DNA of 64,000 nucleotides from Acidobacteriota bacterium (GCA_009838525.1 VXRJ01000010.1:98520-162519); one strand, 5' to 3'; shown: positions 1-64,000, numbered from the stretch's first letter. Translations and numbers: made by a program. Notes: generated by a model from the letters alone, not told the origin.

Positions 1-1116
1 GCCGGCCGTATACAGTTGATCTCGAAGCACCGCGCGCCCGACGTCGTTCAGCGGACCGATGCGCGTTTCGCCATGCTTGGCCACGACCGAGAAGATCGAA
101 TCGGCCGTTATCTCATCATCGTCCAGCAGATCCGGGCTGTGGCTCGTAACCAGCACCTGGGCGTGCTCGGCCGCGTCGCGGAGTCCGTCGACCAGGACGC
201 CAGCAGCCGCGGGATGCAGGGCCACCTCCGGTTCCTCTATACCGACGAGGCTGCGACGCGTCGCGCCATCGCCCGCGCCTTGGAAGAGCGCCAGAAGCAC
301 ACCAAGAGCCCGTAGGGTTCCGTCGGACATGTTGCTGGCAAAGAACCGCCACGGATAGTGAGCGCCCCGCACTTCCTGTCGGAATTCCAGAGTGTCCCGA
401 GGACCTACCGACCGACGATCGACGCCCGCGACACCAGGAACGACCTTTCCTAGATAAGTCTCGATTCGTTGCTTGAAAACCGGTGCCCGAGTCGCCAGGT
501 TGGACAGGACGCTCGCCGCGTTACTACCGTCCCGTTTCAGGAGATCTCCCGGATCAGGCGGCTGCAAATCCCTGATCGCTTCGGGATTGAGGTTGTAGAA
601 CCCCAGACCCGAAAGTGCATCGTACACGGGCCGAAAGGCGTTGAGACCCGAGGCGTTGACGAGGTACAAACGGTCGGCAACGGCGGCCGGAGGGAGGGAA
701 AGGGCACTCCGGGTGACATGTCCGCCCTCCACTTCATAGAACTGCGGCTCGACACCGTCGCGACTCAGCACATAGCATTCCTCGCGCTGCACCTCGAAGC
801 CCCCCTGCGGCTTGGCGCCCACCTCGAATGCGTAGTGTCCCCATGATTCGCCGAGATTGAAGGCAACGCGGATCCCGAAATGCGTCGGATGACCGCCCGA
901 CCGGCGGCGCACCTCGTTGATCCCCCCGCGGTCACGCAGCGCATGGTCTATCGAGAATCGCAGCGAATCGGCCACGAAGCGAAGCGCGTCAAGAAAGTTG
1001 CTCTTGCCCGATCCGTTAGCACCCACGAGGAACGACAGCTGCGCGGGCGCCACGTCGCACGCGGCGATGCTCTTGTAGTTCCGAAGGACGACACGGGTTA
1101 GAAGCCGACGATCCAT
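1..1116 (-). CDS. AAA family ATPase (ABC/OLD-like), partial at window edge
   Basis: The reading frame opens at ATG 1114-1116 on the minus strand and stays open to the left edge, so the C-terminus is outside the window (about 372 codons seen). The start reads MDRRLLTRVVLRNYKSIAAC, followed by a Walker A motif GANGSGKSN near residue 34. The C-terminal half has an ABC signature-like stretch (SNMSDGTLRALG), Walker B with catalytic Glu (LVGIEEPEVALHP) and an H-loop (VLVTSHSPDLLD). This is the SMC/RecF-type ATPase head with a short insertion, as in AAA_21/OLD-like proteins. Related stand-alone ATPases are often paired with a Toprim-like DUF4276 gene, which would lie just left of base 1. The role is unknown; a DNA-damage or phage-defence function is inference. 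Nothing indicates a frameshift. Confidence 0.85.
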   Translation of the reverse strand, partial: MDRRLLTRVVLRNYKSIAACDVAPAQLSFLVGANGSGKSNFLDALRFVADSLRFSIDHALRDRGGINEVRRRSGGHPTHFGIRVAFNLGESWGHYAFEVGAKPQGGFEVQREECYVLSRDGVEPQFYEVEGGHVTRSALSLPPAAVADRLYLVNASGLNAFRPVYDALSGLGFYNLNPEAIRDLQPPDPGDLLKRDGSNAASVLSNLATRAPVFKQRIETYLGKVVPGVAGVDRRSVGPRDTLEFRQEVRGAHYPWRFFASNMSDGTLRALGVLLALFQGAGDGATRRSLVGIEEPEVALHPAAAGVLVDGLRDAAEHAQVLVTSHSPDLLDDDEITADSIFSVVAKHGETRIGPLNDVGRAVLRDQLYTAG

Positions 1117-1373
1117 GGTCCGTGCAGCCTAGCGCCTACGACGCGGGGCCGCAACACCACCGCGTAGTGGACGTGGGACCGTCACGAGCGCTGTGTCAGC
1201 GAGGCCCCGCCGCTACCACGGAAACCGGTAGGCTCGCTGCCTCCGATTCCCATGGCCCAGGAGGCAGCACCCTGCGAGGGGTGAAGGGGAGCAGCACATC
1301 GCGTTAACGGTGGGCGGAGAAGTGCCGGGGCTGATCGTCTTCCGGCTGCCGGACTGAGCCCTCCGGCGGCACC

Positions 1374-2594
1374 TCAGCGCAGCGGCACGTCGGGGAAGCC
1401 CTCGTCGCCCGGCTCGAGTTGCACGCCGTAGGCGTTGAGCGACATCGAGGTCGCCCGGTAAGAACTGGGCGTGTAGACGGCGCTCATCGCCTCGACGGCG
1501 TCGTATTCCGCGGTGAGGGCGCGCCAGGTCTCGTCCGAGACAATCGCGTTCTGGTACAGCTCGTCGACGAGCCGCAGCAGGATCGCTTCGCGGCCGCCGG
1601 CGCCCGGTGCATCCGGACCGAGGGCCACGGCGCGCGGGTCGACGCCATGATCGCGTGCGCGGCCCACCGTGCCGACGTGCTTGGCCCACTCGTAGACCGC
1701 CTGACAGTTCCATCCGATGCGCAGGATCAGGATCTCCCGGTCGTGCGGCGAGAGGGGCGAGATGCGGTTGATGTAGCCCGCCCTGGGGCCGCGCGCTTCG
1801 GCCATCGCGGGATGCCGCGCGAACGTCCGCCTGACCGCGATGCCGGGCCCGTCGAGCGGCTCCAGTCGCGCTGTTGCCAGCCGCGGCTCGCGCTCGGGCA
1901 CCGTGATCCGGTAGGGCACGTCGGCAGGGAACCGATCCGGCGTGTCGTCATCCGGCTGGATGCCGAACGCGTTGTAAATCATCGACAGCACCATGAAGTG
2001 GTTGGCGGTCTCGACCGCGTCGATCAGGTTATGTTCGCTGAAGCGCGCGGCAAGGGCGCTCCAGGTGGCGTCGGCCACCGACGAGTTCAGATACAACTGA
2101 TCCGCCAGTTGCAGGAGCGTCCGCTCGAGCGGGTCCCATCCCGCCGCGTCCGGTCCCTCCGCGATGCGGCGGATCTCGCCGTCCGTCATCCCGCCGTCAC
2201 GCGCCCGCGCCGCGTTCGTCGCCCAGATCGGCTGGTTGCCGCACAGCCAGGCCGCCCGGAGGATCAACAGCGACCGGTGCCGCGGCGTCAGCGTCGACGC
2301 CTCCGTCAGGTAAACCGTGAACGGCATCAGACCTTCCACGATGGCGGGGACGTTGAGCAGCGTGTGGAGCTGGTTATCGGAGCGGCCGTCGCCCGCATAC
2401 CTGTCCACCAGGCGGCGGTGCTCGTCGGTCCACTGCGACTCCGGGAGCGGCGCGATGCGCGGCGCGGACAGACCCACCGGTTGCCGATCTCCGGGCGGCG
2501 GGTCGGGCAGCGCCTGGGCCATGGCCGGACCGGCGCCGAGCAGGGTGAGCAGCGCTGCTCCGGCAACCGCGATGCGAAACATCCTCTTCGCCAT
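1374..2594 (-). CDS. secreted double carboxymuconolactone decarboxylase-like protein
   Basis: This 406-residue protein has a signal peptide (MAKRMFRIAVAG..., cleavage near GPAMAQA) and two tandem CMD/AhpD-like alpha-helical domains, roughly residues 50-200 and 230-380. ATG 2594 is chosen because GGGAGGT lies 8-9 bases upstream; a longer in-frame extension to 2636 has no such site. CMD proteins act as decarboxylases or as peroxidase-like disulfide carriers. Here domain 2 keeps a Cys and a His (NCQAVYEWAKH), while domain 1 has Cys (LCGNQPIWATN) but Asn where His is expected, and neither shows CxxC. A catalytic role is therefore uncertain. It lies 66 bases upstream of the end of the BCCT gene's other side and is transcribed the same way, so it may follow that gene in one transcript. 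Confidence 0.8.
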   Translation of the reverse strand: MAKRMFRIAVAGAALLTLLGAGPAMAQALPDPPPGDRQPVGLSAPRIAPLPESQWTDEHRRLVDRYAGDGRSDNQLHTLLNVPAIVEGLMPFTVYLTEASTLTPRHRSLLILRAAWLCGNQPIWATNAARARDGGMTDGEIRRIAEGPDAAGWDPLERTLLQLADQLYLNSSVADATWSALAARFSEHNLIDAVETANHFMVLSMIYNAFGIQPDDDTPDRFPADVPYRITVPEREPRLATARLEPLDGPGIAVRRTFARHPAMAEARGPRAGYINRISPLSPHDREILILRIGWNCQAVYEWAKHVGTVGRARDHGVDPRAVALGPDAPGAGGREAILLRLVDELYQNAIVSDETWRALTAEYDAVEAMSAVYTPSSYRATSMSLNAYGVQLEPGDEGFPDVPLR

Positions 2595-2660
2595 GGCTAT
2601 ACCTCCCTCGGGGCGAACGTCCCGTTCGCGGAACACCCAAGTCTTGCTCCGGCCAACCCC

Positions 2661-4229
2661 TTACGACGGGCTTCGGGCCGCGTACGCGCGCAACCCCTTC
2701 CAGATGCTGTAGCACAGCGCCAGCAGTAACAGGGCGAACGGGAAGCCGGTGGCCAGCGCCGCGGTTTGCAGCGCCACGAGCCCGCCGCCGAGCAGCAGGG
2801 TGATGGCGACGATGCCCTCGAACGCACACCAGAAGACACGTTGGGCGACCGGCGCGTCGAGCTTGCCGCCAGCGGTGATGGTGTCGATGACCAGCGAGCC
2901 GGAGTCGGAAGACGTTACGAAGAAGACGACCACCAGCACGATGCCGACGACGGACGTGAGGCCGGCAAACGGAAGCACCTCCAGCATCCGGAACAGGGCG
3001 AGTTCCGGCTGCTGTGCCTGGACCGCCTCGACCGCGGCGGTTTGGCCCGCGGCCAGGTAGTGCGACAGCGCGGTCGCACCGAAAGCGTGCATCCAGAGCG
3101 CGGAGACCAGCACCGGCATGACCAGCATGCAGCCGACGAGGGCGCGCACCGTGCGTCCCCGTGAGACCCGCGCGATGAACATGCCGACGAAGGGCGTCCA
3201 CGAGAGCCACCACGCCCAGAAGAAGGTGGTCCACCCGTGTAGGAAGTCGAAGTCGTCCCGGCCGACCCACGAGCTGAGCGGTCCGATCGCCACCGCATAG
3301 TGGCCGAGGCTGGCGACGAATCCCGAGAGCAGGTCGAAGGTCGGGCCGGCGGCCAGCACAAACGCGAGCAGCACCACGGCCAGTAGCAGGTTGGCCTGGC
3401 TCAGGCGCTTGATGCCCCGGTCCATCCCCGCAACCACCGAGGCCATGGCGATGGCCGTGATGCCGGCGATCAACAGAACCTTCGTCGTATCCGTGTCCGG
3501 CACGCCGAACAGGTGCGCCAATCCCGCCGCCGTCTGCTCGGTGCCCAGGCCCAGCGACGTCGCCAACCCGAAGAGGGTGGCGAACACGGCGAGGATGTCG
3601 ATGACGTGGCCGAAGCGGCCCCACACCGCTTCGCCCAGAATCGGATAGAACCCGGATCGCAGCGTAAGCGGCAATCCGAGGTTGTAAGCCGAGAAGGCGA
3701 GTGCGAGTGCGACTACCGCGAACATCGCCCATGCATGCACGCCCCAATGGAAGATGGCGGAGGCGATCGCGAGCCGGTGCGCGGCGGCGCTGTCTGCCGG
3801 GTCGACGCCGAGCGGCGGATTCAGGAAGTGGTCGAGCGGCTCGGCCACCCCGAAGAACATCAGGCCGATGCCGATGCCGGCCGCGAACAGCATGGAGAAC
3901 CATGACCAGACTGAGTAGTCGGGCCTGGCGTCGGGACCACCGAGGCGGATGCGGCCGAGCGGCGTCACCAGCAGCATCAGGCAGAAGACGACGACGATGT
4001 TCCCGGCACTCATGAAGACCCAGTCAAACGTCGACGTCAGCCACGTGTAGAGCGCGTCGAAAACGCCGGCCGCCGCGTCCAGGAACGCCAGCACGCCGGC
4101 GACGAACGCGATGATCGTGAGGCTGGAGACGGCGAAGACCGGATTGTGGACGTCGAGACCGAGGAACTGGACGTTGTCCCGACCGAGCTCGTAGCTCGTC
4201 CGCCCGGGGATCGCCATGCGCCGGCTCAA
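2661..4229 (-). CDS. BCCT family (betaine/carnitine/choline) transporter
   Basis: This inner-membrane secondary transporter of 522 residues has about 12 predicted membrane helices. The diagnostic BCCT segment FWAWWLSWTPFVGMFIARVS is present, as is the glycine-rich helix 3 stretch AAGIGIGLMFFGVAEP. The family moves glycine betaine, choline or related quaternary amines with Na+ or H+. The first codon is either TTG 4229, which overlaps the stop of the upstream gene (TTGA), or ATG 4217 four codons later; both are plausible. The short C-terminal tail lacks the long regulatory extension of osmosensing BetP, so it may be constitutively active. Substrate cannot be read from the sequence. Confidence 0.92.
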   Translation of the reverse strand: MSRRMAIPGRTSYELGRDNVQFLGLDVHNPVFAVSSLTIIAFVAGVLAFLDAAAGVFDALYTWLTSTFDWVFMSAGNIVVVFCLMLLVTPLGRIRLGGPDARPDYSVWSWFSMLFAAGIGIGLMFFGVAEPLDHFLNPPLGVDPADSAAAHRLAIASAIFHWGVHAWAMFAVVALALAFSAYNLGLPLTLRSGFYPILGEAVWGRFGHVIDILAVFATLFGLATSLGLGTEQTAAGLAHLFGVPDTDTTKVLLIAGITAIAMASVVAGMDRGIKRLSQANLLLAVVLLAFVLAAGPTFDLLSGFVASLGHYAVAIGPLSSWVGRDDFDFLHGWTTFFWAWWLSWTPFVGMFIARVSRGRTVRALVGCMLVMPVLVSALWMHAFGATALSHYLAAGQTAAVEAVQAQQPELALFRMLEVLPFAGLTSVVGIVLVVVFFVTSSDSGSLVIDTITAGGKLDAPVAQRVFWCAFEGIVAITLLLGGGLVALQTAALATGFPFALLLLALCYSIWKGLRAYAARSPS

Positions 4230-5392
4230 GGCACGGTTGGCGGCGATGTGCCCCGGGACTTGGTCGTCGGAGCGGGGCTCTCAACCTGCCGCCGGACGTG
4301 CTCCAGATAGCCGCGCACGGCATCGCGCGAACGTCCCCGAATGATCGGCCGCAGGAAGAACCCCTTGAACCCGGTCATCCCGTCGTTGCGCGACCGCGTG
4401 ATCGAAACGAGGGCCGAGCCGTCCCGGTCGGACTGGAGTGGATGACCGGTCACGAAGCGCAACTCAAGCGTGGTGTGGAAGTAGTGGCTCGCGTACAGCT
4501 GCTTGATGGCGATAGCGTACACCTCGCCGGGCATTGCGCCGCTAGCCAGCGGGTAGATCGTGACATGGTTCACCCGGATGGTCTGCTTGAGGCCGAAGTC
4601 GGCCACCGTCCAGTAGAAGAACTCGTCGGCGCCCGGGGGAAGACCCAGCGGGTAGTGCTCCAGGTATGTGAGCAACGCGGGCACGGAGTTGGGCAGCGGA
4701 TCGCGGTTGGTGAGCAGGCCGCGGAACTGCTCGGCCACCGCCATCGGCCTGTCGCTGTCGGCGTAGGCTCCGAGCGCTCCGTTCCCCTCCGCCCGGTAAG
4801 CCAGGAGCAGTTCGAGAATCATCTCCCGGGCTATCTGGTTAGCCTGTTCGGCGGCGGTTGGCGACGTCCAGTCCACCTCGTTCCGGAATCGCTTCATCCC
4901 GTCCGTCGAGAGCTTGAGCTCGCAATCGCCGGGGCGGCAGTACGGCAACGATTCGAGGTCCACCTCGGGCAGTGTCAGTCCCTGCAGATCCTCGATCCGC
5001 GGGGGATCGCTGAATCGGCCGATTTGCGGAATGCCCGGGCCGCTCTCGAACGCCTCGATGTCCCGGAAGCGATCGACGAATTCGGCGGCGGACACATCCA
5101 GGTAGACCACACCAATGTGGGCAAGCTCCTGACGGACTCGGGTGTCCAGGGTGGTGATCACCACCGCGCCATCGTCCAGCGCCCGCAGGTCGTCGTCCGA
5201 GAAATCGACCTGATCGGCCAGCAGACGCTCCAGGGTCGATTCCGACTGCGCGGCAAGCGAAATGAAGGCGCCAGCGGCGATCAGGCAGGTTGCCGCTGCC
5301 AAAGCCGACAGGGACATACCCGCGTGTTGGTGGCGGGTCGGGCCGGCTTCGGCTGAAGTGCCGGACGCTGAAGATGTCGGCAACGGGCCCAT
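4226..5392 (-). CDS. hypothetical exported protein, coupled to BCCT transporter
   Basis: I do not recognise this protein. It has about 388 residues from ATG 5392 (a TTG at 5404 and an ATG at 5317 are alternatives). A single hydrophobic segment starts at the third candidate, MSLSALAAATCLIAAGAFISLA, which suggests a signal anchor and makes 5317 attractive. The rest is soluble, with a Cys pair (YCRPGDCELKL) and a C-terminal Pro/Thr-rich end. The stop overlaps the BCCT start by the bases TTGA, so the two are probably translationally coupled. A role accessory to transport is possible but is inference only. Confidence 0.65.
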   Translation of the reverse strand: MGPLPTSSASGTSAEAGPTRHQHAGMSLSALAAATCLIAAGAFISLAAQSESTLERLLADQVDFSDDDLRALDDGAVVITTLDTRVRQELAHIGVVYLDVSAAEFVDRFRDIEAFESGPGIPQIGRFSDPPRIEDLQGLTLPEVDLESLPYCRPGDCELKLSTDGMKRFRNEVDWTSPTAAEQANQIAREMILELLLAYRAEGNGALGAYADSDRPMAVAEQFRGLLTNRDPLPNSVPALLTYLEHYPLGLPPGADEFFYWTVADFGLKQTIRVNHVTIYPLASGAMPGEVYAIAIKQLYASHYFHTTLELRFVTGHPLQSDRDGSALVSITRSRNDGMTGFKGFFLRPIIRGRSRDAVRGYLEHVRRQVESPAPTTKSRGTSPPTVP

Positions 5393-5455
5393 CGCAAAAC
5401 CCAAGTTGATGCTATGGAATCTATCGGCGCGTGATCTCCCACTCGACAGACGCCA

Positions 5456-6466
5456 TCAGCGCTCGCTGTACTGCGTGATGTGCTCGACCAGCAGCGACGA
5501 CATCGCCTCCGGTGCGAGGTCGGGAATCCAGTGGTTCACACCCTCAAGGACCTCGAAGCGGTAGGGCCCGTCGACATACTGCTCGGTGAGTACGGCGCCG
5601 TCGATGCAGAGCGCGGTGTCGCCGTCGCTCCACGTGAACATCGTGGGCACCGTGACGTTGCCCGCGGCCGGCCCCTGGAGATTACGGTCGGCGACGTTCG
5701 CGCGGTACCAATTGAGGGCGGCGCCGAGCGCCGCTTTGGATCCGAGCACGCGGATGTACTCCTCCACCGCCTCGTCGTCGATACCGGCGAAGATGGCGCG
5801 CAGTCCGGCGGAATCGGCGGCAAGGAACGCGTCCTCCGAATCCGGCTGAACGAAGATGTCGAAGTAGGCGGACGCCTCGACTTGACACGATTCCGGGTCG
5901 CTAAGCACCGCGGCGAAGGCGTCCGGGTGCGGAACCGAGACTGGATTCGCCGTGATCACCCGGTCGGGAGCGGCCACCGCCATAGCCCAGGCGACGACGG
6001 CGCCCCAGTCGTGGCCGACGATGTGAAAGCGGTCGGCGCCGGTAGCGTCGGCGAGGCCAAGCATGTCCCCGACCAGGAGCGGCAGCGCGTAGTCCTCGAT
6101 TTCCGGGGGGCGCGCGCCCGGCGAATAGCCCCGCTGGTCGGGCGCCACCACGCGGAACCCGGACTCGGCGAGCGCGCGGATCTGGTGGCGCCACTCGTAG
6201 GACGTCTGTGGGAAGCCGTGGAGCAGGATCACGACCTCGCCGTCATCGGGACCGGCCGTCCGCACGTCGAACGTGAAGTCGCCGACGTCGATCTGCGTCT
6301 GCGCTATATCGCCGGCGGGCTCGCCCATATCCCCGGCCGCGCCGGAAGCCGCTGTGTCGCCCGTAACGGCAGGTGGTTCCGCATCATCATCCGCCGATCC
6401 GCACGACGCGGCCAGCGCCGCCAGGGTGCATGCCACCGCCGTTCTGACCACGTATCGTCTGACCAT
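5456..6466 (-). CDS. alpha/beta hydrolase lipoprotein, epoxide hydrolase-like
   Basis: The 336-residue protein begins at ATG 6466, which follows a GGGGGAG site. A lipoprotein-type signal ends near Cys22 (LAASC), and an acidic, Ala/Gly-rich linker precedes the fold. HGFPQ at about residues 83-87 forms the oxyanion region, DQRGYSPG follows, and GHDWG at 151-155 carries an Asp nucleophile (D153) rather than Ser. The general-base His is near 312 (GVNHW). Asp at the nucleophile elbow with HGFPQ points to the epoxide hydrolase/haloalkane dehalogenase branch. It is probably anchored on the periplasmic face. It diverges from the dienelactone hydrolase across 256 bp. The substrate is unknown. Confidence 0.85.
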   Translation of the reverse strand: MVRRYVVRTAVACTLAALAASCGSADDDAEPPAVTGDTAASGAAGDMGEPAGDIAQTQIDVGDFTFDVRTAGPDDGEVVILLHGFPQTSYEWRHQIRALAESGFRVVAPDQRGYSPGARPPEIEDYALPLLVGDMLGLADATGADRFHIVGHDWGAVVAWAMAVAAPDRVITANPVSVPHPDAFAAVLSDPESCQVEASAYFDIFVQPDSEDAFLAADSAGLRAIFAGIDDEAVEEYIRVLGSKAALGAALNWYRANVADRNLQGPAAGNVTVPTMFTWSDGDTALCIDGAVLTEQYVDGPYRFEVLEGVNHWIPDLAPEAMSSLLVEHITQYSER

Positions 6467-6722
6467 CCGTCTCCCCCCGTTACCGGCCCCCGGGAGCCGG
6501 AAAGTCCTCAAACCCGTTCTGCGCCCCATCATTCCCCAGAACCGCTGCCTGCTTCAATGGGGAATTGCACGTCCTGCTGAAGCGGGCGCAGCATCAGCAT
6601 CGCCTGGTCCGGCCGTTCTGGCGTCGAGATTCTTAGCCCCGGTTGCCACGGATTCGCGTAATATCAAGCGATCATCAGGAGAATCCGAAGCCCACTGGGT
6701 GGGTTTCAGCAAGGAGGCCAAG

Positions 6723-7586
6723 ATGTGTGATGTGAGAACCGACGCCGACACTGCGCGGTACCTTCGTGCGAAGGGGATGACGCGCCGGGAGTTCGGGGCC
6801 GTCTCGGCGGGAGCCGGGCTCGCGTTCCTGCTCCCCCAGCCCGTGAACGCCCAAGACGTGACCGAATCCGAAATCGACGTGACGACCCCGGATGGCACGT
6901 GCGACAGCTACTTCGTGCACCCGTCCAGCGGAGCCCATCCCGGCGTCCTTATCTGGCCCGACGCCTTCGGCCTGCGGCCGGCGAAGCGGCAAATGGCCAA
7001 GCGGCTCGCGGAATCCGGCTACTCGGTCCTGGTGGTCAACCAGTACTACCGGACGCAGCGGGCGCCGATCGTCGACTCGACGGATTTCGCGGCGCTGCGC
7101 GAGACGTTGATGCCGTTGATGGGAACCCTGAACCCGGACACCCACGTGCGGGATGCACGGGCTTTCGTCGGCTTCCTCGATAGCCAGTCGTCAGTGGACA
7201 GCAACCGGAAGATGGGGACGATGGGCTACTGCATGGGCGGTCCCATCACCATGCGGACGGCGGCCGCGCTGCCCGACCGCATCGGCGCGGGCGCCTCGTT
7301 CCACGGCGGCGGCCTCGTGACCGACCAGCCGGACAGCCCTCACCTGCTGGTGCCGGAGATGACGGCCCATTACCTGTTCGCGATCGCCGAGAACGACGAC
7401 GAGAACCAGCCCGAGGCGAAGGACGTCCTGCGCGACACTTTCGAATCGGCAGGCCTCCCGGCGGAGATCGAAGTGTACGAGGGCGCGCTGCACGGCTGGT
7501 GCCCGCCCGATACGCAGGTCTACCACGAAGCCCAGGCGGAGCGGGCGTGGAGCCGCCTGCTGGCCCTGTTCGAACGCGCCCTCTGA
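6723..7586 (+). CDS. Tat-exported dienelactone hydrolase family protein
   Basis: The start at ATG 6723 is set by a strong AAGGAGG site eight bases upstream; the frame is open much further 5' but that part is noncoding in character. A twin-arginine signal TRREFGAV with a hydrophobic core follows at about residues 20-40. The mature domain (about 240 residues) has the Cys nucleophile elbow GYCMGG (C170), an acidic residue in AENDDEN (near 225) and the catalytic His in ALHGW (H257), the DLH triad. DLH enzymes open lactone rings in aromatic degradation, but many exported members act on other esters. The divergent neighbour is another exported alpha/beta hydrolase. Confidence 0.88.
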   Translation: MCDVRTDADTARYLRAKGMTRREFGAVSAGAGLAFLLPQPVNAQDVTESEIDVTTPDGTCDSYFVHPSSGAHPGVLIWPDAFGLRPAKRQMAKRLAESGYSVLVVNQYYRTQRAPIVDSTDFAALRETLMPLMGTLNPDTHVRDARAFVGFLDSQSSVDSNRKMGTMGYCMGGPITMRTAAALPDRIGAGASFHGGGLVTDQPDSPHLLVPEMTAHYLFAIAENDDENQPEAKDVLRDTFESAGLPAEIEVYEGALHGWCPPDTQVYHEAQAERAWSRLLALFERAL

Positions 7587-7623
7587 TAGTCCCGGAGGCT
7601 CCGGCCAGAAGCTTTGGCGCCGG

Positions 7624-7641
7624 CGCGCCCGCAAGGGCGCG
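7624..7641 (+). terminator. GC-rich hairpin after dienelactone hydrolase gene
   Basis: A perfect 7-bp stem (CGCGCCC / GGGCGCG) closes a GCAA tetraloop, 38 bases past the stop codon of the dienelactone hydrolase gene. There is no following T-run, so this is at best a transcript-end or stabilising hairpin rather than a classic intrinsic terminator. Confidence 0.35.
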
Positions 7642-7699
7642 CTGGCGGCCATGATCGGCCACCCACACGGCTGGTCCGAAGCTTCGTACGTCTAACCTC

Positions 7700-7802
7700 G
7701 CCCCGCAGAAAGTGTTCGGTAAATTTATTTTCTGCCAGACTCGACAAACGGGAAAGTGTTCGATAAATTTACTTTGCCGTGAACGAATACTTTCTGCGGG
7801 GC
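7700..7802 (+). promoter_or_regulatory. fic promoter with two direct repeats inside a 14-bp inverted repeat
   Basis: Two 19-base direct repeats AAAGTGTTCGRTAAATTTA lie at 7709-7727 and 7753-7771, 44 bp apart. The second covers the -10 of a candidate promoter: TCGACA at 7741-7746, 17 bp spacer, TAAATT at 7764-7769. The expected transcript start is within a few bases of the GTG at 7779, and no Shine-Dalgarno is present. The block is bounded by a perfect 14-bp inverted repeat (7700-7713 and 7789-7802), whose right arm lies inside the first codons of fic. The AT-rich repeats stand out from the GC-rich surroundings and look like operators. Confidence 0.6.
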
Positions 7803-8816
7803 CGCGGCAGGCCCCGGCGCGCGGATATCTACCGTCAGCTCGCGATCCAGATCACGGAGTTGCGGGAACGACTGGGTGGTCTACCGAGCCCGGTGGAGGC
7901 GGAAGCGGCCGGCATCTGGCGTGGCATCTGGTACGAGGAGGCTCACCACTCCACCGCCATAGAGGGCAACACCCTGATCTTGAAGCAGGTCGAGCGACTC
8001 CTCAACGAAGGGAGAGCTGTCGGCAACAAGGAACTGCACGAGTACATGGAAGTGCGAGGCTACGCCGACGCAGCGGACTGGGTCTACCGTCAGGCAATCA
8101 GCCCGAACAGACTCGCGCATCCTGAACGGATCCTGACTCTGGAGGAGGTGCGGCATGTGCACCAGGCTGCACTGACGCCCGTTTGGCAGGTGTCGCCGCA
8201 TCCGAGCGCGACCTCGCGCGAGGCGCCTGGTAACTTCCGCGAGCACGAGGTCCATCCCTTTCCCGATGGCATGGCGCCCGTGTCATGGCCGTTCATTCCC
8301 GGAGAAATGACGACGTGGGTCGACCGCGTGAACGCTCTCGAAGCAACCGACACCCTGTTCCCCGAGGTGCTCGCAGCGGCCCATTGCCGCTTTGAGCAGA
8401 TCCATCCGTTTCTGGACGGAAACGGCCGAACCGGACGGCTGATTCTCAACCTTGTACTTGTCCGCCTCGGCTACCCGCCCGCAATCATCTACAAGCGTGA
8501 CCGTGCCCGATACCTTCAGGCGTTGCGTCGCGCCGACGCTGGCGAGCCGAGTCCCTTGGGAGAGATGCTCGCCCGGGCCATCCTCAATAGTCTGCACCGG
8601 TTCGTCATCCCGGCAGTGGCTGGCCCGGCGCGACTTGTGCCGCTGGCCGCGCTGGAAACGCCGGGAATGAAGGCATCGGCGCTACGGGCCGCGGCGGAAC
8701 GTGGCCGACTCCGAGCCACGCGAGGCTCCGATGGTCACTGGCGCAGCTCCCGCCGCTGGGTCGACGAGTACGTGGCGAGCCGTTACCGGCGCGACCCCAA
8801 GGTCTCCGCCAGCTAG
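7779..8816 (+). CDS. Fic family protein (AMPylation domain, class II)
   Basis: This 345-residue protein probably transfers AMP (or another phosphate-linked group) to a target hydroxyl. The Fic core motif HPFLDGNGRTGR is complete at residues 209-220, including the catalytic His and the phosphate-binding loop. An N-terminal inhibitory helix motif STAIEGN (58-64) is the (S/T)xxxE(G/N) type, so it is a class II, self-inhibited Fic protein. The C-terminal 80 residues look like a winged-helix DNA-binding region. The start is GTG 7779, just downstream of the promoter. With the repeats upstream, it may bind its own promoter; that is inference. No antitoxin-like small gene is adjacent. Confidence 0.92.
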   Translation: MNEYFLRGRGRPRRADIYRQLAIQITELRERLGGLPSPVEAEAAGIWRGIWYEEAHHSTAIEGNTLILKQVERLLNEGRAVGNKELHEYMEVRGYADAADWVYRQAISPNRLAHPERILTLEEVRHVHQAALTPVWQVSPHPSATSREAPGNFREHEVHPFPDGMAPVSWPFIPGEMTTWVDRVNALEATDTLFPEVLAAAHCRFEQIHPFLDGNGRTGRLILNLVLVRLGYPPAIIYKRDRARYLQALRRADAGEPSPLGEMLARAILNSLHRFVIPAVAGPARLVPLAALETPGMKASALRAAAERGRLRATRGSDGHWRSSRRWVDEYVASRYRRDPKVSAS

Positions 8817-8828
8817 TCGATCCGGCCC

Positions 8829-9578
8829 CTACGCAGGCGCCGACGCCGCCGGGGCGAACTTCCGGCGGTAGTACCGGGTCCAGACGATAATGGCCGGAAT
8901 GCCGATGACCGTCGGAAGAATCCATGGGACGATGGCGAACGGTCCCGCGAGCTCGTAGGCCCAGAAACGCTGCGCGCCGAAAACGGCGAACGCGGTGTGG
9001 AACGCGATGCCGCCCCCGAGCATTGATCCGAGGTGGCTATAGAACCAGCCCATGTGACGCGCCCCCGGGTTGCGCATCAGACGGAGCATGCCGGGACCCG
9101 TGAAGAGGCCGATGGGGCTGAGTCCCAGCAGAATCGGCGAGAGATCGGACCAGACGGCGAGGGCGTAGCTGATGACCGTGACGCTACCGGCGATCGACGC
9201 CCAGCCGAGTGCTTCATGGAACGGCGTACGCAGTTTCTCCGGCGTTCTGCGCGTCGCGACGACCCGCATCGCCTGACGCACCGTGGCGAACGTCACCACC
9301 CCCAGGTAGCCGAGGAACACGGCGAAGCCATAGAGATCGGGCCGCTCCGCGAGACCGATGCCCTGGAGCTGGTAGGACACGATCCGTCCGGCCGACACCG
9401 TGACCGCCGACAGCGTCACGACATAGGCGCAGTACGCGTAGACGCGGCCGGCCCGCACGTGCAACCGGCCTCCCTTCCGCGCGAAGACGGGAATCCAGAA
9501 CGCCACGAGTCCAACGAACCCGGTGGCGACGTGTGCCAGGACGAACCCGCCGAGCGTCAACTCCAGGATGGTCATCAT
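8829..9578 (-). CDS. DUF2306-like integral membrane protein
   Basis: The 249-residue protein has about seven hydrophobic helices and short loops. A loop with GGRLHVRAGRVYAY after helix 1-2 and a later HMGWFYSHLGSMLGGG segment resemble predicted membrane proteins of the DUF2306 kind, in which conserved His residues sit at helix ends. Function is unknown. The start ATG 9578 (or the ATG at 9575) overlaps the stop of the PadR gene in the sequence ATGATGA, so it is co-translated with that regulator and is probably its regulated partner. Confidence 0.75.
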   Translation of the reverse strand: MMTILELTLGGFVLAHVATGFVGLVAFWIPVFARKGGRLHVRAGRVYAYCAYVVTLSAVTVSAGRIVSYQLQGIGLAERPDLYGFAVFLGYLGVVTFATVRQAMRVVATRRTPEKLRTPFHEALGWASIAGSVTVISYALAVWSDLSPILLGLSPIGLFTGPGMLRLMRNPGARHMGWFYSHLGSMLGGGIAFHTAFAVFGAQRFWAYELAGPFAIVPWILPTVIGIPAIIVWTRYYRRKFAPAASAPA

Positions 9579-10192
9579 GCCGGCTCCTCTCGATGTTCCG
9601 CCGCCTCTCCTTGCACGAGGCCCCCGGCGACGCGTGCAGCGGCCAGACGGCGATCAATGGCGGCCAGCGTTTCGTCGCACCACGCTACTTTCGACCCGAT
9701 GGAGTGAATGCCCATACGCAGTGCCGCGAAGCGGTGGAAGCCGCCGTCGCTGTAGTGCTCCGGCGCACCGCCGTGGGTCATCGTCACGTCCCGCTCGACC
9801 GCCTGCAGCTGCGCCAGCCACCGGGCCAGCCGCTCCCGGAGCGTCGCCATGAACGCGCGGGTTTCGTGGATGTCACCGATCGCATCCATGAAGTAAAGCT
9901 GGGCGAGGTAAGCAAAACGCTCCGTGCCGACCGTGGGGCCAGTGTGCAACCAGCGGAGCAGCTCCGTCCGGCCCTCGTCCGTCAAGGCATAGACCTTGCG
10001 GTTGGGTCCCTTCGGGGACGGCTCGATCCGGCTACGGAGCAGGCCGCGTTGCTCCAGTCGCTTCAGGGTCGGATAGATCTGGCTCAACTCGGCCGACCAG
10101 AAGTGCCGGGCGTGCTCGCTGAACGCGTTCTTGAGGTCATAGCCGGTGGCCGGTTCGCGCAGCAGGCCGAGGAGAATGTGGTCGAGACTCAT
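9575..10192 (-). CDS. PadR family transcriptional regulator
   Basis: The 205-residue protein starts MSLDHILLGLLREPATGYDL, the canonical N-terminus of PadR winged-helix repressors. The recognition helix region SQIYPTLKRLEQRGLL and the wing KVYALTDEGR lie within the first 85 residues. The remaining 110 residues form the helical C-terminal domain of the Vir_act_alpha_C type used for dimerisation. PadR proteins are mostly ligand-responsive repressors that control a neighbouring membrane protein. The next gene overlaps it by four bases and is such a membrane protein. A palindrome right upstream is the likely self-operator. Confidence 0.92.
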   Translation of the reverse strand: MSLDHILLGLLREPATGYDLKNAFSEHARHFWSAELSQIYPTLKRLEQRGLLRSRIEPSPKGPNRKVYALTDEGRTELLRWLHTGPTVGTERFAYLAQLYFMDAIGDIHETRAFMATLRERLARWLAQLQAVERDVTMTHGGAPEHYSDGGFHRFAALRMGIHSIGSKVAWCDETLAAIDRRLAAARVAGGLVQGEAAEHREEPA

Positions 10193-10196
10193 GTCG

Positions 10197-10248
10197 CTAT
10201 ATCAATGATGATATAGCTACTATATAAATCCCGACATAGCCTTGTCAA
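10197..10248 (-). promoter_or_regulatory. padR promoter with start-site palindrome
   Basis: On the minus strand a perfect -35 TTGACA (10243-10248) is followed after 16 bp by TATATA (10221-10226), or after 18 bp by TATAGT. An 8-bp inverted repeat CTATATCA-ATGA-TGATATAG occupies 10197-10216, exactly over the predicted transcription start and ending four bases before the ATG. This is the expected position for a self-repressing PadR operator. The leader would be about 20 bases with no Shine-Dalgarno. Confidence 0.65.
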
Positions 10249-10295
10249 TGCGGTTTTTTTCGAGACCAGCGTCCCGGGGAGGAGGTCCGTAGGTG

Positions 10296-10325
10296 TTCTG
10301 GCAGAGAGTACAACCACGGTATAAT
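10296..10325 (+). promoter_or_regulatory. mazE-like gene promoter, leaderless layout
   Basis: A perfect TATAAT lies at 10320-10325, six bases before ATG 10332. The -35 region, about 18 bp upstream, is TTCTGG (10296-10301) and is weak. The transcript would start at or next to the ATG, and no ribosome-binding site is present, so a leaderless message is likely. Confidence 0.55.
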
Positions 10326-10331
10326 CTCGGT

Positions 10332-10568
10332 ATGAAAACGGCCATCTCACTCCCTGACGAGCTCTTCCTGTCGGTCAACGACCTGGCGCAACGCCAGGGG
10401 GTGTCGAGAAGCCAGTTGTTCGCCGTCGCGGTCGCCGAGTACCTGGCCAAGCACCGGGACGCTGATGTCACGTCGAAGCTGAACGAAGTGCTTGCCCATG
10501 AATCGAACGCCGTCGAGCCGGCGTTGCGGAGGGCTCAGGCCCGCAGCGTTCGTTCCACGAAATGGTAG
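10332..10568 (+). CDS. ribbon-helix-helix antitoxin (MazE-like)
   Basis: This 78-residue protein begins MKTAISLPDELFLSVNDLAQ, the strand-helix-helix of a ribbon-helix-helix DNA-binding domain (residues 2-45), and continues with a charged, probably disordered tail that would wrap the toxin. ATG 10332 is chosen over an upstream in-frame ATG at 10293 because the domain starts there and TATAAT sits just before it. The toxin gene overlaps its last bases, the usual layout of a type II toxin-antitoxin operon. It probably neutralises the toxin and represses the shared promoter. Confidence 0.85.
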   Translation: MKTAISLPDELFLSVNDLAQRQGVSRSQLFAVAVAEYLAKHRDADVTSKLNEVLAHESNAVEPALRRAQARSVRSTKW

Positions 10569-10906
10569 TAACACGGCGGGAGGTATGGTGGGCCGATCTG
10601 GATGACCCTCGCGGCTCCGAGCCCGGGTTTGCGCGCCCTATCCTCATCGTCCAGGCCGACGCCTTCAACCGAAGCAGACTGAACACCATCCTGGGGGTGA
10701 TCCTCACGTCGAACGCGCGGCTCGTCGACATGCCCGGTAACGTCCTTCTTCCCGCGAAGAGCACCGGGCTCCCGGTTGACTCCGTAGCCAACGTCACGCA
10801 GATCATCACTCTGGACGAAAGCTATCTTTCCCGTCGGGTCGGACAGATTCCTCCCCGACTCATGATGCGCGTGGATGCCGGGCTCAGGCGCGTCTTGGAT
10901 CTCTGA
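10562..10906 (+). CDS. MazF/PemK family endoribonuclease toxin
   Basis: The 114-residue protein has the PemK/MazF barrel. REVWWADLDDPRGSEPG at the N-terminus contains the conserved loop, RPILIVQADAFN gives strand 2, and the Ser/Thr-rich LTSN and later VANVTQIITLD carry the active-site region. MazF toxins cut mRNA at short sequences. The start overlaps the antitoxin end by seven bases in a different frame. The length is typical (110-120 residues) and no lesion is visible, so the toxin is probably functional. Confidence 0.9.
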   Translation: MVVTRREVWWADLDDPRGSEPGFARPILIVQADAFNRSRLNTILGVILTSNARLVDMPGNVLLPAKSTGLPVDSVANVTQIITLDESYLSRRVGQIPPRLMMRVDAGLRRVLDL

Positions 10907-10936
10907 CCGCTATCGCCAGCCCTTCTGGTCGGCAGG

Positions 10937-11003
10937 CTAACAGCCCGCGGTGCCCTCCGCTACATTCGAGCGGCGATGCGCAGGGTTGCACTACAGGCTG
11001 CTA
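10937..11003 (+). repeat. intergenic palindromic element, copy B
   Basis: This 67-bp element has near-palindromic ends CTAACAGCCCG and GGCTGCTA and an interior with CCGCTAC, TTCGA and CGGCGATGC in order. The same interior and ends occur in reverse orientation at 42727-42785. Its right end supplies the stop codon of the fused hydrolase gene (TAG at 11001-11003). It may be a miniature mobile or REP-like element. Confidence 0.55.
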
Positions 11004-12938
11004 CGGGTCGACGTGCACTTCCGCGAGGGCGATTCCCCGCTCGCCGGCCACGGCGTAGAGGAAGTAGATGCGGCCGTCCTCCTCGAAGATCGCCGGATCG
11101 CGCAACTGGTTCACGGGGCTATTGATGGCGCCGCCCCGGGACGGCTCGACCGGCAAGTCCGCACCCTCCCACGGCCGCTCCGGGCGAAGGACTTCCACGC
11201 GCTCGCTCGCCTCCCAGTCGTGCCAGTCCCCGGTCAGGTCGATGCTGGCCACCCAGACGCGCTCCGGCGCGTCGCCCCGTTCCGTCCAGAAGACGAACAG
11301 CGTGTCGCCCCGCTTCAGCAGGGCCGAATGCCGCATGTTCGGATTGAACAGGTCCGGCCCCTCCTCGAAGCCGGTCAGGCTGTCGCGCGCCCGGTACATG
11401 ACGCCCGGCATCGCCAGGGCGTAGACGTGACCATCGTGACGGAAGGCACGGAAGTAGGGCCGGCCGAGGATCTCGGGGCGCCCTTCGAAATGCAGGCCGT
11501 CGGTCGAGACCGCGGCGCGGGTCACCTGCGGGCCGCGCTCGCGCCCGTGGACGTACATGACGATTTCCTGCCGCTCGTCGTCCACATGCACGTCCGGCGA
11601 GGCAATGTGCGCATACGCCCCTTCCGGATTCGGGGAGTCGACGCCGCACGGCGGGCAGGTCGTGGGAAAGTGCGACTGTTCGATCTGCAGCGTCCCCGGC
11701 TCGTACATCGTCCAGGGTCCGGCCAGCTCGTCCGCGTAGGCCAGACGGATATAGAGGCCCCGGTGATCCGCGAAGTACAGGTAGTAGCGGCCGAGGGGAT
11801 CCTCGATCCAGTCCGGCACGCGGATGAGTGACGGCCCGGCGATGTTGCTGCCCATGCGCTCGTCCATGTCCGGCGTGATGATGGGGCCATCGAGCAGGCG
11901 CTCGATCCGGATCGCCTGCGTGCCCGGATTGGCGCCGAGAAAGCGGATCAGCTCGGCGTTGACGATGTCCGGCACCTCCTCGTGCGGGTTGTGGCCGACG
12001 TTCGGGATCAGGAAGACCTCGCCATTCGGGAGGATCTCGGCGGCCCGGCGCGCGTTCGCGGGGAAGTCCGGCCCGTCGATCTCGCCGCCGAGGATCAGCG
12101 TCTTCGTCTTGATGTGCGGCCAGTCGTTGACCACCGTGTCCATCGATCGCAGATTGCCGCCGAGCCGGCGCACGTAGGCGAGCCGTGGCCAGTCGCCGCT
12201 GAGCCGTTGCCCGTGGCGGATCCGGAGGTGATCCAGAAACTCCGGCTTCCACTCCACGTAGCGCCGCGTGTCGGTGCGGACGTCCGCCTCGTAGGCGGCC
12301 TGCAAGTCGGGATCGGCGTCGATTTCGCCGTCGAACGGACTGAACCCACGCCCCGCGCGGCGGTCGGTCAGGCCAATCTGGTTGATCGTGACCAGATGCG
12401 TCGTCCGCTCCGGATAGAGGAAGGCAAAGCGAGTTGCCATCTGTCCGCCGATCGAGTGTCCGACGATGGCGGCCTCGGCGATGCCGAGATGATCCATGAG
12501 CCGGGCCGTGTTGGAGGCGTGCAGGCTCATGCTGTACGGGAGGATCGGCTTGGAGGACTTGCCCCAGCCGAGCCGGTCCTTGACGACGACGCGGTAGCCC
12601 GCCTCGGTCAACGCCTCGATCTGGCTCTTCCAGTACCACCCGTAGTAACTGCCCCCGTGGTGGAAAACGACGGCGCGGCCGTTCGCCGGCCCGGTCGGCG
12701 CAACATCCATGTAGGCGATCCGCACGTCCTGGCCGAACACCCGGAAGTTCATGAACTCGACCGGATGCGGATACTCGTACTCCTCCAGATTGATCGAGAT
12801 GGGTCCCCAGTCCGACGGAGGTTCGGCCGGAGGCTGATGCGACTGCGCCGAGACCGCGCCCGGCAGGGCGAGTGCCAGCGCCACGGCCGCGAGTGACAAC
12901 GCCACGCATGCGAAGCGGGTGGGACGTTCGTTGATCAT
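11001..12938 (-). CDS. exported alpha/beta hydrolase fused to GH43-like beta-propeller
   Basis: The start ATG 12938 follows GGGGAG, giving 645 residues with a signal peptide ending near VSAQ (residue 32). Residues 50-340 are an alpha/beta hydrolase: HHGG oxyanion loop (93-96), nucleophile elbow GHSIGG (S162), acid D288 (GGEIDGPDF) and H316 (NVGHNPHEE). Residues 345-645 have repeated beta-blade signatures (GPSLIRVPDW, YYLYFADHRG, HIASPDVHVDD, YVHGRE, LRDPAIFEEDGRIYFLYAVAGE) typical of the five-bladed GH43/GH117 propeller. The fold assignment is pattern-based. Joining an esterase to a glycosidase-like domain suggests an acylated glycoside or polysaccharide as substrate; this is inference. It diverges from the DLQGxW gene across 160 bp. 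Confidence 0.85.
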   Translation of the reverse strand: MINERPTRFACVALSLAAVALALALPGAVSAQSHQPPAEPPSDWGPISINLEEYEYPHPVEFMNFRVFGQDVRIAYMDVAPTGPANGRAVVFHHGGSYYGWYWKSQIEALTEAGYRVVVKDRLGWGKSSKPILPYSMSLHASNTARLMDHLGIAEAAIVGHSIGGQMATRFAFLYPERTTHLVTINQIGLTDRRAGRGFSPFDGEIDADPDLQAAYEADVRTDTRRYVEWKPEFLDHLRIRHGQRLSGDWPRLAYVRRLGGNLRSMDTVVNDWPHIKTKTLILGGEIDGPDFPANARRAAEILPNGEVFLIPNVGHNPHEEVPDIVNAELIRFLGANPGTQAIRIERLLDGPIITPDMDERMGSNIAGPSLIRVPDWIEDPLGRYYLYFADHRGLYIRLAYADELAGPWTMYEPGTLQIEQSHFPTTCPPCGVDSPNPEGAYAHIASPDVHVDDERQEIVMYVHGRERGPQVTRAAVSTDGLHFEGRPEILGRPYFRAFRHDGHVYALAMPGVMYRARDSLTGFEEGPDLFNPNMRHSALLKRGDTLFVFWTERGDAPERVWVASIDLTGDWHDWEASERVEVLRPERPWEGADLPVEPSRGGAINSPVNQLRDPAIFEEDGRIYFLYAVAGERGIALAEVHVDP

Positions 12939-13098
12939 GGGTTCTCCCCTACGGCTGCATCTCCTCGTCAATCCTACTGGTACCACGGCCCGTCCGGCGT
13001 GGCTGCCGGCGTCCTCCCCGAGGGCTTGCGAACAGCCGGAACATGAGCGATTATGGGTGAACTCCGAGTAACCACGGAACCTCCGAGGGAGGCTTGAG

Positions 13099-14160
13099 AT
13101 GGACCATCGTCTTCGAACGATCGCCACCGTGTTCATGGTTGCCCTGCTGGCTTCCGGGCCGGCGTTCGCCCAGAGCCAGTCCGGGGGCGCCCCGAACCCG
13201 GATCCGGACTGGGAGATGCCGCGCCTGCCGGACGGCCAGCCCGATCTGCAGGGCTACTGGACCACCCAGACCTTCACGCCGATGGAGCGGCCCGAGTATC
13301 TCGGAGACCAGGCGTTCTACACCGAAGAGGAGTTCGCCGAACTCGTGTCGCAACTGACGGTCGACGGGGCCGATCCACTGGCACGGTTCGTCATCGAGAT
13401 CGAGGATCCAGAGGAACGGGCCCGGGTTCTCGACCAGACACACCGCGACGAGAGCTACGTCCACTACGACAACGCCATCTGGCTTGCCACCCCGGTGCCG
13501 AAGGGGCTGTCGACCCGGCGTACGTCGCTGATCATCGACCCGCCGAACGGCCGGATTCCCCCGCGCAACGCCAAGGCCGAGGCGCGGGCGGCCGAGAGTC
13601 GGGCGGCCCGCGGCGACCGGGGGGCCTTCGACGGTTACGAACTGCGCCCACACAGCGAGCGGTGCCTCAACTACCGCTACAACGCGCCGCCGATGCAACC
13701 GCCCTCGTACAACGACATCCACCACATCCTGCAGACGCCGACGCACATCGTGATCTTCACCGAGCAGAGCACCAACGGGCCCCGGATCGTCCCGATCGAC
13801 GGACGGCCGCCCATGTCGGAGAAGATCCGCCAGTGGCCGGGCGATTCACGTGGGTACTGGGAGGGTGACACCCTGGTCATCGAGAGCAGCCACTTCAACG
13901 ACAAGACGGCGTGGCAGGGCTCGAGCCGCAACCTCAAGGTGGTGGAGCGGTTCACGCGCGTGGCGGACGACCATATCCACTTCACGTTCACAGTCGAGGA
14001 TCCGGACACGTGGGACCAGCCGTGGACCGCCGAGGTGCCGATCCTGTCGACCGGGGGGCCGATGTACGAGTACGCCTGCCACGAGGGCAATCACGACATC
14101 CGCCACATTCAGGAGGTTTACCGCAACATCGAGCGGCAGGAAGCCGAAGCTGCGCGGTAG
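13099..14160 (+). CDS. exported DLQGxW-family protein, copy 1
   Basis: I know no function for this family. The 353-residue protein has a signal peptide (cleavage near AFAQ), then PDLQGYWTTQTFTPMERP, a middle Cys in SERCLNYRYN, the stretch GDSRGYWEGDTLVIES near residue 250 and MYEYACHEGNHDI near 325. A second gene at 17618-18616 has the same signatures in the same order. The fold is probably beta-rich, and the conserved Cys, His and Glu (ACHEGN) could bind a metal or substrate. GGGAGG lies upstream of ATG 13099. It diverges from the hydrolase-propeller gene and is convergent with the small gene at 14161, whose stop is the next base. Confidence 0.85.
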   Translation: MDHRLRTIATVFMVALLASGPAFAQSQSGGAPNPDPDWEMPRLPDGQPDLQGYWTTQTFTPMERPEYLGDQAFYTEEEFAELVSQLTVDGADPLARFVIEIEDPEERARVLDQTHRDESYVHYDNAIWLATPVPKGLSTRRTSLIIDPPNGRIPPRNAKAEARAAESRAARGDRGAFDGYELRPHSERCLNYRYNAPPMQPPSYNDIHHILQTPTHIVIFTEQSTNGPRIVPIDGRPPMSEKIRQWPGDSRGYWEGDTLVIESSHFNDKTAWQGSSRNLKVVERFTRVADDHIHFTFTVEDPDTWDQPWTAEVPILSTGGPMYEYACHEGNHDIRHIQEVYRNIERQEAEAAR

Positions 14161-14652
14161 CTACCTGGGCGTCCAGTAGAACACTTCCCAGGTGTGTACC
14201 GGTTCGTTGGCGCCGGGGATGATCTCGCCGTCGAAGTCGTACCCCATGCTCATCCCGTTCTTGGCGGCGTAGTTCTCCAGGTACGGGATCCGCTCGTCGC
14301 CGAGGATTTCGGTCGCCGTGAGCGCATACGTGGCGTCGCCGATCCGGATCCACCCATCCGCGCGCCCGCCCCGTACCCGGGCGGCCCAGTAGCCGCCATC
14401 GGGCCGGGTGGCGGTGACGATTCCGCCGTCGTCGGTCGAGTACACGATGCGGATCACGAAAGGCGGAAAGCCGGCCAGCTTGAGGAGCACGACCCCCCCG
14501 TCGTTGACCGAATTCCAGTCCGCGGGCGGCGGCGTCAACTCACCGCCGATCACCACGCCGGGGAACCGCTCGTAGGGCGCCGTAACAGCGTATGCCACGG
14601 CGGCGCCTCCGACCAGGAAACCCAGCACGAAATACACGGTTGTCTTCGACAT
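14161..14652 (-). CDS. small membrane-anchored protein, unknown function
   Basis: This 163-residue protein has an N-terminal membrane anchor (VYFVLGFLVGGAAVAYAV) and a beta-rich domain. The pattern FPGVVIGGELTPPPADWNSV, then a DGG segment, YWAARVR and DGWIRIGDATY reappears loosely in the 180-residue protein two genes upstream (15092-15634), so the two look like distant paralogs. The DW...N...YW.RV order hints at a split-barrel fold of the flavin/PNPOx-like kind, which is a guess. It is the last gene of the co-directional minus-strand run. Confidence 0.7.
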   Translation of the reverse strand: MSKTTVYFVLGFLVGGAAVAYAVTAPYERFPGVVIGGELTPPPADWNSVNDGGVVLLKLAGFPPFVIRIVYSTDDGGIVTATRPDGGYWAARVRGGRADGWIRIGDATYALTATEILGDERIPYLENYAAKNGMSMGYDFDGEIIPGANEPVHTWEVFYWTPR

Positions 14653-14684
14653 GCGATCCTCTGCGTGATCCTACCGGCCAGGAA

Positions 14685-15086
14685 TCATCGATCGAAAGTC
14701 CACGTGCGGGGCTCGCGTCCCGGCTCGGCCCGCGCCTCCTCGACCACGACGCGGGGCGTCTCGCGGTGACGGTATCGCAGGATCCATTTCAGGCCGGCCC
14801 GGTTCGCCTCGGGCACCGGATACTCGTGCGTCGCGTGCTCGGGCCCCTCGAAGACGTTGATCTCGCAGATCTCCTCCTCGGCGCACAGGGGGATGGCCCG
14901 CTCGATCCAGTCCTCCACGGCGGCCCCGGGCGTGACCCAGGCTCCCCAGGCGTGGGAGGTTGTCCCCACCCAGCGGAAGTCGACGGGTTTGGCGTCCGCC
15001 GCATCGCGATCCTGCGCGGCGCGCGCGTGATCCGCGACCGTCGGCGCCAGGCTCAGCCCCAGCAACAAACTCAGCGCCAGCTTCAT
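14685..15086 (-). CDS. small secreted protein, unknown function
   Basis: The 133-residue protein starts at ATG 15086, where MKLALSLLLGLSLAPT gives a signal peptide with cleavage near ARAA. The longer open frame upstream overlaps the previous gene and is not coding. The mature part has two Cys (LCAEEEIC) that could form a disulfide, plus EHATHEYPVPEANRAG. It starts five bases after the stop of the upstream gene, so it belongs to the same operon. No family recognised. Confidence 0.65.
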   Translation of the reverse strand: MKLALSLLLGLSLAPTVADHARAAQDRDAADAKPVDFRWVGTTSHAWGAWVTPGAAVEDWIERAIPLCAEEEICEINVFEGPEHATHEYPVPEANRAGLKWILRYRHRETPRVVVEEARAEPGREPRTWTFDR

Positions 15087-15091
15087 GACGG

Positions 15092-15634
15092 CTACCCGCG
15101 GGACTCGACCCTGAACGTCCACCAACTCTCCGGCCGCGGGGTGTCGAGCGGAGGCGGTTCGCCACCGCCCCCCGGCTGCCGTGCCTGTACTTCCGGCTTC
15201 TGCAGCTTCCGAATCCGAGCCGCCCAGACCCGATCGAGCGAGGCCGGGTCCACCTCCCGGTTCAGGAAGACGGGGTAGACGACACCGTCGAGGCGGAGCC
15301 GCCCTGAGTGGTCCTCCCCGACTCGCGGACACCAGTACTTCTGCGCGCCGACCGAGCAACTGATGAAGAGCGCGCCATCCGGCGTCGCCATGCAGTTGAC
15401 GTTCACGGAATGCGGTCTCATCCAGATGCCGATCTGGATCGCGCACAAATCGACGTCGTTCGCGAAGCTCCAGTCGGTGACCGGCTCCTCGTGGGCGTCG
15501 CCCAGCAGCACGAAGCCGGGCGTGGTCTCGCACGGACAGTTCACGGTCCAGACGACACCCCCGGCCAGGACGACCAGCACCAGCGTGGCCGCGATTCCGA
15601 GCAGGTTCTTCCTTACGATCGACTCTGCGCTCAT
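15092..15634 (-). CDS. membrane-anchored protein, distant paralog of the gene at 14161
   Basis: The 180-residue protein starts at ATG 15634 with AGGAGGGTGAGC upstream, which decides against the longer frame to 15721. A single hydrophobic helix (LLGIAATLVLVVLAGGVVW) anchors a domain with TPGFVLLGDAHEEPVTDWSF, ATPDGALFISC, YWCPRVG and a Gly/Pro-rich C-terminal tail. It contains several cysteines (NCPC, ISC, WCP), more than its relative at 14161. The function is unknown; the position suggests a part in the same secreted catabolic set. Confidence 0.7.
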   Translation of the reverse strand: MSAESIVRKNLLGIAATLVLVVLAGGVVWTVNCPCETTPGFVLLGDAHEEPVTDWSFANDVDLCAIQIGIWMRPHSVNVNCMATPDGALFISCSVGAQKYWCPRVGEDHSGRLRLDGVVYPVFLNREVDPASLDRVWAARIRKLQKPEVQARQPGGGGEPPPLDTPRPESWWTFRVESRG

Positions 15635-15742
15635 GCTCACCCTCCTGCGGTCCCCGTTATACACCGGTTCCTGGAACGCGTCCGAGATACGAGTCTCGTC
15701 CGCTCCGCGAGGCGCGCGCAAACGGATTCCCCCGAGGCATGG

Positions 15743-16264
15743 TTACTCCTCGACCTTCCGGTACTTGCGCAGCAGCGTGCCGTTCGGCAGGTAGGAAAAG
15801 TACCCGTCCGCGTACTCACGACGGTCGTTCGTCCCCTCGAGAACGACCGCATCCCCGTCGCGGGCAATCGTGAATCGCCGAGGCTCGCCCCCCGGCCGCA
15901 CCGTGACGGCGGCTTCCCCGGCGGAAGGTCCGCTCGCGGTTTCAATCCGGTCGTACGTATAGCTCCAGTGGGAGGCGTCCATCTCGTAGGTGCCGTAGCC
16001 AATGAACGACTCGAATCCAGCCGCCGTCTCGCGGTGGAATGTGGCCACGACGACACCGTCGTGGTTCACCCAGCGACCGCCGGCCGCCGGCGGACGGAGG
16101 ACCTCGCCATCGACGTGCCACTCCACGAGTTCCCAGGTCCCTTCGAGGAGCGACCGTAGTTCCGCGGGCGCCTCGGTCTGCTGGGCCAAGCCGGGCCCTT
16201 GGCTGACGAGACACACCCCTCCCACTACCAGCGCCACGAAACCTCGTGCGGCCGCGCGGGTCAT
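15743..16264 (-). CDS. secreted lipocalin-like domain protein
   Basis: The 173-residue protein has a signal peptide (cleavage near GLAQQ) and a domain starting LLEGTWELVEWHVDGE, the GTW strand that opens lipocalin-like barrels. FIGYGTYEMDASHWSYTYD and GRWVNHDGVVVATFHRET fit the successive beta strands. Such proteins bind small hydrophobic molecules or have no known activity. Its ATG overlaps the stop of the upstream alpha/beta hydrolase (ATGA), so it is translated together with that enzyme. Confidence 0.75.
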   Translation of the reverse strand: MTRAAARGFVALVVGGVCLVSQGPGLAQQTEAPAELRSLLEGTWELVEWHVDGEVLRPPAAGGRWVNHDGVVVATFHRETAAGFESFIGYGTYEMDASHWSYTYDRIETASGPSAGEAAVTVRPGGEPRRFTIARDGDAVVLEGTNDRREYADGYFSYLPNGTLLRKYRKVEE

Positions 16265-17616
16265 GCCCTCTCCCGGTAGATCTGATCGAGCACCGGCAGA
16301 AGGTGCTTGCGGAAGCGCGGATAGTCATCGCTCATCGCGAAGTGCGACCCACCCTCGATCACGTCGTAGGTGGCCCCGTCGATCAGTGCGGCCAGCGATT
16401 CCGCCGGCCCTCTTGCCGTCGGATCGTATTCGCCACTGAGGAGGTGGACGCCGACCCGGGAAGTGTCGATGGTGTGCGCCTTCCCTCTGAGATCGTGCTC
16501 GACCGAAAAGTAGTAGAGGTCGCCGCCAAAGATCCCGGGGCCGCCCTGGCTGTAGATCCAGCCCGTCTCCCTCCTGAACGCCTCGCGGGCCTCCGGGGAG
16601 GTGATCATGTACATCCGGGCCCCGATGTAGGCGGTGCTGTTCTGCGGATGGCTGAAGGGGCTCACATACGGCTTGCCCTTGTCCTCGACTCGCCCGCCCG
16701 CAATCGATGAATTGATACCGATCACCGCCCGGAACTTGTCGGGATGGTAGTAGGCGAGGTCGGGGGCGAGATAGCCACCCACCGAGCAGCCCATGTAGAC
16801 GGGGCGATCGAGGTTCAGCGCGTTGGAAATCGCCACGATGGAATCCATGAGATGCTGCGTGTCCATTCGGTACTCGGTGGCCCACCATCGGTCCGTGGTC
16901 GGCGGGAGCGACCGCCCGTGGAACGGCAGGTCGTAGGCGATCATCCGGAACCGTTGCTGAAGCTCGCGGTCCTCGAGAAGGTGCCGCCATTGCCGGCTGT
17001 CGGAGCCGGCGGTGTGTTGGAGCACCATCGGCAGACCCTCGCCGGCTTCTTCGAAGTACACGCGGTACTGGATACCTCGGATCCGGACGTAGACGTAGCG
17101 GCCGACGATCGAATCGAACTCCCGGTCGACCTGCTCTCCCAGAAGTTCCGGAACCGGCGCCCCCAACGCGGCTCGAACCAGCGCCGCGAGGCGCAGGATG
17201 GCCGCCTGGTAGGGCCAACGGTGATCGGTGTCGTCTCCGGAGGTTTGAAGACCGTAGTCACCGAATCCTTGACGCCAGGCGTCAACCGGGCCGGCGATTC
17301 TGACGTCGAAGTCCGCGCTGGGATCTGTCGGAACGACCTCGACCACCCGTCCGCCACGGACGGTTACACCATAGTGGTAGGTGTCGATTCCAACCTGCAC
17401 CAGTGCGTTCCACTCGTGGGCGGTGATCTCGAACTCCGGATCCGAATTGACGAGAGTCACGAGAGCGTGCGGATCGAATCCCTCCAGCTCCGACTGCGCG
17501 GGGGCAGGCGCGCGGGCCGGCGCACGTGCCGTGGCTGGACTCTCCGCGAGCGTCACGGACAGGCCAAGGGTGGCGCCGCTGGCGCGGACCATGAATGCTC
17601 TGCGATTGATAGTCAT
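16261..17616 (-). CDS. Tat-exported alpha/beta hydrolase
   Basis: This 451-residue protein has a twin-arginine signal (MTINRRAFMVRASGATLGL) and a Pro/Ala-rich linker. An N-terminal domain of about 130 residues precedes the hydrolase fold. In the hydrolase, QHTAGSDSRQW is the oxyanion region, YDLPFHGRS follows, GCSVGGY is the Ser nucleophile elbow, SGEYDPT carries the acid and GGSHFAMSDD the His. Tat export implies a folded or cofactor-bound precursor. The gene lies 1 bp from the DLQGxW gene upstream and overlaps the lipocalin-like gene downstream. It probably cleaves an ester or C-C bond of a substrate handled by the neighbouring exported enzymes. Confidence 0.85.
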   Translation of the reverse strand: MTINRRAFMVRASGATLGLSVTLAESPATARAPARAPAPAQSELEGFDPHALVTLVNSDPEFEITAHEWNALVQVGIDTYHYGVTVRGGRVVEVVPTDPSADFDVRIAGPVDAWRQGFGDYGLQTSGDDTDHRWPYQAAILRLAALVRAALGAPVPELLGEQVDREFDSIVGRYVYVRIRGIQYRVYFEEAGEGLPMVLQHTAGSDSRQWRHLLEDRELQQRFRMIAYDLPFHGRSLPPTTDRWWATEYRMDTQHLMDSIVAISNALNLDRPVYMGCSVGGYLAPDLAYYHPDKFRAVIGINSSIAGGRVEDKGKPYVSPFSHPQNSTAYIGARMYMITSPEAREAFRRETGWIYSQGGPGIFGGDLYYFSVEHDLRGKAHTIDTSRVGVHLLSGEYDPTARGPAESLAALIDGATYDVIEGGSHFAMSDDYPRFRKHLLPVLDQIYRERA

Positions 17617-17617
17617 G

Positions 17618-18616
17618 CTAAGGGTTCCCCGTTTCGGCGCCGGGTGGCATTGACCCTTCCTCTACACGGGCGCCCCTGAGGAGGTTCACCATCCCGTAGT
17701 TTCCCTCGTGGCACGCGTACTCGTACATGACGCCCTCGGTCATGGGCATGTCCAGAGCCGCCGTCCAGGGGCGCGTCCAGGTCGCCGGGTCTTCAACCGT
17801 TACCTCGTAGCGCAGGGTGCCGCTGTCGAGACGCGAGAAGCGTTCGACCAGACGCAGGTTGGAGGTCGACCCTCGGTAGGGTGTTCTGTCGGTGAAGTTC
17901 ATTGTCTCGACTACGAGCGTGTCGCCCTCCCATCGCCCACGCGAATCGCCCAGCCACTGCCGGATGCCTGGGTCGAGATGTGGGGTTCCGTCGAGCGGAA
18001 TGACCCGCGTCTCATGCACCATCTCATGCAGAATCGCCACGTGCGTCGGGGTCTGGAACAGTTGGAAGTTGTTGTTGTAGACACCCCCGAGTCGTGGCAG
18101 AACCCGCGTTATACAGCGCTCCCAGAGATTCCGGTCCTCGGGGCCGTTCGAGGTACGTGCGCGACCGCCCCCGCCGCCGCCAGGCTGGCGTGATCCCAAA
18201 CGCGCCTCGCCCTCCTGAGAGAGCGGCGGAAGTCGACCATCCGCAGGATCGACGATCAGCGCCGTGCGGCCGTCCGAGAGTCCACGATCCCACCAAACCT
18301 GGTCGTACGCGAGCGCGACGTCTCGCTCGGGCGTGAGCTCGCTCCTGCGACTCGACTCAGCGAAGGTTGTCGCTTCCAGGTTGGCTTGGGCGATTTCCTC
18401 CTCTGTCAGGAACTCCCTGCCCGCGTACTCTTCGGGGCGCTGGAGCGGCGTCGCAGTGCCGTGATTCCAGACGCCCTGCAGGTCCGGGTCGCCCCACGCC
18501 GTCCGCAACGATGGGGCGCCGGAATCCGCGGATGATTGTTGTGCGACGGAAAGCCCGGGTGCGAGCAGGGCGCTCAGGAATACGGCGACCGGCGCCGTGC
18601 AACGTCTTCGTGACAT
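17618..18616 (-). CDS. exported DLQGxW-family protein, copy 2
   Basis: The 332-residue protein is a paralog of the one at 13099. A signal peptide (cleavage near SVAQ) is followed by DPDLQGVWNHGTATPLQRP, ERCITRVLPR, LGDSRGRWEGDTLVVET and VMYEYACHEGNYGM, all in the same order. It has a strong AGGAGGT site before ATG 18616. A Gly-rich loop (RQPGGGGGGRART) in the middle is not shared with copy 1. The gene sits between the PQQ dehydrogenase and the Tat hydrolase with gaps of 21 bp and 1 bp. The function is unknown; location with exported oxidoreductases and esterases suggests a substrate-binding or hydrolytic role. Confidence 0.85.
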   Translation of the reverse strand: MSRRRCTAPVAVFLSALLAPGLSVAQQSSADSGAPSLRTAWGDPDLQGVWNHGTATPLQRPEEYAGREFLTEEEIAQANLEATTFAESSRRSELTPERDVALAYDQVWWDRGLSDGRTALIVDPADGRLPPLSQEGEARLGSRQPGGGGGGRARTSNGPEDRNLWERCITRVLPRLGGVYNNNFQLFQTPTHVAILHEMVHETRVIPLDGTPHLDPGIRQWLGDSRGRWEGDTLVVETMNFTDRTPYRGSTSNLRLVERFSRLDSGTLRYEVTVEDPATWTRPWTAALDMPMTEGVMYEYACHEGNYGMVNLLRGARVEEGSMPPGAETGNP

Positions 18617-18637
18617 CTCTTACGACCTCCTGCTGTG

Positions 18638-20782
18638 TTACCGGATTGCGTCTTCCGGCAGGCGCAGCGCCACGAGCGCTCCCGGCTGCCCGCGCCGCGC
18701 GCTCCCCGCCTGCATGAGGATGTACTGCACTCCCTCATCGAGGTACGTCATCATGCCGTACTGGCCCGGAATGGGCACCTCGACGCTGGCGACGATCTCG
18801 CCCGTCCGCTTGTCTCGGGCCCGCAGCAGCGGCTGGCCGTTCTCACTGAGCTCCGCCTCGCCCCGCAGATCCTCGGTGGTCTGCACCAGCAGATCGCCCA
18901 CCACCATCTGGATGGAATGCCCCGAACCGCCCAGGTTGGGCAGATCGACGCCGGCCAGACGAGGGTGGTTCCGGAACCGCTCGGGAGTCTCCCCGATTGG
19001 GATCTCCCAGAGCCGCTCCCCCGTGTTCATGTCGTAGGCGGACAGTGCCTGAAAAAGGGGACGGTACACCGGCAGCCCGTCGATCTGGGCCGGGAACTCA
19101 GCCGGTCCGCCGGGCGCCCAGGCCGCCACGGTCGTGCCCGTGGTGGGCGTGTGCCGCTCCCGGCCCCGCCAGGCTTCGGCCGACCGTCCGGGCAACCCGC
19201 GCGGCTCATCGACGCCGTTGGTCGGCACCATGAAGCGCGGCGCGCTGCACGCCCGGCTGTGAGACGCGTACAGGATCCCGGTCGTCGGGTCGGCCACCGG
19301 CGGCTTGTAGATGTTGACTCCGCCCATGCAACCGATCACGTTCCGGTAGTCGTTGTCGTGCGGATACGGCAGCGGAGGCATGTACAGGCCTCCGACCCGG
19401 AACTCGCTCAGAATCTCCAGCGCCTCGCGCTTCAGCTCCGGCGTGAAGTCGAGCACGTAGTCTTCGGTCAACCCATCGGCAGCGATCGGGTCGAGCGGTT
19501 CCGGCCGGGTCGGATACGGCTGAGTGGCGGCCGTGTAGTTGCCCGGCACCTGGGTCTGCATCACCGGTCGCTCCTCGATCGGCCAGAGCGGCTCACCGGT
19601 GGCCCGGTTGAAAGCGAAGATGAGCCCCTGCTTGGTGTTCTGGATGAGCGCCGGCACCCGCGCGCCGTCGACCGTCAGGTCCATCAGGATCGGCGCGGTC
19701 GGTATGTCGTAGTTCCACTGGTCGCTGCGGTGGATCTGGTAGTGCCACCGCCGCTCCCCGGTCGCCACGTCGAGGGCCAGAACGCTTCCGCCGAACAGGT
19801 TGTGGCCCGGCCGATGGCCCGTGTAGGACTGGACCGTCGAGGCGTTGGTCACCAGGTAGACGAGCCCGAGCTCGGGGTCGGCCGAGGCTGGCGCCCAGGT
19901 GGACATGTCGCCCGACCAGCGCCACGCGTCGTTCTCCCAGGTCTCGTGGCCGTATTCGCCGGGACGGGGGATGATGTGGAACTTCCACAGCACCTCGCCG
20001 GTTCGGGCATCGACACCCATGATGTCGCCGGGCACGTTCTCGATGCGGGTCTGGTCGTAGCTCGGCTCATGCCCCACCAGCACGACGACCACGCCGTTGA
20101 CCACGATCGGGGGCGACGACGCGGTGACCATCCCGAGTTGCTGGGGAATGCCATGGCCGGGGTCATACGGGCCGTCCCACGCCAGCCAGGGGCCCCAGTC
20201 GGCTACCAGCGGCGGAATGAGGTCCACGACCCCGTTCGGGGAAAAGGCGTCGACGCCGACCGGCTCGCCCCACCCCTCGAGCGGTCGCCCGGTCTCGGCA
20301 TCCAACGCCCAGAGAAAGAAGGCGGGCGACGTGATGAAGACGACGCCCCGGCCGTCCACCTCCGCATACGCGACACCCTTGCCGAAGTCGCTGCGCGGCG
20401 ATCGGAGATAACGCATCGTCTCCGGCTCACGGAAAGTCCAGAGGGTCTCGCCGGTCGCGGCGTCAATCGCCACCACCTGCCGCCGCTGGCCGGCCACGGT
20501 ATAGAGCACGCCGTCGGCGAACACCGGCGTGGACCGCACGGTGTATTCCATCCCGGGCCCGAAGTTGTCGCCTCGCCAGATCCAGGCGACCTCCAGGTCG
20601 GCAAAGTTGCCGGCGTTGATCTGCGTGAGCCAGGGGTTGGAGCGGGTGTGGCCGGCGTCGCCGCCCAGATAGCGCCACTCCCCGTCCGCGACCCCCGGAA
20701 GCTGCGCGGCGACCGGGGAAGTCATGCCGAGCAGGCAGACGATTGCCGACAGGATGCCGCTTGTCGTGCGGTAACGCTTCAT
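18638..20782 (-). CDS. PQQ-dependent (quinoprotein) dehydrogenase
   Basis: The 714-residue exported protein starts at ATG 20782, preceded by GGAGGAG, with a signal peptide ending near PVAAQ. It is an eight-bladed propeller of the PQQ alcohol/glucose dehydrogenase type: RYLGGDAGHTRSNP at the start, DAATGETLW, DVATGERRWHYQ and DMNTGERLWEIP tryptophan-docking blades, and KQGLIFAFNRATGEPLWPIE near residue 380, typical of PQQ sugar/alcohol dehydrogenases. It has no CxxCH motif, so it carries no heme and needs an external electron acceptor; the cytochrome c-like gene nearby is a candidate. No PQQ-synthesis genes are in the window. Confidence 0.9.
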   Translation of the reverse strand: MKRYRTTSGILSAIVCLLGMTSPVAAQLPGVADGEWRYLGGDAGHTRSNPWLTQINAGNFADLEVAWIWRGDNFGPGMEYTVRSTPVFADGVLYTVAGQRRQVVAIDAATGETLWTFREPETMRYLRSPRSDFGKGVAYAEVDGRGVVFITSPAFFLWALDAETGRPLEGWGEPVGVDAFSPNGVVDLIPPLVADWGPWLAWDGPYDPGHGIPQQLGMVTASSPPIVVNGVVVVLVGHEPSYDQTRIENVPGDIMGVDARTGEVLWKFHIIPRPGEYGHETWENDAWRWSGDMSTWAPASADPELGLVYLVTNASTVQSYTGHRPGHNLFGGSVLALDVATGERRWHYQIHRSDQWNYDIPTAPILMDLTVDGARVPALIQNTKQGLIFAFNRATGEPLWPIEERPVMQTQVPGNYTAATQPYPTRPEPLDPIAADGLTEDYVLDFTPELKREALEILSEFRVGGLYMPPLPYPHDNDYRNVIGCMGGVNIYKPPVADPTTGILYASHSRACSAPRFMVPTNGVDEPRGLPGRSAEAWRGRERHTPTTGTTVAAWAPGGPAEFPAQIDGLPVYRPLFQALSAYDMNTGERLWEIPIGETPERFRNHPRLAGVDLPNLGGSGHSIQMVVGDLLVQTTEDLRGEAELSENGQPLLRARDKRTGEIVASVEVPIPGQYGMMTYLDEGVQYILMQAGSARRGQPGALVALRLPEDAIR

Positions 20783-20859
20783 CGTGCTCCTCCGGCTTAC
20801 CGGCTCGCTACAGATAGCACGGAAGGGAGGAAAGCGCCGCCTCCGGTCGTGGGCCAGGG

Positions 20860-22434
20860 TCACGGCGCCGTCGCGCAGCGAAAGCTCTGCTCGTTGTTCA
20901 CGTCGCCGCTGCCGTCGTACTCCGCCACCTGCGGATACGGACAGACGGGACGGGTGAGCGTCACCTGGCCGTCCGCATCGAGCTTGGACGCCACGAGGCG
21001 CTCCGGAGCGTGGCCATCCTCGACCCAGGCGCGGATCGCCTCCACCCAGTCGACGCGATCCGGCCCGGGGCCACCGGCGCAGTGCAACACGCCCGGCAGC
21101 ATGTAAAGGCGAGCGTAGTCGCGGGCCGAGGGATCACCCGCCTCAAGCTGCTCGTAGTAGTCGATCGTTCCCTCCGGCGCGAGGGCCAGATCCGACCAGC
21201 CGGTCCAGTAGATGATCTTCCCGTTGCGGTCACGGAAGGCGCTCAGGTCGGTGCTGGTCGCGTTCAGGATGTCCGCCGTGGCGGCGGTGTCCTCCGCCCA
21301 GGTGGCGAAGTCGTACTGCGTGTAGTCCCACGCCGGATCGCTGAAGACGAAGTACTTGAACAGCTCCGTGCCGAACCCGAACTGGGCGTTCGGGACGCCC
21401 GTGGCCCGACGCGCGTCGGCCGCCACGACCCACGAGTCCCATCCGCCACGGTCGTTTTCACCACCGTAGTTGAAGCCGCTATAGACCCGCTCGCCGTTCG
21501 AGGTCGGACCCTCGTACACGCGCTCGATGGCCGCGACCTGGGCCGCCGTCACGCAGCCGGCCGCCGCCACCTCATCGGGGCAGCGGGGCAAATCCGCAGG
21601 CTTGAAGTCGCACCGTCGCGGATCCGTCATGGCGCCATCGACTACGCCGTCGTCGCCGTCACACGCGGCCAGAATGCTTGAACCGAGCAACTCCAGAGTG
21701 TCCGGTGTCAGGACGGGCGAGTCGAGGTCGCCGGTGGGATAGATCGCCTGCTGGTTCTGTACGAAGCCGGCCGCGATGCCGGTCCAGTGATAGGCGGGAG
21801 CGGCGGCGACGATACCGTCGAAGTCCTCGGGGTACCGCTGCGACTCCATCATCGCCTGTCCGCCGCCACGGCTGCAGCCGACGAAGTAGGAGTAGTCGGG
21901 TCCGCGGTCGTAGTAGTGGCCGATGATCGACTTCGCGGCCTCGGCGGTCAGGTGCACCGCCCGGTGTCCGAAGTTCTCCTGGCGCTCGGGATGATTCAGC
22001 GCCCAGGACGCCTGGATGCCGTTTCCTTCGTGCCCGGTATCGGTCCCGACGGTCGCGTAGCCACGCTCGAGGGGGCCACCGCCGTAGGCATAGAGACCAC
22101 GGGCCTGATTCTGCACGCTGCCCACGAACCCACCACCGCCGCCCATCAGGAAGCGTCCGGTCCACGCATCGGGTTCCGGCAACAACAGCTCGAACTTGAT
22201 CTCGGTCTCGATCACCCCGCTGACGCGGCAGTGGGCTGGCACACCGTCCGTGGCCTCGACCGATTCGGCGGCGTCTATGCGCATGTCGATCAGGTCGAGC
22301 GCCGCCAGATCGCCGCAGGCGTTGACCGGATCCGCGGCGTCCGCTCCATCCGTGCCGGAGGCCGCGCAAGCGGCGGCGCCGGACAGACTGACGGCGGTGA
22401 GCAGCGCCAGGAAAGTTCGATTCATCGACGGCAT
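20860..22434 (-). CDS. tannase/feruloyl esterase family lipoprotein
   Basis: ATG 22434 is set by GGGAGGATTT upstream. The 524-residue precursor has a lipoprotein signal ending at Cys23 (SGAAAC). The tannase-family CS-D-HC motif is visible: nucleophile elbow GCSRGG with C187-S188, and LHCAGG with H451-C452, so a disulfide links the two catalytic residues. The lid between them has further Cys residues (ACDGDDGVVDG resembles the Ca-binding loop of this family). It would hydrolyse aryl-acyl esters such as galloyl or feruloyl esters at the outer surface or in the periplasm. It lies upstream of the PQQ dehydrogenase, co-directional, 77 bp apart. Confidence 0.9.
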   Translation of the reverse strand: MPSMNRTFLALLTAVSLSGAAACAASGTDGADAADPVNACGDLAALDLIDMRIDAAESVEATDGVPAHCRVSGVIETEIKFELLLPEPDAWTGRFLMGGGGGFVGSVQNQARGLYAYGGGPLERGYATVGTDTGHEGNGIQASWALNHPERQENFGHRAVHLTAEAAKSIIGHYYDRGPDYSYFVGCSRGGGQAMMESQRYPEDFDGIVAAAPAYHWTGIAAGFVQNQQAIYPTGDLDSPVLTPDTLELLGSSILAACDGDDGVVDGAMTDPRRCDFKPADLPRCPDEVAAAGCVTAAQVAAIERVYEGPTSNGERVYSGFNYGGENDRGGWDSWVVAADARRATGVPNAQFGFGTELFKYFVFSDPAWDYTQYDFATWAEDTAATADILNATSTDLSAFRDRNGKIIYWTGWSDLALAPEGTIDYYEQLEAGDPSARDYARLYMLPGVLHCAGGPGPDRVDWVEAIRAWVEDGHAPERLVASKLDADGQVTLTRPVCPYPQVAEYDGSGDVNNEQSFRCATAP

Positions 22435-22495
22435 GGAAATCCTCCCTACAAGCACTCGCGGGTGCAGCCACGAGCGGCGTCCAGCGTCGGCGCCC

Positions 22496-23296
22496 TTACC
22501 CGGGCGGCCGCTTGATCTCTATCGTAGCCGTGAGCCATTGGTCGCCGCCGCCGAGCTCCCACGAGACCGGGCCGGAGGCGCCGGCCGACGCGTGACGCGT
22601 ATCCGAGACCGCCAGCCCCACGGCACGCTCGATCTGGACGCATGCGGACAACGGCGGGCCGCAGCCGTTCGTCGGATCGTCCGCCGCGGGGGGAAACGAG
22701 ACGATGCTCAGCCGTACCCGCGGAGGTTCGTCTGTCAGCGCCACCGCCCCCTGGAGAAACCGGCCGGCGTCGTCCAGTTCGCCCACGGCGATCCGCAGGG
22801 CGCGGGACCCGTCCCGGGTGGTTTCGACCACCGGCGCGTTCGGGGTATCCGACGACCCGCGCGTGTGCCCCGCCGCGCCGATCGGCGCGTTCACATCGAC
22901 ATTCGAGAACCGCACCACGGCAGCTGCCGCCTGCCGCCTGCCGCTCCAGGAAAAGGAGGCGGTGGACTCCGATCCGTCGGCGATTCTGTAGAAGACGGCC
23001 AGTTGACACGCGGTCCCCTGTCCATCCGCCTGGCACGTGGCCCCGTTGAAGCCACCGAAGCCGGGCACCGCCGTCCATCCGTCGGGCCCGGACGTATTCG
23101 GATTCCCCGGCACGCCGAGGATCGCCACGAGGAGATCCCCACTCTCGTTCTCCCCTGGCGGCACCGGGACCGACACCTCCGCCGCTCCACTCACGCCGGT
23201 CTGGCCGATCGCGACGCTCTCGAAACTGGGACTCGGACCGCATGCGGCCAGAAGCGCACTGGTCAGGACGCCCACGCTAGCGAGCCTTCCGGTCAT
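22496..23296 (-). CDS. lipoprotein with beta-sandwich domain, unknown function
   Basis: The 266-residue protein starts at ATG 23296 with a lipoprotein signal (SALLAACGPS). The segments GDLLVAILGVPG, DGWTAVPGFG and AVFYRIADGSESTASFSW match the surface beta-sandwich repeats often seen in large exported or phage-like proteins. Toward the end, DQWLTATIEIKRP closes the sandwich. No catalytic motif is visible; it may bind carbohydrate or sit on the cell surface. It is co-directional with the neighbours but separated from the cytochrome gene by 244 bp, where a promoter could lie. Confidence 0.7.
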   Translation of the reverse strand: MTGRLASVGVLTSALLAACGPSPSFESVAIGQTGVSGAAEVSVPVPPGENESGDLLVAILGVPGNPNTSGPDGWTAVPGFGGFNGATCQADGQGTACQLAVFYRIADGSESTASFSWSGRRQAAAAVVRFSNVDVNAPIGAAGHTRGSSDTPNAPVVETTRDGSRALRIAVGELDDAGRFLQGAVALTDEPPRVRLSIVSFPPAADDPTNGCGPPLSACVQIERAVGLAVSDTRHASAGASGPVSWELGGGDQWLTATIEIKRPPG

Positions 23297-23540
23297 GGTG
23301 CCTCCCTTGGAAAGCCCGCACGCCACGGCCTCGAACGGGGCGGATTGCCGGTCATCATCACGCGTATACCCCCGGAGGGCGCGGTGCACCGAGCTAACTG
23401 CACGATATCGACACGAGGGGCGATCGTCAATCCCGAACCGGCATGCCGGCGCATCGCGCCGAAACCACTCAGGTCCGCCGTTCCTCCCCGGCGGTCAATG
23501 GGTCCGGCGGATGCCGGCCGCGCTGCAGACGGGGCGCTGC

Positions 23541-24938
23541 CTACTGCGACTCTTCCGCCGAGCCGCCGGCGCCCTCGCGGGCCGCGGCCAGTTCGTCGTA
23601 CTCGGCCTCGTCGAGGTACGTGATGCCGATCCAGGCGTGGGACATCTCGTCGACCCCCCGCGCCCCGAACACGACCCACTGATCCGGATCGGGGTTGATC
23701 CGGTTCGCCGCCGTGTTGTCGAACTTCGAACGTAGCATCAGGACGGTCCCCCTGGGCAACAGTGGCTGCGCGTCTTCGTCGTAGACGTAGGCGATCTGCC
23801 AGTTATGGTCGTAACGGTTGACGCTGCTGAGCAACTCGCGGCGGCCGTCGGGGTAGAGCGCCGTCATCGACATTTCGGTGCCCCGCATGTGCATGTGAGG
23901 CCGGAAACTCTGGATCAGCGCCGGCTCCTCCATGACGTACTGGTCCTCGAGCACCAGATGTCCGTGCGGCGGAATGAGGATGTCGCTGGCGCGCAACCTC
24001 TCGCGATGCGTGCCGTCAACATAGAACTGCCGCTCGCCGGCAGTCACCTTCTCCGGCACCTCGTCCTCGGGGTAGAGCCACACGCCGACCTGGGCCACCT
24101 CCGTCACCTCCTCGCCCACCGGGAAGTAGTGGAGATTGAAGCGGACCGAGCCAGGACCCGGCGGCAGCAGCTTGCCGACCCCCTCCGGCAACACGTCCCA
24201 ACGCTTGCCGATGCCCATCCCGACCAGTCGCACCGACGGCGGTCGCTCCTCCCCGTCTGCCGGCTCCTCGCCCCGCAACACGGCGTGCCCGTGATGCGTG
24301 ACCTTGATTCCGACCGGATACGACGGCTTGAACTCCGCCGCGCGAATGTACCGGGGCACGTCGAAGCCCTCGAACTCGATCTCCGGCTCCCACCATTGAT
24401 CCTGTCCGTTGGCCACCACGGTGTAGGGCGTCGACCGAACGATGAAGTCCGGCGGACGGCCAAGCACGGCCTGCACCTCCCAGACGTCGGCCGGCGGGAA
24501 CTCCAGCGGTTCCGGCAGGTCGGCCGGATCACCCTCCGGCGCTCCCGCATCCACCCATCGGACAATAGTGCCGATCTCGTCCTCGGTCAGGGAGATGTCG
24601 TTCTTGAAGGCCTGGATGCCCACGGTCTGGTCGAGGTGCCAGGGGGGCATCAGGCGTCTCTCCACCCGGTCCCGGATGCTGCGCGCCCAGGGACGCGCTT
24701 CCCGATAGGTGAGCAGCGACATCGGCCCGATGCCGGTGGGCTGGTGACACTGCTGGCACGAGCGTTGCAGGATGGGCGCGACGTCCCGGCTGAATGTGGG
24801 CTGCGCGTCGGCCGCCGACGGCGCGCCCGTGCCGCCGGACTGCGCGAGAGCCCCGCCGGCGCCCGCGAGCAGCAGCGCCACGGCCAGCCCTGCGCCGAGA
24901 CTTCCGCGCCAGCCAATCAATCTGTCCGACTTCGCCAT
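23541..24938 (-). CDS. exported cytochrome c / copper monooxygenase-like protein
   Basis: ATG 24938 has GGGGGAG upstream; the longer frame to 25130 lacks a signal peptide. The 465-residue product has a signal (cleavage near ALAQ), then a c-type cytochrome domain with CQQCH (61-65) in the DVAPILQRSCQQCH context found in planctomycete/acidobacterial cytochromes. From about residue 150 the sequence looks like the C-terminal fold of type II copper, ascorbate-dependent monooxygenases (PHM/DBM family), with VTHHGHAV and PHMHMRGTEM as likely copper ligands. No N-terminal copper domain is evident. Electron delivery from heme to copper in one chain is an attractive but unproven reading. Confidence 0.8.
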   Translation of the reverse strand: MAKSDRLIGWRGSLGAGLAVALLLAGAGGALAQSGGTGAPSAADAQPTFSRDVAPILQRSCQQCHQPTGIGPMSLLTYREARPWARSIRDRVERRLMPPWHLDQTVGIQAFKNDISLTEDEIGTIVRWVDAGAPEGDPADLPEPLEFPPADVWEVQAVLGRPPDFIVRSTPYTVVANGQDQWWEPEIEFEGFDVPRYIRAAEFKPSYPVGIKVTHHGHAVLRGEEPADGEERPPSVRLVGMGIGKRWDVLPEGVGKLLPPGPGSVRFNLHYFPVGEEVTEVAQVGVWLYPEDEVPEKVTAGERQFYVDGTHRERLRASDILIPPHGHLVLEDQYVMEEPALIQSFRPHMHMRGTEMSMTALYPDGRRELLSSVNRYDHNWQIAYVYDEDAQPLLPRGTVLMLRSKFDNTAANRINPDPDQWVVFGARGVDEMSHAWIGITYLDEAEYDELAAAREGAGGSAEESQ

Positions 24939-24973
24939 GAGCGTCTTCTCCCCCTGCCAGCTCCGATCGGCGG

Positions 24974-25861
24974 TCACGGAACTACGGTAACCGGCAGGAA
25001 CCCGTTGGTCCAGCAGCACTGGAACTCGAACTCCCGGATCACGTTGAACGCAAGCACCCGTAGCAGATAGTCGCCAGGTTCGGCGAAAGTCGCCGTGGCA
25101 GTGACCTTCGCCCCACCCTCCTGTGCCCAAGCGTCCGGCTCGACCTCGGCGGTCCGTTCGACGAACGTGACGTCACCCGGGCCCTGGTGCTTGAACCACT
25201 TGACGTTGATGGGACGTTCGTCCTCGGCGGCCGCGGCGTCGCGAGCCACCCAGGCGCCGAGATCGAGCGGCGCTCCCGCCTTCGCCTGGAGGCGCTTGCC
25301 GGTAATCCCCCTGGGCCCGCGACCAGCCGGTCCGTCCAGCGCGAAACGCAGCAGCGGTGACACGGTCGACCGTCCCGGAAACTCCCAACCGGCCAACTCA
25401 TAGGCGGGGCTGGTCAGCCGCCCCGGCACCGAAAGCGTCTGCCCGCGGACGTGCAGCGTCCAGACCACGTCGCGATCGCCGAAATCCGCCGGCACCGTCA
25501 CCGTGAAAGCGCCCCAGTGGCGCCGGTCGCTTTCCGGGACCGGCTCGAACCGCGTCGGCTGGCCGCCGTCGAACTCGGCTGGCGCGATGAAGTTCTCGGG
25601 CCCCAGCGGGATCTCCAGGGTTTCCTTGGTGTTCACGTTGAAGTAGCCGAACGACAGCTCGAACGTGCCGTCAGGGTTCCGGTACCACCCCTCGAAGATG
25701 GGCACCACGGGTCCGCCCGACGGCCGCAGCAACTGCACGTCGAACTGCGTCTCGCCCGGGTTGGCGACCCGCCGCTCCGAGGCGCGCTGCGCTGCCAGAT
25801 CGGCGCCGCCGAGGGCGCTGGCCACCGCGAGCGCGAGCACGAGCGTTCCTGTCGGTCTCAT
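24974..25861 (-). CDS. exported protein paired with the copper monooxygenase-like gene
   Basis: The 295-residue protein has a signal peptide (cleavage near DLAAQ). I recognise no catalytic motif. Segments such as NPGETQFDVQLLRPSGGPVVPIFEGWYRNPDG and AEPGDYLLRVLAFNVIREFEFQCCW suggest beta-sandwich modules; a CC pair near the C-terminus could bind metal or form a disulfide. It is 35 bp upstream of the cytochrome/copper gene in the same direction, so it is probably the first gene of the run and a partner protein for that enzyme. Confidence 0.75.
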   Translation of the reverse strand: MRPTGTLVLALAVASALGGADLAAQRASERRVANPGETQFDVQLLRPSGGPVVPIFEGWYRNPDGTFELSFGYFNVNTKETLEIPLGPENFIAPAEFDGGQPTRFEPVPESDRRHWGAFTVTVPADFGDRDVVWTLHVRGQTLSVPGRLTSPAYELAGWEFPGRSTVSPLLRFALDGPAGRGPRGITGKRLQAKAGAPLDLGAWVARDAAAAEDERPINVKWFKHQGPGDVTFVERTAEVEPDAWAQEGGAKVTATATFAEPGDYLLRVLAFNVIREFEFQCCWTNGFLPVTVVP

Positions 25862-26064
25862 CGTGTGCTGAGGCTAACGTGGGCGCAACCGGCCGAGGTC
25901 CCACGAACGGACAAACCGGCATCATAGCGCATGCCGGAGCGGCCTCGCGGTCCCTCGGCCACGATCTCGACATCCAAGCGGGGGTCGACGGCCATCACCG
26001 CGTTTCAATCGCAGTGCGGCCGAAGTCCTGGTCTGCGATACTGGGGTGACCGATTCCGGTCCGC

Positions 26065-29000
26065 ATGCGGCAACACCACGTCACCCTGTCGGTACTGCTG
26101 GCTAGCGTTCTCGCTCTGAACGCGGCGCACTTGGCCGCGCAGGCGGGGACGACGACCGGGATCATCCGGGGCACTGTCAGCGATCCGGCGGGCGACCCCG
26201 TGCCCGCCGCGGTGATCGTCATCCAGAACCGGGACACGGACCTGGTGACGACGGTGGTGACCTCCGGCTCTGGGACGTTCGTGCGTACGCTGCTGCCGCC
26301 GGGAGCCTACGACCTGACGGTGGCGCCGGCCACCGCGGGATTCGGCACGGAGCGAATCGAGGGCGCGGTTCTCCGTGTGGGCGAGACGCTCGACCTGGAG
26401 GTGGAGCTGCGCGTCGTGGCGGCGGAGACGGTGACCGTCGTCAGCAAGCTGCCGTCGCCCGTCGACACGACGGACGTCACGCGCTCGCAGCGGATTCGGG
26501 AAGACGTGGTGGACGGGCTGCCGAGCAACGGCCGCAACTTCCTGAACCTGACACTGCTCACGCCCGGCACTTCCATCTCGCAGGGGCCGGACGGCGACGA
26601 GCTCAACATCGCGGGGCAGCGCGGCATCTTCAACAACTTCATCGTCGACGGCGCCGACTTCAACAACCCCTTCTTCGGGGAGCAGCGCGGCGGGCAGCGG
26701 CCCGCCTTCACCTTCAATCAGGACGCCATCGAGGACCTGGTGGTGGTGAACCAGGGTGCGACGGCGGAGTACGGCCGCTCCGCGGGCGGGTTCGTCAACG
26801 TAATCACGAAATCGGGAACCAACGTGTTGACGGGCTCGGCCCACTATTACGGCCAGTGGGACGAGATCGCGGCGCCCTTTCCGGCTGCGCGCGGCGGTGA
26901 GAAACCCGATTTCGGCCGCAACCAGGCGGGCGCTACGCTGGGCGGTCCGCTCGTCCGCGACCGGGCCTTCTTTTTCGTTGCGTATGACCAGCAGGAGTCC
27001 GACGAAACCAAGCAGTCAACCCGCCATGTGGTGAACCGGGCGAACCTGGAACGGCTCGATCAGTTCCTCCAGACACGTTGGCCGGGCCTGTTCGACGGCG
27101 AGTTCGGGCCGATTCGGCGCACCGACGACGCGCGGTCGCTCCTCGCCAAGGTGGACCTGAACCTGGACGGCCGGCACCAGGCCTCCGTCAAGTACAACTA
27201 CACGTGGGCGGAGCAGGTGAACGGCACGTTCGACGTCGACGCCTGGGGAGCGTCGGCCAACGGGATCGAAGGCGGGTACTCACACGCCCTCAACGGCAGC
27301 CTCCGCTCCCTGCTAACCAACGCGCTCTCCAACGAGTTCCGCATCCAATGGGCACGGGAGGACCGGCCACGGCGGTACGACGGCCCGGTGCTGCGCGGCG
27401 CGCGGACTGCCGGCCCGCCACAATTCGACCGGCTGGGCGGGCGGCCGTTCCCAGACATCTCGATGGACTTCGCCGACGGCTTTCGGATCGGGCTGCCGTT
27501 CTTCCTTCCCGTCGATCCCTACTTCGACACCCGGCTTCAGGTGGTCGACAACCTCTCGTTCGCCGCCGGCAGTCATCTCTTCAAGGCGGGGTTCGAGTAC
27601 AACCGGACCCACGCGGAGCAGCAGTTCGTCGGGCTGGCGAACGGCCGCTACATCTTCGATTCGGTCGACGGCTTCATCGACTTTGTGACGCACGGCAACC
27701 ACTACGTCACCTGCTCCGACGGATCGTCCAGCGCCCTGGGCGTCTGCGCGCCGGGGGCGGACGTGGCAGGCCCTGTGCTCCTTTACCTGCAAGCCGTGAC
27801 CGTGCCTGGAATTCCTTCGAACCAGCTCGGGGCGCAGGCGCTTGATACGCAGGAACTGGGCGTGTTCATTCAGGACACCTGGCAGCCGCACGACCGCGTG
27901 ACTCTGGACCTCGGGCTCCGCTGGGAAGGCACCTGGCACCCGAAGGTCTTCGTCGAACCGCAGGACGCTTTCTTCGCGCCGTACCTCGACGACCCACGCT
28001 TTCCGTCCGATGGCCGGATTCCTGACGACTTCGACAACTTCCAGCCGCGCGCCGGCGTAGCCTGGGACGTTGCCGGCGATGGCCGGACGGTAGTGCGTGG
28101 AAATGCCGGATCCTATGTGGCGCGGATCCCGATGCTCGTTTTCGCGCAGCACCGGTCGACCAATGGCGCCTTTCAGCAGACTCTGTTCCGCAGCAGCGCC
28201 GACGCTCCGGTACTCGGCCCCGTGCCTTCCATCGACCATCTCATCGACGCTTCCACGACACCCCCGTTCCTGCCGGACATCCAGGTTGCCGATCGCGACT
28301 TCGAGCTGCCGCGCACCTGGTCGTTCAGCACCGGCGTGGACCGGGATCTGGGCCGCGGCGTCGCGGCAAGCGCCACGTTCATCCACGCGAGGACCGACCA
28401 CCTGTTCCGGTTCGTGAACCGGAACGATCCGGCCTTCGGCTCCCCGTTCGGGCTAGGCACCCATCCCTCCGGAGGCGGCATCAACGCGCTGACCGTCGCC
28501 GAGAGCAGCGCGCGCTCGCGGTATTCCGCCCTCACCCTCGGACTGCGCGGGCGCGGCGCGGTGCGCAGCCGGCCGGTCACTTTCGAGACCCACTACACGC
28601 TCGCCTTCGACCGCTCGGACGACGACAACGAGCGCGATCCGTTCACCCTGCGGTACGCCGACGCCAGCAACCTCGCGCCGGAATACGGATGGTCGGATCG
28701 TGACCGTCGACACCAGGTGAGCGGCTACCTGCTTATTGCCCTCCCGGGTGACCTGCAGCTCAACAACGTGGTCCGCTACCTCTCCGCCTCGCCTGCCTCC
28801 GAGTCCTGCGCCAACCGGGGCATGCGGGCGGCACAGCCGTCGGACCGCATTTGTGCGGACGGCACCATTCTCACGCGCAACACGCTGCGGCGCGACAACG
28901 CGTTCTTCACCTGGGACATCCGGTTCTCCCGGCGCTTCACGCTTCGCAACGGCGCCGTCGTAGAGCCGCTAGTCGAGGTGTTCAACCTGACGAACGCCGA

Positions 29001-29112
29001 CAACTTCCTCGACAGCGCGCACGGATCGTTGCTCTTCAACTTCGACGGCGCACTACGCAGCGGCCTCGGCGATACGCGCCGCGGCCAGGTGGGGCTCAGC
29101 GTCCGGTTCTGA
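26065..29112 (+). CDS. TonB-dependent receptor with carboxypeptidase-regulatory-like domain (Oar-like)
   Basis: This 1015-residue outer-membrane receptor has a signal peptide (cleavage near HLAAQ), then a regulatory-like beta-sandwich (IIRGTVSDPAGDPVPAAVI, about residues 33-115). A plug follows, with NGRNFLNLTLLTPG and VVNQGATAEYGRSAGGFVNVITKSGTN (residues 180-250). The remaining 750 residues form the beta barrel and end in a terminal Phe (VGLSVRF), as outer-membrane assembly requires. Such proteins take up large or bulky substrates. It diverges from the exported catabolic run across about 200 bp, so it may import its products. No TonB or SusD gene is nearby. Confidence 0.92.
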   Translation: MRQHHVTLSVLLASVLALNAAHLAAQAGTTTGIIRGTVSDPAGDPVPAAVIVIQNRDTDLVTTVVTSGSGTFVRTLLPPGAYDLTVAPATAGFGTERIEGAVLRVGETLDLEVELRVVAAETVTVVSKLPSPVDTTDVTRSQRIREDVVDGLPSNGRNFLNLTLLTPGTSISQGPDGDELNIAGQRGIFNNFIVDGADFNNPFFGEQRGGQRPAFTFNQDAIEDLVVVNQGATAEYGRSAGGFVNVITKSGTNVLTGSAHYYGQWDEIAAPFPAARGGEKPDFGRNQAGATLGGPLVRDRAFFFVAYDQQESDETKQSTRHVVNRANLERLDQFLQTRWPGLFDGEFGPIRRTDDARSLLAKVDLNLDGRHQASVKYNYTWAEQVNGTFDVDAWGASANGIEGGYSHALNGSLRSLLTNALSNEFRIQWAREDRPRRYDGPVLRGARTAGPPQFDRLGGRPFPDISMDFADGFRIGLPFFLPVDPYFDTRLQVVDNLSFAAGSHLFKAGFEYNRTHAEQQFVGLANGRYIFDSVDGFIDFVTHGNHYVTCSDGSSSALGVCAPGADVAGPVLLYLQAVTVPGIPSNQLGAQALDTQELGVFIQDTWQPHDRVTLDLGLRWEGTWHPKVFVEPQDAFFAPYLDDPRFPSDGRIPDDFDNFQPRAGVAWDVAGDGRTVVRGNAGSYVARIPMLVFAQHRSTNGAFQQTLFRSSADAPVLGPVPSIDHLIDASTTPPFLPDIQVADRDFELPRTWSFSTGVDRDLGRGVAASATFIHARTDHLFRFVNRNDPAFGSPFGLGTHPSGGGINALTVAESSARSRYSALTLGLRGRGAVRSRPVTFETHYTLAFDRSDDDNERDPFTLRYADASNLAPEYGWSDRDRRHQVSGYLLIALPGDLQLNNVVRYLSASPASESCANRGMRAAQPSDRICADGTILTRNTLRRDNAFFTWDIRFSRRFTLRNGAVVEPLVEVFNLTNADNFLDSAHGSLLFNFDGALRSGLGDTRRGQVGLSVRF

Positions 29113-29162
29113 ACTGGCGGCGCGCCGGACGATCCAACCGCGCAGCTTAGCGGCCCAGGCGG

Positions 29163-29468
29163 CTACCGCGGCGGGGGCGAAGGCGCCGGAGGCGGAGCAG
29201 GAGGCGCCGGCTGTGGAGGAAGCACGTTGCCCGGAGCCGTTCCGAGCTCCGCCTCCAACCATTCACCGTTCACACGGAGGACGATTACCCCCATCGGCTT
29301 GTCTCCGTGCATCCCGTGAACCCTGAACCCGACTTCCTCACCCGTCAATACGACGGGCTCCGTAAGCGGCGCCCATGGCCGCGACCACTGCGCACCGGCC
29401 CAGCTCGCCACAGCCAGCAGGGATCCACACCAGATTGCAATCAGCAAGACGAGTGCGCTTCTGGACAT
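29163..29468 (-). CDS. small secreted protein with Pro-rich tail
   Basis: The 101-residue protein has a signal peptide ([20 protein letters not shown]...WAGAQ), a short globular part ([38 protein letters not shown]) and a Pro/Ala-rich C-terminal tail. Similar small proteins seem common in this group, but no function is known. The gene lies between two plus-strand genes, opposite in direction. ATG 29468 gives a complete signal sequence; codon choice fits a real gene. Confidence 0.6.
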
Positions 29469-29588
29469 AGCAGCCTCTTCCTCTATCTCGATCTTCTGGC
29501 AGCCTTAGACCCCGGCTGTCCTGATCTGCCCCGTTCCCGCACCTCACCCGCCGCACGGTGCTATAACGGAAAGAGGACGTCCGGTCAC

Positions 29589-30983
29589 ATGGCCGTCAGC
29601 GTTTTCGACCTCTTCACCATCGGGATCGGCCCGTCGAGTTCCCACACCGTCGGACCGATGCGGGCGGCGCGACAGTTCGGGCTGGAGCTGGAGGCGGCCG
29701 GCAGCCTGCAGCGGGTCACGCGCGTCCAGGTGCAACTGTTCGGCTCGCTCGCCGCGACCGGTCGCGGCCATGGCAGCCACAAGGCGTTGATGCTCGGACT
29801 GGAAGGGGAAACCGCCGAGCAGACCGACATCGACCGGATCCCGGCCCGGATCGCCACGATCAACCAGAACCGGCGCCTGACCCTGCTCGGCCGCCAAGCG
29901 ATCGACTTCGACACGGAGACAGACCTCGTGTTCGAACGGCGTGGGAGCCTCCCCGGGCACCCGAACGGCATGCGCTTCGTCGCGTTCGCGGGCCCCGACG
30001 TCGTCGAGGAACGAATCTACTACTCCGTCGGCGGCGGTTTCGTGGCAACCGCGGACGCTGATGGGCAGGCGGTGCTCACCGAGCGCGACACTTCGCTCCC
30101 GCTGCCGTTCAGCACGGGCCGGGAGTTGCTCGCGCTGTGCGGCCACCACCGGCTGGCAATCAGCGACGTGATGTTGCGCAACGAGTGCGCCTGGCGGCCG
30201 GAAGCGGAGGTGCGAGCCGGCCTGCTGCGGATCTGGGAAGCGATGCAGCAGTGCGTGCGGCGGGGCTGCGAGAACCACGGGCAGTTGCCCGGCCTGAAGC
30301 TGGAGCGGCGGGCAGCCACGCTGTACCGGCAACTGAACAGTCAGCCGGACGCCGCGCGCCACGATCCCCTGGCCGTCATTGACTGGGTGAATCTGTTCGC
30401 TCTGGCGGTGAACGAGGAGAACGCGATGGGCGGCCGCGTCGTTACCGCCCCGACGAACGGGGCGGCGGGGATCATCCCCGCCGTGCTGCACTACTACGCC
30501 CGGTTCTGTGACGGAGCGAACGACGACGGCGTCGTCCGGTTTCTGCTGACTGCCGGCGGGATCGGCCTCCTGTTCAAGGCGAATGCCTCGATCAGCGGAG
30601 CCGAGGTGGGCTGCCAGGGCGAGGTAGGGTCCGCCTGCTCGATGGCCGCCGGCGCGCTGACCGAGGTGCTCGGCGGCTCGCCCGCCCAGGTCGAGAACGC
30701 CGCCGAGATCGGGATGGAGCACAATCTCGGCCTGACCTGCGACCCGGTGGCCGGCCTGGTGCAGATCCCGTGCATCGAACGCAACGCCATGGCGTCGGTG
30801 GAAGCGATCAACGCTTCGCGCCTGGCCCTGCGCGGCACGGGGCGGCACTTCGTCTCTCTCGACAAGGTCATCCGGACGATGCGGGACACCGGCCGCGACA
30901 TGCAGGAGAAGTACAAGGAAACCTCCCGCGGCGGACTGGCGATGCATGCCGTCAGTGTGCCGGTCAGCATCATCGAGTGCTAG
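29589..30983 (+). CDS. sdaA: L-serine ammonia-lyase (single-chain, iron-sulfur)
   Basis: The enzyme deaminates L-serine to pyruvate and ammonia. The 464-residue chain starts [20 protein letters not shown], the conserved SSSHT substrate motif of the beta domain. The alpha domain has [20 protein letters not shown] and [21 protein letters not shown], with cysteines of the [4Fe-4S] cluster; a further Cys ([14 protein letters not shown]) completes it. ATG 29589 is the start by homology, although the open frame runs 5' to 29307. A TATAAC hexamer at 29562-29567 could be its -10. Gram-positive homologs are split in two; this is the fused form. Confidence 0.93.
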
Positions 30984-31025
30984 TCGCGCCCTCCCTTCTC
31001 GCCGTCGGGCTGGGGCTTCTGTGCA

Positions 31026-31031
31026 TATACT
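31026..31031 (+). promoter_or_regulatory. -10 hexamer directly before the small membrane ORF
   Basis: TATACT lies six bases before GTG 31038. No clear -35 is seen 17 bp upstream. If transcription starts six or seven bases after it, the GTG is the first codon of a leaderless message. Confidence 0.4.
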
Positions 31032-31037
31032 CCACGC

Positions 31038-31124
31038 GTGAAGCGCACCTACCTTGCGGTAGTAGTCGTCCAGGTCGTGGTTCTCGCGGCGCTATGGCTG
31101 GTTTCCCGTCACTTCGGCGGCTGA
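31038..31124 (+). CDS. 28-residue single-pass membrane peptide (putative)
   Basis: A GTG-initiated frame of 28 codons encodes VKRTYLAVVVVQ followed by VVVLAALW and ends LVSRHFGG before TGA at 31122-31124. The peptide is a basic N-terminus, one continuous 17-residue hydrophobic helix and a short polar tail, the shape of a small membrane protein. It overlaps the first 10 codons of the receptor gene in another frame, and its start follows TATACT by six bases. It could instead be a leader peptide that couples translation of the receptor. Confidence 0.4.
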   Translation: MKRTYLAVVVVQVVVLAALWLVSRHFGG

Positions 31125-33844
31125 CCCGCCGTTCCCGGACTCTTCTGGCGAGTCTCGGCGTCGCGCTTCTCGGGTTCACCATCGCCGCGCCGCTCGCCGC
31201 CGCACAATCGGCGGCGGTCAGCGGCATCGTCGCCGACGAGACCGGCGCCGTTCTGCCCGGCGTTGCCGTGACATTGCGCGGCGGGCCGGGCGTTTCGCAG
31301 GAAATCCTCACCGACGCGACGGGCCGGTTCGCGTTCCAGGGCTTGGCGTCAGGCACGTACACGGTCACGGCGTTCCTCAGCGGTTTCGGAGAAGTGACGA
31401 CGGACGCCATCGCAGTTGCCGCCGATCCGGTCGCGTTGCCGCCCATAACGCTACGGCTCGCCACCTTCGACGAAGCCGTGGTGGTCACCGCGACACGGAT
31501 CGAGGAACCGCTCCAGCAAGTACCGATGAGCATTTCCGCGGTGACCGGCGCGGACATCGAGCGGCGGGCCATCGGGAATCTGACGGAGCTGGCGCGCTGG
31601 ACGCCCGGCCTGACCGTCGTGGATCAGGGCGCGCGCGGGAGCAACGTCGTGATCGTGCGCGGCCTCCACACCGATGCGATTAACGCATCGGAACAGGCGG
31701 GCAACAACTACAACAACGGCGTAGCCACGTACCTGGGTGACATTCCTCTCGCCGTCGACCTTCGGCTGCACGATGTCGAGCGGGTGGAGGTGCTGCTTGG
31801 ACCCCAGGGGACGCTCTATGGCGCGGGAACCCTGGCGGGAGCCGTGCGCTATCTCCCGCGGCGGCCGGATACCGCGCGGCGCACCTTCGAAGTCCGGGGA
31901 GACCTGTTCGGCCTTTCGCACAGCGCGGCGGCCGGTTCCGATGCTGGTCTTACGTTCAACCTCCCGCTCGTGGCGAACCGGCTGGCGATCCGCGGTTCGG
32001 TTGATCGGTACTCGGACCCAGGGTTCATCGACTACGACTATCTCATCCAGACGCCGGGTGTCTCCGAGCCGGAGCCGGACCTGGCCAATCCCGAGGTGGT
32101 TGCGGCGAACCTTCGGCGGCAGCCGGATGCGAACACCGAAGAGACCCTGTCAGCCCGACTCTCGCTGCTGTGGCAGGCTGGGCCCAACTTCTCGGCGCTC
32201 CTGGCGTACCACCTGCAGGATCAGCGCGTGGGCGCGCGGCAGATCAACCACGCCCGCGCCTTCGAAACCGGGCGCTACGCCGCTGCCCACCGCTACCTCG
32301 AACCGAACGATCGCAGGAACGAGCTGCTGAGCCTCGAACTGAACTGGGAGCTGGGTGTTGCGCAACTGACGATAGCCGCCGGCTATTCGCAGTTTGAAGC
32401 GCTGGGGCAACGGGACCAGACCGACCTGCTAATCCAGGAGTTCGGCATCGCGGGGCTGCTGCCCAGCCGGTTCCCGGCCCTGGCGCGGGCGCAGGCGATC
32501 GACCCTTCCGTCTCTGCCGGCGATCTGACGTCCAGCTTTCGCGCCTTCAGCGCCTACACGCGGGAAGAGAGCCGCGAGGAGCGGTTCAACTGGGAATCGC
32601 GCCTCGTCTCCACCGGCGATGGGCCGTGGCACTGGGTCGGCGGCGGCTTCTTCAATGACTACGAGAGCCGCGGCACGAGCCACGAGTTCGCTCCCGGGCT
32701 GACCGGATTCTCCGGCGTCACGCCGATCCTCAGCGGGCGTGCTGTGAGCGAGCCGGTCGAGTACTACAGCCTGGGCGTACAGGACGTCCGGGAGCGCGCG
32801 CTGTTCGGGGAAATCTCACGTGACCTCGGCGAGCGGTGGCGGCTGACCGGCGGCGGCCGCTGGTTCGGCTACCGCATCGAGACCGGCAACCTCACGGAGT
32901 TTCCGTATACCCCGCTGTACAACTCGCCGTTCACGGACTTCGCGTCCGACGACAGCGGCATGCTGCTAAAGGCAAGCGTCCGCTACCGCATCAACGACGC
33001 GACGAACGTCTACTTCGCCCGGTCCGAGGGCTACCGGATCGGCGGCGGCAACAACTTCCGGGTGTGCAACGAGGACGAGATCGCTTTGCTGACGGACGAC
33101 GATCCGGCCAACGACCCGCCCCAGTCCGGCTGCATTTACGCCGATCAGGCGCTGATCCGGCCCGACACGACCAGCAACTACGAGGTGGGGGTGCGGCGCT
33201 CGTGGGACAACGAGCGGTTCACTCTCAGCGGGACCCTGTTTCACGTCGACTGGGAGGACATTCAGGTGGCCGGGCTCACGCCGTTCAGCGCAGAACCGAT
33301 CACACTGAACGGCGGCGCCGCCGTCAGCCGCGGCGTCGAGCTGGCCGCGAACGCGGGCTTGACGAGCGCGTTGCGCTTCCGTGGATCGTGGTCGTTCACC
33401 GACGCGAAGCTGAGCCAGGATTCTCCCGGGCTGCTGGACGGCGGGGCAGACGCTTTCGAAGGCGACCGACTGTCAGGCGCGCCGCGGAATCAGGGAAGCC
33501 TGCTCGCGTCGTACGCGACACTGCTGGGTAGCGGCACCGCGGTCGAACTGCTGTACGGCTATACCTATGTCGGCGACGTCTTCACCCGGATCGGGCTGCG
33601 CGCGGGCGGCGAGGCGCTGCCTGCGTACGACCTCCACAACCTGTCGGCGTCGATAGCGCGCGGGGACTGGAGGTTGACGTTCTACGCGGAGAATCTGCTT
33701 GACGAGTACGCGGTGACCGGCGTGCGCCTGACACCCGGCAAGATCGGCCTCACGGACGACGGCTTCCTGTCGCGCCGCTACTTTGCCAACGTGCTCGCGC
33801 CGCGACGCGCCGGCGTGCGTTTCCGGTACGCATTCGGGAACTAG
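31094..33844 (+). CDS. TonB-dependent receptor with carboxypeptidase-regulatory-like domain
   Basis: The frame is open from 30770, but ATG 31094 gives a good signal peptide (MAGFPSLRRLTRR... cleavage near LAAAQ), so 916 residues. The N-terminal beta-sandwich (VSGIVADETGAVLPGVAVTL) is followed by a TonB box-like DEAVVVTATRI and a plug with VEVLLGPQGTLYGAGTLAGAVRY. The barrel ends with RFRYAFGN. The VVTATR / PQGTLYG pattern is that of siderophore/cobalamin-type receptors in Proteobacteria, unlike the Oar type at 26065. A small overlapping membrane peptide frame lies at its 5' end. Substrate unknown. Confidence 0.92.
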   Translation: MAGFPSLRRLTRRSRTLLASLGVALLGFTIAAPLAAAQSAAVSGIVADETGAVLPGVAVTLRGGPGVSQEILTDATGRFAFQGLASGTYTVTAFLSGFGEVTTDAIAVAADPVALPPITLRLATFDEAVVVTATRIEEPLQQVPMSISAVTGADIERRAIGNLTELARWTPGLTVVDQGARGSNVVIVRGLHTDAINASEQAGNNYNNGVATYLGDIPLAVDLRLHDVERVEVLLGPQGTLYGAGTLAGAVRYLPRRPDTARRTFEVRGDLFGLSHSAAAGSDAGLTFNLPLVANRLAIRGSVDRYSDPGFIDYDYLIQTPGVSEPEPDLANPEVVAANLRRQPDANTEETLSARLSLLWQAGPNFSALLAYHLQDQRVGARQINHARAFETGRYAAAHRYLEPNDRRNELLSLELNWELGVAQLTIAAGYSQFEALGQRDQTDLLIQEFGIAGLLPSRFPALARAQAIDPSVSAGDLTSSFRAFSAYTREESREERFNWESRLVSTGDGPWHWVGGGFFNDYESRGTSHEFAPGLTGFSGVTPILSGRAVSEPVEYYSLGVQDVRERALFGEISRDLGERWRLTGGGRWFGYRIETGNLTEFPYTPLYNSPFTDFASDDSGMLLKASVRYRINDATNVYFARSEGYRIGGGNNFRVCNEDEIALLTDDDPANDPPQSGCIYADQALIRPDTTSNYEVGVRRSWDNERFTLSGTLFHVDWEDIQVAGLTPFSAEPITLNGGAAVSRGVELAANAGLTSALRFRGSWSFTDAKLSQDSPGLLDGGADAFEGDRLSGAPRNQGSLLASYATLLGSGTAVELLYGYTYVGDVFTRIGLRAGGEALPAYDLHNLSASIARGDWRLTFYAENLLDEYAVTGVRLTPGKIGLTDDGFLSRRYFANVLAPRRAGVRFRYAFGN

Positions 33845-33873
33845 TCGGCCTCTGGGGACGGGCTGGTGCGCCG

Positions 33874-34926
33874 TCAGCACCGGGAGGCCCGGGCGCCATC
33901 AGGTAACAGGTGCTCGGCCGTGAGCCTGGCCCGGACCGGCAGTTCGGCCGCGCAAACCAGCGCCCGCATCGTCGGCGTGCGCTCGAACGCATCCGCCCCG
34001 ATCGGCGCCGCACGCGATTTCAGGTGGGCGAACAGGGGACGCGAGCCGCCGACAGGACGCAGGTGCTTGCCGGGCTCACGGGCCGCCGGCAAGAGCTTCA
34101 GACTCACCCTCCCCCGCACATTGCCTCCGATGGCGAGGATACGATCGCGGGCGGGGTCGAGCTTCACCACGATGTCGCAGTGCGTACGGGCGCCGGCTCC
34201 CATCTGGCGGCGCCTTTCGGCAATCGATCGATAGGCCGGCCGCCGAGCGCTGCACAACAGATCGCCGGGCGCAATCGCCATCGCGCCAATGTCGTATGCC
34301 GCAAAACCAGCTGGCGTCTCGTCGGAGGCACGCGCCCGGATGGCCTGGTCGATGTACGTGTGGTGCGCCACCGCGCGCTTGAATCGACTCGCGTCGCCGA
34401 GACCGGCTTCGCACATCACCCAGGACACGAAGGCCGCCGACCACGGATACCGCCACCTCGCCGCAACGCCGGCCGGTCCGTTCCAGATGCCGTTCTGCGC
34501 GTTGAGTATCCAGCTACCCTGCGGCGTCACGGCCCAGTAGCCAGCAATCGAATCGGCAACCCGGGTGGATTCGGCGGGACTCGGCCGCCAGCGGCGCCAG
34601 GAGCGTCGTGTCGACCGCCCAGAGGCGTCGATCCTCGTCTGGTCCACGACGGTGAATCCGAAGAACGCCCATTCCTGCACGGCGATATCCACGATGCGGC
34701 GGCGGACTTCGTCGATGGGCAGGTCGCCGCACGTTGTCCGGCGGATCACCATGCTGCCCGGGGCGCCGCTCACACGCCCGGATGGCGGCGTGACGTCGAG
34801 TCGGGCAGTAGGCAGGCGCTCGAACGACGTCCCCTGCGCAAAGCCCACGGATACGCTCCCCTCGCCGGCCGCGACCGCTACGGCCAGCACCACCGCTACG
34901 CCCACGCGCATTTTCGAGCGTTCCAT
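33874..34926 (-). CDS. DUF2272 domain exported protein
   Basis: The 350-residue protein has a signal peptide (cleavage near GFAQG). The central part PWSAAFVSWVMCEAGLG, followed by FKRAVAHHTYIDQAI and APGDLLCSARRP, matches DUF2272, an NlpC/P60-like cysteine-peptidase-related fold: the WSAAF...WV stretch, a His in HHTYID and a GDLL loop. It may act on peptidoglycan. The end of the gene, with several basic residues, is unremarkable. ATG 34926 follows GAGGGA; a second ATG at 34911 is an alternative. Confidence 0.8.
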   Translation of the reverse strand: MERSKMRVGVAVVLAVAVAAGEGSVSVGFAQGTSFERLPTARLDVTPPSGRVSGAPGSMVIRRTTCGDLPIDEVRRRIVDIAVQEWAFFGFTVVDQTRIDASGRSTRRSWRRWRPSPAESTRVADSIAGYWAVTPQGSWILNAQNGIWNGPAGVAARWRYPWSAAFVSWVMCEAGLGDASRFKRAVAHHTYIDQAIRARASDETPAGFAAYDIGAMAIAPGDLLCSARRPAYRSIAERRRQMGAGARTHCDIVVKLDPARDRILAIGGNVRGRVSLKLLPAAREPGKHLRPVGGSRPLFAHLKSRAAPIGADAFERTPTMRALVCAAELPVRARLTAEHLLPDGARASRC

Positions 34927-35008
34927 CCGTCCCTCGACTACGGCGCACCATTATGCCAAGTCTCCGGACGACGGTAGCTGGGAATAGAATGGGATCAGGA
35001 CGCCCTTC

Positions 35009-36658
35009 GTGAAGGAGCCCCGCTACCGCGAGCATCTGGCCCGGATCCGAGACACCTTTCCCGCCCCGGTCTCGGATCGTATGCACGACGCGTATTTCGT
35101 CTTTTCCATCCTGCGCGCGCTCGATGCGGTGGACGACCTCAAGTCCGAGGTTCCACTGCTCGGCCGCCCGCGGGCGCTGGACTACGAGCCCGCCGAGCAG
35201 GCCGAACTGGCCGACGAGGGGCGCAGCGTGGAAGAGGTGGCGCGCCTGCTGGTGCGCCAACTGGAAGGGATGCCGATCTGGGGCCATCCCCGCACGCAGA
35301 TCAACGTAGTCCCGCCCCCTTCGATCCCGAGCGTCATCGGCTCGCTGCTGCCCGCCATCTACAACCCGAATCTCGTCTCCGACGACACGTCGTTCGGCCT
35401 CATGCTGACCGAGGCTGCGGTCGCGGCCATGGCGTCGCGGTTGATCGGTTACGACCCTGAGCAGGCGGCCGGCGTGTTCACTTTCGGCGGGACCGGGACC
35501 GTGCTCTATGGCGCGAAACTCGGCATCGAGAAGGCGTTTCCTGACGCGATGGACACCGGCGTGCCGGCCGGAGGCGCGCTTCTGGCGTCGGGCCAGAGCC
35601 ACTACTGCCGCCTGAACGTGGCGGGCTGGCTGGGCCTGGGCGAAGCGAACGTCGTTCAGGTGCCGACGCATCTGACGAACGACATCCGCATCGATCTTCT
35701 GGAGAAGGCCTGCCGGGACCTGCTCGACCAGGGACGGCGCATTGTCGCCCTGGTGGCGACGATGGGCACCACCGATGCGTTCGGGATCGACGACCTCGAC
35801 GCCATCGCCGATCTGCGCGACCGGCTGGTCGAGGACTACGACCTCGACTACACGCCGCACATCCATGCCGATGCCGTGATCGGCTGGGCGTGGTCGGTGT
35901 TCAACGACTACGACTTCGAGGACAACCCGCTCGGGTTCCGTCCCCGCACGGTGCGGGCTCTCGCGTCCGCCCGCCGGCGCTTCTCGAGGCTGCACCGGGC
36001 CGACTCAGTCGGCATCGATTTTCACAAGACGGGCTTCGCGCCGTACGTCTCGAGCCTGCTCCTCGTCCGCAACCGGGCCGACATGCAGCTTCTGGTGCGC
36101 GGCCGGGAGCAGATGCCGTACCTGTTCCAGAGCGGCGAGCGGCATCCCGGCGTCTACACCCTGGAGACCTCGCGCGGCGGATCCGGCGTGCTCGCCGCCT
36201 ATGCCAACCTGCGACTGTTCGGACGGACTGGCCTGCGGGTTCTCCTCGGCCACCTCGTCGAGATGGCCGAGGCGCTGCGCGAGCATCTGGAGGGACACGA
36301 CTCAACCACTGTGCTCAACGACGACGGCGTCGGGACGGTGACGGTGTTCCGGGTCTATCCCGACGGCGTGGACACCTGGACGATCAAGGATCGGGAGCGC
36401 ACCGACCCTGCCGCGCGGGAAGAGCTGCTGCGCCACAACGATTACAACCGGCGGCTCTACCGCTACCTCTACGACCGCGCGATGCGGGGCGAGGGGGTTC
36501 ATATCTCGATGACCGACAACTATCGGCTGACCGACTACGGTGAGCCGACGGTGGGCCTGAAGAGCTTCATCCTCTCCCCGTTCATCGACGAGAAGGACGT
36601 GGAGCGGCTCGTCCGGGACATTCTCGACGCGCGCGAGGCCATCCGCGAGCAGGCCTGA
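35009..36658 (+). CDS. PLP-dependent group II amino-acid decarboxylase
   Basis: This 549-residue cytosolic enzyme belongs to the glutamate/tyrosine/aromatic-L-amino-acid decarboxylase group. Motifs: SIPSVIGSLLPAIYNPN, FTFGGTGTVLYGAKLGIEKA, GQSHYCRLN (His that stacks on PLP), HIHADAVIGW (Asp that binds the pyridine N) and GIDFHKTGFAPYVSS, where Lys forms the Schiff base. It would release CO2 from an amino acid to yield an amine; tyrosine or a diamino acid are possible, not decidable here. GTG 35009 has AGGA about nine bases upstream. It is a stand-alone gene, convergent with the beta-lactamase-family lipoprotein. Confidence 0.9.
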   Translation: MKEPRYREHLARIRDTFPAPVSDRMHDAYFVFSILRALDAVDDLKSEVPLLGRPRALDYEPAEQAELADEGRSVEEVARLLVRQLEGMPIWGHPRTQINVVPPPSIPSVIGSLLPAIYNPNLVSDDTSFGLMLTEAAVAAMASRLIGYDPEQAAGVFTFGGTGTVLYGAKLGIEKAFPDAMDTGVPAGGALLASGQSHYCRLNVAGWLGLGEANVVQVPTHLTNDIRIDLLEKACRDLLDQGRRIVALVATMGTTDAFGIDDLDAIADLRDRLVEDYDLDYTPHIHADAVIGWAWSVFNDYDFEDNPLGFRPRTVRALASARRRFSRLHRADSVGIDFHKTGFAPYVSSLLLVRNRADMQLLVRGREQMPYLFQSGERHPGVYTLETSRGGSGVLAAYANLRLFGRTGLRVLLGHLVEMAEALREHLEGHDSTTVLNDDGVGTVTVFRVYPDGVDTWTIKDRERTDPAAREELLRHNDYNRRLYRYLYDRAMRGEGVHISMTDNYRLTDYGEPTVGLKSFILSPFIDEKDVERLVRDILDAREAIREQA

Positions 36659-36700
36659 GCCCGCGGGCCACGCCCCGGGGCGCGCATTCGCTGAGCCCTT

Positions 36701-38008
36701 CTAGTGGATGATCGCCTGGTAGGCCAGATTCCGCGAGATTCCCTGGACCCGGCCGACCGCCGCGCCGCGGTGCTGGATCATCCCGACGAACGTCAGGTCG
36801 GTCTTCGGATCGATCCAGAACCATGTGCCCGCCGCACCGCCCCAGTAGTACGAACCCGCGCCGTACGGCTCGCCCGCCGCGGCGGGATCGTGAACGGTCG
36901 CGAAGTCGAGGCCGAAGCCCTGCCCCGGACGCATGGTCGGCAGCGCCTCGGGCGAGAGGAAATTCGTGCGCATCAGTTCGACCGTGCGCGGGGCGAGCAG
37001 GCGAACTCCGTCCAGCTCGCCCCCGTTGAGCAGCATCTGGGTAAAGCGCAGGTAGTCACCGGCGGTTCCCCAGAGCCCGCCGCCACCCGACGGTCCGGCC
37101 GGCATGGACGTCCGCGTCGGGCCCATGTCGACAGGCGCGAGACCTCCATCGTCACCATCACCGTAGATGACCGCCACGCGTGAGAGCTTCTCCTCGGGCA
37201 CATAGAACGCGGTGTCGACCATGTCGAGCGGGTCGAAGATCCGTTCCTGGAGGAACTCCGCGAACGGCTGGCCGGCGAGTTGCTCGACCAGATAACCCTG
37301 CACATCGACGCCGATGCTGTAGTACCAGCGCGTGCCCGGTTGCGCGAGGAGCGGAAGGTCGGACAGCTTGTCGATCATGGTCTGGAGCGGCGCGTCCGCG
37401 TTCAGCACCCGCTCCTCCCGGTACAGCCGGTCAACGTGGTTCGCGGTCCCGAGACCATAGGCGAGGCCGCCGGAATGCGACATCAACTCGGCCATCGTCA
37501 TCGGGCGCTCGGCATCCACCAGCCGGGGCGAACCGTCGGCGTTGTCGCCGTCGTGCACCTGCAGATCGGCGAACCCCGGAATGTAGCGTGAGACGGGATC
37601 GTTGAGCCGCCACTTGCCTTCTTCGTACAGCATCATCAGGGCGACGCCGGTGATCGGCTTGGTCATGGAGTAGATCCGAAAAATCGAGTCGCGTTCCATG
37701 GGGGCGCCGTTCTCCAGATCCTGAACTCCGGCGACGTGCGCGTGGACGAGCTTGCCGCCGCGCGCCATCAGCGTCACCACGCCGGCGAGACGCCCGTCAT
37801 CGACCATCCCCTGCATCCCCGCCGCAAGCCGGTCGAGCCGCTCGCCGGAAACGCCTACCTCGCCCGGGCTAACCGCTGCAAGATCGCGGACCGCATCTTC
37901 CTCGACCGCGATCGGCGCGGCCTGAAAACCGCAGCCCGACACCATGCCGGCCGTCGCAACCGCAACGAACGACCACACGAACCACCAACGCGCGACTGTT
38001 GTCCGCAT
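36701..38008 (-). CDS. beta-lactamase/serine hydrolase family lipoprotein
   Basis: ATG 38008 gives 435 residues with a lipoprotein signal (ATAGMVSGCGFQ). The class C beta-lactamase/EstB/penicillin-binding-protein-like fold shows SMTK (SxxK, catalytic Ser), YYSIG (YxN-like, with Ile in place of Asn) and GGGGLWGTAGDY. The canonical HxG/KTG region near the C-terminus is YYWGGAAGTWFW. These enzymes are usually esterases or D-aminopeptidases, and resistance to beta-lactams is not implied. It diverges from the TonB receptor across 187 bp. Confidence 0.88.
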   Translation of the reverse strand: MRTTVARWWFVWSFVAVATAGMVSGCGFQAAPIAVEEDAVRDLAAVSPGEVGVSGERLDRLAAGMQGMVDDGRLAGVVTLMARGGKLVHAHVAGVQDLENGAPMERDSIFRIYSMTKPITGVALMMLYEEGKWRLNDPVSRYIPGFADLQVHDGDNADGSPRLVDAERPMTMAELMSHSGGLAYGLGTANHVDRLYREERVLNADAPLQTMIDKLSDLPLLAQPGTRWYYSIGVDVQGYLVEQLAGQPFAEFLQERIFDPLDMVDTAFYVPEEKLSRVAVIYGDGDDGGLAPVDMGPTRTSMPAGPSGGGGLWGTAGDYLRFTQMLLNGGELDGVRLLAPRTVELMRTNFLSPEALPTMRPGQGFGLDFATVHDPAAAGEPYGAGSYYWGGAAGTWFWIDPKTDLTFVGMIQHRGAAVGRVQGISRNLAYQAIIH

Positions 38009-38195
38009 CGCGTCACCCCGTTTCGCTCCGGGAAGACCGGAGCTCCCCTGCTTGCAATCCGCCGTGCTGCGCGACCTCGTTCGGCCGCGGATCCGAGGCC
38101 AACGGCTGTTCCCGGCAGGTATAGTACCATGCCAACACAGCATGACTAGCCGTACCGCTGTCGGCATCCGCACCCCACCCCAAGCGAGGAAGACG

Positions 38196-41100
38196 ATGAA
38201 GGCTCTCCCTTTGGCAGTACACCTGGCGGTATGCCTGCTCGCGTTGCCAGTGACCGTCGCCGCACAGGACGGCGAGATCACGGGAACCGTCACCGACGAC
38301 ACGGGCGGAGTCTTGCCGGGCGTGACCGTTGAGGCCTCCGCCGAGACGGCGGCAGCCGCGCGCTTGACCGTGACCGACGCCGACGGTCGCTATGCGCTCG
38401 CGGCGCTTCCTCCCGGAAGCTACGCGGTGACGTTTGTCCTCCCCGGTTTCGAGCGCGCGGAACGGGCGGTCGAACTGACCGCGGGGGGCTCGGCAATGCT
38501 CGATGTCAGCCTGGCGCTCGGCGGGCTGTTCGAGGAGGTGACCGTCGCCGTGACCGGCACCGCCATCGAGGCGCCGGCCATCAACATGCCCAGTGCGGTC
38601 ACCGTCGTCAGCCGCGACGTTCTGGAGCAGCAGGGAGCGACGCAACTGGTCGATCTCTTCCGGACCCTCAATGTCAGCCACGGTGTCGTCGGCGAGCGGA
38701 ACAGTTGGTACAACTCGAACCAGCCGGCAACGCTCACCGAGAACGTGGCGAACGTCAACCTGCGCGGCCTCGGCGCCTCGCGCACCCTCGTGCTGATCAA
38801 CGGCCGGCGCCACGTGCCGGTCCCCGCGCGGCTCATCGGCGGGCGCTTCGTCGACGTGAACACGATCCCGGCCATCGCCGTCGGGAGGCTGGAAGTCCTC
38901 AAGGAGGGCGCGTCGGCCACCTATGGCTCGGACGCGGTCGGCGGCGTCGCCAACTTCGTCACCCGGAACGACTTCCGGGGCTTCGAATTCAACGTCGCGC
39001 ACGACTGGTTCAGCGGAGCGGGGGACACGACCATCGCCGGCATCTGGGGCGGCCGGATCGGCTCGTCGAGCGCGGTCCTTTCCGCGGAACGGGTCGGGAG
39101 GCAGGAACTGCAGATGGCAGATCGCCCGTGGGCGCTGGACCGCCTGAGCGCGTACCCGCCGGGAACCCGGGGGGGATGGTCGAGCATCGGCAACCCCGGC
39201 ACGTACGCGGTAGGCGCGCCAGCGGCGTGGACGGCGGACGTCTTCGATCCGCGCTGCACGGACTTCGGCGGCATTGACGAAGGCTGGACGTGCCGGTTCC
39301 GCTACGCGCCCTACGACAACCTGATCGACGAGCAGGATCAGACGCGCATCTTCGCCGAGCTCAACGGTCCGGTGAACAGCCGGACCAACTATCACGTCGA
39401 AGCGCTGTGGGCCGATGCGGTGATCCCGCAGTGGTACACGACGCCGTCCTATCCGCCGTTCCCCCTGATCAGCACGACCATCATGGAGGTGGCAGCCAGC
39501 CACCCTGGCCGTCAGGCGTTCTGTTCCAGCTACGTCGGTGACGCGAAGGCCGATCCAATGAGCGCCTGCGCGGACGACGCACCGTGGTACTTCAACGGCC
39601 GCCCGTTCGGCAACTCGGGTCCGGGCCGACGGCTGCGCCGCGAGTCTCGGACCCAGCGGGTCGCCGCCTCGCTCGACGGCGACGTCACGATGGGCGGGCG
39701 CAGCGCCCACTGGGACGTCGGCGTCACCTATTCCCGCGCCCGCGGCAACCTCAACCTCCCGGCCGTCTATACGGATCGGGTCTTCCGGGCCTTCCGCGGA
39801 TACGGTGGCCCCGACTGCGGCGTCGGCGTGATGGCGGACCGGAGCTCTCCCGCAGGTATGGTCCTCGGGCCGCTTGGCGGCGCGGTGGCCGGCCAGGGAC
39901 CCTGCATGTACTTCAACCCGTTCAGCAACGCCATTCAGTACTCCGATCAACCGGGCTCGCCCTTCGAGAACAACGCAAACCCCGACTATGTCGCCGGGCT
40001 CGCCAACCCCGAGGCGTTGCGGCTGTGGCTTAACGAGGAAGTGGACCTGGTCAGCACGACCGACCTCTTCGTCGCCGACGCCACCCTGAGCGGCAACCTG
40101 GTCGAGAACGTCGCCGACTTCGCGGTCGGGTACCAGTACCGGGGGATGACTGCCGACGGGAACCCGAACGACCCGGGCGACGTTACGCTGAATCCCTGCC
40201 CGGTCGCGGGCGACCTCGGGTGTGCGGTAGGCGACCGGTTCGGACCCTATCTCTTCACCAACATCCACCGGCCCTATGCCGCGGACCAGCGGGTGCAGCG
40301 CCTCTTCGGGGAACTGGCCCTCGGCATCGGCCCCCGTGTCGACACGCAACTCGCCGCGAACTACGAGTTCTACAACATCGCCGGCCGCACCGTGAGCAGT
40401 TTCGATCCGAAGGTCGGCATGCGGCTTCAGGTGGCGGAGAACCTGCATTACTCGCTGTCGCTGCGCGGGTCGGTGCAGACCACTTTCCGGACGCCGTCCC
40501 TCGACGACCTGAACACGAGCCCCCTCACAACCCTGGAGTGGATTCCGGTGACCGGCGCGTACCAGGCAGTCGACCGTTTCGGGCGGCCGGATCTCGAGCC
40601 GGAGCGGGCATTCACCTACAACGCCGGGGCGGTCCTGTTCCTCGAAGGCGGCCTTGAGGCGACCGTCGACTACTGGCACTACGACTTCGAGAACGTCATC
40701 GGCTCGATGCCTTACCTCGGCGTCACGAGCCTCTACGACGGCGGCGACGCGGCCGCGCGCGACGCGGTTTCGCCGTTCATCATCTGTCCCGACGGGCGGG
40801 CGTCCGATCTCGCGCCGGCCGACCGCTGCATTGCCCAAAACCTGGAGCGGATCCAGCTCGACCTCGTCAACTGGCCGGGGCTTACCACCTCGGGCGTCGA
40901 CACCCACCTCGCGCTGCGGCAGGACGCAGGGCCGGGCCAGTTCGTGGCCAGTTGGGATTCCACCTACACCCTCGCCTACGACACACGCGCGCTGCTGGTG
41001 GAAGGCACCAACCTGACCTTGGACGCCGCGCAGGAAGCGGCAGGGTATCTGAACTTCGGCCACCCGATCGCGGTGCCGCTGCCCCGCTGGAAGAGCCGCT

Positions 41101-41396
41101 GGTCCGCCACCTACTCGGCAGGGCCGTACACCTTCGCGAACTACGTGAGCTACATCTCGTCCTACGAAGACCCCGCCACCACCACGGCGGCGGCCGTGAT
41201 CGACTCGTTCCTCACCTGGGACGCGAGCTTCGTCTGGCGCTTCCCCGCCAGCGGCATGGACCTGACGCTATACGCGCTCAACCTCACCGGCCAGCGGCCG
41301 CCGTGGGCCAACGTGGAGCAGGCCTACGACGGCTTCACGCACGACCCCAAGGGGCGGCGCTTCAAGATGGCGATCACTTGGCGGTTTGGGGGCTGA
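38196..41396 (+). CDS. TonB-dependent receptor with carboxypeptidase-regulatory-like domain
   Basis: ATG 38196 has GAGGAAG upstream and starts a signal peptide (cleavage near TVAAQ); the longer frame to 37944 is not needed. The 1066-residue precursor has ITGTVTDDTGGVLPGVTVEA (regulatory-like), EEVTVAVTGTAI (TonB box-like), and a plug with GLGASRTLVLINGRR and LEVLKEGASATYGSDAVGGVANFVTR. The barrel ends AITWRFGG. The LVLINGRR/ASATYGSDA pattern is typical of the large receptors that import oligosaccharides or peptides in Xanthomonas and Caulobacter. TATAGT at about 38120 may be the -10. It converges on serS with only six bases between stops. Confidence 0.92.
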   Translation: MKALPLAVHLAVCLLALPVTVAAQDGEITGTVTDDTGGVLPGVTVEASAETAAAARLTVTDADGRYALAALPPGSYAVTFVLPGFERAERAVELTAGGSAMLDVSLALGGLFEEVTVAVTGTAIEAPAINMPSAVTVVSRDVLEQQGATQLVDLFRTLNVSHGVVGERNSWYNSNQPATLTENVANVNLRGLGASRTLVLINGRRHVPVPARLIGGRFVDVNTIPAIAVGRLEVLKEGASATYGSDAVGGVANFVTRNDFRGFEFNVAHDWFSGAGDTTIAGIWGGRIGSSSAVLSAERVGRQELQMADRPWALDRLSAYPPGTRGGWSSIGNPGTYAVGAPAAWTADVFDPRCTDFGGIDEGWTCRFRYAPYDNLIDEQDQTRIFAELNGPVNSRTNYHVEALWADAVIPQWYTTPSYPPFPLISTTIMEVAASHPGRQAFCSSYVGDAKADPMSACADDAPWYFNGRPFGNSGPGRRLRRESRTQRVAASLDGDVTMGGRSAHWDVGVTYSRARGNLNLPAVYTDRVFRAFRGYGGPDCGVGVMADRSSPAGMVLGPLGGAVAGQGPCMYFNPFSNAIQYSDQPGSPFENNANPDYVAGLANPEALRLWLNEEVDLVSTTDLFVADATLSGNLVENVADFAVGYQYRGMTADGNPNDPGDVTLNPCPVAGDLGCAVGDRFGPYLFTNIHRPYAADQRVQRLFGELALGIGPRVDTQLAANYEFYNIAGRTVSSFDPKVGMRLQVAENLHYSLSLRGSVQTTFRTPSLDDLNTSPLTTLEWIPVTGAYQAVDRFGRPDLEPERAFTYNAGAVLFLEGGLEATVDYWHYDFENVIGSMPYLGVTSLYDGGDAAARDAVSPFIICPDGRASDLAPADRCIAQNLERIQLDLVNWPGLTTSGVDTHLALRQDAGPGQFVASWDSTYTLAYDTRALLVEGTNLTLDAAQEAAGYLNFGHPIAVPLPRWKSRWSATYSAGPYTFANYVSYISSYEDPATTTAAAVIDSFLTWDASFVWRFPASGMDLTLYALNLTGQRPPWANVEQAYDGFTHDPKGRRFKMAITWRFGG

Positions 41397-41402
41397 CCAG
41401 CG

Positions 41403-42689
41403 CTAGCTGGAGCGAATGACGGAGATCCCGCCCATGTAGGGCCGGAGAACCTCGGGCACCGCCACGGAACCGTCCCGCTGCTGGAAGTTCTCGAGGATCG
41501 CCACCAGGGCGCGGCCCACGGCGACGCCCGACCCATTGAGGGTGTGGACGTGCTCCGGCTTGCCCTTGCCGTCGCGCCGGAAGCGGATGCCGGCCCGGCG
41601 CGCCTGGAACGCTTCGGTGTTGCTGCAGCTCGAGATCTCGCGGTAGGTCTGCTGGCTCGGGAGCCACACTTCCAGGTCGTAGGTCTTTGATGCGGCGAAG
41701 CCCATGTCGCCGGTGCAGAGGAGGACGGTCCGGTAGGGAAGGCCGAGGCGCTTGAGCACTTCCTCGGCGTGGCGCGTCAACGCTTCGTGCACGTCCCACG
41801 ACTGCGCCGGTGCGGCGTAGGCGACAAGCTCCACCTTGTCGAACTGGTGCTGGCGGATCAGTCCGCGGACGTCCTTGCCGTAGGCTCCCGCCTCGCTGCG
41901 GAAGCAAGGCGTGTACGCGACGTAGCGCACCGGCAGGTCACGGCCGTCGAGGATCTCGCCCCGGTGCAGGTTGCAGAGGGGCACTTCGGCGGTGGGGATC
42001 AGGTAGAGATCCCAGTCCCCGGCGATCCGGAACAGGTCGGATTCAAACTTCGGGAGATTCCCGGTCCCCGTCAAGGCGTCCGCGCTTGCGAGGAACGGCG
42101 GTTCGACTTCGGTGTAGCCATGCTCGGCCGTGTGAAGGTCGAGCATGAAGTTGATCAGCGCGCGGGCCAGGCGTGCGCCGGCGCCGGAGAGCACCGCGAA
42201 GCGCGCGCCGGCGATGCGGGTGGCGCGTTCGAAGTCGAGGATGCCGAGGGCGGGGCCGAGATCCCAGTGCGGCTGCGGCTCGAAATCGAAGCTCGTCGGC
42301 TCGCCATGGCGCCGGATCTCGTGATTTTCCTGTTCCGTTGCGCCTTCGGGGACGGTCTCGTGTGGCAGGTTGGGGAGTGCCAGTGACGCGCCGCGCAGCG
42401 CCTGTTCCACCCCCTTCAGCTTCGCTTCCTGCTCCTCTATCAGCGCGCGTTGCTCCTGGCCCCCGGCGACCAGGTGGTCGGCCGATTCTCCCGCCCGCTT
42501 TGCGGTGCCGATCTGTTCGCCGATCCGCTTGCGCGCATGCCGCGCGGCCTCAAGGACCGGGAGGATCGCGCGCCGCTCGGCGTCGAGTTGGACGAGCCGA
42601 TCGAGTTCCTCCTCGAAGTGATCGCCGCGCGTCCGGAGTCGGCCACGGACATCGTCGGGACGGTCACGGAGCAGTGCCGGGTCGATCAT
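41403..42689 (-). CDS. serS: seryl-tRNA synthetase
   Basis: The enzyme charges tRNA-Ser in the cytoplasm. The 428-residue chain starts [20 protein letters not shown]; residues 1-110 form the coiled-coil arm ([36 protein letters not shown]). Class II motif 2 is [21 protein letters not shown] and motif 3 is [18 protein letters not shown]. The [10 protein letters not shown] stretch binds serine. ATG 42689 is preceded by TAGAAT (42698-42703, minus strand), eight bases away with no Shine-Dalgarno, so a leaderless transcript is possible. No tRNA-Ser gene is nearby. It diverges from galU. Confidence 0.97.
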
Positions 42690-42726
42690 CGGCGGCCATT
42701 CTACCGTGCGCCCGCCAGACTCTCTG

Positions 42727-42785
42727 CTAGCAGCCCGGGATGCATCGCCGGTCGAAGGTAGCGGGGTTTCGACACGGGCTGCTAG
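42727..42785 (-). repeat. intergenic palindromic element, copy A
   Basis: Perfect 11-bp inverted ends CTAGCAGCCCG / CGGGCTGCTAG at 42727-42737 and 42775-42785 enclose 37 bp. Read on the minus strand the interior contains CCGCTAC, TTCGA and CGGCGATGC in the same order and spacing as copy B (10937-11003). It lies between divergent serS and galU, just before the galU start. Confidence 0.6.
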
Positions 42786-42797
42786 GATCCGGGCGCC

Positions 42798-43685
42798 ATG
42801 CCGACGCCCCCCGCCGATGTTTCCACGCTGCTCGTGCCGGTCGCTGGTCTCGGAACCCGCATGTTGCCGGCGACCCGGGCGGTCCCGAAGGAAATGCTGC
42901 CTTTGGTCGACCGACCGATCATTCAGTACGGCGTGGAGGAGGCGGTCGCGTCCGGCATTCGGCAGGTCGTCCTGGTGACCAATCCGGGCAACACGTTGTC
43001 GGCGTTGCACTTTGCTCCGGCTCCCGATCTGGAGGCGGAACTCGCGAGGCGCGGGAAGGCCGACCTGCTCGCGATGGCCCGCGAACTCTCGTCGATGGCG
43101 GACGTGTCGGCGCTGCCGCAGGATGCGCCGCGCGGCCTAGGGCACGCGGTCCTGTGCGGGCGCGACGCCATCGGGGATGTGCCGTTCGCCGTGTTGCTGC
43201 CCGACGACCTCATCGACGCGGACCCGCCGGCGCTCGCGCAGATGCTGCACGTTTTCCGGGAAACCGGCGGACCGGTCCTGCTGGTGGAGCGCGTCCCGCA
43301 TGCGTCGGTGCGGCAGTACGGGATCATCGCGGCGACCGCGGTGCGCGACAGTGTCTGGCGCGTAAACGATCTGGTGGAGAAGCCGGCGCCGGAACACGCG
43401 CCGTCGAACCTGGGGATCGTCGGGCGGTACCTCCTGACGCCCGACCTGTTCGACGAGTTGGAGGCGACGGCGCCGGGCGCCGGCGGAGAGATTCAGTTGA
43501 CGGACGGCTTGCGGCGGCTGGCACGCAAGCGACCGATCTACGCGTGCGAACTCTGGGGCAAGCGTCATGACGCGGGAAACCCGCTGGGCTACCTGAAGGC
43601 GGCCATCCACGTCGCCCTGCGGCGACCCGATCTGGCGCCCGAACTGCGGGCGTGGCTGGCCGACGAGATCCGGAACGCCGAATGA
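42798..43685 (+). CDS. galU: UTP--glucose-1-phosphate uridylyltransferase
   Basis: This 295-residue enzyme makes UDP-glucose from UTP and glucose-1-phosphate for envelope polysaccharides. The nucleotide-binding signature [20 protein letters not shown], the metal/sugar region [19 protein letters not shown] and the C-terminal helix region match GalU. The length fits the family (about 290-300). It stops one base before the stop of the convergent fmdB-type gene. Confidence 0.95.
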
Positions 43686-43686
43686 G

Positions 43687-44037
43687 CTACGTCGCCGTCG
43701 CGGCCGTCGGCTTGGCGTCGGTCGTCCCGCTCTCGGTCTTGCCCTTGTCGGGGGCCTTGGAGTCGGAGGCCTTCGAATCCGAGGATCCGGCCGCGGATTC
43801 CCTGGTGGTCGATGCGGCTTCCTCCTTCTTCGTCTCCGCCGCCTGATCCCCCGAGGGCTTGCGGGCGTAGTCGGTGATGTACCAACCGGACCCCTTGAAC
43901 TGAATCGCCGGCGACGACAGCAGCTTGCGAACCGGGCCGTCGCACTTCGGGCAATTCTCCAGCGGCGGGTCCGAGAACTTCTGAATCCGTTCGAAGCGGT
44001 GAGCACAATGCTCGCACTCGTACTCGTAGAGCGGCAT
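43687..44037 (-). CDS. FmdB-family zinc ribbon protein
   Basis: The 116-residue protein starts MPLYEYECEHCAHRFERIQKF, with the N-terminal zinc ribbon of FmdB proteins: Cys pairs CEHC and CPKC bind one Zn. The LLSSPAIQFKGSGWYITDY segment is the conserved second part. After residue 65 the tail is low-complexity, rich in Ser, Lys, Ala and Asp (KASDSKAPDKGKTE), and probably disordered. FmdB members are small regulators of unclear function. GGGGAG lies upstream. Confidence 0.9.
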   Translation of the reverse strand: MPLYEYECEHCAHRFERIQKFSDPPLENCPKCDGPVRKLLSSPAIQFKGSGWYITDYARKPSGDQAAETKKEEAASTTRESAAGSSDSKASDSKAPDKGKTESGTTDAKPTAATAT

Positions 44038-44051
44038 CGATTGAATCTCCC

Positions 44052-45716
44052 CTAGTCGATCAACGCGCCGTCGGCGGCCATCAGGGCGCGGTGCATCCAG
44101 AACGGCATGCTGCCCTGGGCCAGCAGGCCGTCGTGAAAACGCTGCACCGTGAAGTCTTCGCCCTCGCGGTGGGCAACGTCCGCCCGCAGCTTCCGGAGCA
44201 TCTGCTTGCCGAGCGCATAGAGAACGTAGGAAGGATCGTAAGTCCCCCGCTCGGCCTCGGCCCGCGCGCTCTCGGCTTCGAGGTACGCGGCATCACGGAA
44301 GAAACGCACGCCCTGTTCAACCGACAGGTCTTCCGTGTGCAACCGGATCCCGACGACCGTACGCGCGAGGCGGACCAGCGCTTCGGCTAACTGGCCGAGG
44401 CGGATCTCGGGGTCGCCACGCTCGAAGCCCTCCTCGAGCACCATCTGCTCGGCATAGTGAGCCCATCCTTCGACGAATGACGTCGCGGCGAAGTAATTCG
44501 ACTTCCGGAGCGGGGCGGCGACCTGGCGCAGATGCTCGAAGTGCAGGAAATGCCCCGGGAACACCTCGTGCGTCGAGATCGACCAGAGCGCGGCGTGGTT
44601 CATGTCGCGCAGGTGGGCCTGCTGCCGAGCGTCGTCCCAGGCAGCGTCGACATTCGTCAGGTAGTAGTACGCCGGCAAGGGGGTGGACTCGAACGGGCCG
44701 GGCGTCCAGAGACTGGCGAAAGTCCAGCGGTAGAAGTCGGGCGTCGGTCGAACGACGACGCCGGCATGCGGCGGGATGGTCACGATCCGCTTGCGCTCGA
44801 GGAAGGTCCGGAGTTTTTCCACCTGTTCGGCCGCCACGGGAATCAGTTCGTCCGCCGACGGATGCCGCGCCTTCGTCTGCCGCCACGCCTCGCGCGGGTC
44901 CTTGTCGATCTCCGAGGCGACGCGCGCGAACTCCTCCTGCGTGGCCGCCAGCTCGCGCCGGGCAACCTGCAGCAGTCGATCGGCGGGCACGTCTATTCCC
45001 TCTTCGAGCCGGAGCTTCCGCTCGAACCGATCCCTGCCCAGCCGGAACGACGCGCGGCTCTGCGGGGCCCTGGCGCGCAACCGTTCGAGACAGGCCTCGA
45101 GCGCTCCGGTCGCCTCGGTCGATGCGTCGGCAAGGTCGCCCAGGAGGTGCAGGTCGTCCAGATCGCGGAAAGCGCGGGGCAGGTCGTGATCGATGAAGCG
45201 GACCAGACCCCGGAGCGATTCCATCCCGGTCTTGACGAACAGTCCCGGCGCCTCCTGGACGTTCCGTTCCAGCGCCGACACGAGCCGCGGCACCTGACGC
45301 AGTTTCGATCCGACCCGCCGGGCGCGGTTCGGTAGTTCGGTGTAAGCGAAGAGCACCTGCGCGGCGAGGCTGGTCGCCAGCGTGTCCGCGTAGACCAGCG
45401 GATTGCGCTCCCAGTCGCGAACCTCTTCGAGCTCGAACAGCCGGGCGCGGATTCGATCGGCGAGCATCCGGCGTTCGAGCCCTTCGGTCTGCGTCAGCGC
45501 TTCCTCGCTTATCCCCTCCAGGCGACGAGCCCAACCGCCCAGATCCCGGATACGCGCATCGATCCCCTCCCGGCTCAGATCTTCGAGCAGATCGTCATGC
45601 GCATGGATGCCGTCGACCGCGGCCTCGGTCGGATAGTTGCCGTGCAGCCAGCCGAGATAATCCTCGACGAAGTGCGCGAGCGGTTCCGACGGTTCGGGCG
45701 TGCTCGGGCGGGTCAT
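44052..45716 (-). CDS. DUF885 family (metallopeptidase-like) protein
   Basis: The 554-residue protein has the DUF885 fold with the metal-binding HEVFPGHFLHFEH stretch, which resembles an expanded HExxH motif, followed by FVEGWAHYAEQMVLEEG, a second conserved element with a Glu. Upstream PAYYYLTNVDAAWDDARQQ is also family-specific. No signal peptide follows ATG 45716 (MTRPSTPEPSEPLAHFVEDY), so it is cytoplasmic, unlike many exported DUF885 members. It probably is a zinc peptidase. It diverges from rsmI. Confidence 0.88.
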   Translation of the reverse strand: MTRPSTPEPSEPLAHFVEDYLGWLHGNYPTEAAVDGIHAHDDLLEDLSREGIDARIRDLGGWARRLEGISEEALTQTEGLERRMLADRIRARLFELEEVRDWERNPLVYADTLATSLAAQVLFAYTELPNRARRVGSKLRQVPRLVSALERNVQEAPGLFVKTGMESLRGLVRFIDHDLPRAFRDLDDLHLLGDLADASTEATGALEACLERLRARAPQSRASFRLGRDRFERKLRLEEGIDVPADRLLQVARRELAATQEEFARVASEIDKDPREAWRQTKARHPSADELIPVAAEQVEKLRTFLERKRIVTIPPHAGVVVRPTPDFYRWTFASLWTPGPFESTPLPAYYYLTNVDAAWDDARQQAHLRDMNHAALWSISTHEVFPGHFLHFEHLRQVAAPLRKSNYFAATSFVEGWAHYAEQMVLEEGFERGDPEIRLGQLAEALVRLARTVVGIRLHTEDLSVEQGVRFFRDAAYLEAESARAEAERGTYDPSYVLYALGKQMLRKLRADVAHREGEDFTVQRFHDGLLAQGSMPFWMHRALMAADGALID

Positions 45717-45803
45717 CACGTGCAATCGGTCAACAAAAGAACGGTATGCCGTCCGCAGCGCGTACCGGGGGTGACGGGCAGGCGGCCGCGACTCCACTGA
45801 TGG

Positions 45804-45809
45804 TACAAT
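45804..45809 (+). promoter_or_regulatory. candidate -10 of rsmI
   Basis: TACAAT is placed four bases before ATG 45814 and 70 bases before GTG 45880. No good -35 is visible. It supports a promoter for the rsmI-glmU-glmS-uvrD run. Confidence 0.35.
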
Positions 45810-45879
45810 ACGAATGCTCCGCTGTCGTAACCGGCGGTTGCCACGGCGTTGCGACGCGCCCTTTTCGCCCTGCAGTTCC

Positions 45880-46755
45880 GTGCCCTCTGCGCCGCCGCCC
45901 GGGACGCTACACCTCGTCGCGACGCCGATCGGCAACCTTGAAGACATCACCTACCGAGCGGTGCGGACACTCGCCGAGGCGGATCTGATCGCCGCCGAGG
46001 ATACGCGCCGGACCGCCAGGCTGCTCGCTCACTACGGCATCAGCACCCGCTGCGTCAGCTTTCACGAGCACAACGAAGCGAGAAAGACCGGCGTGCTGCT
46101 CGACCATCTCGCGAGAGGCGACCGCATCGCCCTCGTCAGTGACGCTGGCACGCCCCTGGTCTCGGACCCGGGCCGTCGGCTCGTCCGCGCCGCCCTCGAC
46201 TCGGCGATCCGGGTGGAGGCGATCCCCGGACCCAGTGCAATCCTGACTGCCCTGGTGGCGAGCGGTCTGGCGACGGACAGCTTCACATTCGCCGGGTTTC
46301 CGCCCTCTAGGTCTAATGCCAGAAAAAAGTGGTTCGCCCGGCTGGAAGACGAGGCTCGACCAGTTGTGTTCTTTGAGGCGCCGCACAGGATCCGGGCGTC
46401 GCTGACCGATTTGCAGTCGTGTCTTGGCGACCGCACCATCGCCATTTGCCGCGAGATGACAAAACTGCACGAGAATTATGTTGTATGCCCTATTTCCGAG
46501 GCGTTGGCGTCCACGCTTGGGACGCCGCGCGGCGAGTACACGCTGATCGTCGCGCCGCCGCCGCCCCGGCAGGCCTCCGCGGAGTTGCCGGCCGAAGCCG
46601 TGCTTGTCGCTGAATTCGGCCATTTGACCGAAATAGACGGGCTGGGTCGGCGCGCCGCGATCCGCACACTGGCGACGCGCTACGGCGTTTCCGGGCGCGC
46701 GGTCTACGGGGCACTTGAGACGGGGCGCGGGTATCATCCCGGCGAGGAGCGATGA
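45880..46755 (+). CDS. rsmI: 16S rRNA 2'-O-ribose C1402 methyltransferase
   Basis: RsmI methylates the ribose of C1402 in the ribosomal decoding centre. The 291-residue chain from GTG 45880 starts near PGTLHLVATPIGNLEDITYR, the family signature. SDAGTPLVSDPG is the SAM-binding glycine loop, and GPSAILTALVASGL and FEAPHRIR follow. The open frame reaches ATG 45814, but those 22 extra residues are Arg/Cys-rich and unlike the family, so GTG 45880 is preferred; no strong Shine-Dalgarno is seen for either. The stop overlaps the glmU start (ATGA), so they are co-translated. Confidence 0.95.
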   Translation: MPSAPPPGTLHLVATPIGNLEDITYRAVRTLAEADLIAAEDTRRTARLLAHYGISTRCVSFHEHNEARKTGVLLDHLARGDRIALVSDAGTPLVSDPGRRLVRAALDSAIRVEAIPGPSAILTALVASGLATDSFTFAGFPPSRSNARKKWFARLEDEARPVVFFEAPHRIRASLTDLQSCLGDRTIAICREMTKLHENYVVCPISEALASTLGTPRGEYTLIVAPPPPRQASAELPAEAVLVAEFGHLTEIDGLGRRAAIRTLATRYGVSGRAVYGALETGRGYHPGEER

Positions 46756-48170
46756 CGTCGATCGATCCGGCCGACCGGCATGTCGTCGTCCTCGCCGCTG
46801 GGCGTGGGACGCGGATGAAGTCGGCGCGACCCAAGGTGCTGCATCGACTGGCGGGCTGTTCGCTGATCGAGCATGTGCTGCGCGCGGCCGACCAATTGTG
46901 CGCGACCTCGACGGTACTGGTCGTGGGGCACGGCGCGGAGGCGGTTCAGGCCGCGCTCAACGGCTGCCGCAACGGAATTCGATTCGTCCGCCAGGAACCG
47001 CAGCTCGGCACCGCGCACGCGCTGCTCCAGGCGGAGCCCGTCCTGCGAGGGGCACGGGGCGCCGCCGTCGTCCTCTCGGGCGACGCGCCGCTAATTCGTT
47101 CCCGGACGGTCGCAGCGCTCGTCGAAGCTCATGAACGCACGGGGTCGGCGGCGACGATGGTGACCGCCGAGGTCGACCGGCCCTACGGCTACGGCCGCAT
47201 CATCCGCGACGGCGCGAGGTTCGATTGCGTGGTGGAGGAAGCGGACGCCACCGACGCGCAGAGGGCCATCCGCGAAGTAAACGGGGGCGTCTACGCGTTC
47301 GACATCGGGCCTCTCTTCACCGCGCTTCGCGAGATCGAGGAGGCCGGCCCGAAACGCGAACGGTACCTGCCGGCCATACTGCAGGCATACCGGGCGCAGG
47401 GACTGGACGTGGGCACGGTTGCCGCCGACCCGGTGGAGATCAGTGGCATTAACAGCCAGTCGCAACTGGCGGAAGCAGGCATCGTGATGCGACAGCGCAA
47501 GAACGAAGAACTGATGGCGGCAGGCGTCACCATCATCGATCCGGCATCCACGTACATCGATGTCGATGTCCAAGTGGGCGCCGACACCGTGATTCACCCG
47601 AACGTGATTCTGGAAGGGCGGACGCGCATCGGTACGCGGTGCGACCTGCACGCCGGCGTCCGGATTGCCGACTCCACGCTCGGCGAAGGCGTCACGGTAC
47701 TTGATCACTCGCTCATTGTGCGCGCCACCGTGGCGGACGAGGCGACGATCGGGCCATTCGCGCATCTCCGCCACGGCACCGCGATCGGCGTCCGGGCGCG
47801 GGTCGGCAACTTCGTCGAACTCAAGGAAGCCTCGCTCGGCGCCGGCGCGAAGGCGGGGCACCTCAGCTACGTCGGAGACGCCTCGGTGGGTGACAACGCG
47901 AACATCGGCGCGGGAACGATCACCTGCAACTACGACGGCCGGCAAAAGCACCGGACGACCATCGAGGACGACGTCTTCATCGGCAGCGGGACCGAATTGG
48001 TCGCCCCGGTCACCGTCGGCAAGGGCGCCTACGTCGGCGCCGGTTCCGTCGTCACGGAGGACGTCCCGCCCCGCGCCCTCGCCCTCGCGCGAAGCCGGCA
48101 GGTCATCAAGCCGGGCGGCTCGGATAAGATACGAAGGAAAGCGGGCGCCGGCGCAACCGACAAGGAGTAG
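46752..48170 (+). CDS. glmU: bifunctional GlcNAc-1-P uridyltransferase / GlcN-1-P acetyltransferase
   Basis: The 472-residue enzyme makes UDP-GlcNAc for peptidoglycan. The N-terminal pyrophosphorylase has LAAGRGTRMKSARPKVLH. The C-terminal half is a left-handed beta helix with hexapeptide repeats (ADTVIHPNVILEGRTRIG...) and acetyltransferase residues around LSYVGDASVGDNANIGAGTI. Length and order are typical. It overlaps rsmI by four bases and is followed by glmS after 40 bp, so precursor supply genes are grouped. Confidence 0.96.
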   Translation: MTSIDPADRHVVVLAAGRGTRMKSARPKVLHRLAGCSLIEHVLRAADQLCATSTVLVVGHGAEAVQAALNGCRNGIRFVRQEPQLGTAHALLQAEPVLRGARGAAVVLSGDAPLIRSRTVAALVEAHERTGSAATMVTAEVDRPYGYGRIIRDGARFDCVVEEADATDAQRAIREVNGGVYAFDIGPLFTALREIEEAGPKRERYLPAILQAYRAQGLDVGTVAADPVEISGINSQSQLAEAGIVMRQRKNEELMAAGVTIIDPASTYIDVDVQVGADTVIHPNVILEGRTRIGTRCDLHAGVRIADSTLGEGVTVLDHSLIVRATVADEATIGPFAHLRHGTAIGVRARVGNFVELKEASLGAGAKAGHLSYVGDASVGDNANIGAGTITCNYDGRQKHRTTIEDDVFIGSGTELVAPVTVGKGAYVGAGSVVTEDVPPRALALARSRQVIKPGGSDKIRRKAGAGATDKE

Positions 48171-48210
48171 CGCGACCGGCCAGACCATCAACCGGTTCGG
48201 CCAACCCACC

Positions 48211-50055
48211 ATGTGCGGCATCGTCGGGTACGTCGGCAGCAAGCCGGTGGTTCCCGTCCTGATCGACGCGTTGCGCCGGCTCGAGTACCGCGGCTACGAC
48301 TCCGCCGGCATCGCGCTCGTTCGTGGCGGCGGCATCGAAGTGCGCCGCAGCGCCGGCAAGCTGGCGCGGCTCGAGGAAGCGATCACGCGCGAGCCGGTCG
48401 ACGGCGACTACGGTGTCGGCCACACCCGCTGGGCCACCCACGGACGCCCCACCGAGGAGAATGCCCACCCTCACCGCGACTGCACCGGCAAGCTGGTGGT
48501 GGTCCACAACGGGATCATCGAGAACCACCTCGAGCTGAAGCGCGAACTCGAGGCGGCAGGGCACAGGTTCGCGACGGAGACCGATACCGAGGTGGTCGCC
48601 CACCTCGTGGAGAGCGAACTGCGCGGAGACGGAATCGACCGGGCCGTCCGCCGGGCGCTCGCCAGACTGCGCGGCCTCTTCGGCATGGTGCTCGTGCATG
48701 CCGACGACCCCAACAAGATCGTCGCCGTGCGGCACGGCCCGCCGATCGTCGTCGGCATTGGCGAGGACGAGTTTCTGATCGCCTCCGACGTCACCGCCAT
48801 CCTGAATCACACGCGCGACGTCGTCTTCCTGGGCGACGAAGAGATGGCGGTCGTGACGCACGGCGGTGTCGAGTTCACCGATTTCGCCGGCGCCGCCGTG
48901 TCAAAGGCGACGCAGCGGATCCACTGGGACCCGGTGATGGCCGAGAAGTCGGGGCACAAGCACTTCATGCTGAAGGAGATCCTCGAGCAGCCGATGACTC
49001 TGCAGGAGACAGTGGTCGGCCGCGTCTCCGAGGAGCAGGGGCGTGTCTTCCTCGGCGAGCTGGGGATTCCGGACGCGGTCCTCCGCGGGATCGATCACGT
49101 CGTGCTACTTGCCTGCGGCACGTCGTGGCATGCGGGGCTGGTCGGCAAGTTCCTGATCGAGCAGCTCGCACGAATCCGCGTCGAGGTGGACTACGGCTCG
49201 GAGTACCGCTATCGCGGGCCGATCGCCGGGGAGCGGACGCTTGCGGTGGTGATTACGCAGTCGGGTGAGACCGCCGATACGCTGGCGGCGCTGCGCGCGG
49301 CGAAGACGGCAGGCGCGAACAGCATCGCCATCTGCAACGTCGTCGGCAGCATGGCGGCTCGAGAGGCAGACGGCGCGGTGTACACGCACGCCGGTCCGGA
49401 GATCGGCGTTGCGTCGACGAAGGCGTTCAGCGCGCAACTGATCGCGCTCAATCTGCTGGCGCTGCACCTGGCCCAGGCGCGCGGCACGATCGACGCCGAG
49501 ACCGAGCGGGCACATGTGGACGCGCTCGCGCGCGTGCCGGCCCTCGTCGGCGATGCGCTTCTGGCGAACGACGCGATCGAGGCTATCGCGAAGCGGTTCT
49601 ACCGGCGGACCGATTTCCTGTACATCGGCCGCGGCATCAACTACCCGATTGCGCTCGAGGGCGCGCTGAAACTGAAGGAGATCTCCTACATCCATGCCGA
49701 GGGCTACCCGGCGGGTGAGATGAAGCACGGTCCGATCGCGCTGATCGACGAGCACCTGCCAGTCGTGGCGCTGATCCCGCAGGACCGCGTCTTCGAGAAG
49801 ATGCAGGCGAACGTGCAGGAGGCAAAGACCCGGGGCGCCGCGGTCATCGCGGTGAGCGATGCGCCGCAAGAGGCGTTCCGCGACATCCTCGACCCCGCGC
49901 GCGACGCGTTCATCCAGGTACCGGCGACGCATCCCCTGCTGATGCCGATCCCGATGGCGGTACCGCTGCAGTTGCTCGCCTACCACATCGGCGTCCTGCG
50001 CGGGTGCGATGTGGATCAGCCGCGCAACCTCGCGAAGAGCGTGACGGTGGAGTAG
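48211..50055 (+). CDS. glmS: glutamine--fructose-6-phosphate aminotransferase
   Basis: It converts fructose-6-phosphate and glutamine to glucosamine-6-phosphate, the first step to UDP-GlcNAc. The 614-residue chain begins MCGIVGYVGS, where Cys2 after Met removal is the glutaminase nucleophile. VVHNGIIENHLELK belongs to the amidotransferase domain, and the two SIS domains contain ACGTSWHAGLVGKF and TDFLYIGRGINYPIALEGALKL; it ends CDVDQPRNLAKSVTVE, as expected. The frame is open 5' but ATG 48211 is required by the mature N-terminus. Leader of 40 bp from glmU; no glmS ribozyme is seen. Confidence 0.97.
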   Translation: MCGIVGYVGSKPVVPVLIDALRRLEYRGYDSAGIALVRGGGIEVRRSAGKLARLEEAITREPVDGDYGVGHTRWATHGRPTEENAHPHRDCTGKLVVVHNGIIENHLELKRELEAAGHRFATETDTEVVAHLVESELRGDGIDRAVRRALARLRGLFGMVLVHADDPNKIVAVRHGPPIVVGIGEDEFLIASDVTAILNHTRDVVFLGDEEMAVVTHGGVEFTDFAGAAVSKATQRIHWDPVMAEKSGHKHFMLKEILEQPMTLQETVVGRVSEEQGRVFLGELGIPDAVLRGIDHVVLLACGTSWHAGLVGKFLIEQLARIRVEVDYGSEYRYRGPIAGERTLAVVITQSGETADTLAALRAAKTAGANSIAICNVVGSMAAREADGAVYTHAGPEIGVASTKAFSAQLIALNLLALHLAQARGTIDAETERAHVDALARVPALVGDALLANDAIEAIAKRFYRRTDFLYIGRGINYPIALEGALKLKEISYIHAEGYPAGEMKHGPIALIDEHLPVVALIPQDRVFEKMQANVQEAKTRGAAVIAVSDAPQEAFRDILDPARDAFIQVPATHPLLMPIPMAVPLQLLAYHIGVLRGCDVDQPRNLAKSVTVE

Positions 50056-52361
50056 CCGCGCTGGACTTCCTCGATCAGCTCAACCCGGAGCAGCGGACCG
50101 CCGTCCTGCATCGGGACGGGCCGCTGCTAATCCTGGCCGGCGCCGGATCCGGCAAGACGCGGGTGATCTGCTACCGGCTCGCCCACCTGATCGGCAACGG
50201 CTACGTAACGCCGGAGGAGGTGCTGGCCGTCACGTTCACCAACAAGGCGGCCGACGAGATGCGCGAGCGCGTCGAGGCGCTGCTCGCCTCCGAAGCGCCC
50301 CGGCTCTGGGTATCGACCTTTCACAGCTTCTGTGCTCGCGTGCTGCGGCGCCACGGACCGCGCATCAAGCTGTCGCGCGACTTCGTCATCTACGACACCG
50401 TCGATCAGCTCAACGTCATCCGCCAGGCGATGGAGGAGCTGCGTCTCGATCCCAAGGTGACCCCGGGCCGCTCGCTTCTGGCCCGGATCAGCCACGCCAA
50501 GAACCAGCTGGCGAGCGCGGCGGACGTCCGCCGCGACGCAGCCAGCTTCGCCGACGAACAACTGGCTGACGTGTTCGAGCTCTACACGCGGACGCTCGTA
50601 GCCAACCAAGCCCTGGACTTCGACGATCTGCTGCTCCGGACGGTGACGCTCTTCGACGAATCGGAGGATGCCCGCATCCACTACGCACGTCGATTCCGGC
50701 AGGTGATGATCGACGAGTACCAGGACACGAACCGGCCACAGTACCTGCTCGTGCGCCACCTTGCGGCCGAGCACCGGAACCTCTGCGTCGTCGGCGACCC
50801 CGATCAGTCCATCTACGCTTGGCGCGGCGCCGACATCCGGAACATCCTCGACTTCGAGGCGGACTTTCCCGACGCCACCGTCGTCCTGCTGGAACGGAAC
50901 TACCGCTCAACGCAGGTGATCCTCGACGCCGCAACCGGCGTCATCAGCCGGAACCGAGAGCGCAAGGACAAGCGCCTGATCGCGCACCTGGCCGGAGGCG
51001 ACCGAGTCGTTTACCACCAGGCGGGGGATGAACTCGAGGAAGCGGACTTCATCCTGCGGCGGTTGCGCGACGCGCTCGGCGCCGACGCCGACCGTGCCGC
51101 GGTTCTGTACCGGACCCACGCGCAATCCCGGGCGCTTGAGGACGTCTTGATCCGCGACGGGCTTCCGTACCGGATGGTCGGCGGCGTCCGCTTCTACGAA
51201 CGGAAGGAAGTGAAGGACGCGCTCGCCTACCTGAAGCTGATCCTCAACCCGGACGACGACGTCAGTCTGCGGCGGATCCTCAACGTCCCGGCCCGCGGTA
51301 TAGGCCCGGGCGTTCTGGAGCGGCTGGAGGCGGTTGCCCCGGCCCCCGCTGTCGCGGCGCCGCTGTTCGACGGACCCCTGGATGACGACGCTGGCGGTAG
51401 CGGCGGATCGCCGCACTCGCTCTGGGCGCGGATTGGCCGCGCCGTCGACGGCGACCACCTCCCGAAGCGCGCGCATCGGGTGCTCGCGTCGTTCCGGACA
51501 CTCATCCTGTCGCTAAAGGAGGTGCTGGCGTGCGGCGCCTCGGCCTCCGAGACCGTGTCGCGGACGCTCGAGGACAGCGGCTACCTCCAGGCGCTGCGCG
51601 ACGCGCGGAACGAGGAATCGGAGGCCCGGCTGGAGAATCTCAAGGAACTGGTGTCGGCCGCCGCCGATTACGAGATGCGTGAAGTCGACCCCAGCCTGTC
51701 GGGCTTCGTCGACCGCCTGTCGCTGCTTTCCGAAGCCGACGAGGAGGAGGGCGCGCCGAACGCGCGAGTCTGGTTGATGTCCCTGCACGCGGCCAAGGGA
51801 CTGGAGTTCCCCCTCGTGGTGATCGCCGGACTCGAGGATGGACTGCTTCCGCACATGCGATCCGTCGAGAGCGACGATGACGCGGCGATCGAGGAGGAAC
51901 GCCGTCTCTGTTACGTCGGCATGACCCGGGCCCAGTCCTACCTGATCCTCACCAGCGCCGCCCGGCGCCGCGTGTTCGGCGAGTATCAGTCGACGGAGCC
52001 GTCGCGATTCCTGACCGAGATACCGCAGGAACTGGTCGATGTGGTCGAACCGGCATTCACCGCCCGGCCCTACCGCGGGGGCCGCCGCAACGGCTGGTCG
52101 CCGCGCCGGTACCCGTTGCGCCGGCCAGCTGCGGCGCACCGCGACGAGGACGCGGCCGCGCCGCCGTGGGATGACGCGGACGAGGACCAGTCAGCCGGTG
52201 GGATCTCGCGCGGAGCGCGCGTGCGGCATCCGACGTTCGGCCGCGGCGAAGTGATTCAGGTAGAGCCGGTGGATGGCGACCTCAAGCTCACCGTCCGCTT
52301 CGCAACGGTCGGACGGAAGAAACTGCTGGCGCGCTACGCCAACCTGAAGCGACAGCCGTGA
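50004..52361 (+). CDS. UvrD/PcrA superfamily 1 DNA helicase
   Basis: This ATP-dependent 3'-5' helicase acts in repair and in removing proteins from DNA. Motifs: Walker A GAGSGKT, DEYQDTNRPQYLL (Walker B), GDPDQSIYAWRGADI (III), RNYRSTQ (IV), LHAAKGLEFPLVVIAG (V) and CYVGMTRA (VI). A C-terminal Tudor-like segment (GARVRHPTFGRGEVIQVEP) is the PcrA/UvrD RNA-polymerase-binding type. The recognisable start is LDFLDQLNPEQ. GTG 50004 lies inside glmS; CTG 50061 comes six bases after the glmS stop and has GGTGGAG before it, so the true start is uncertain. 785 residues if GTG. Confidence 0.92.
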   Translation: MRCGSAAQPREERDGGVAALDFLDQLNPEQRTAVLHRDGPLLILAGAGSGKTRVICYRLAHLIGNGYVTPEEVLAVTFTNKAADEMRERVEALLASEAPRLWVSTFHSFCARVLRRHGPRIKLSRDFVIYDTVDQLNVIRQAMEELRLDPKVTPGRSLLARISHAKNQLASAADVRRDAASFADEQLADVFELYTRTLVANQALDFDDLLLRTVTLFDESEDARIHYARRFRQVMIDEYQDTNRPQYLLVRHLAAEHRNLCVVGDPDQSIYAWRGADIRNILDFEADFPDATVVLLERNYRSTQVILDAATGVISRNRERKDKRLIAHLAGGDRVVYHQAGDELEEADFILRRLRDALGADADRAAVLYRTHAQSRALEDVLIRDGLPYRMVGGVRFYERKEVKDALAYLKLILNPDDDVSLRRILNVPARGIGPGVLERLEAVAPAPAVAAPLFDGPLDDDAGGSGGSPHSLWARIGRAVDGDHLPKRAHRVLASFRTLILSLKEVLACGASASETVSRTLEDSGYLQALRDARNEESEARLENLKELVSAAADYEMREVDPSLSGFVDRLSLLSEADEEEGAPNARVWLMSLHAAKGLEFPLVVIAGLEDGLLPHMRSVESDDDAAIEEERRLCYVGMTRAQSYLILTSAARRRVFGEYQSTEPSRFLTEIPQELVDVVEPAFTARPYRGGRRNGWSPRRYPLRRPAAAHRDEDAAAPPWDDADEDQSAGGISRGARVRHPTFGRGEVIQVEPVDGDLKLTVRFATVGRKKLLARYANLKRQP

Positions 52362-52448
52362 TCGGCCGCTCAGGACAGCTTGGCCGCCCGATCAACAACC
52401 TGGTCCGCTGACGATCGCCAGAGCACCCTACTACGGAAAGCCGGGCCG

Positions 52449-53159
52449 CTACTCGATGTTGGTGATGATCCAGCGGCCGTCAATCAGGCCCTCGCCGTCC
52501 TGCAGCTCCACCTTCTGCATGGTGAAGACCATCGTCCGCTCCGAATCGGATCCGTCGAGCGATATGTTGGCGGTCACCGTGACGTCCTTGGTCAGAAGGT
52601 CGCCGGTGTAGTCGACCACGTTGATCGGGTTCGAAGGGTCATACGTACTCGCCGAGGCGATTCGGCTTTCCTCGTTCAACTCGTTCTGCGCGTCCGAGAC
52701 CTTGCGGGCGAACTCACGCTCGTCGTCCACCCACTGCGTCCAGACATCGCGCACCTCTTCGTCGCTGCTGGCGATGTCTTCTCCCTCACGCTGAGCTTCG
52801 ATGACGCGCGCGATCGTCTCCTCGTTCTCGTCCTGGTACAGCTTCTTCTCGGCTCGGAAGTCGGTCTCTGCCGCCTGCACCTCCGTCAACGCCTCCTGCA
52901 GTTCCTGCAGCCGGAGCGGACGGCGGTCGACCTCCGAGACCGCATCCACGCTCGGGCTTGACGCGATGCCGTCCTCATCCGGACTGAAGAACACCATCGA
53001 CATGTTGCCCAAGGTGGTCCGGTCCTGGTATCGAGACGCCTGGAAGAAGCCGCGGACGATGGTCAACTCCTCGCCGCCGCCTCCGCACGCGGCCAGCAAC
53101 CCTCCGCCGGCCAGCAGGGCCATGGTAACGATGAGTGTGTGCGTGATGAAACGAGACAT
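52449..53159 (-). CDS. lipoprotein with coiled-coil, unknown function
   Basis: The 236-residue protein has a lipoprotein signal ending in GLLAACGGGG. After a stretch with FFQASRYQDRTTLGNMS, residues 80-165 are charged and helical (LRLQELQEALTEVQAAETDFRAEKK, EEVRDVWTQWVDDEREFARKVSDAQ), predicting a coiled coil. A C-terminal beta domain (DVTVTANISLDGSDSERTMVFTMQKVEL...GRWIITNI) follows. No family recognised. It is downstream of gyrA in the same direction, 53 bp away, and could be its last co-transcribed gene. Confidence 0.75.
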   Translation of the reverse strand: MSRFITHTLIVTMALLAGGGLLAACGGGGEELTIVRGFFQASRYQDRTTLGNMSMVFFSPDEDGIASSPSVDAVSEVDRRPLRLQELQEALTEVQAAETDFRAEKKLYQDENEETIARVIEAQREGEDIASSDEEVRDVWTQWVDDEREFARKVSDAQNELNEESRIASASTYDPSNPINVVDYTGDLLTKDVTVTANISLDGSDSERTMVFTMQKVELQDGEGLIDGRWIITNIE

Positions 53160-53212
53160 CTCCTGCCTCCTTGGATCTTTGCGGCAGCGCCGTCCAGCGC
53201 CGCCGCGGTGTT

Positions 53213-55798
53213 CTAACCGCTGCCGCCGTCGGGCTCTCCCGGTTTCTCCAGTTCCACCTCCGCCGCGCCGCCGTCGGATCGCGAGGCGTCGCCGGCTTCC
53301 ACCGGCTCATCGACCTCGACCGTCTCGACGCCGGCCCGATTGACGAACTTGGCGATCGACACGACGCGATCCTCGGCGTCAATGCCGATCAGCCGAACGC
53401 CCTGAGTCGCCCGCCCGATCAGCCGGGCGTCCTCGGCACGCATCCGAAGCACTTTGCCCTGCTGTGTGATCAGCAGAACCGCGTCCTCCGGACCGTCCAC
53501 GAAAGCCACGCCGACGACCGGGCCGTTACGGCCAGCCGTACGGATCCCAATGATACCGACTCCCGCACGAGATTGCACCCGATATTCGTCAAGTGCGGTT
53601 CGCTTGCCGTAGCCGTTCTCGGTGACGGTAAGGACGGTGCCGCGCGCGTGGACCAACGCCATCGCCACTACTTCGTCGTCGTCCCGAAGCTTGATTGCCC
53701 GCACGCCGACCGCGACACGGCCCATCGGCCGCAGATCGTCCTGCGCGAAACGAATCGCCATGCCGTTGCGCGTGCCGATGAAAATCTGTCCTTGTCCATC
53801 GGTCAGCTCGGCGCCGACGATCGCGTCGTCCTCGGCGACCAGCATCGCGATTACGCCTGCCGGGCGCGCGTGGCGAAACGCGCTCAGATCGATCCGCTTG
53901 GCAACGCCGCGGCGCGTCCCCATGACGACGAAGCGCTCGCCCGGTTCCGTCGGGAAATCCCGGAGCGTCTCGAGCGCCGCGACCCGTTCCCCTTCGGCGA
54001 GTGGGACGAGGTTGGCAATCGACTTGCCCCGGCCGTCCCGGCCCACCTCCGGGATCCGATGGACCTTGAGCGGGTAGACCCGGCCGCGGTCGGAGAAGAT
54101 CATCAGGTACGCGTGCGTCGAGGCGACGAAGAGGTGGGTCAGGAAGTCCTCGTCGCGCATGCGCATTCCGATGCTGCCCTTGCCGCCCCGGCGCTGGCTC
54201 CGGTACTCGGTCACCGCGGTGCGCTTGACGTAGCCGGTGTTGCTCACCGTGATGACGACATCCTCGTCGACGATCAGGTCCTCGATGGTGAACTCGCCGT
54301 CGATGTCCTCGGCGATCTCGGTGCGGCGATCGTCCCCATACTCGTCCTGAATCTTGCGGAGTTCACCGACCACGAGATCGAGAAGCAGGGCTTCGTCCTG
54401 GAGGATTGCGCGCAGTTGCTCGACCTTCTCCCGCAGCTCCGCCAGCTCGTCCTGGATCTTCTGCCGCTCCAGACCGGTCAGTCGCTGGAGTTGCATGTCG
54501 AGAATCGCCTGGGCCTGTGTTTCGCTGAGGTCGTACTGCGCCACCAGCGCCGCCTTCGCCTCGGGCGGACTCGCGGCGGCACGGATCAACGTGATAATCG
54601 CGTCGAGGTGATCGAGCGCGGTCCGGAGTCCTTCCAGGATGTGCGTGCGCGCCTCCGCCTTGCGGAGGTCATGCGCGGTCCGGCGGTGGACGACGTCGCG
54701 CCGGAAGTCGACGAACTCGTCGATCAGGTCGATTAACGCCAGCGTCCGAGGCCGCCCCCCGACAATCGCCACCGCGTTGATGCCGAACGTCGTCTGCAGC
54801 GGCGTGTGCTTGTAGAGATTGTTCAGCACTACCTCGGGCACTTCACCGCGGCGCAGCTCGATCACGATGCGCATCCCCGAGCGGTCGGATTCATCCCGCA
54901 GGTCGGATACGCCCTCGATCGTCTTGTTCTGGACCAGATCGGCGATCTTCTCGAGCAGGCGCGACTTGTTCACCTGATAGGGGATCTCGGTGACGATGAT
55001 CGCGTCCTTGTCTTTCTTGCGCCCCGCCGCTTCTACGCTGGTGCGCGCCCGGACGACGACCGATCCGCGACCGGTCAGGTAGCCGTGGCGGATGCCGGCC
55101 CGGCCGATGATGATGCCGCCGGTCGGAAAGTCAGGACCGGGAATGCGATGCAGGAGTTCCTGCTCGCGCGTCTCGCGCGACGCCTCGGGATGCTGCGCCG
55201 CCCAGATGATTCCGTCGACTACCTCACGCAGATTGTGCGGCGGTATTTTGGTTGCCATCCCGACCGCGATCCCGTCGGAGCCGTTCACGAGCAGGTTCGG
55301 GAAGGGCGCCGGCAGAACTGTCGGCTCCTCGGTCGTCTCGTCGTAGTTCGGGACGAAGTCGACCGTGTCGCGGTCGATGTCCGCCATCAGGTCGTCGGAG
55401 AGGGGCTTGAGCCGGGCCTCCGTATACCGCATCGCGGCCGGGGGATCGCCGTCGACTGAACCAAAGTTCCCCTGCTTGTCGACCAGGGGGTAGCGCATGT
55501 TGAAGGGCTGCGCGAGGCGGACCAGCGTGTCGTAGATGCTGCTGTCGCCGTGGGGATGGAAGTTCCCCATCACCTCGCCGACGATCTTCGCGCACTTGCG
55601 GTAGGCGCGGCTCGACGTGAGCCCCATCGTCCGCATGCCGTAGATGACGCGGCGGTGGGCCGGCTTGAGTCCGTCCCGCACGTCGGGGAGAGCCCGGCCG
55701 ATGATCACGCTCATGGCGTAATCCATGTACGACCGGCGCATTTCGTCCTCGATGGTGACCGGGACGTTGATCCGTTTCGGCTGGTCGAGGTCGGACAT
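53213..55798 (-). CDS. gyrA: DNA gyrase subunit A
   Basis: With GyrB it introduces negative supercoils. The 861-residue chain has [17 protein letters not shown] (quinolone-determining region with wild-type Ser and Asp), the catalytic Tyr in [10 protein letters not shown], and the GyrA box QRRGGKG that opens the six-bladed C-terminal wrapping domain. The end is an acidic tail of about 40 residues. ATG 55798 starts [20 protein letters not shown]. Seven bases after the gyrB stop, it is transcribed with gyrB. Confidence 0.98.
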
Positions 55799-55805
55799 CG
55801 GACTG

Positions 55806-59488
<3,683 letters not shown>

Positions 59489-59776
59489 GGAAATCCGTGA
59501 CCTCGAGTGGAGAGCAAAATCCGACCGATCACTATCGTTTTGTGATCAGGAGAGATGTCTTTAAATATACAGGATCAGAAGGCCTGTGAAAAGTGTGAGA
59601 TACCTTTTTAAACCTCCTTTTTTCAGTCACTTGGAGCGTGCAAGGGCTGTTGACGGGAGGGTGCGTGGGAAGGGCGGAGATGTGGAACGCGCGAGCGTCC
59701 ACAAGATCGGAGGATCAGCAGCGCGCACGGGCTGTGGAAAGAGTTCGCCGGCGACCGGCCAATGCGCGGGATGACG
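59489..59776. other. dnaA-dnaN intergenic region, candidate oriC
   Basis: This 288-bp noncoding region holds AT-rich stretches (59531-59570 and 59602-59623) and two DnaA-box-like sites that miss the consensus TTWTNCACA only at the first base: minus-strand CTTTTCACA at 59585-59593 and CTTTCCACA near 59733-59741. The layout (AT-rich DNA plus boxes beside dnaA) fits an origin, but the boxes are few and weak. The palindrome at 61152-61183 is an alternative or partner site. Confidence 0.35.
59564..59592 (-). promoter_or_regulatory. candidate dnaN promoter
   Basis: On the minus strand TTTTCA (59587-59592) and TATATT (59564-59569) are 17 bp apart, upstream of dnaN. The leader would be about 70 bases. 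A DnaA-box-like site overlaps the -35, which may regulate it. Confidence 0.4.
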
Positions 59777-61159
59777 CTACTTGAACGTCTCGGTGAAGCT
59801 GTGGAGGAGGTTGTGGAAAGCGTGATCCGTGCGGCGCCGTTCCGCGACCTTGTTGATCGAATGGAGCACCGTCGTGTGGTGTTTCCCACCGAACGCGTGT
59901 CCGATCTGCTTGAGTGACGCGTTGGTCAGGTGCTTGCTCAGGTACATCGCAATCTGGCGGGGCTCCGTTATGGCGCGGGAGTTGTTCTTGGCCTTGAGCT
60001 CGCCAGGTCGTAACGCGTAGTAGTTCGCCACGAACTTGAGCACCATATAGATCGTGATCGGCTGCTCGTCGGGCCTCAGAGTGCCGTGGAGGACATCCTG
60101 CGCCAGAGGGAGGGAGATCATCTCGCCCTTGAGCGACGCGTAGGCGATCAGCCGGATCAGCGATCCTTCAAGTTCCCGGACGTTGGACTTGATCCGGTTG
60201 GCGATGTACAGGGCGACATCGTCGGGCAGGGGCAGATGCTCCGCATCTGCTTTCTTCTTGAGGATTGCGATCTTCGTCTCAAGGTCAGGCGGCTGGATGT
60301 CGGCGATCAGTCCCCAGAGGAATCGCGACCGGAGCCGATCCTCGAGTGATGAAAGTTCCTGCGGCGGGCAGTCGCTGCTGATCACGATCTGCTTCTGCGA
60401 TTCGTGCAGCGCGTTGAACGTGTGAAAGAACTCGTTCTGCGTGCCGTCCTTTCCCGCCATGAACTGAACGTCGTCCACCATGATGACGTCGACGGCGCGG
60501 TACCGCTCACGGAAGTCAAGCATGCGGTCGAACCGAACAGCGTTGATCATCTCGTTCATGAACCGCTCGGACGTCACGTAGGTGAGCTTCAGGTTGGGCG
60601 AGTTCCGCAGCAGCATGTGTCCCACCGCGTGCATGAGGTGGGTCTTGCCCAGGCCGACGCCGCCGTACAGGTAGAGCGGGTTATAGGCAAGAGAGGGCGC
60701 TTCGGCGACAGCTACCGCGGCAGCGTGGGCAAACTGATTCGACGGGCCGACGACGAAACTGTCGAACGTGTACCGGGGGTTGAGAGAGCTGGCCACCGAT
60801 GCGGTCGCCGAGTCGTCGGACTGGTGGGCAGAGTCCGTCAGGGAAGACGGCGCACTGATATCCGTGTCGATCACGAAGGACACCATTACCCCAGGCCGTT
60901 CGACTTCAGCCGCCGCTTCGTCAATCACGGCGGCGTAGTGCTTGGTGAGCCAGGTGCGGAACTGCTCGTTTGGCACGCGAACCGTCAACCGGTCGCCAGT
61001 GTCTTTCAGCAGGATCGTCGGCTTGAACCACTGGTAGAAGACGTCCCGGGTGACCTTCGTTTCAATTCGGTCTACCAGGGCGTGCCAGGCGTCTTTGGCC
61101 ATCAGGTGCGCGTCGTCGCAAACGACACGAGGCACATCTACAGCCGGAGCATTTTCCAC
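59777..61159 (-). CDS. dnaA: chromosomal replication initiator DnaA
   Basis: DnaA binds origin boxes and opens DNA. The 460-residue chain has domain I WHALVDRIETKVTRDVFYQWFKP, the AAA+ core with YNPLYLYGGVGLGKTHLMHA (Walker A) and VIMVDDVQFMAGKD (Walker B), and the C-terminal domain IV signature HAFGGKHHTTVLHSI. The frame starts at GTG 61159, inside a DnaA-box; ATG 61102 (codon 20, MAKDAWHAL) fits the family N-terminus and may be the real start. Neither has a good Shine-Dalgarno. Box overlap with the 5' end implies autoregulation. Confidence 0.97.
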   Translation of the reverse strand: MENAPAVDVPRVVCDDAHLMAKDAWHALVDRIETKVTRDVFYQWFKPTILLKDTGDRLTVRVPNEQFRTWLTKHYAAVIDEAAAEVERPGVMVSFVIDTDISAPSSLTDSAHQSDDSATASVASSLNPRYTFDSFVVGPSNQFAHAAAVAVAEAPSLAYNPLYLYGGVGLGKTHLMHAVGHMLLRNSPNLKLTYVTSERFMNEMINAVRFDRMLDFRERYRAVDVIMVDDVQFMAGKDGTQNEFFHTFNALHESQKQIVISSDCPPQELSSLEDRLRSRFLWGLIADIQPPDLETKIAILKKKADAEHLPLPDDVALYIANRIKSNVRELEGSLIRLIAYASLKGEMISLPLAQDVLHGTLRPDEQPITIYMVLKFVANYYALRPGELKAKNNSRAITEPRQIAMYLSKHLTNASLKQIGHAFGGKHHTTVLHSINKVAERRRTDHAFHNLLHSFTETFK

Positions 61160-61183
61160 ACATTCTTCAACATGTGTGGAAAA
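61152..61183. promoter_or_regulatory. palindromic pair of DnaA boxes at dnaA 5' end
   Basis: Perfect 12-bp inverted repeats TTTTCCACACAT (61152-61163) and ATGTGTGGAAAA (61172-61183) are separated by 8 bp. Each outer nonamer, TTTTCCACA, fully matches TTWTNCACA, and they point in opposite directions. The left one covers the GTG start candidate of dnaA. This should bind DnaA strongly and repress dnaA, or form part of the origin. Confidence 0.65.
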
Positions 61184-61313
61184 ATGACGCTGCCAGAGCC
61201 TGGGAACCCCGCGATTTGCGGTGGACGAAAAGTATCACACCATGGGGGCATCCGCAACCCGATTTGTTACAGGAATGTTCCCGCTTACTGGCGCGACCGG
61301 GGGTTGTCCGCGT

Positions 61314-61343
61314 TTGACAATGCGCCAGCGCGTTGACTAGCAT
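61314..61343 (+). promoter_or_regulatory. rpmH promoter
   Basis: A perfect TTGACA (61314-61319) is followed after 18 bp by TAGCAT (61338-61343), 30 bases before the rpmH ATG, with GGAG in the leader. It drives the rpmH-rnpA-yidD-yidC operon. Confidence 0.6.
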
Positions 61344-61373
61344 GCCTGTTTCGCGTGCCGGAGTTCTAGTGCC

Positions 61374-61514
61374 ATGAAAAGGACCTTTCAGCCGAACAAT
61401 CGCCGTCGCCGCCGCACGCATGGGTTCCGCACCCGCATGAAGACGAGGCGCGGGCGGCAGGTGATCCGGAACCGCCGGCGGAAGGGCCGGAAGCGGCTGA
61501 GCGTATCGTCCTAA
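61374..61514 (+). CDS. rpmH: 50S ribosomal protein L34
   Basis: The 46-residue protein [20 protein letters not shown]...[18 protein letters not shown] is the universal L34 sequence pattern, very basic. ATG 61374 has GGAG about ten bases upstream; TAA is at 61512-61514. It lies between dnaA (divergent) and rnpA, the conserved bacterial order. Confidence 0.97.
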
Positions 61515-61562
61515 GTTGTTGTGTTCACTTAAGTTGTTTAGGTTCTCGACACCACGCGGGCT

Positions 61563-61907
61563 GTGGATCGGACGCTGACCTATCGTGAGCGAATACGTCG
61601 CCGTCCGGATTTTCTGATCGTTCAGCAGCGTGGCCGCCGAACGAGGGGCCGGTTCCTGACGGTGTTCAGTCGTGCGAACGGCCTCGATCGTAACCGGCTC
61701 GGTATCATCGCGACCCGGCGCCTCGGCGGAGCAGTGCGCAGGAACCGGGCCAAGCGATTGATGCGCGAGGTGTTCCGGCACTGCAAGGGCCAGGGCGGCC
61801 TGGACATCGTCGCCCTGCTGCGCCCGGGTTTTGACGAAGTCGCGTATTCCGAAATAGACGCGGACTACCGTGCCACTCTCGAACGGATCACCCGTCACCG
61901 TTCCTGA
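61563..61907 (+). CDS. rnpA: ribonuclease P protein component
   Basis: This 114-residue protein subunit of RNase P matures tRNA 5' ends. It has [28 protein letters not shown], the family RNR signature (RNRAKRL). The start is GTG 61563; no clear Shine-Dalgarno is seen. The last bases overlap the yidD start by 38 bases. Confidence 0.95.
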
Positions 61908-62196
61908 TCGACCGGACGCCGCCCGCGTCCCGAGGCCGTCGCCCGCCGCGCGGCTGCTCCTGGTGGTGATCAGGGGGTATCAGCTTCTGTTGTCGCCCAT
62001 GTTCGCCGGGTGCTGCAGGTTCGTTCCGTCGTGCTCGGCGTACGCGGCCGAGGCAGTAGCGCGCCATGGCGCGGTGCGGGGGAGCTGGCTTTCCCTGACC
62101 CGGCTCCTGCGCTGTCACCCATTGTGTCAGGGTGGTCTCGATCCAGTGCCGGACCCTGCCGGACCACCGCTCCCGCCGGGCACGCCGAACTCCTAG
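61870..62196 (+). CDS. yidD: membrane protein insertion efficiency factor YidD
   Basis: The 108-residue protein has [32 protein letters not shown] and [17 protein letters not shown], which is the full YidD (haemolysin-like DUF37) pattern with its conserved Cys residues. It aids YidC-dependent insertion. GTG 61870 lies inside rnpA; it is the only in-frame start before the domain. The C-terminus is Pro-rich. Confidence 0.93.
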
Positions 62197-62210
62197 GTCC
62201 CTCCATAACG

Positions 62211-64000
62211 ATGGAACGTCGAGTCCTGCTCGCTTTGGCACTGTCGATTCTGGTGCTGCTCGTGTACCAGAGCATCTTCGTTCCTCCGCAGCCGGCGCCC
62301 GACGTGGCCGCACCGCCGGGGACAGCGGCGCCGGCGGAACCGGCACCGTCAGCCGCCGCCACAGAAACGAACGTGGCGCCGCCGCCCGCGGCGCCCCTGC
62401 CGGCGTCGTCGGGCAACGGCGGTGACGTGCCGGCGGTTGCACCTCCCGACGTGGTGACTCCGGTCGTGGCCGACACCGCGGCCCGGGAGATCGCGGTTGA
62501 GGGCGAGTTCGTGGAGGCGGAGTTCGGCAACCGAGGCGCTGTGTTGGCGAGCTGGCGGATGCTGCGGCAGGTGGATCCGGAGACCGGCGCGCCGATAGAC
62601 CTCGTGCCGGGCAGTCTGCCGGAGAGTGCGGAGGCGCCGTTCACGCTCCTGTTTGATGACCCCGCGCTGACCGCGCGTGCGCGCAACGCGCTCTTTAGGC
62701 CGAGTGCGGACGGTCTGGTACTCACGGGCGGTCCCGTGACGCTTGCGTTCGACTACGAAGACTCGGGCGGCCTCCGCATACGGAAGGAGTTCCGCTTCGA
62801 TCCGTCAGAGAACGGCTACGTCGTCCGGTTTGGGGTCGACGCAACACTTGCGGGCGAACGGCTGGTGCCGGCCATCGCCTGGGGACCTGCCCTCGGCGGG
62901 ATCGAATCATCAAGTTCCGGCATTGCGTACCTGAGCGGCCCGCGCGGCCTGGTCGTGGGCCGCGTGCTGGAGGGTGGGGCACTGACGGAGGAGGACGTCT
63001 GGCGCCAGGACGCGGGCGACATTGCGGAGCGCCCGATTTACGATGGCCAGTTCCGTTTCGCCGGCGTGGACAACCACTACTTCCTGGCCGCCGCCCTGAC
63101 GGCGAACGGCGAAGCTGCGGTGGAGTATCGCAATGTGCCGCTGCCCGCCCTTGTGCCGGATGGACCGTCGCGCGAGCTGATCGCCTTCACGCTGCGAGTC
63201 CCGGAGGAGGCTCTCAACGATCTGCCTTTCTTCCTCGGGCCGAAGGCGTTCGACGTGCTGGAGGCGGCAAGCCCGGCCATGGTGCAGGCGGTCGACTTCG
63301 GCTGGCTCGGCTGGCTGGTAGTGCCGCTCCACCGGTCGCTCACCTGGATTCAAAGCTACGTCGGCAACTGGGGCTGGTCGATCATCGTGCTGACCGTCCT
63401 GGTGAACATCATCATCGTGCCGTTGCGCCACAAGAGCGTCGTCTCGATGCGCAAGATGCAGGAACTGCAGCCCGAGATGAAGGCGATTCAGGACCGCTAC
63501 AAGCACCTGAAGGCCACCGATCCGGACAAGGCGAAGATGAATCAGGAGATCATGCAGTTGTACCGCGACCGGGGCGCGAATCCGGTTAGCGGCTGCCTCC
63601 CCATGCTGCTCACTTTCCCCGTCCTGTTTGCCTTTTTCAGTCTGCTGCGCGCGGCAGTGGAAATCCGGGGCGAGCCGTTCATCGGGTGGATCACGGACCT
63701 GACACAATACGATCCGTACTACATCACGCCGATCGTCATGGGCGCGTCGATGGTCTGGCAGCAGAAACTCACGCCCACGCAGGCCGAGCCGATGCAGCAG
63801 AAGATCATGATGCTCATGCCGGTCATCTTCACCTTCATGTTCCTGCGGATGCCGAGCGGCCTGGTGATCTACTGGCTGACCAGTAATGTCTTCGGGATCG
63901 GCCAGACGCTCGTGACCAACCGGATCATCGGCCCGCCGCCGGTTCACAAGGTGCGCCCCCCCGCGGAGCGACGCGTGAAGCAGGTGGGCAGCAGTGAAAC
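62211..64000 (+). CDS. yidC: membrane protein insertase YidC, partial at window edge
   Basis: The gene starts at ATG 62211 (MERRVLLALALSILVLLVYQSIFV, first membrane helix) and is open to the right edge, so the C-terminus is missing; about 596 codons are present. A Pro/Ala-rich linker (residues 25-80) precedes the periplasmic beta domain (about 85-360). The insertase core has GNWGWSIIVLTVLVNIIIVPLRHKS, MQELQPEMKAIQDRYK and NPVSGCLPMLLTFPVLFAFF, with the hydrophilic-groove Arg in PLRHKS. It is the Gram-negative long form, co-transcribed with yidD. Confidence 0.95.
   Translation, partial: MERRVLLALALSILVLLVYQSIFVPPQPAPDVAAPPGTAAPAEPAPSAAATETNVAPPPAAPLPASSGNGGDVPAVAPPDVVTPVVADTAAREIAVEGEFVEAEFGNRGAVLASWRMLRQVDPETGAPIDLVPGSLPESAEAPFTLLFDDPALTARARNALFRPSADGLVLTGGPVTLAFDYEDSGGLRIRKEFRFDPSENGYVVRFGVDATLAGERLVPAIAWGPALGGIESSSSGIAYLSGPRGLVVGRVLEGGALTEEDVWRQDAGDIAERPIYDGQFRFAGVDNHYFLAAALTANGEAAVEYRNVPLPALVPDGPSRELIAFTLRVPEEALNDLPFFLGPKAFDVLEAASPAMVQAVDFGWLGWLVVPLHRSLTWIQSYVGNWGWSIIVLTVLVNIIIVPLRHKSVVSMRKMQELQPEMKAIQDRYKHLKATDPDKAKMNQEIMQLYRDRGANPVSGCLPMLLTFPVLFAFFSLLRAAVEIRGEPFIGWITDLTQYDPYYITPIVMGASMVWQQKLTPTQAEPMQQKIMMLMPVIFTFMFLRMPSGLVIYWLTSNVFGIGQTLVTNRIIGPPPVHKVRPPAERRVKQVGSSE

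Follow-up and report, generated by a model that had tools for sequence, protein, structure and literature searches.

The closest described relatives of the protein at the center of this locus are PHM and dopamine beta-hydroxylase (DBH), copper type II ascorbate-dependent monooxygenases. Both are familiar chiefly as animal enzymes that draw their electrons from ascorbate; DBH carries a DOMON domain at its N-terminal position. A gene that we call g2, part of a run of eleven genes in an Acidobacteriota genome, encodes a protein with the same two-domain fold and the same pattern of predicted metal ligands, three His for the CuH site and two His plus a Met for the CuM site. It differs from PHM and DBH in being bacterial, in carrying an N-terminal heme c domain, in lacking disulfide cysteines and in having an adjacent partner, g1, and its identity to them is only 14%–16% over the aligned structure. 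Two further genes in the run belong to described families. First, g5 shares with the E. coli Gcd-type Ln/Ca PQQ dehydrogenases the full PF01011 propeller, the equivalents of Lys493 and Trp404, and the second Asp of the WDxD motif; unlike Gcd, it has Asn in place of Asp466 and lacks the N-terminal membrane domain. Second, g4 matches the PF07519 tannase/feruloyl esterase family over its full length, and the GCS and HC parts of a CS-D-HC type motif can be read directly from its sequence; it differs from that family in being a lipoprotein, and its genomic context is not conserved. Searches of open-licence papers for bacterial PHM/DBM-like enzymes turned up no description of g1-g2, which is weak evidence for novelty.

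The window, meaning the whole 64,000-nucleotide stretch of DNA that was analyzed, comes from a genome (G000) of 4.29 Mb in 38 contigs that is 97% complete. The nearest named relatives are metagenome-assembled Vicinamibacterales/Acidobacteriota, and the isolate names of these relatives point to ocean and sponge samples. At one end of the window (53213–64000), gyrA, gyrB, dnaN and dnaA, named from their translations, lie side by side; this is probably the chromosome origin region, and it has lower GC (0.61) near 58–62 kb. The eleven genes span 14161–25861 and are named g1 (25861) to g11 (14161) in transcription order. The genes, with their two neighbors, are as follows.

26065–29112, plus strand: divergent Oar-like TonB-type outer-membrane protein (PF25183, 5e-71; CarboxypepD_reg; weak Plug)
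24974–25861, minus strand: g1, secreted 295-aa partner protein with an Ig-like C-terminal domain (alignments A1/A5)
23541–24938, minus strand: g2, a mono-heme cytochrome c domain behind a signal peptide, followed by putative PHM/DBH-class copper monooxygenase domains (Pfam below cut-off, profile, Foldseek, VIA)
22496–23296, minus strand: g3, lipoprotein with lipobox LLAACG
20860–22434, minus strand: g4, tannase/feruloyl esterase family lipoprotein with a GCS...HC motif (PF07519, 2e-117, full-length)
18638–20782, minus strand: g5, propeller of PQQ-dehydrogenase type in which Asn replaces the catalytic Asp (PF01011, 4.9e-133, residues 63–715)
19712–19714, minus strand: the Asn of g5 at the catalytic Asp position (E. 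coli Gcd D466), from sequence comparison
17618–18616, minus strand: g6, exported DLQGVW-motif protein, from its sequence; no Pfam match
16261–17616, minus strand: g7, Tat-exported alpha/beta hydrolase (PF00561, 2.6e-15; orthologs of 85%–86% identity in G023 and G017)
15743–16264, minus strand: g8, exported lipocalin-like protein (81% identity, after g7 in G023 and G017)
15092–15634, minus strand: g9, small membrane-anchored protein, paralog of g11 (82%–83% in G023 and G017)
14685–15086, minus strand: g10, small exported protein whose match in relatives is the C-terminal domain of an amidohydrolase-like protein of ~590 aa
14161–14652, minus strand: g11, small membrane-anchored protein, paralog of g9 (reading frame, similarity to g9)
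13099–14160, plus strand: convergent DLQGYW-motif protein downstream of the run (G017 carries an 87% ortholog in its own g7-g10 region)

A first-pass annotation of this DNA had described eleven minus-strand genes with short gaps or overlaps, nearly all with export signals, and a TonB receptor diverging at one end. Reading frames, codon-position GC and, for g1–g10, homologs in other genomes agree with that layout; the g11 model rests on its reading frame and its similarity to g9 (29% identity, E 6e-7). Two other frames in the run, 22446–23243 and 23293–23679, were rejected as off-frame, the real gene there being g3. The gaps from g1 to g11 are 35, 244, 61, 77, 21, 1, −4, 108, 5 and 32 bases, such that the run is tight (all other gaps ≤108) apart from the 244 bases between g2 and g3. 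A scan for promoters and terminators found a single promoter-like site in that gap, at chance level, and no terminators. All eleven genes begin with an export or membrane-anchor signal, assigned by eye rather than with a predictor: Sec signals in g1, g2, g5, g6, g8 and g10, a lipobox in g3 and g4, a twin-arginine signal in g7, and an N-terminal membrane anchor in g9 and g11. The analysis bears out the copper/heme protein with its partner, the tannase-family esterase, the PQQ-type propeller and the alpha/beta hydrolase, and the diverging receptor is an Oar-like barrel. For g8, no family match exceeded the cut-off, and the lipocalin-like label is the first-pass reading. Among the smaller proteins, g9 weakly resembles DUF2255. 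The g10 domain occurs as a C-terminal fusion to an amidohydrolase-like protein at L105:13580–15367 and L107:9497–11272; in the window, g10 is a separate gene and has a signal peptide of its own.

Is the run a conserved unit? Comparison with 27 further genomes in the family of the source genome, all from other genera (nine in total), indicates that it is mostly a lineage-specific assembly and not a conserved pathway. Orthologs of g2 (65%–88% identity) are found in 18 of these genomes, and g1 precedes g2 in every ortholog locus whose contig reaches far enough. The other neighbors vary. For example, g5 directly follows g2 only in G008, G022 and G026 (89%–90% identity; one genus), several kb separate g2 from a downstream g3 ortholog (70%–85%) in G003, G018 and G011, and a tannase lies 6 kb from g2 in G006. 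Tannase orthologs (62%–86%) are present in most family genomes, usually amid unrelated genes. The order g7-g8-g9-g10 recurs in G023 and G017 (78%–86% identity); in G023 the block shares its contig and strand with g1-g2, at a distance of ~21 kb. A decayed C-terminal remnant of g5 lies directly before g7 in these two genomes (L107:14361–14507, and L105 just upstream of 10541), which is evidence for an older g5-g7 adjacency. Thus, sub-blocks g1-g2(-g5) and g7-g10 recur, and the full set of eleven occurs in no family genome of another genus whose neighborhoods were read; a conserved eleven-gene operon is rejected from the neighborhoods of g1-g2, g4 and g7. Loss of gene order in relatives, which the first-pass annotation had named as grounds against its idea, thus applies to the eleven genes as a whole, and does not apply to these sub-blocks. 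Taken with the g2-g5 adjacency, the g5 remnant makes it possible that the window holds pieces of a g1-g2-g5-g7-g8-g9-g10 series of older date, interspersed with g3, g4 and g6 and found together only in the source genome.

Our preferred reading, to which we give a probability of roughly two-thirds, is that the run consists of lineage-specific exported genes around a constant g1-g2 pair, with g2 a heme-fed oxygenase of the PHM/DBH class and g1 its obligate partner. The strongest competitor, somewhat less probable than an even chance, is that exported genes have piled up passively in this run, without shared function, which would be compatible with a real g1-g2 module. Consistent with a pile-up, the source genome has 185 PQQ_2 domain matches and five tannases, g4 among them, and the blocks g1-g2, g4 and g7-g10 are separable. 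Against it, the g1-g2, g2-g5 and g7-g10 adjacencies recur, and all eleven genes lie on one strand.

The class assignment of g2 draws on its fold and on the following positions, with residue numbers counted from 24911.

24744–24758, minus strand: CxxCH heme c motif (CQQCH), invariant in alignment A2
24648–24650, minus strand: Met (MPPW), invariant in A2, possible axial heme ligand
24291–24296, minus strand: His-His pair, predicted CuH ligands 1 and 2, invariant in A2, aligned to HH of DBH
24129–24131, minus strand: His, predicted CuH ligand 3, invariant in A2, aligned to His of DBH
23889–23897, minus strand: HxH (HMH), predicted CuM ligands 1 and 2, invariant in A2, aligned to HTH of DBH
23643–23645, minus strand: Met of a DEM motif, predicted CuM ligand 3, invariant in A2 and in 97% of 38 homologs

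The predicted CuH site is therefore His206, His207 and His261, and the predicted CuM site His339, His341 and Met423. Across 27 homologs, with identities as low as 31% (alignment A2), CxxCH and all six ligand positions are invariant; in 38 homologs they are 95%–100% conserved. The N-terminal domain has invariant Met residues as well as CxxCH. When the g2 family profile is compared with solved structures, the best match is DBH (4zel; E 0.0024, weak on its own), and the alignment covers five of the six ligands (HH, H and HxH), the putative CuM Met (M423) being placed from the DEM motif and conservation only. A phmmer search of solved structures with the g2 sequence alone gave no match. Two consecutive PHM-type beta-sandwich domains are found in an AF2 model of g2 by both Foldseek and VIA; the model is of moderate confidence (mean pLDDT 69, pTM 0.61). 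Foldseek hits 1–28 are all PHM (E 4e-10 to 2e-7), with TM-scores of ~0.5–0.57 over the PHM length, and VIA alignment gives Z 15.1 for DBH (259 residues, 4.0 Å), 13.5–14.7 for PHM and 8.0 for the next unrelated fold. In Pfam, Cytochrome_CBB3 and Cu2_monoox_C both fall below the cut-off (16.6 bits versus 23 for the latter; of 27 homologs, 15 reach E ≤0.1 with it), and g2 gives no match to the N-terminal Cu2_monooxygen model. The only cysteines in g2 are the two that would bind heme, meaning that disulfides of the animal-enzyme kind are absent. Several ligands are missing from some distant relatives (e.g., L073), and some members of the superfamily may thus be non-catalytic. Overall, g2 appears to combine a mono-heme cytochrome c and a PHM/DBH-class copper domain in one chain, which would make it a bacterial cousin of the animal enzymes. 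The first-pass annotation had an alcohol oxidized through PQQ and heme/copper; with a fold and ligands of the monooxygenase type, the copper protein is more than an electron acceptor for PQQ.

The partner protein, g1, is less readily classified. Its AF2 model is confident only for about residues 165–295, the C-terminal Ig-like half, and a fold search with it gave scattered Ig-like matches with TM-scores <0.6 and no clear relative. Closer homologs share a CCWTNG motif near the C-terminus; a scan of relatives using all g1 paralogs found no conserved stretch, and a scan restricted to orthologs did succeed. The pairing of the two genes is far more regular. In the source genome, 14 g1 homologs each have a same-strand g2 homolog beside them. 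In a set of seven genomes representing three families, a g2 homolog adjoins 84 of the 88 g1 homologs; the usual order is g2-g1, the two share a strand in 79 cases, and chance would give ~0.1 adjacencies per genome or fewer. Many g2 homologs have no g1; the share that does is approximate, the lowest-scoring g2 matches having been omitted from this count. BD2-11 Gemmatimonadota also have the pair, as do MAGs labelled as Gammaproteobacteria, and g2 is patchy within Acidobacteriota (22 of 119 sampled genomes) and multi-copy in a few families. This constant adjacency suggests that g1 is a physical partner of g2.

How might such a protein work? The fold, the conserved ligands, the adjacency of the two genes and the makeup of the run are observed; copper binding, oxygenase chemistry, an electron route and a physical g1-g2 interaction we infer along the following lines. 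First, g2 would act as an exported, periplasmic copper monooxygenase with CuH and CuM sites. Second, by analogy with PHM and DBH, CuM would bind and activate O2 and oxidize a substrate C–H bond, leading to hydroxylation, and CuH would store an electron. Third, electrons would enter through the fused N-terminal cytochrome c, replacing ascorbate. Fourth, the role of g1 would be that of an obligate partner outside the cytoplasm, whether as a subunit, a substrate-binding protein or a copper-loading protein. The substrate may differ between g1-g2 copies. The esterase and the hydrolase encoded nearby may have related substrates, with no tie of their genes to g1-g2 across genomes. A broader proposal, that several Acidobacteriota families carry ~13–27 copies per genome of a heme-wired, ascorbate-independent PHM/DBH branch with a partly Ig-like partner, acting as extracytoplasmic C–H hydroxylases, seems to us evenly balanced between right and wrong. 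Alternatively, g2 could be a copper/heme electron carrier or copper-handling protein that is not an oxygenase, with g1 as an anchor or chaperone. The Pfam scores below cut-off, the moderate model confidence and the very high copy number would fit such a role; both copper sites, including the CuM Met, are nonetheless fully kept across very divergent copies, and the whole two-domain PHM architecture is retained, so we consider it improbable.

A role for g5 in PQQ-dependent oxidation is doubtful, given the Asn at its catalytic position and the state of PQQ synthesis genes in the source genome. The Asn is found in all g5 orthologs (~90% identity) and also in homologs at 46%–57%. The first-pass annotation had suggested looking for pqq genes: pqqC has no match in the 97%-complete source genome, and pqqE has none above the cut-off, whereas pqqC is above the cut-off in 10 of 18 other family genomes searched. 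The case for g5 as an active PQQ dehydrogenase is thus unsupported, although the host may still take up PQQ. Some ocean genomes are reported to carry up to 70 Ln-PQQ-DH genes, and three Acidobacteria genomes are named among the most enriched (PMC11996626); the 185 PQQ_2 matches of the source genome are in line with these.

These results bear directly on the first-pass proposal of a single pathway for cleaving aryl esters, oxidizing the released alcohol through PQQ and heme/copper, and importing products, a scheme built from family names and unlikely as stated. Genes of the DLH (6699–7586) and CMD (1374–2582) families are indeed present in the window, but they lie 6–12 kb outside the run. One operon for degrading tannin- or ferulate-type aryl esters, passing from tannase to PQQ enzyme to heme/copper protein with import by the Oar/TonB protein, would suit the single direction, the short gaps, the presence of tannase and PQQ families, and the g2-g5 and g5-g7 traces described above, but it is the least probable reading, and a very improbable one, because the set is absent from all other genomes examined, the tannase normally lies elsewhere and belongs to a family that acts on other esters as well, the catalytic Asp is missing from g5, neither pqqC nor pqqE turned up in the source genome, and the 244-base gap could split transcripts.

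What do these results mean more broadly? First, PQQ-type propellers in such genomes should be checked for the catalytic Asp before they are called active dehydrogenases. Second, if the preferred reading of g1-g2 is true, the heme-attached bacterial branch would be a tractable system for electron delivery to two uncoupled copper sites. Third, it would point to extracytoplasmic oxygenases of a new group among marine and sponge-associated bacteria that have not been cultured.
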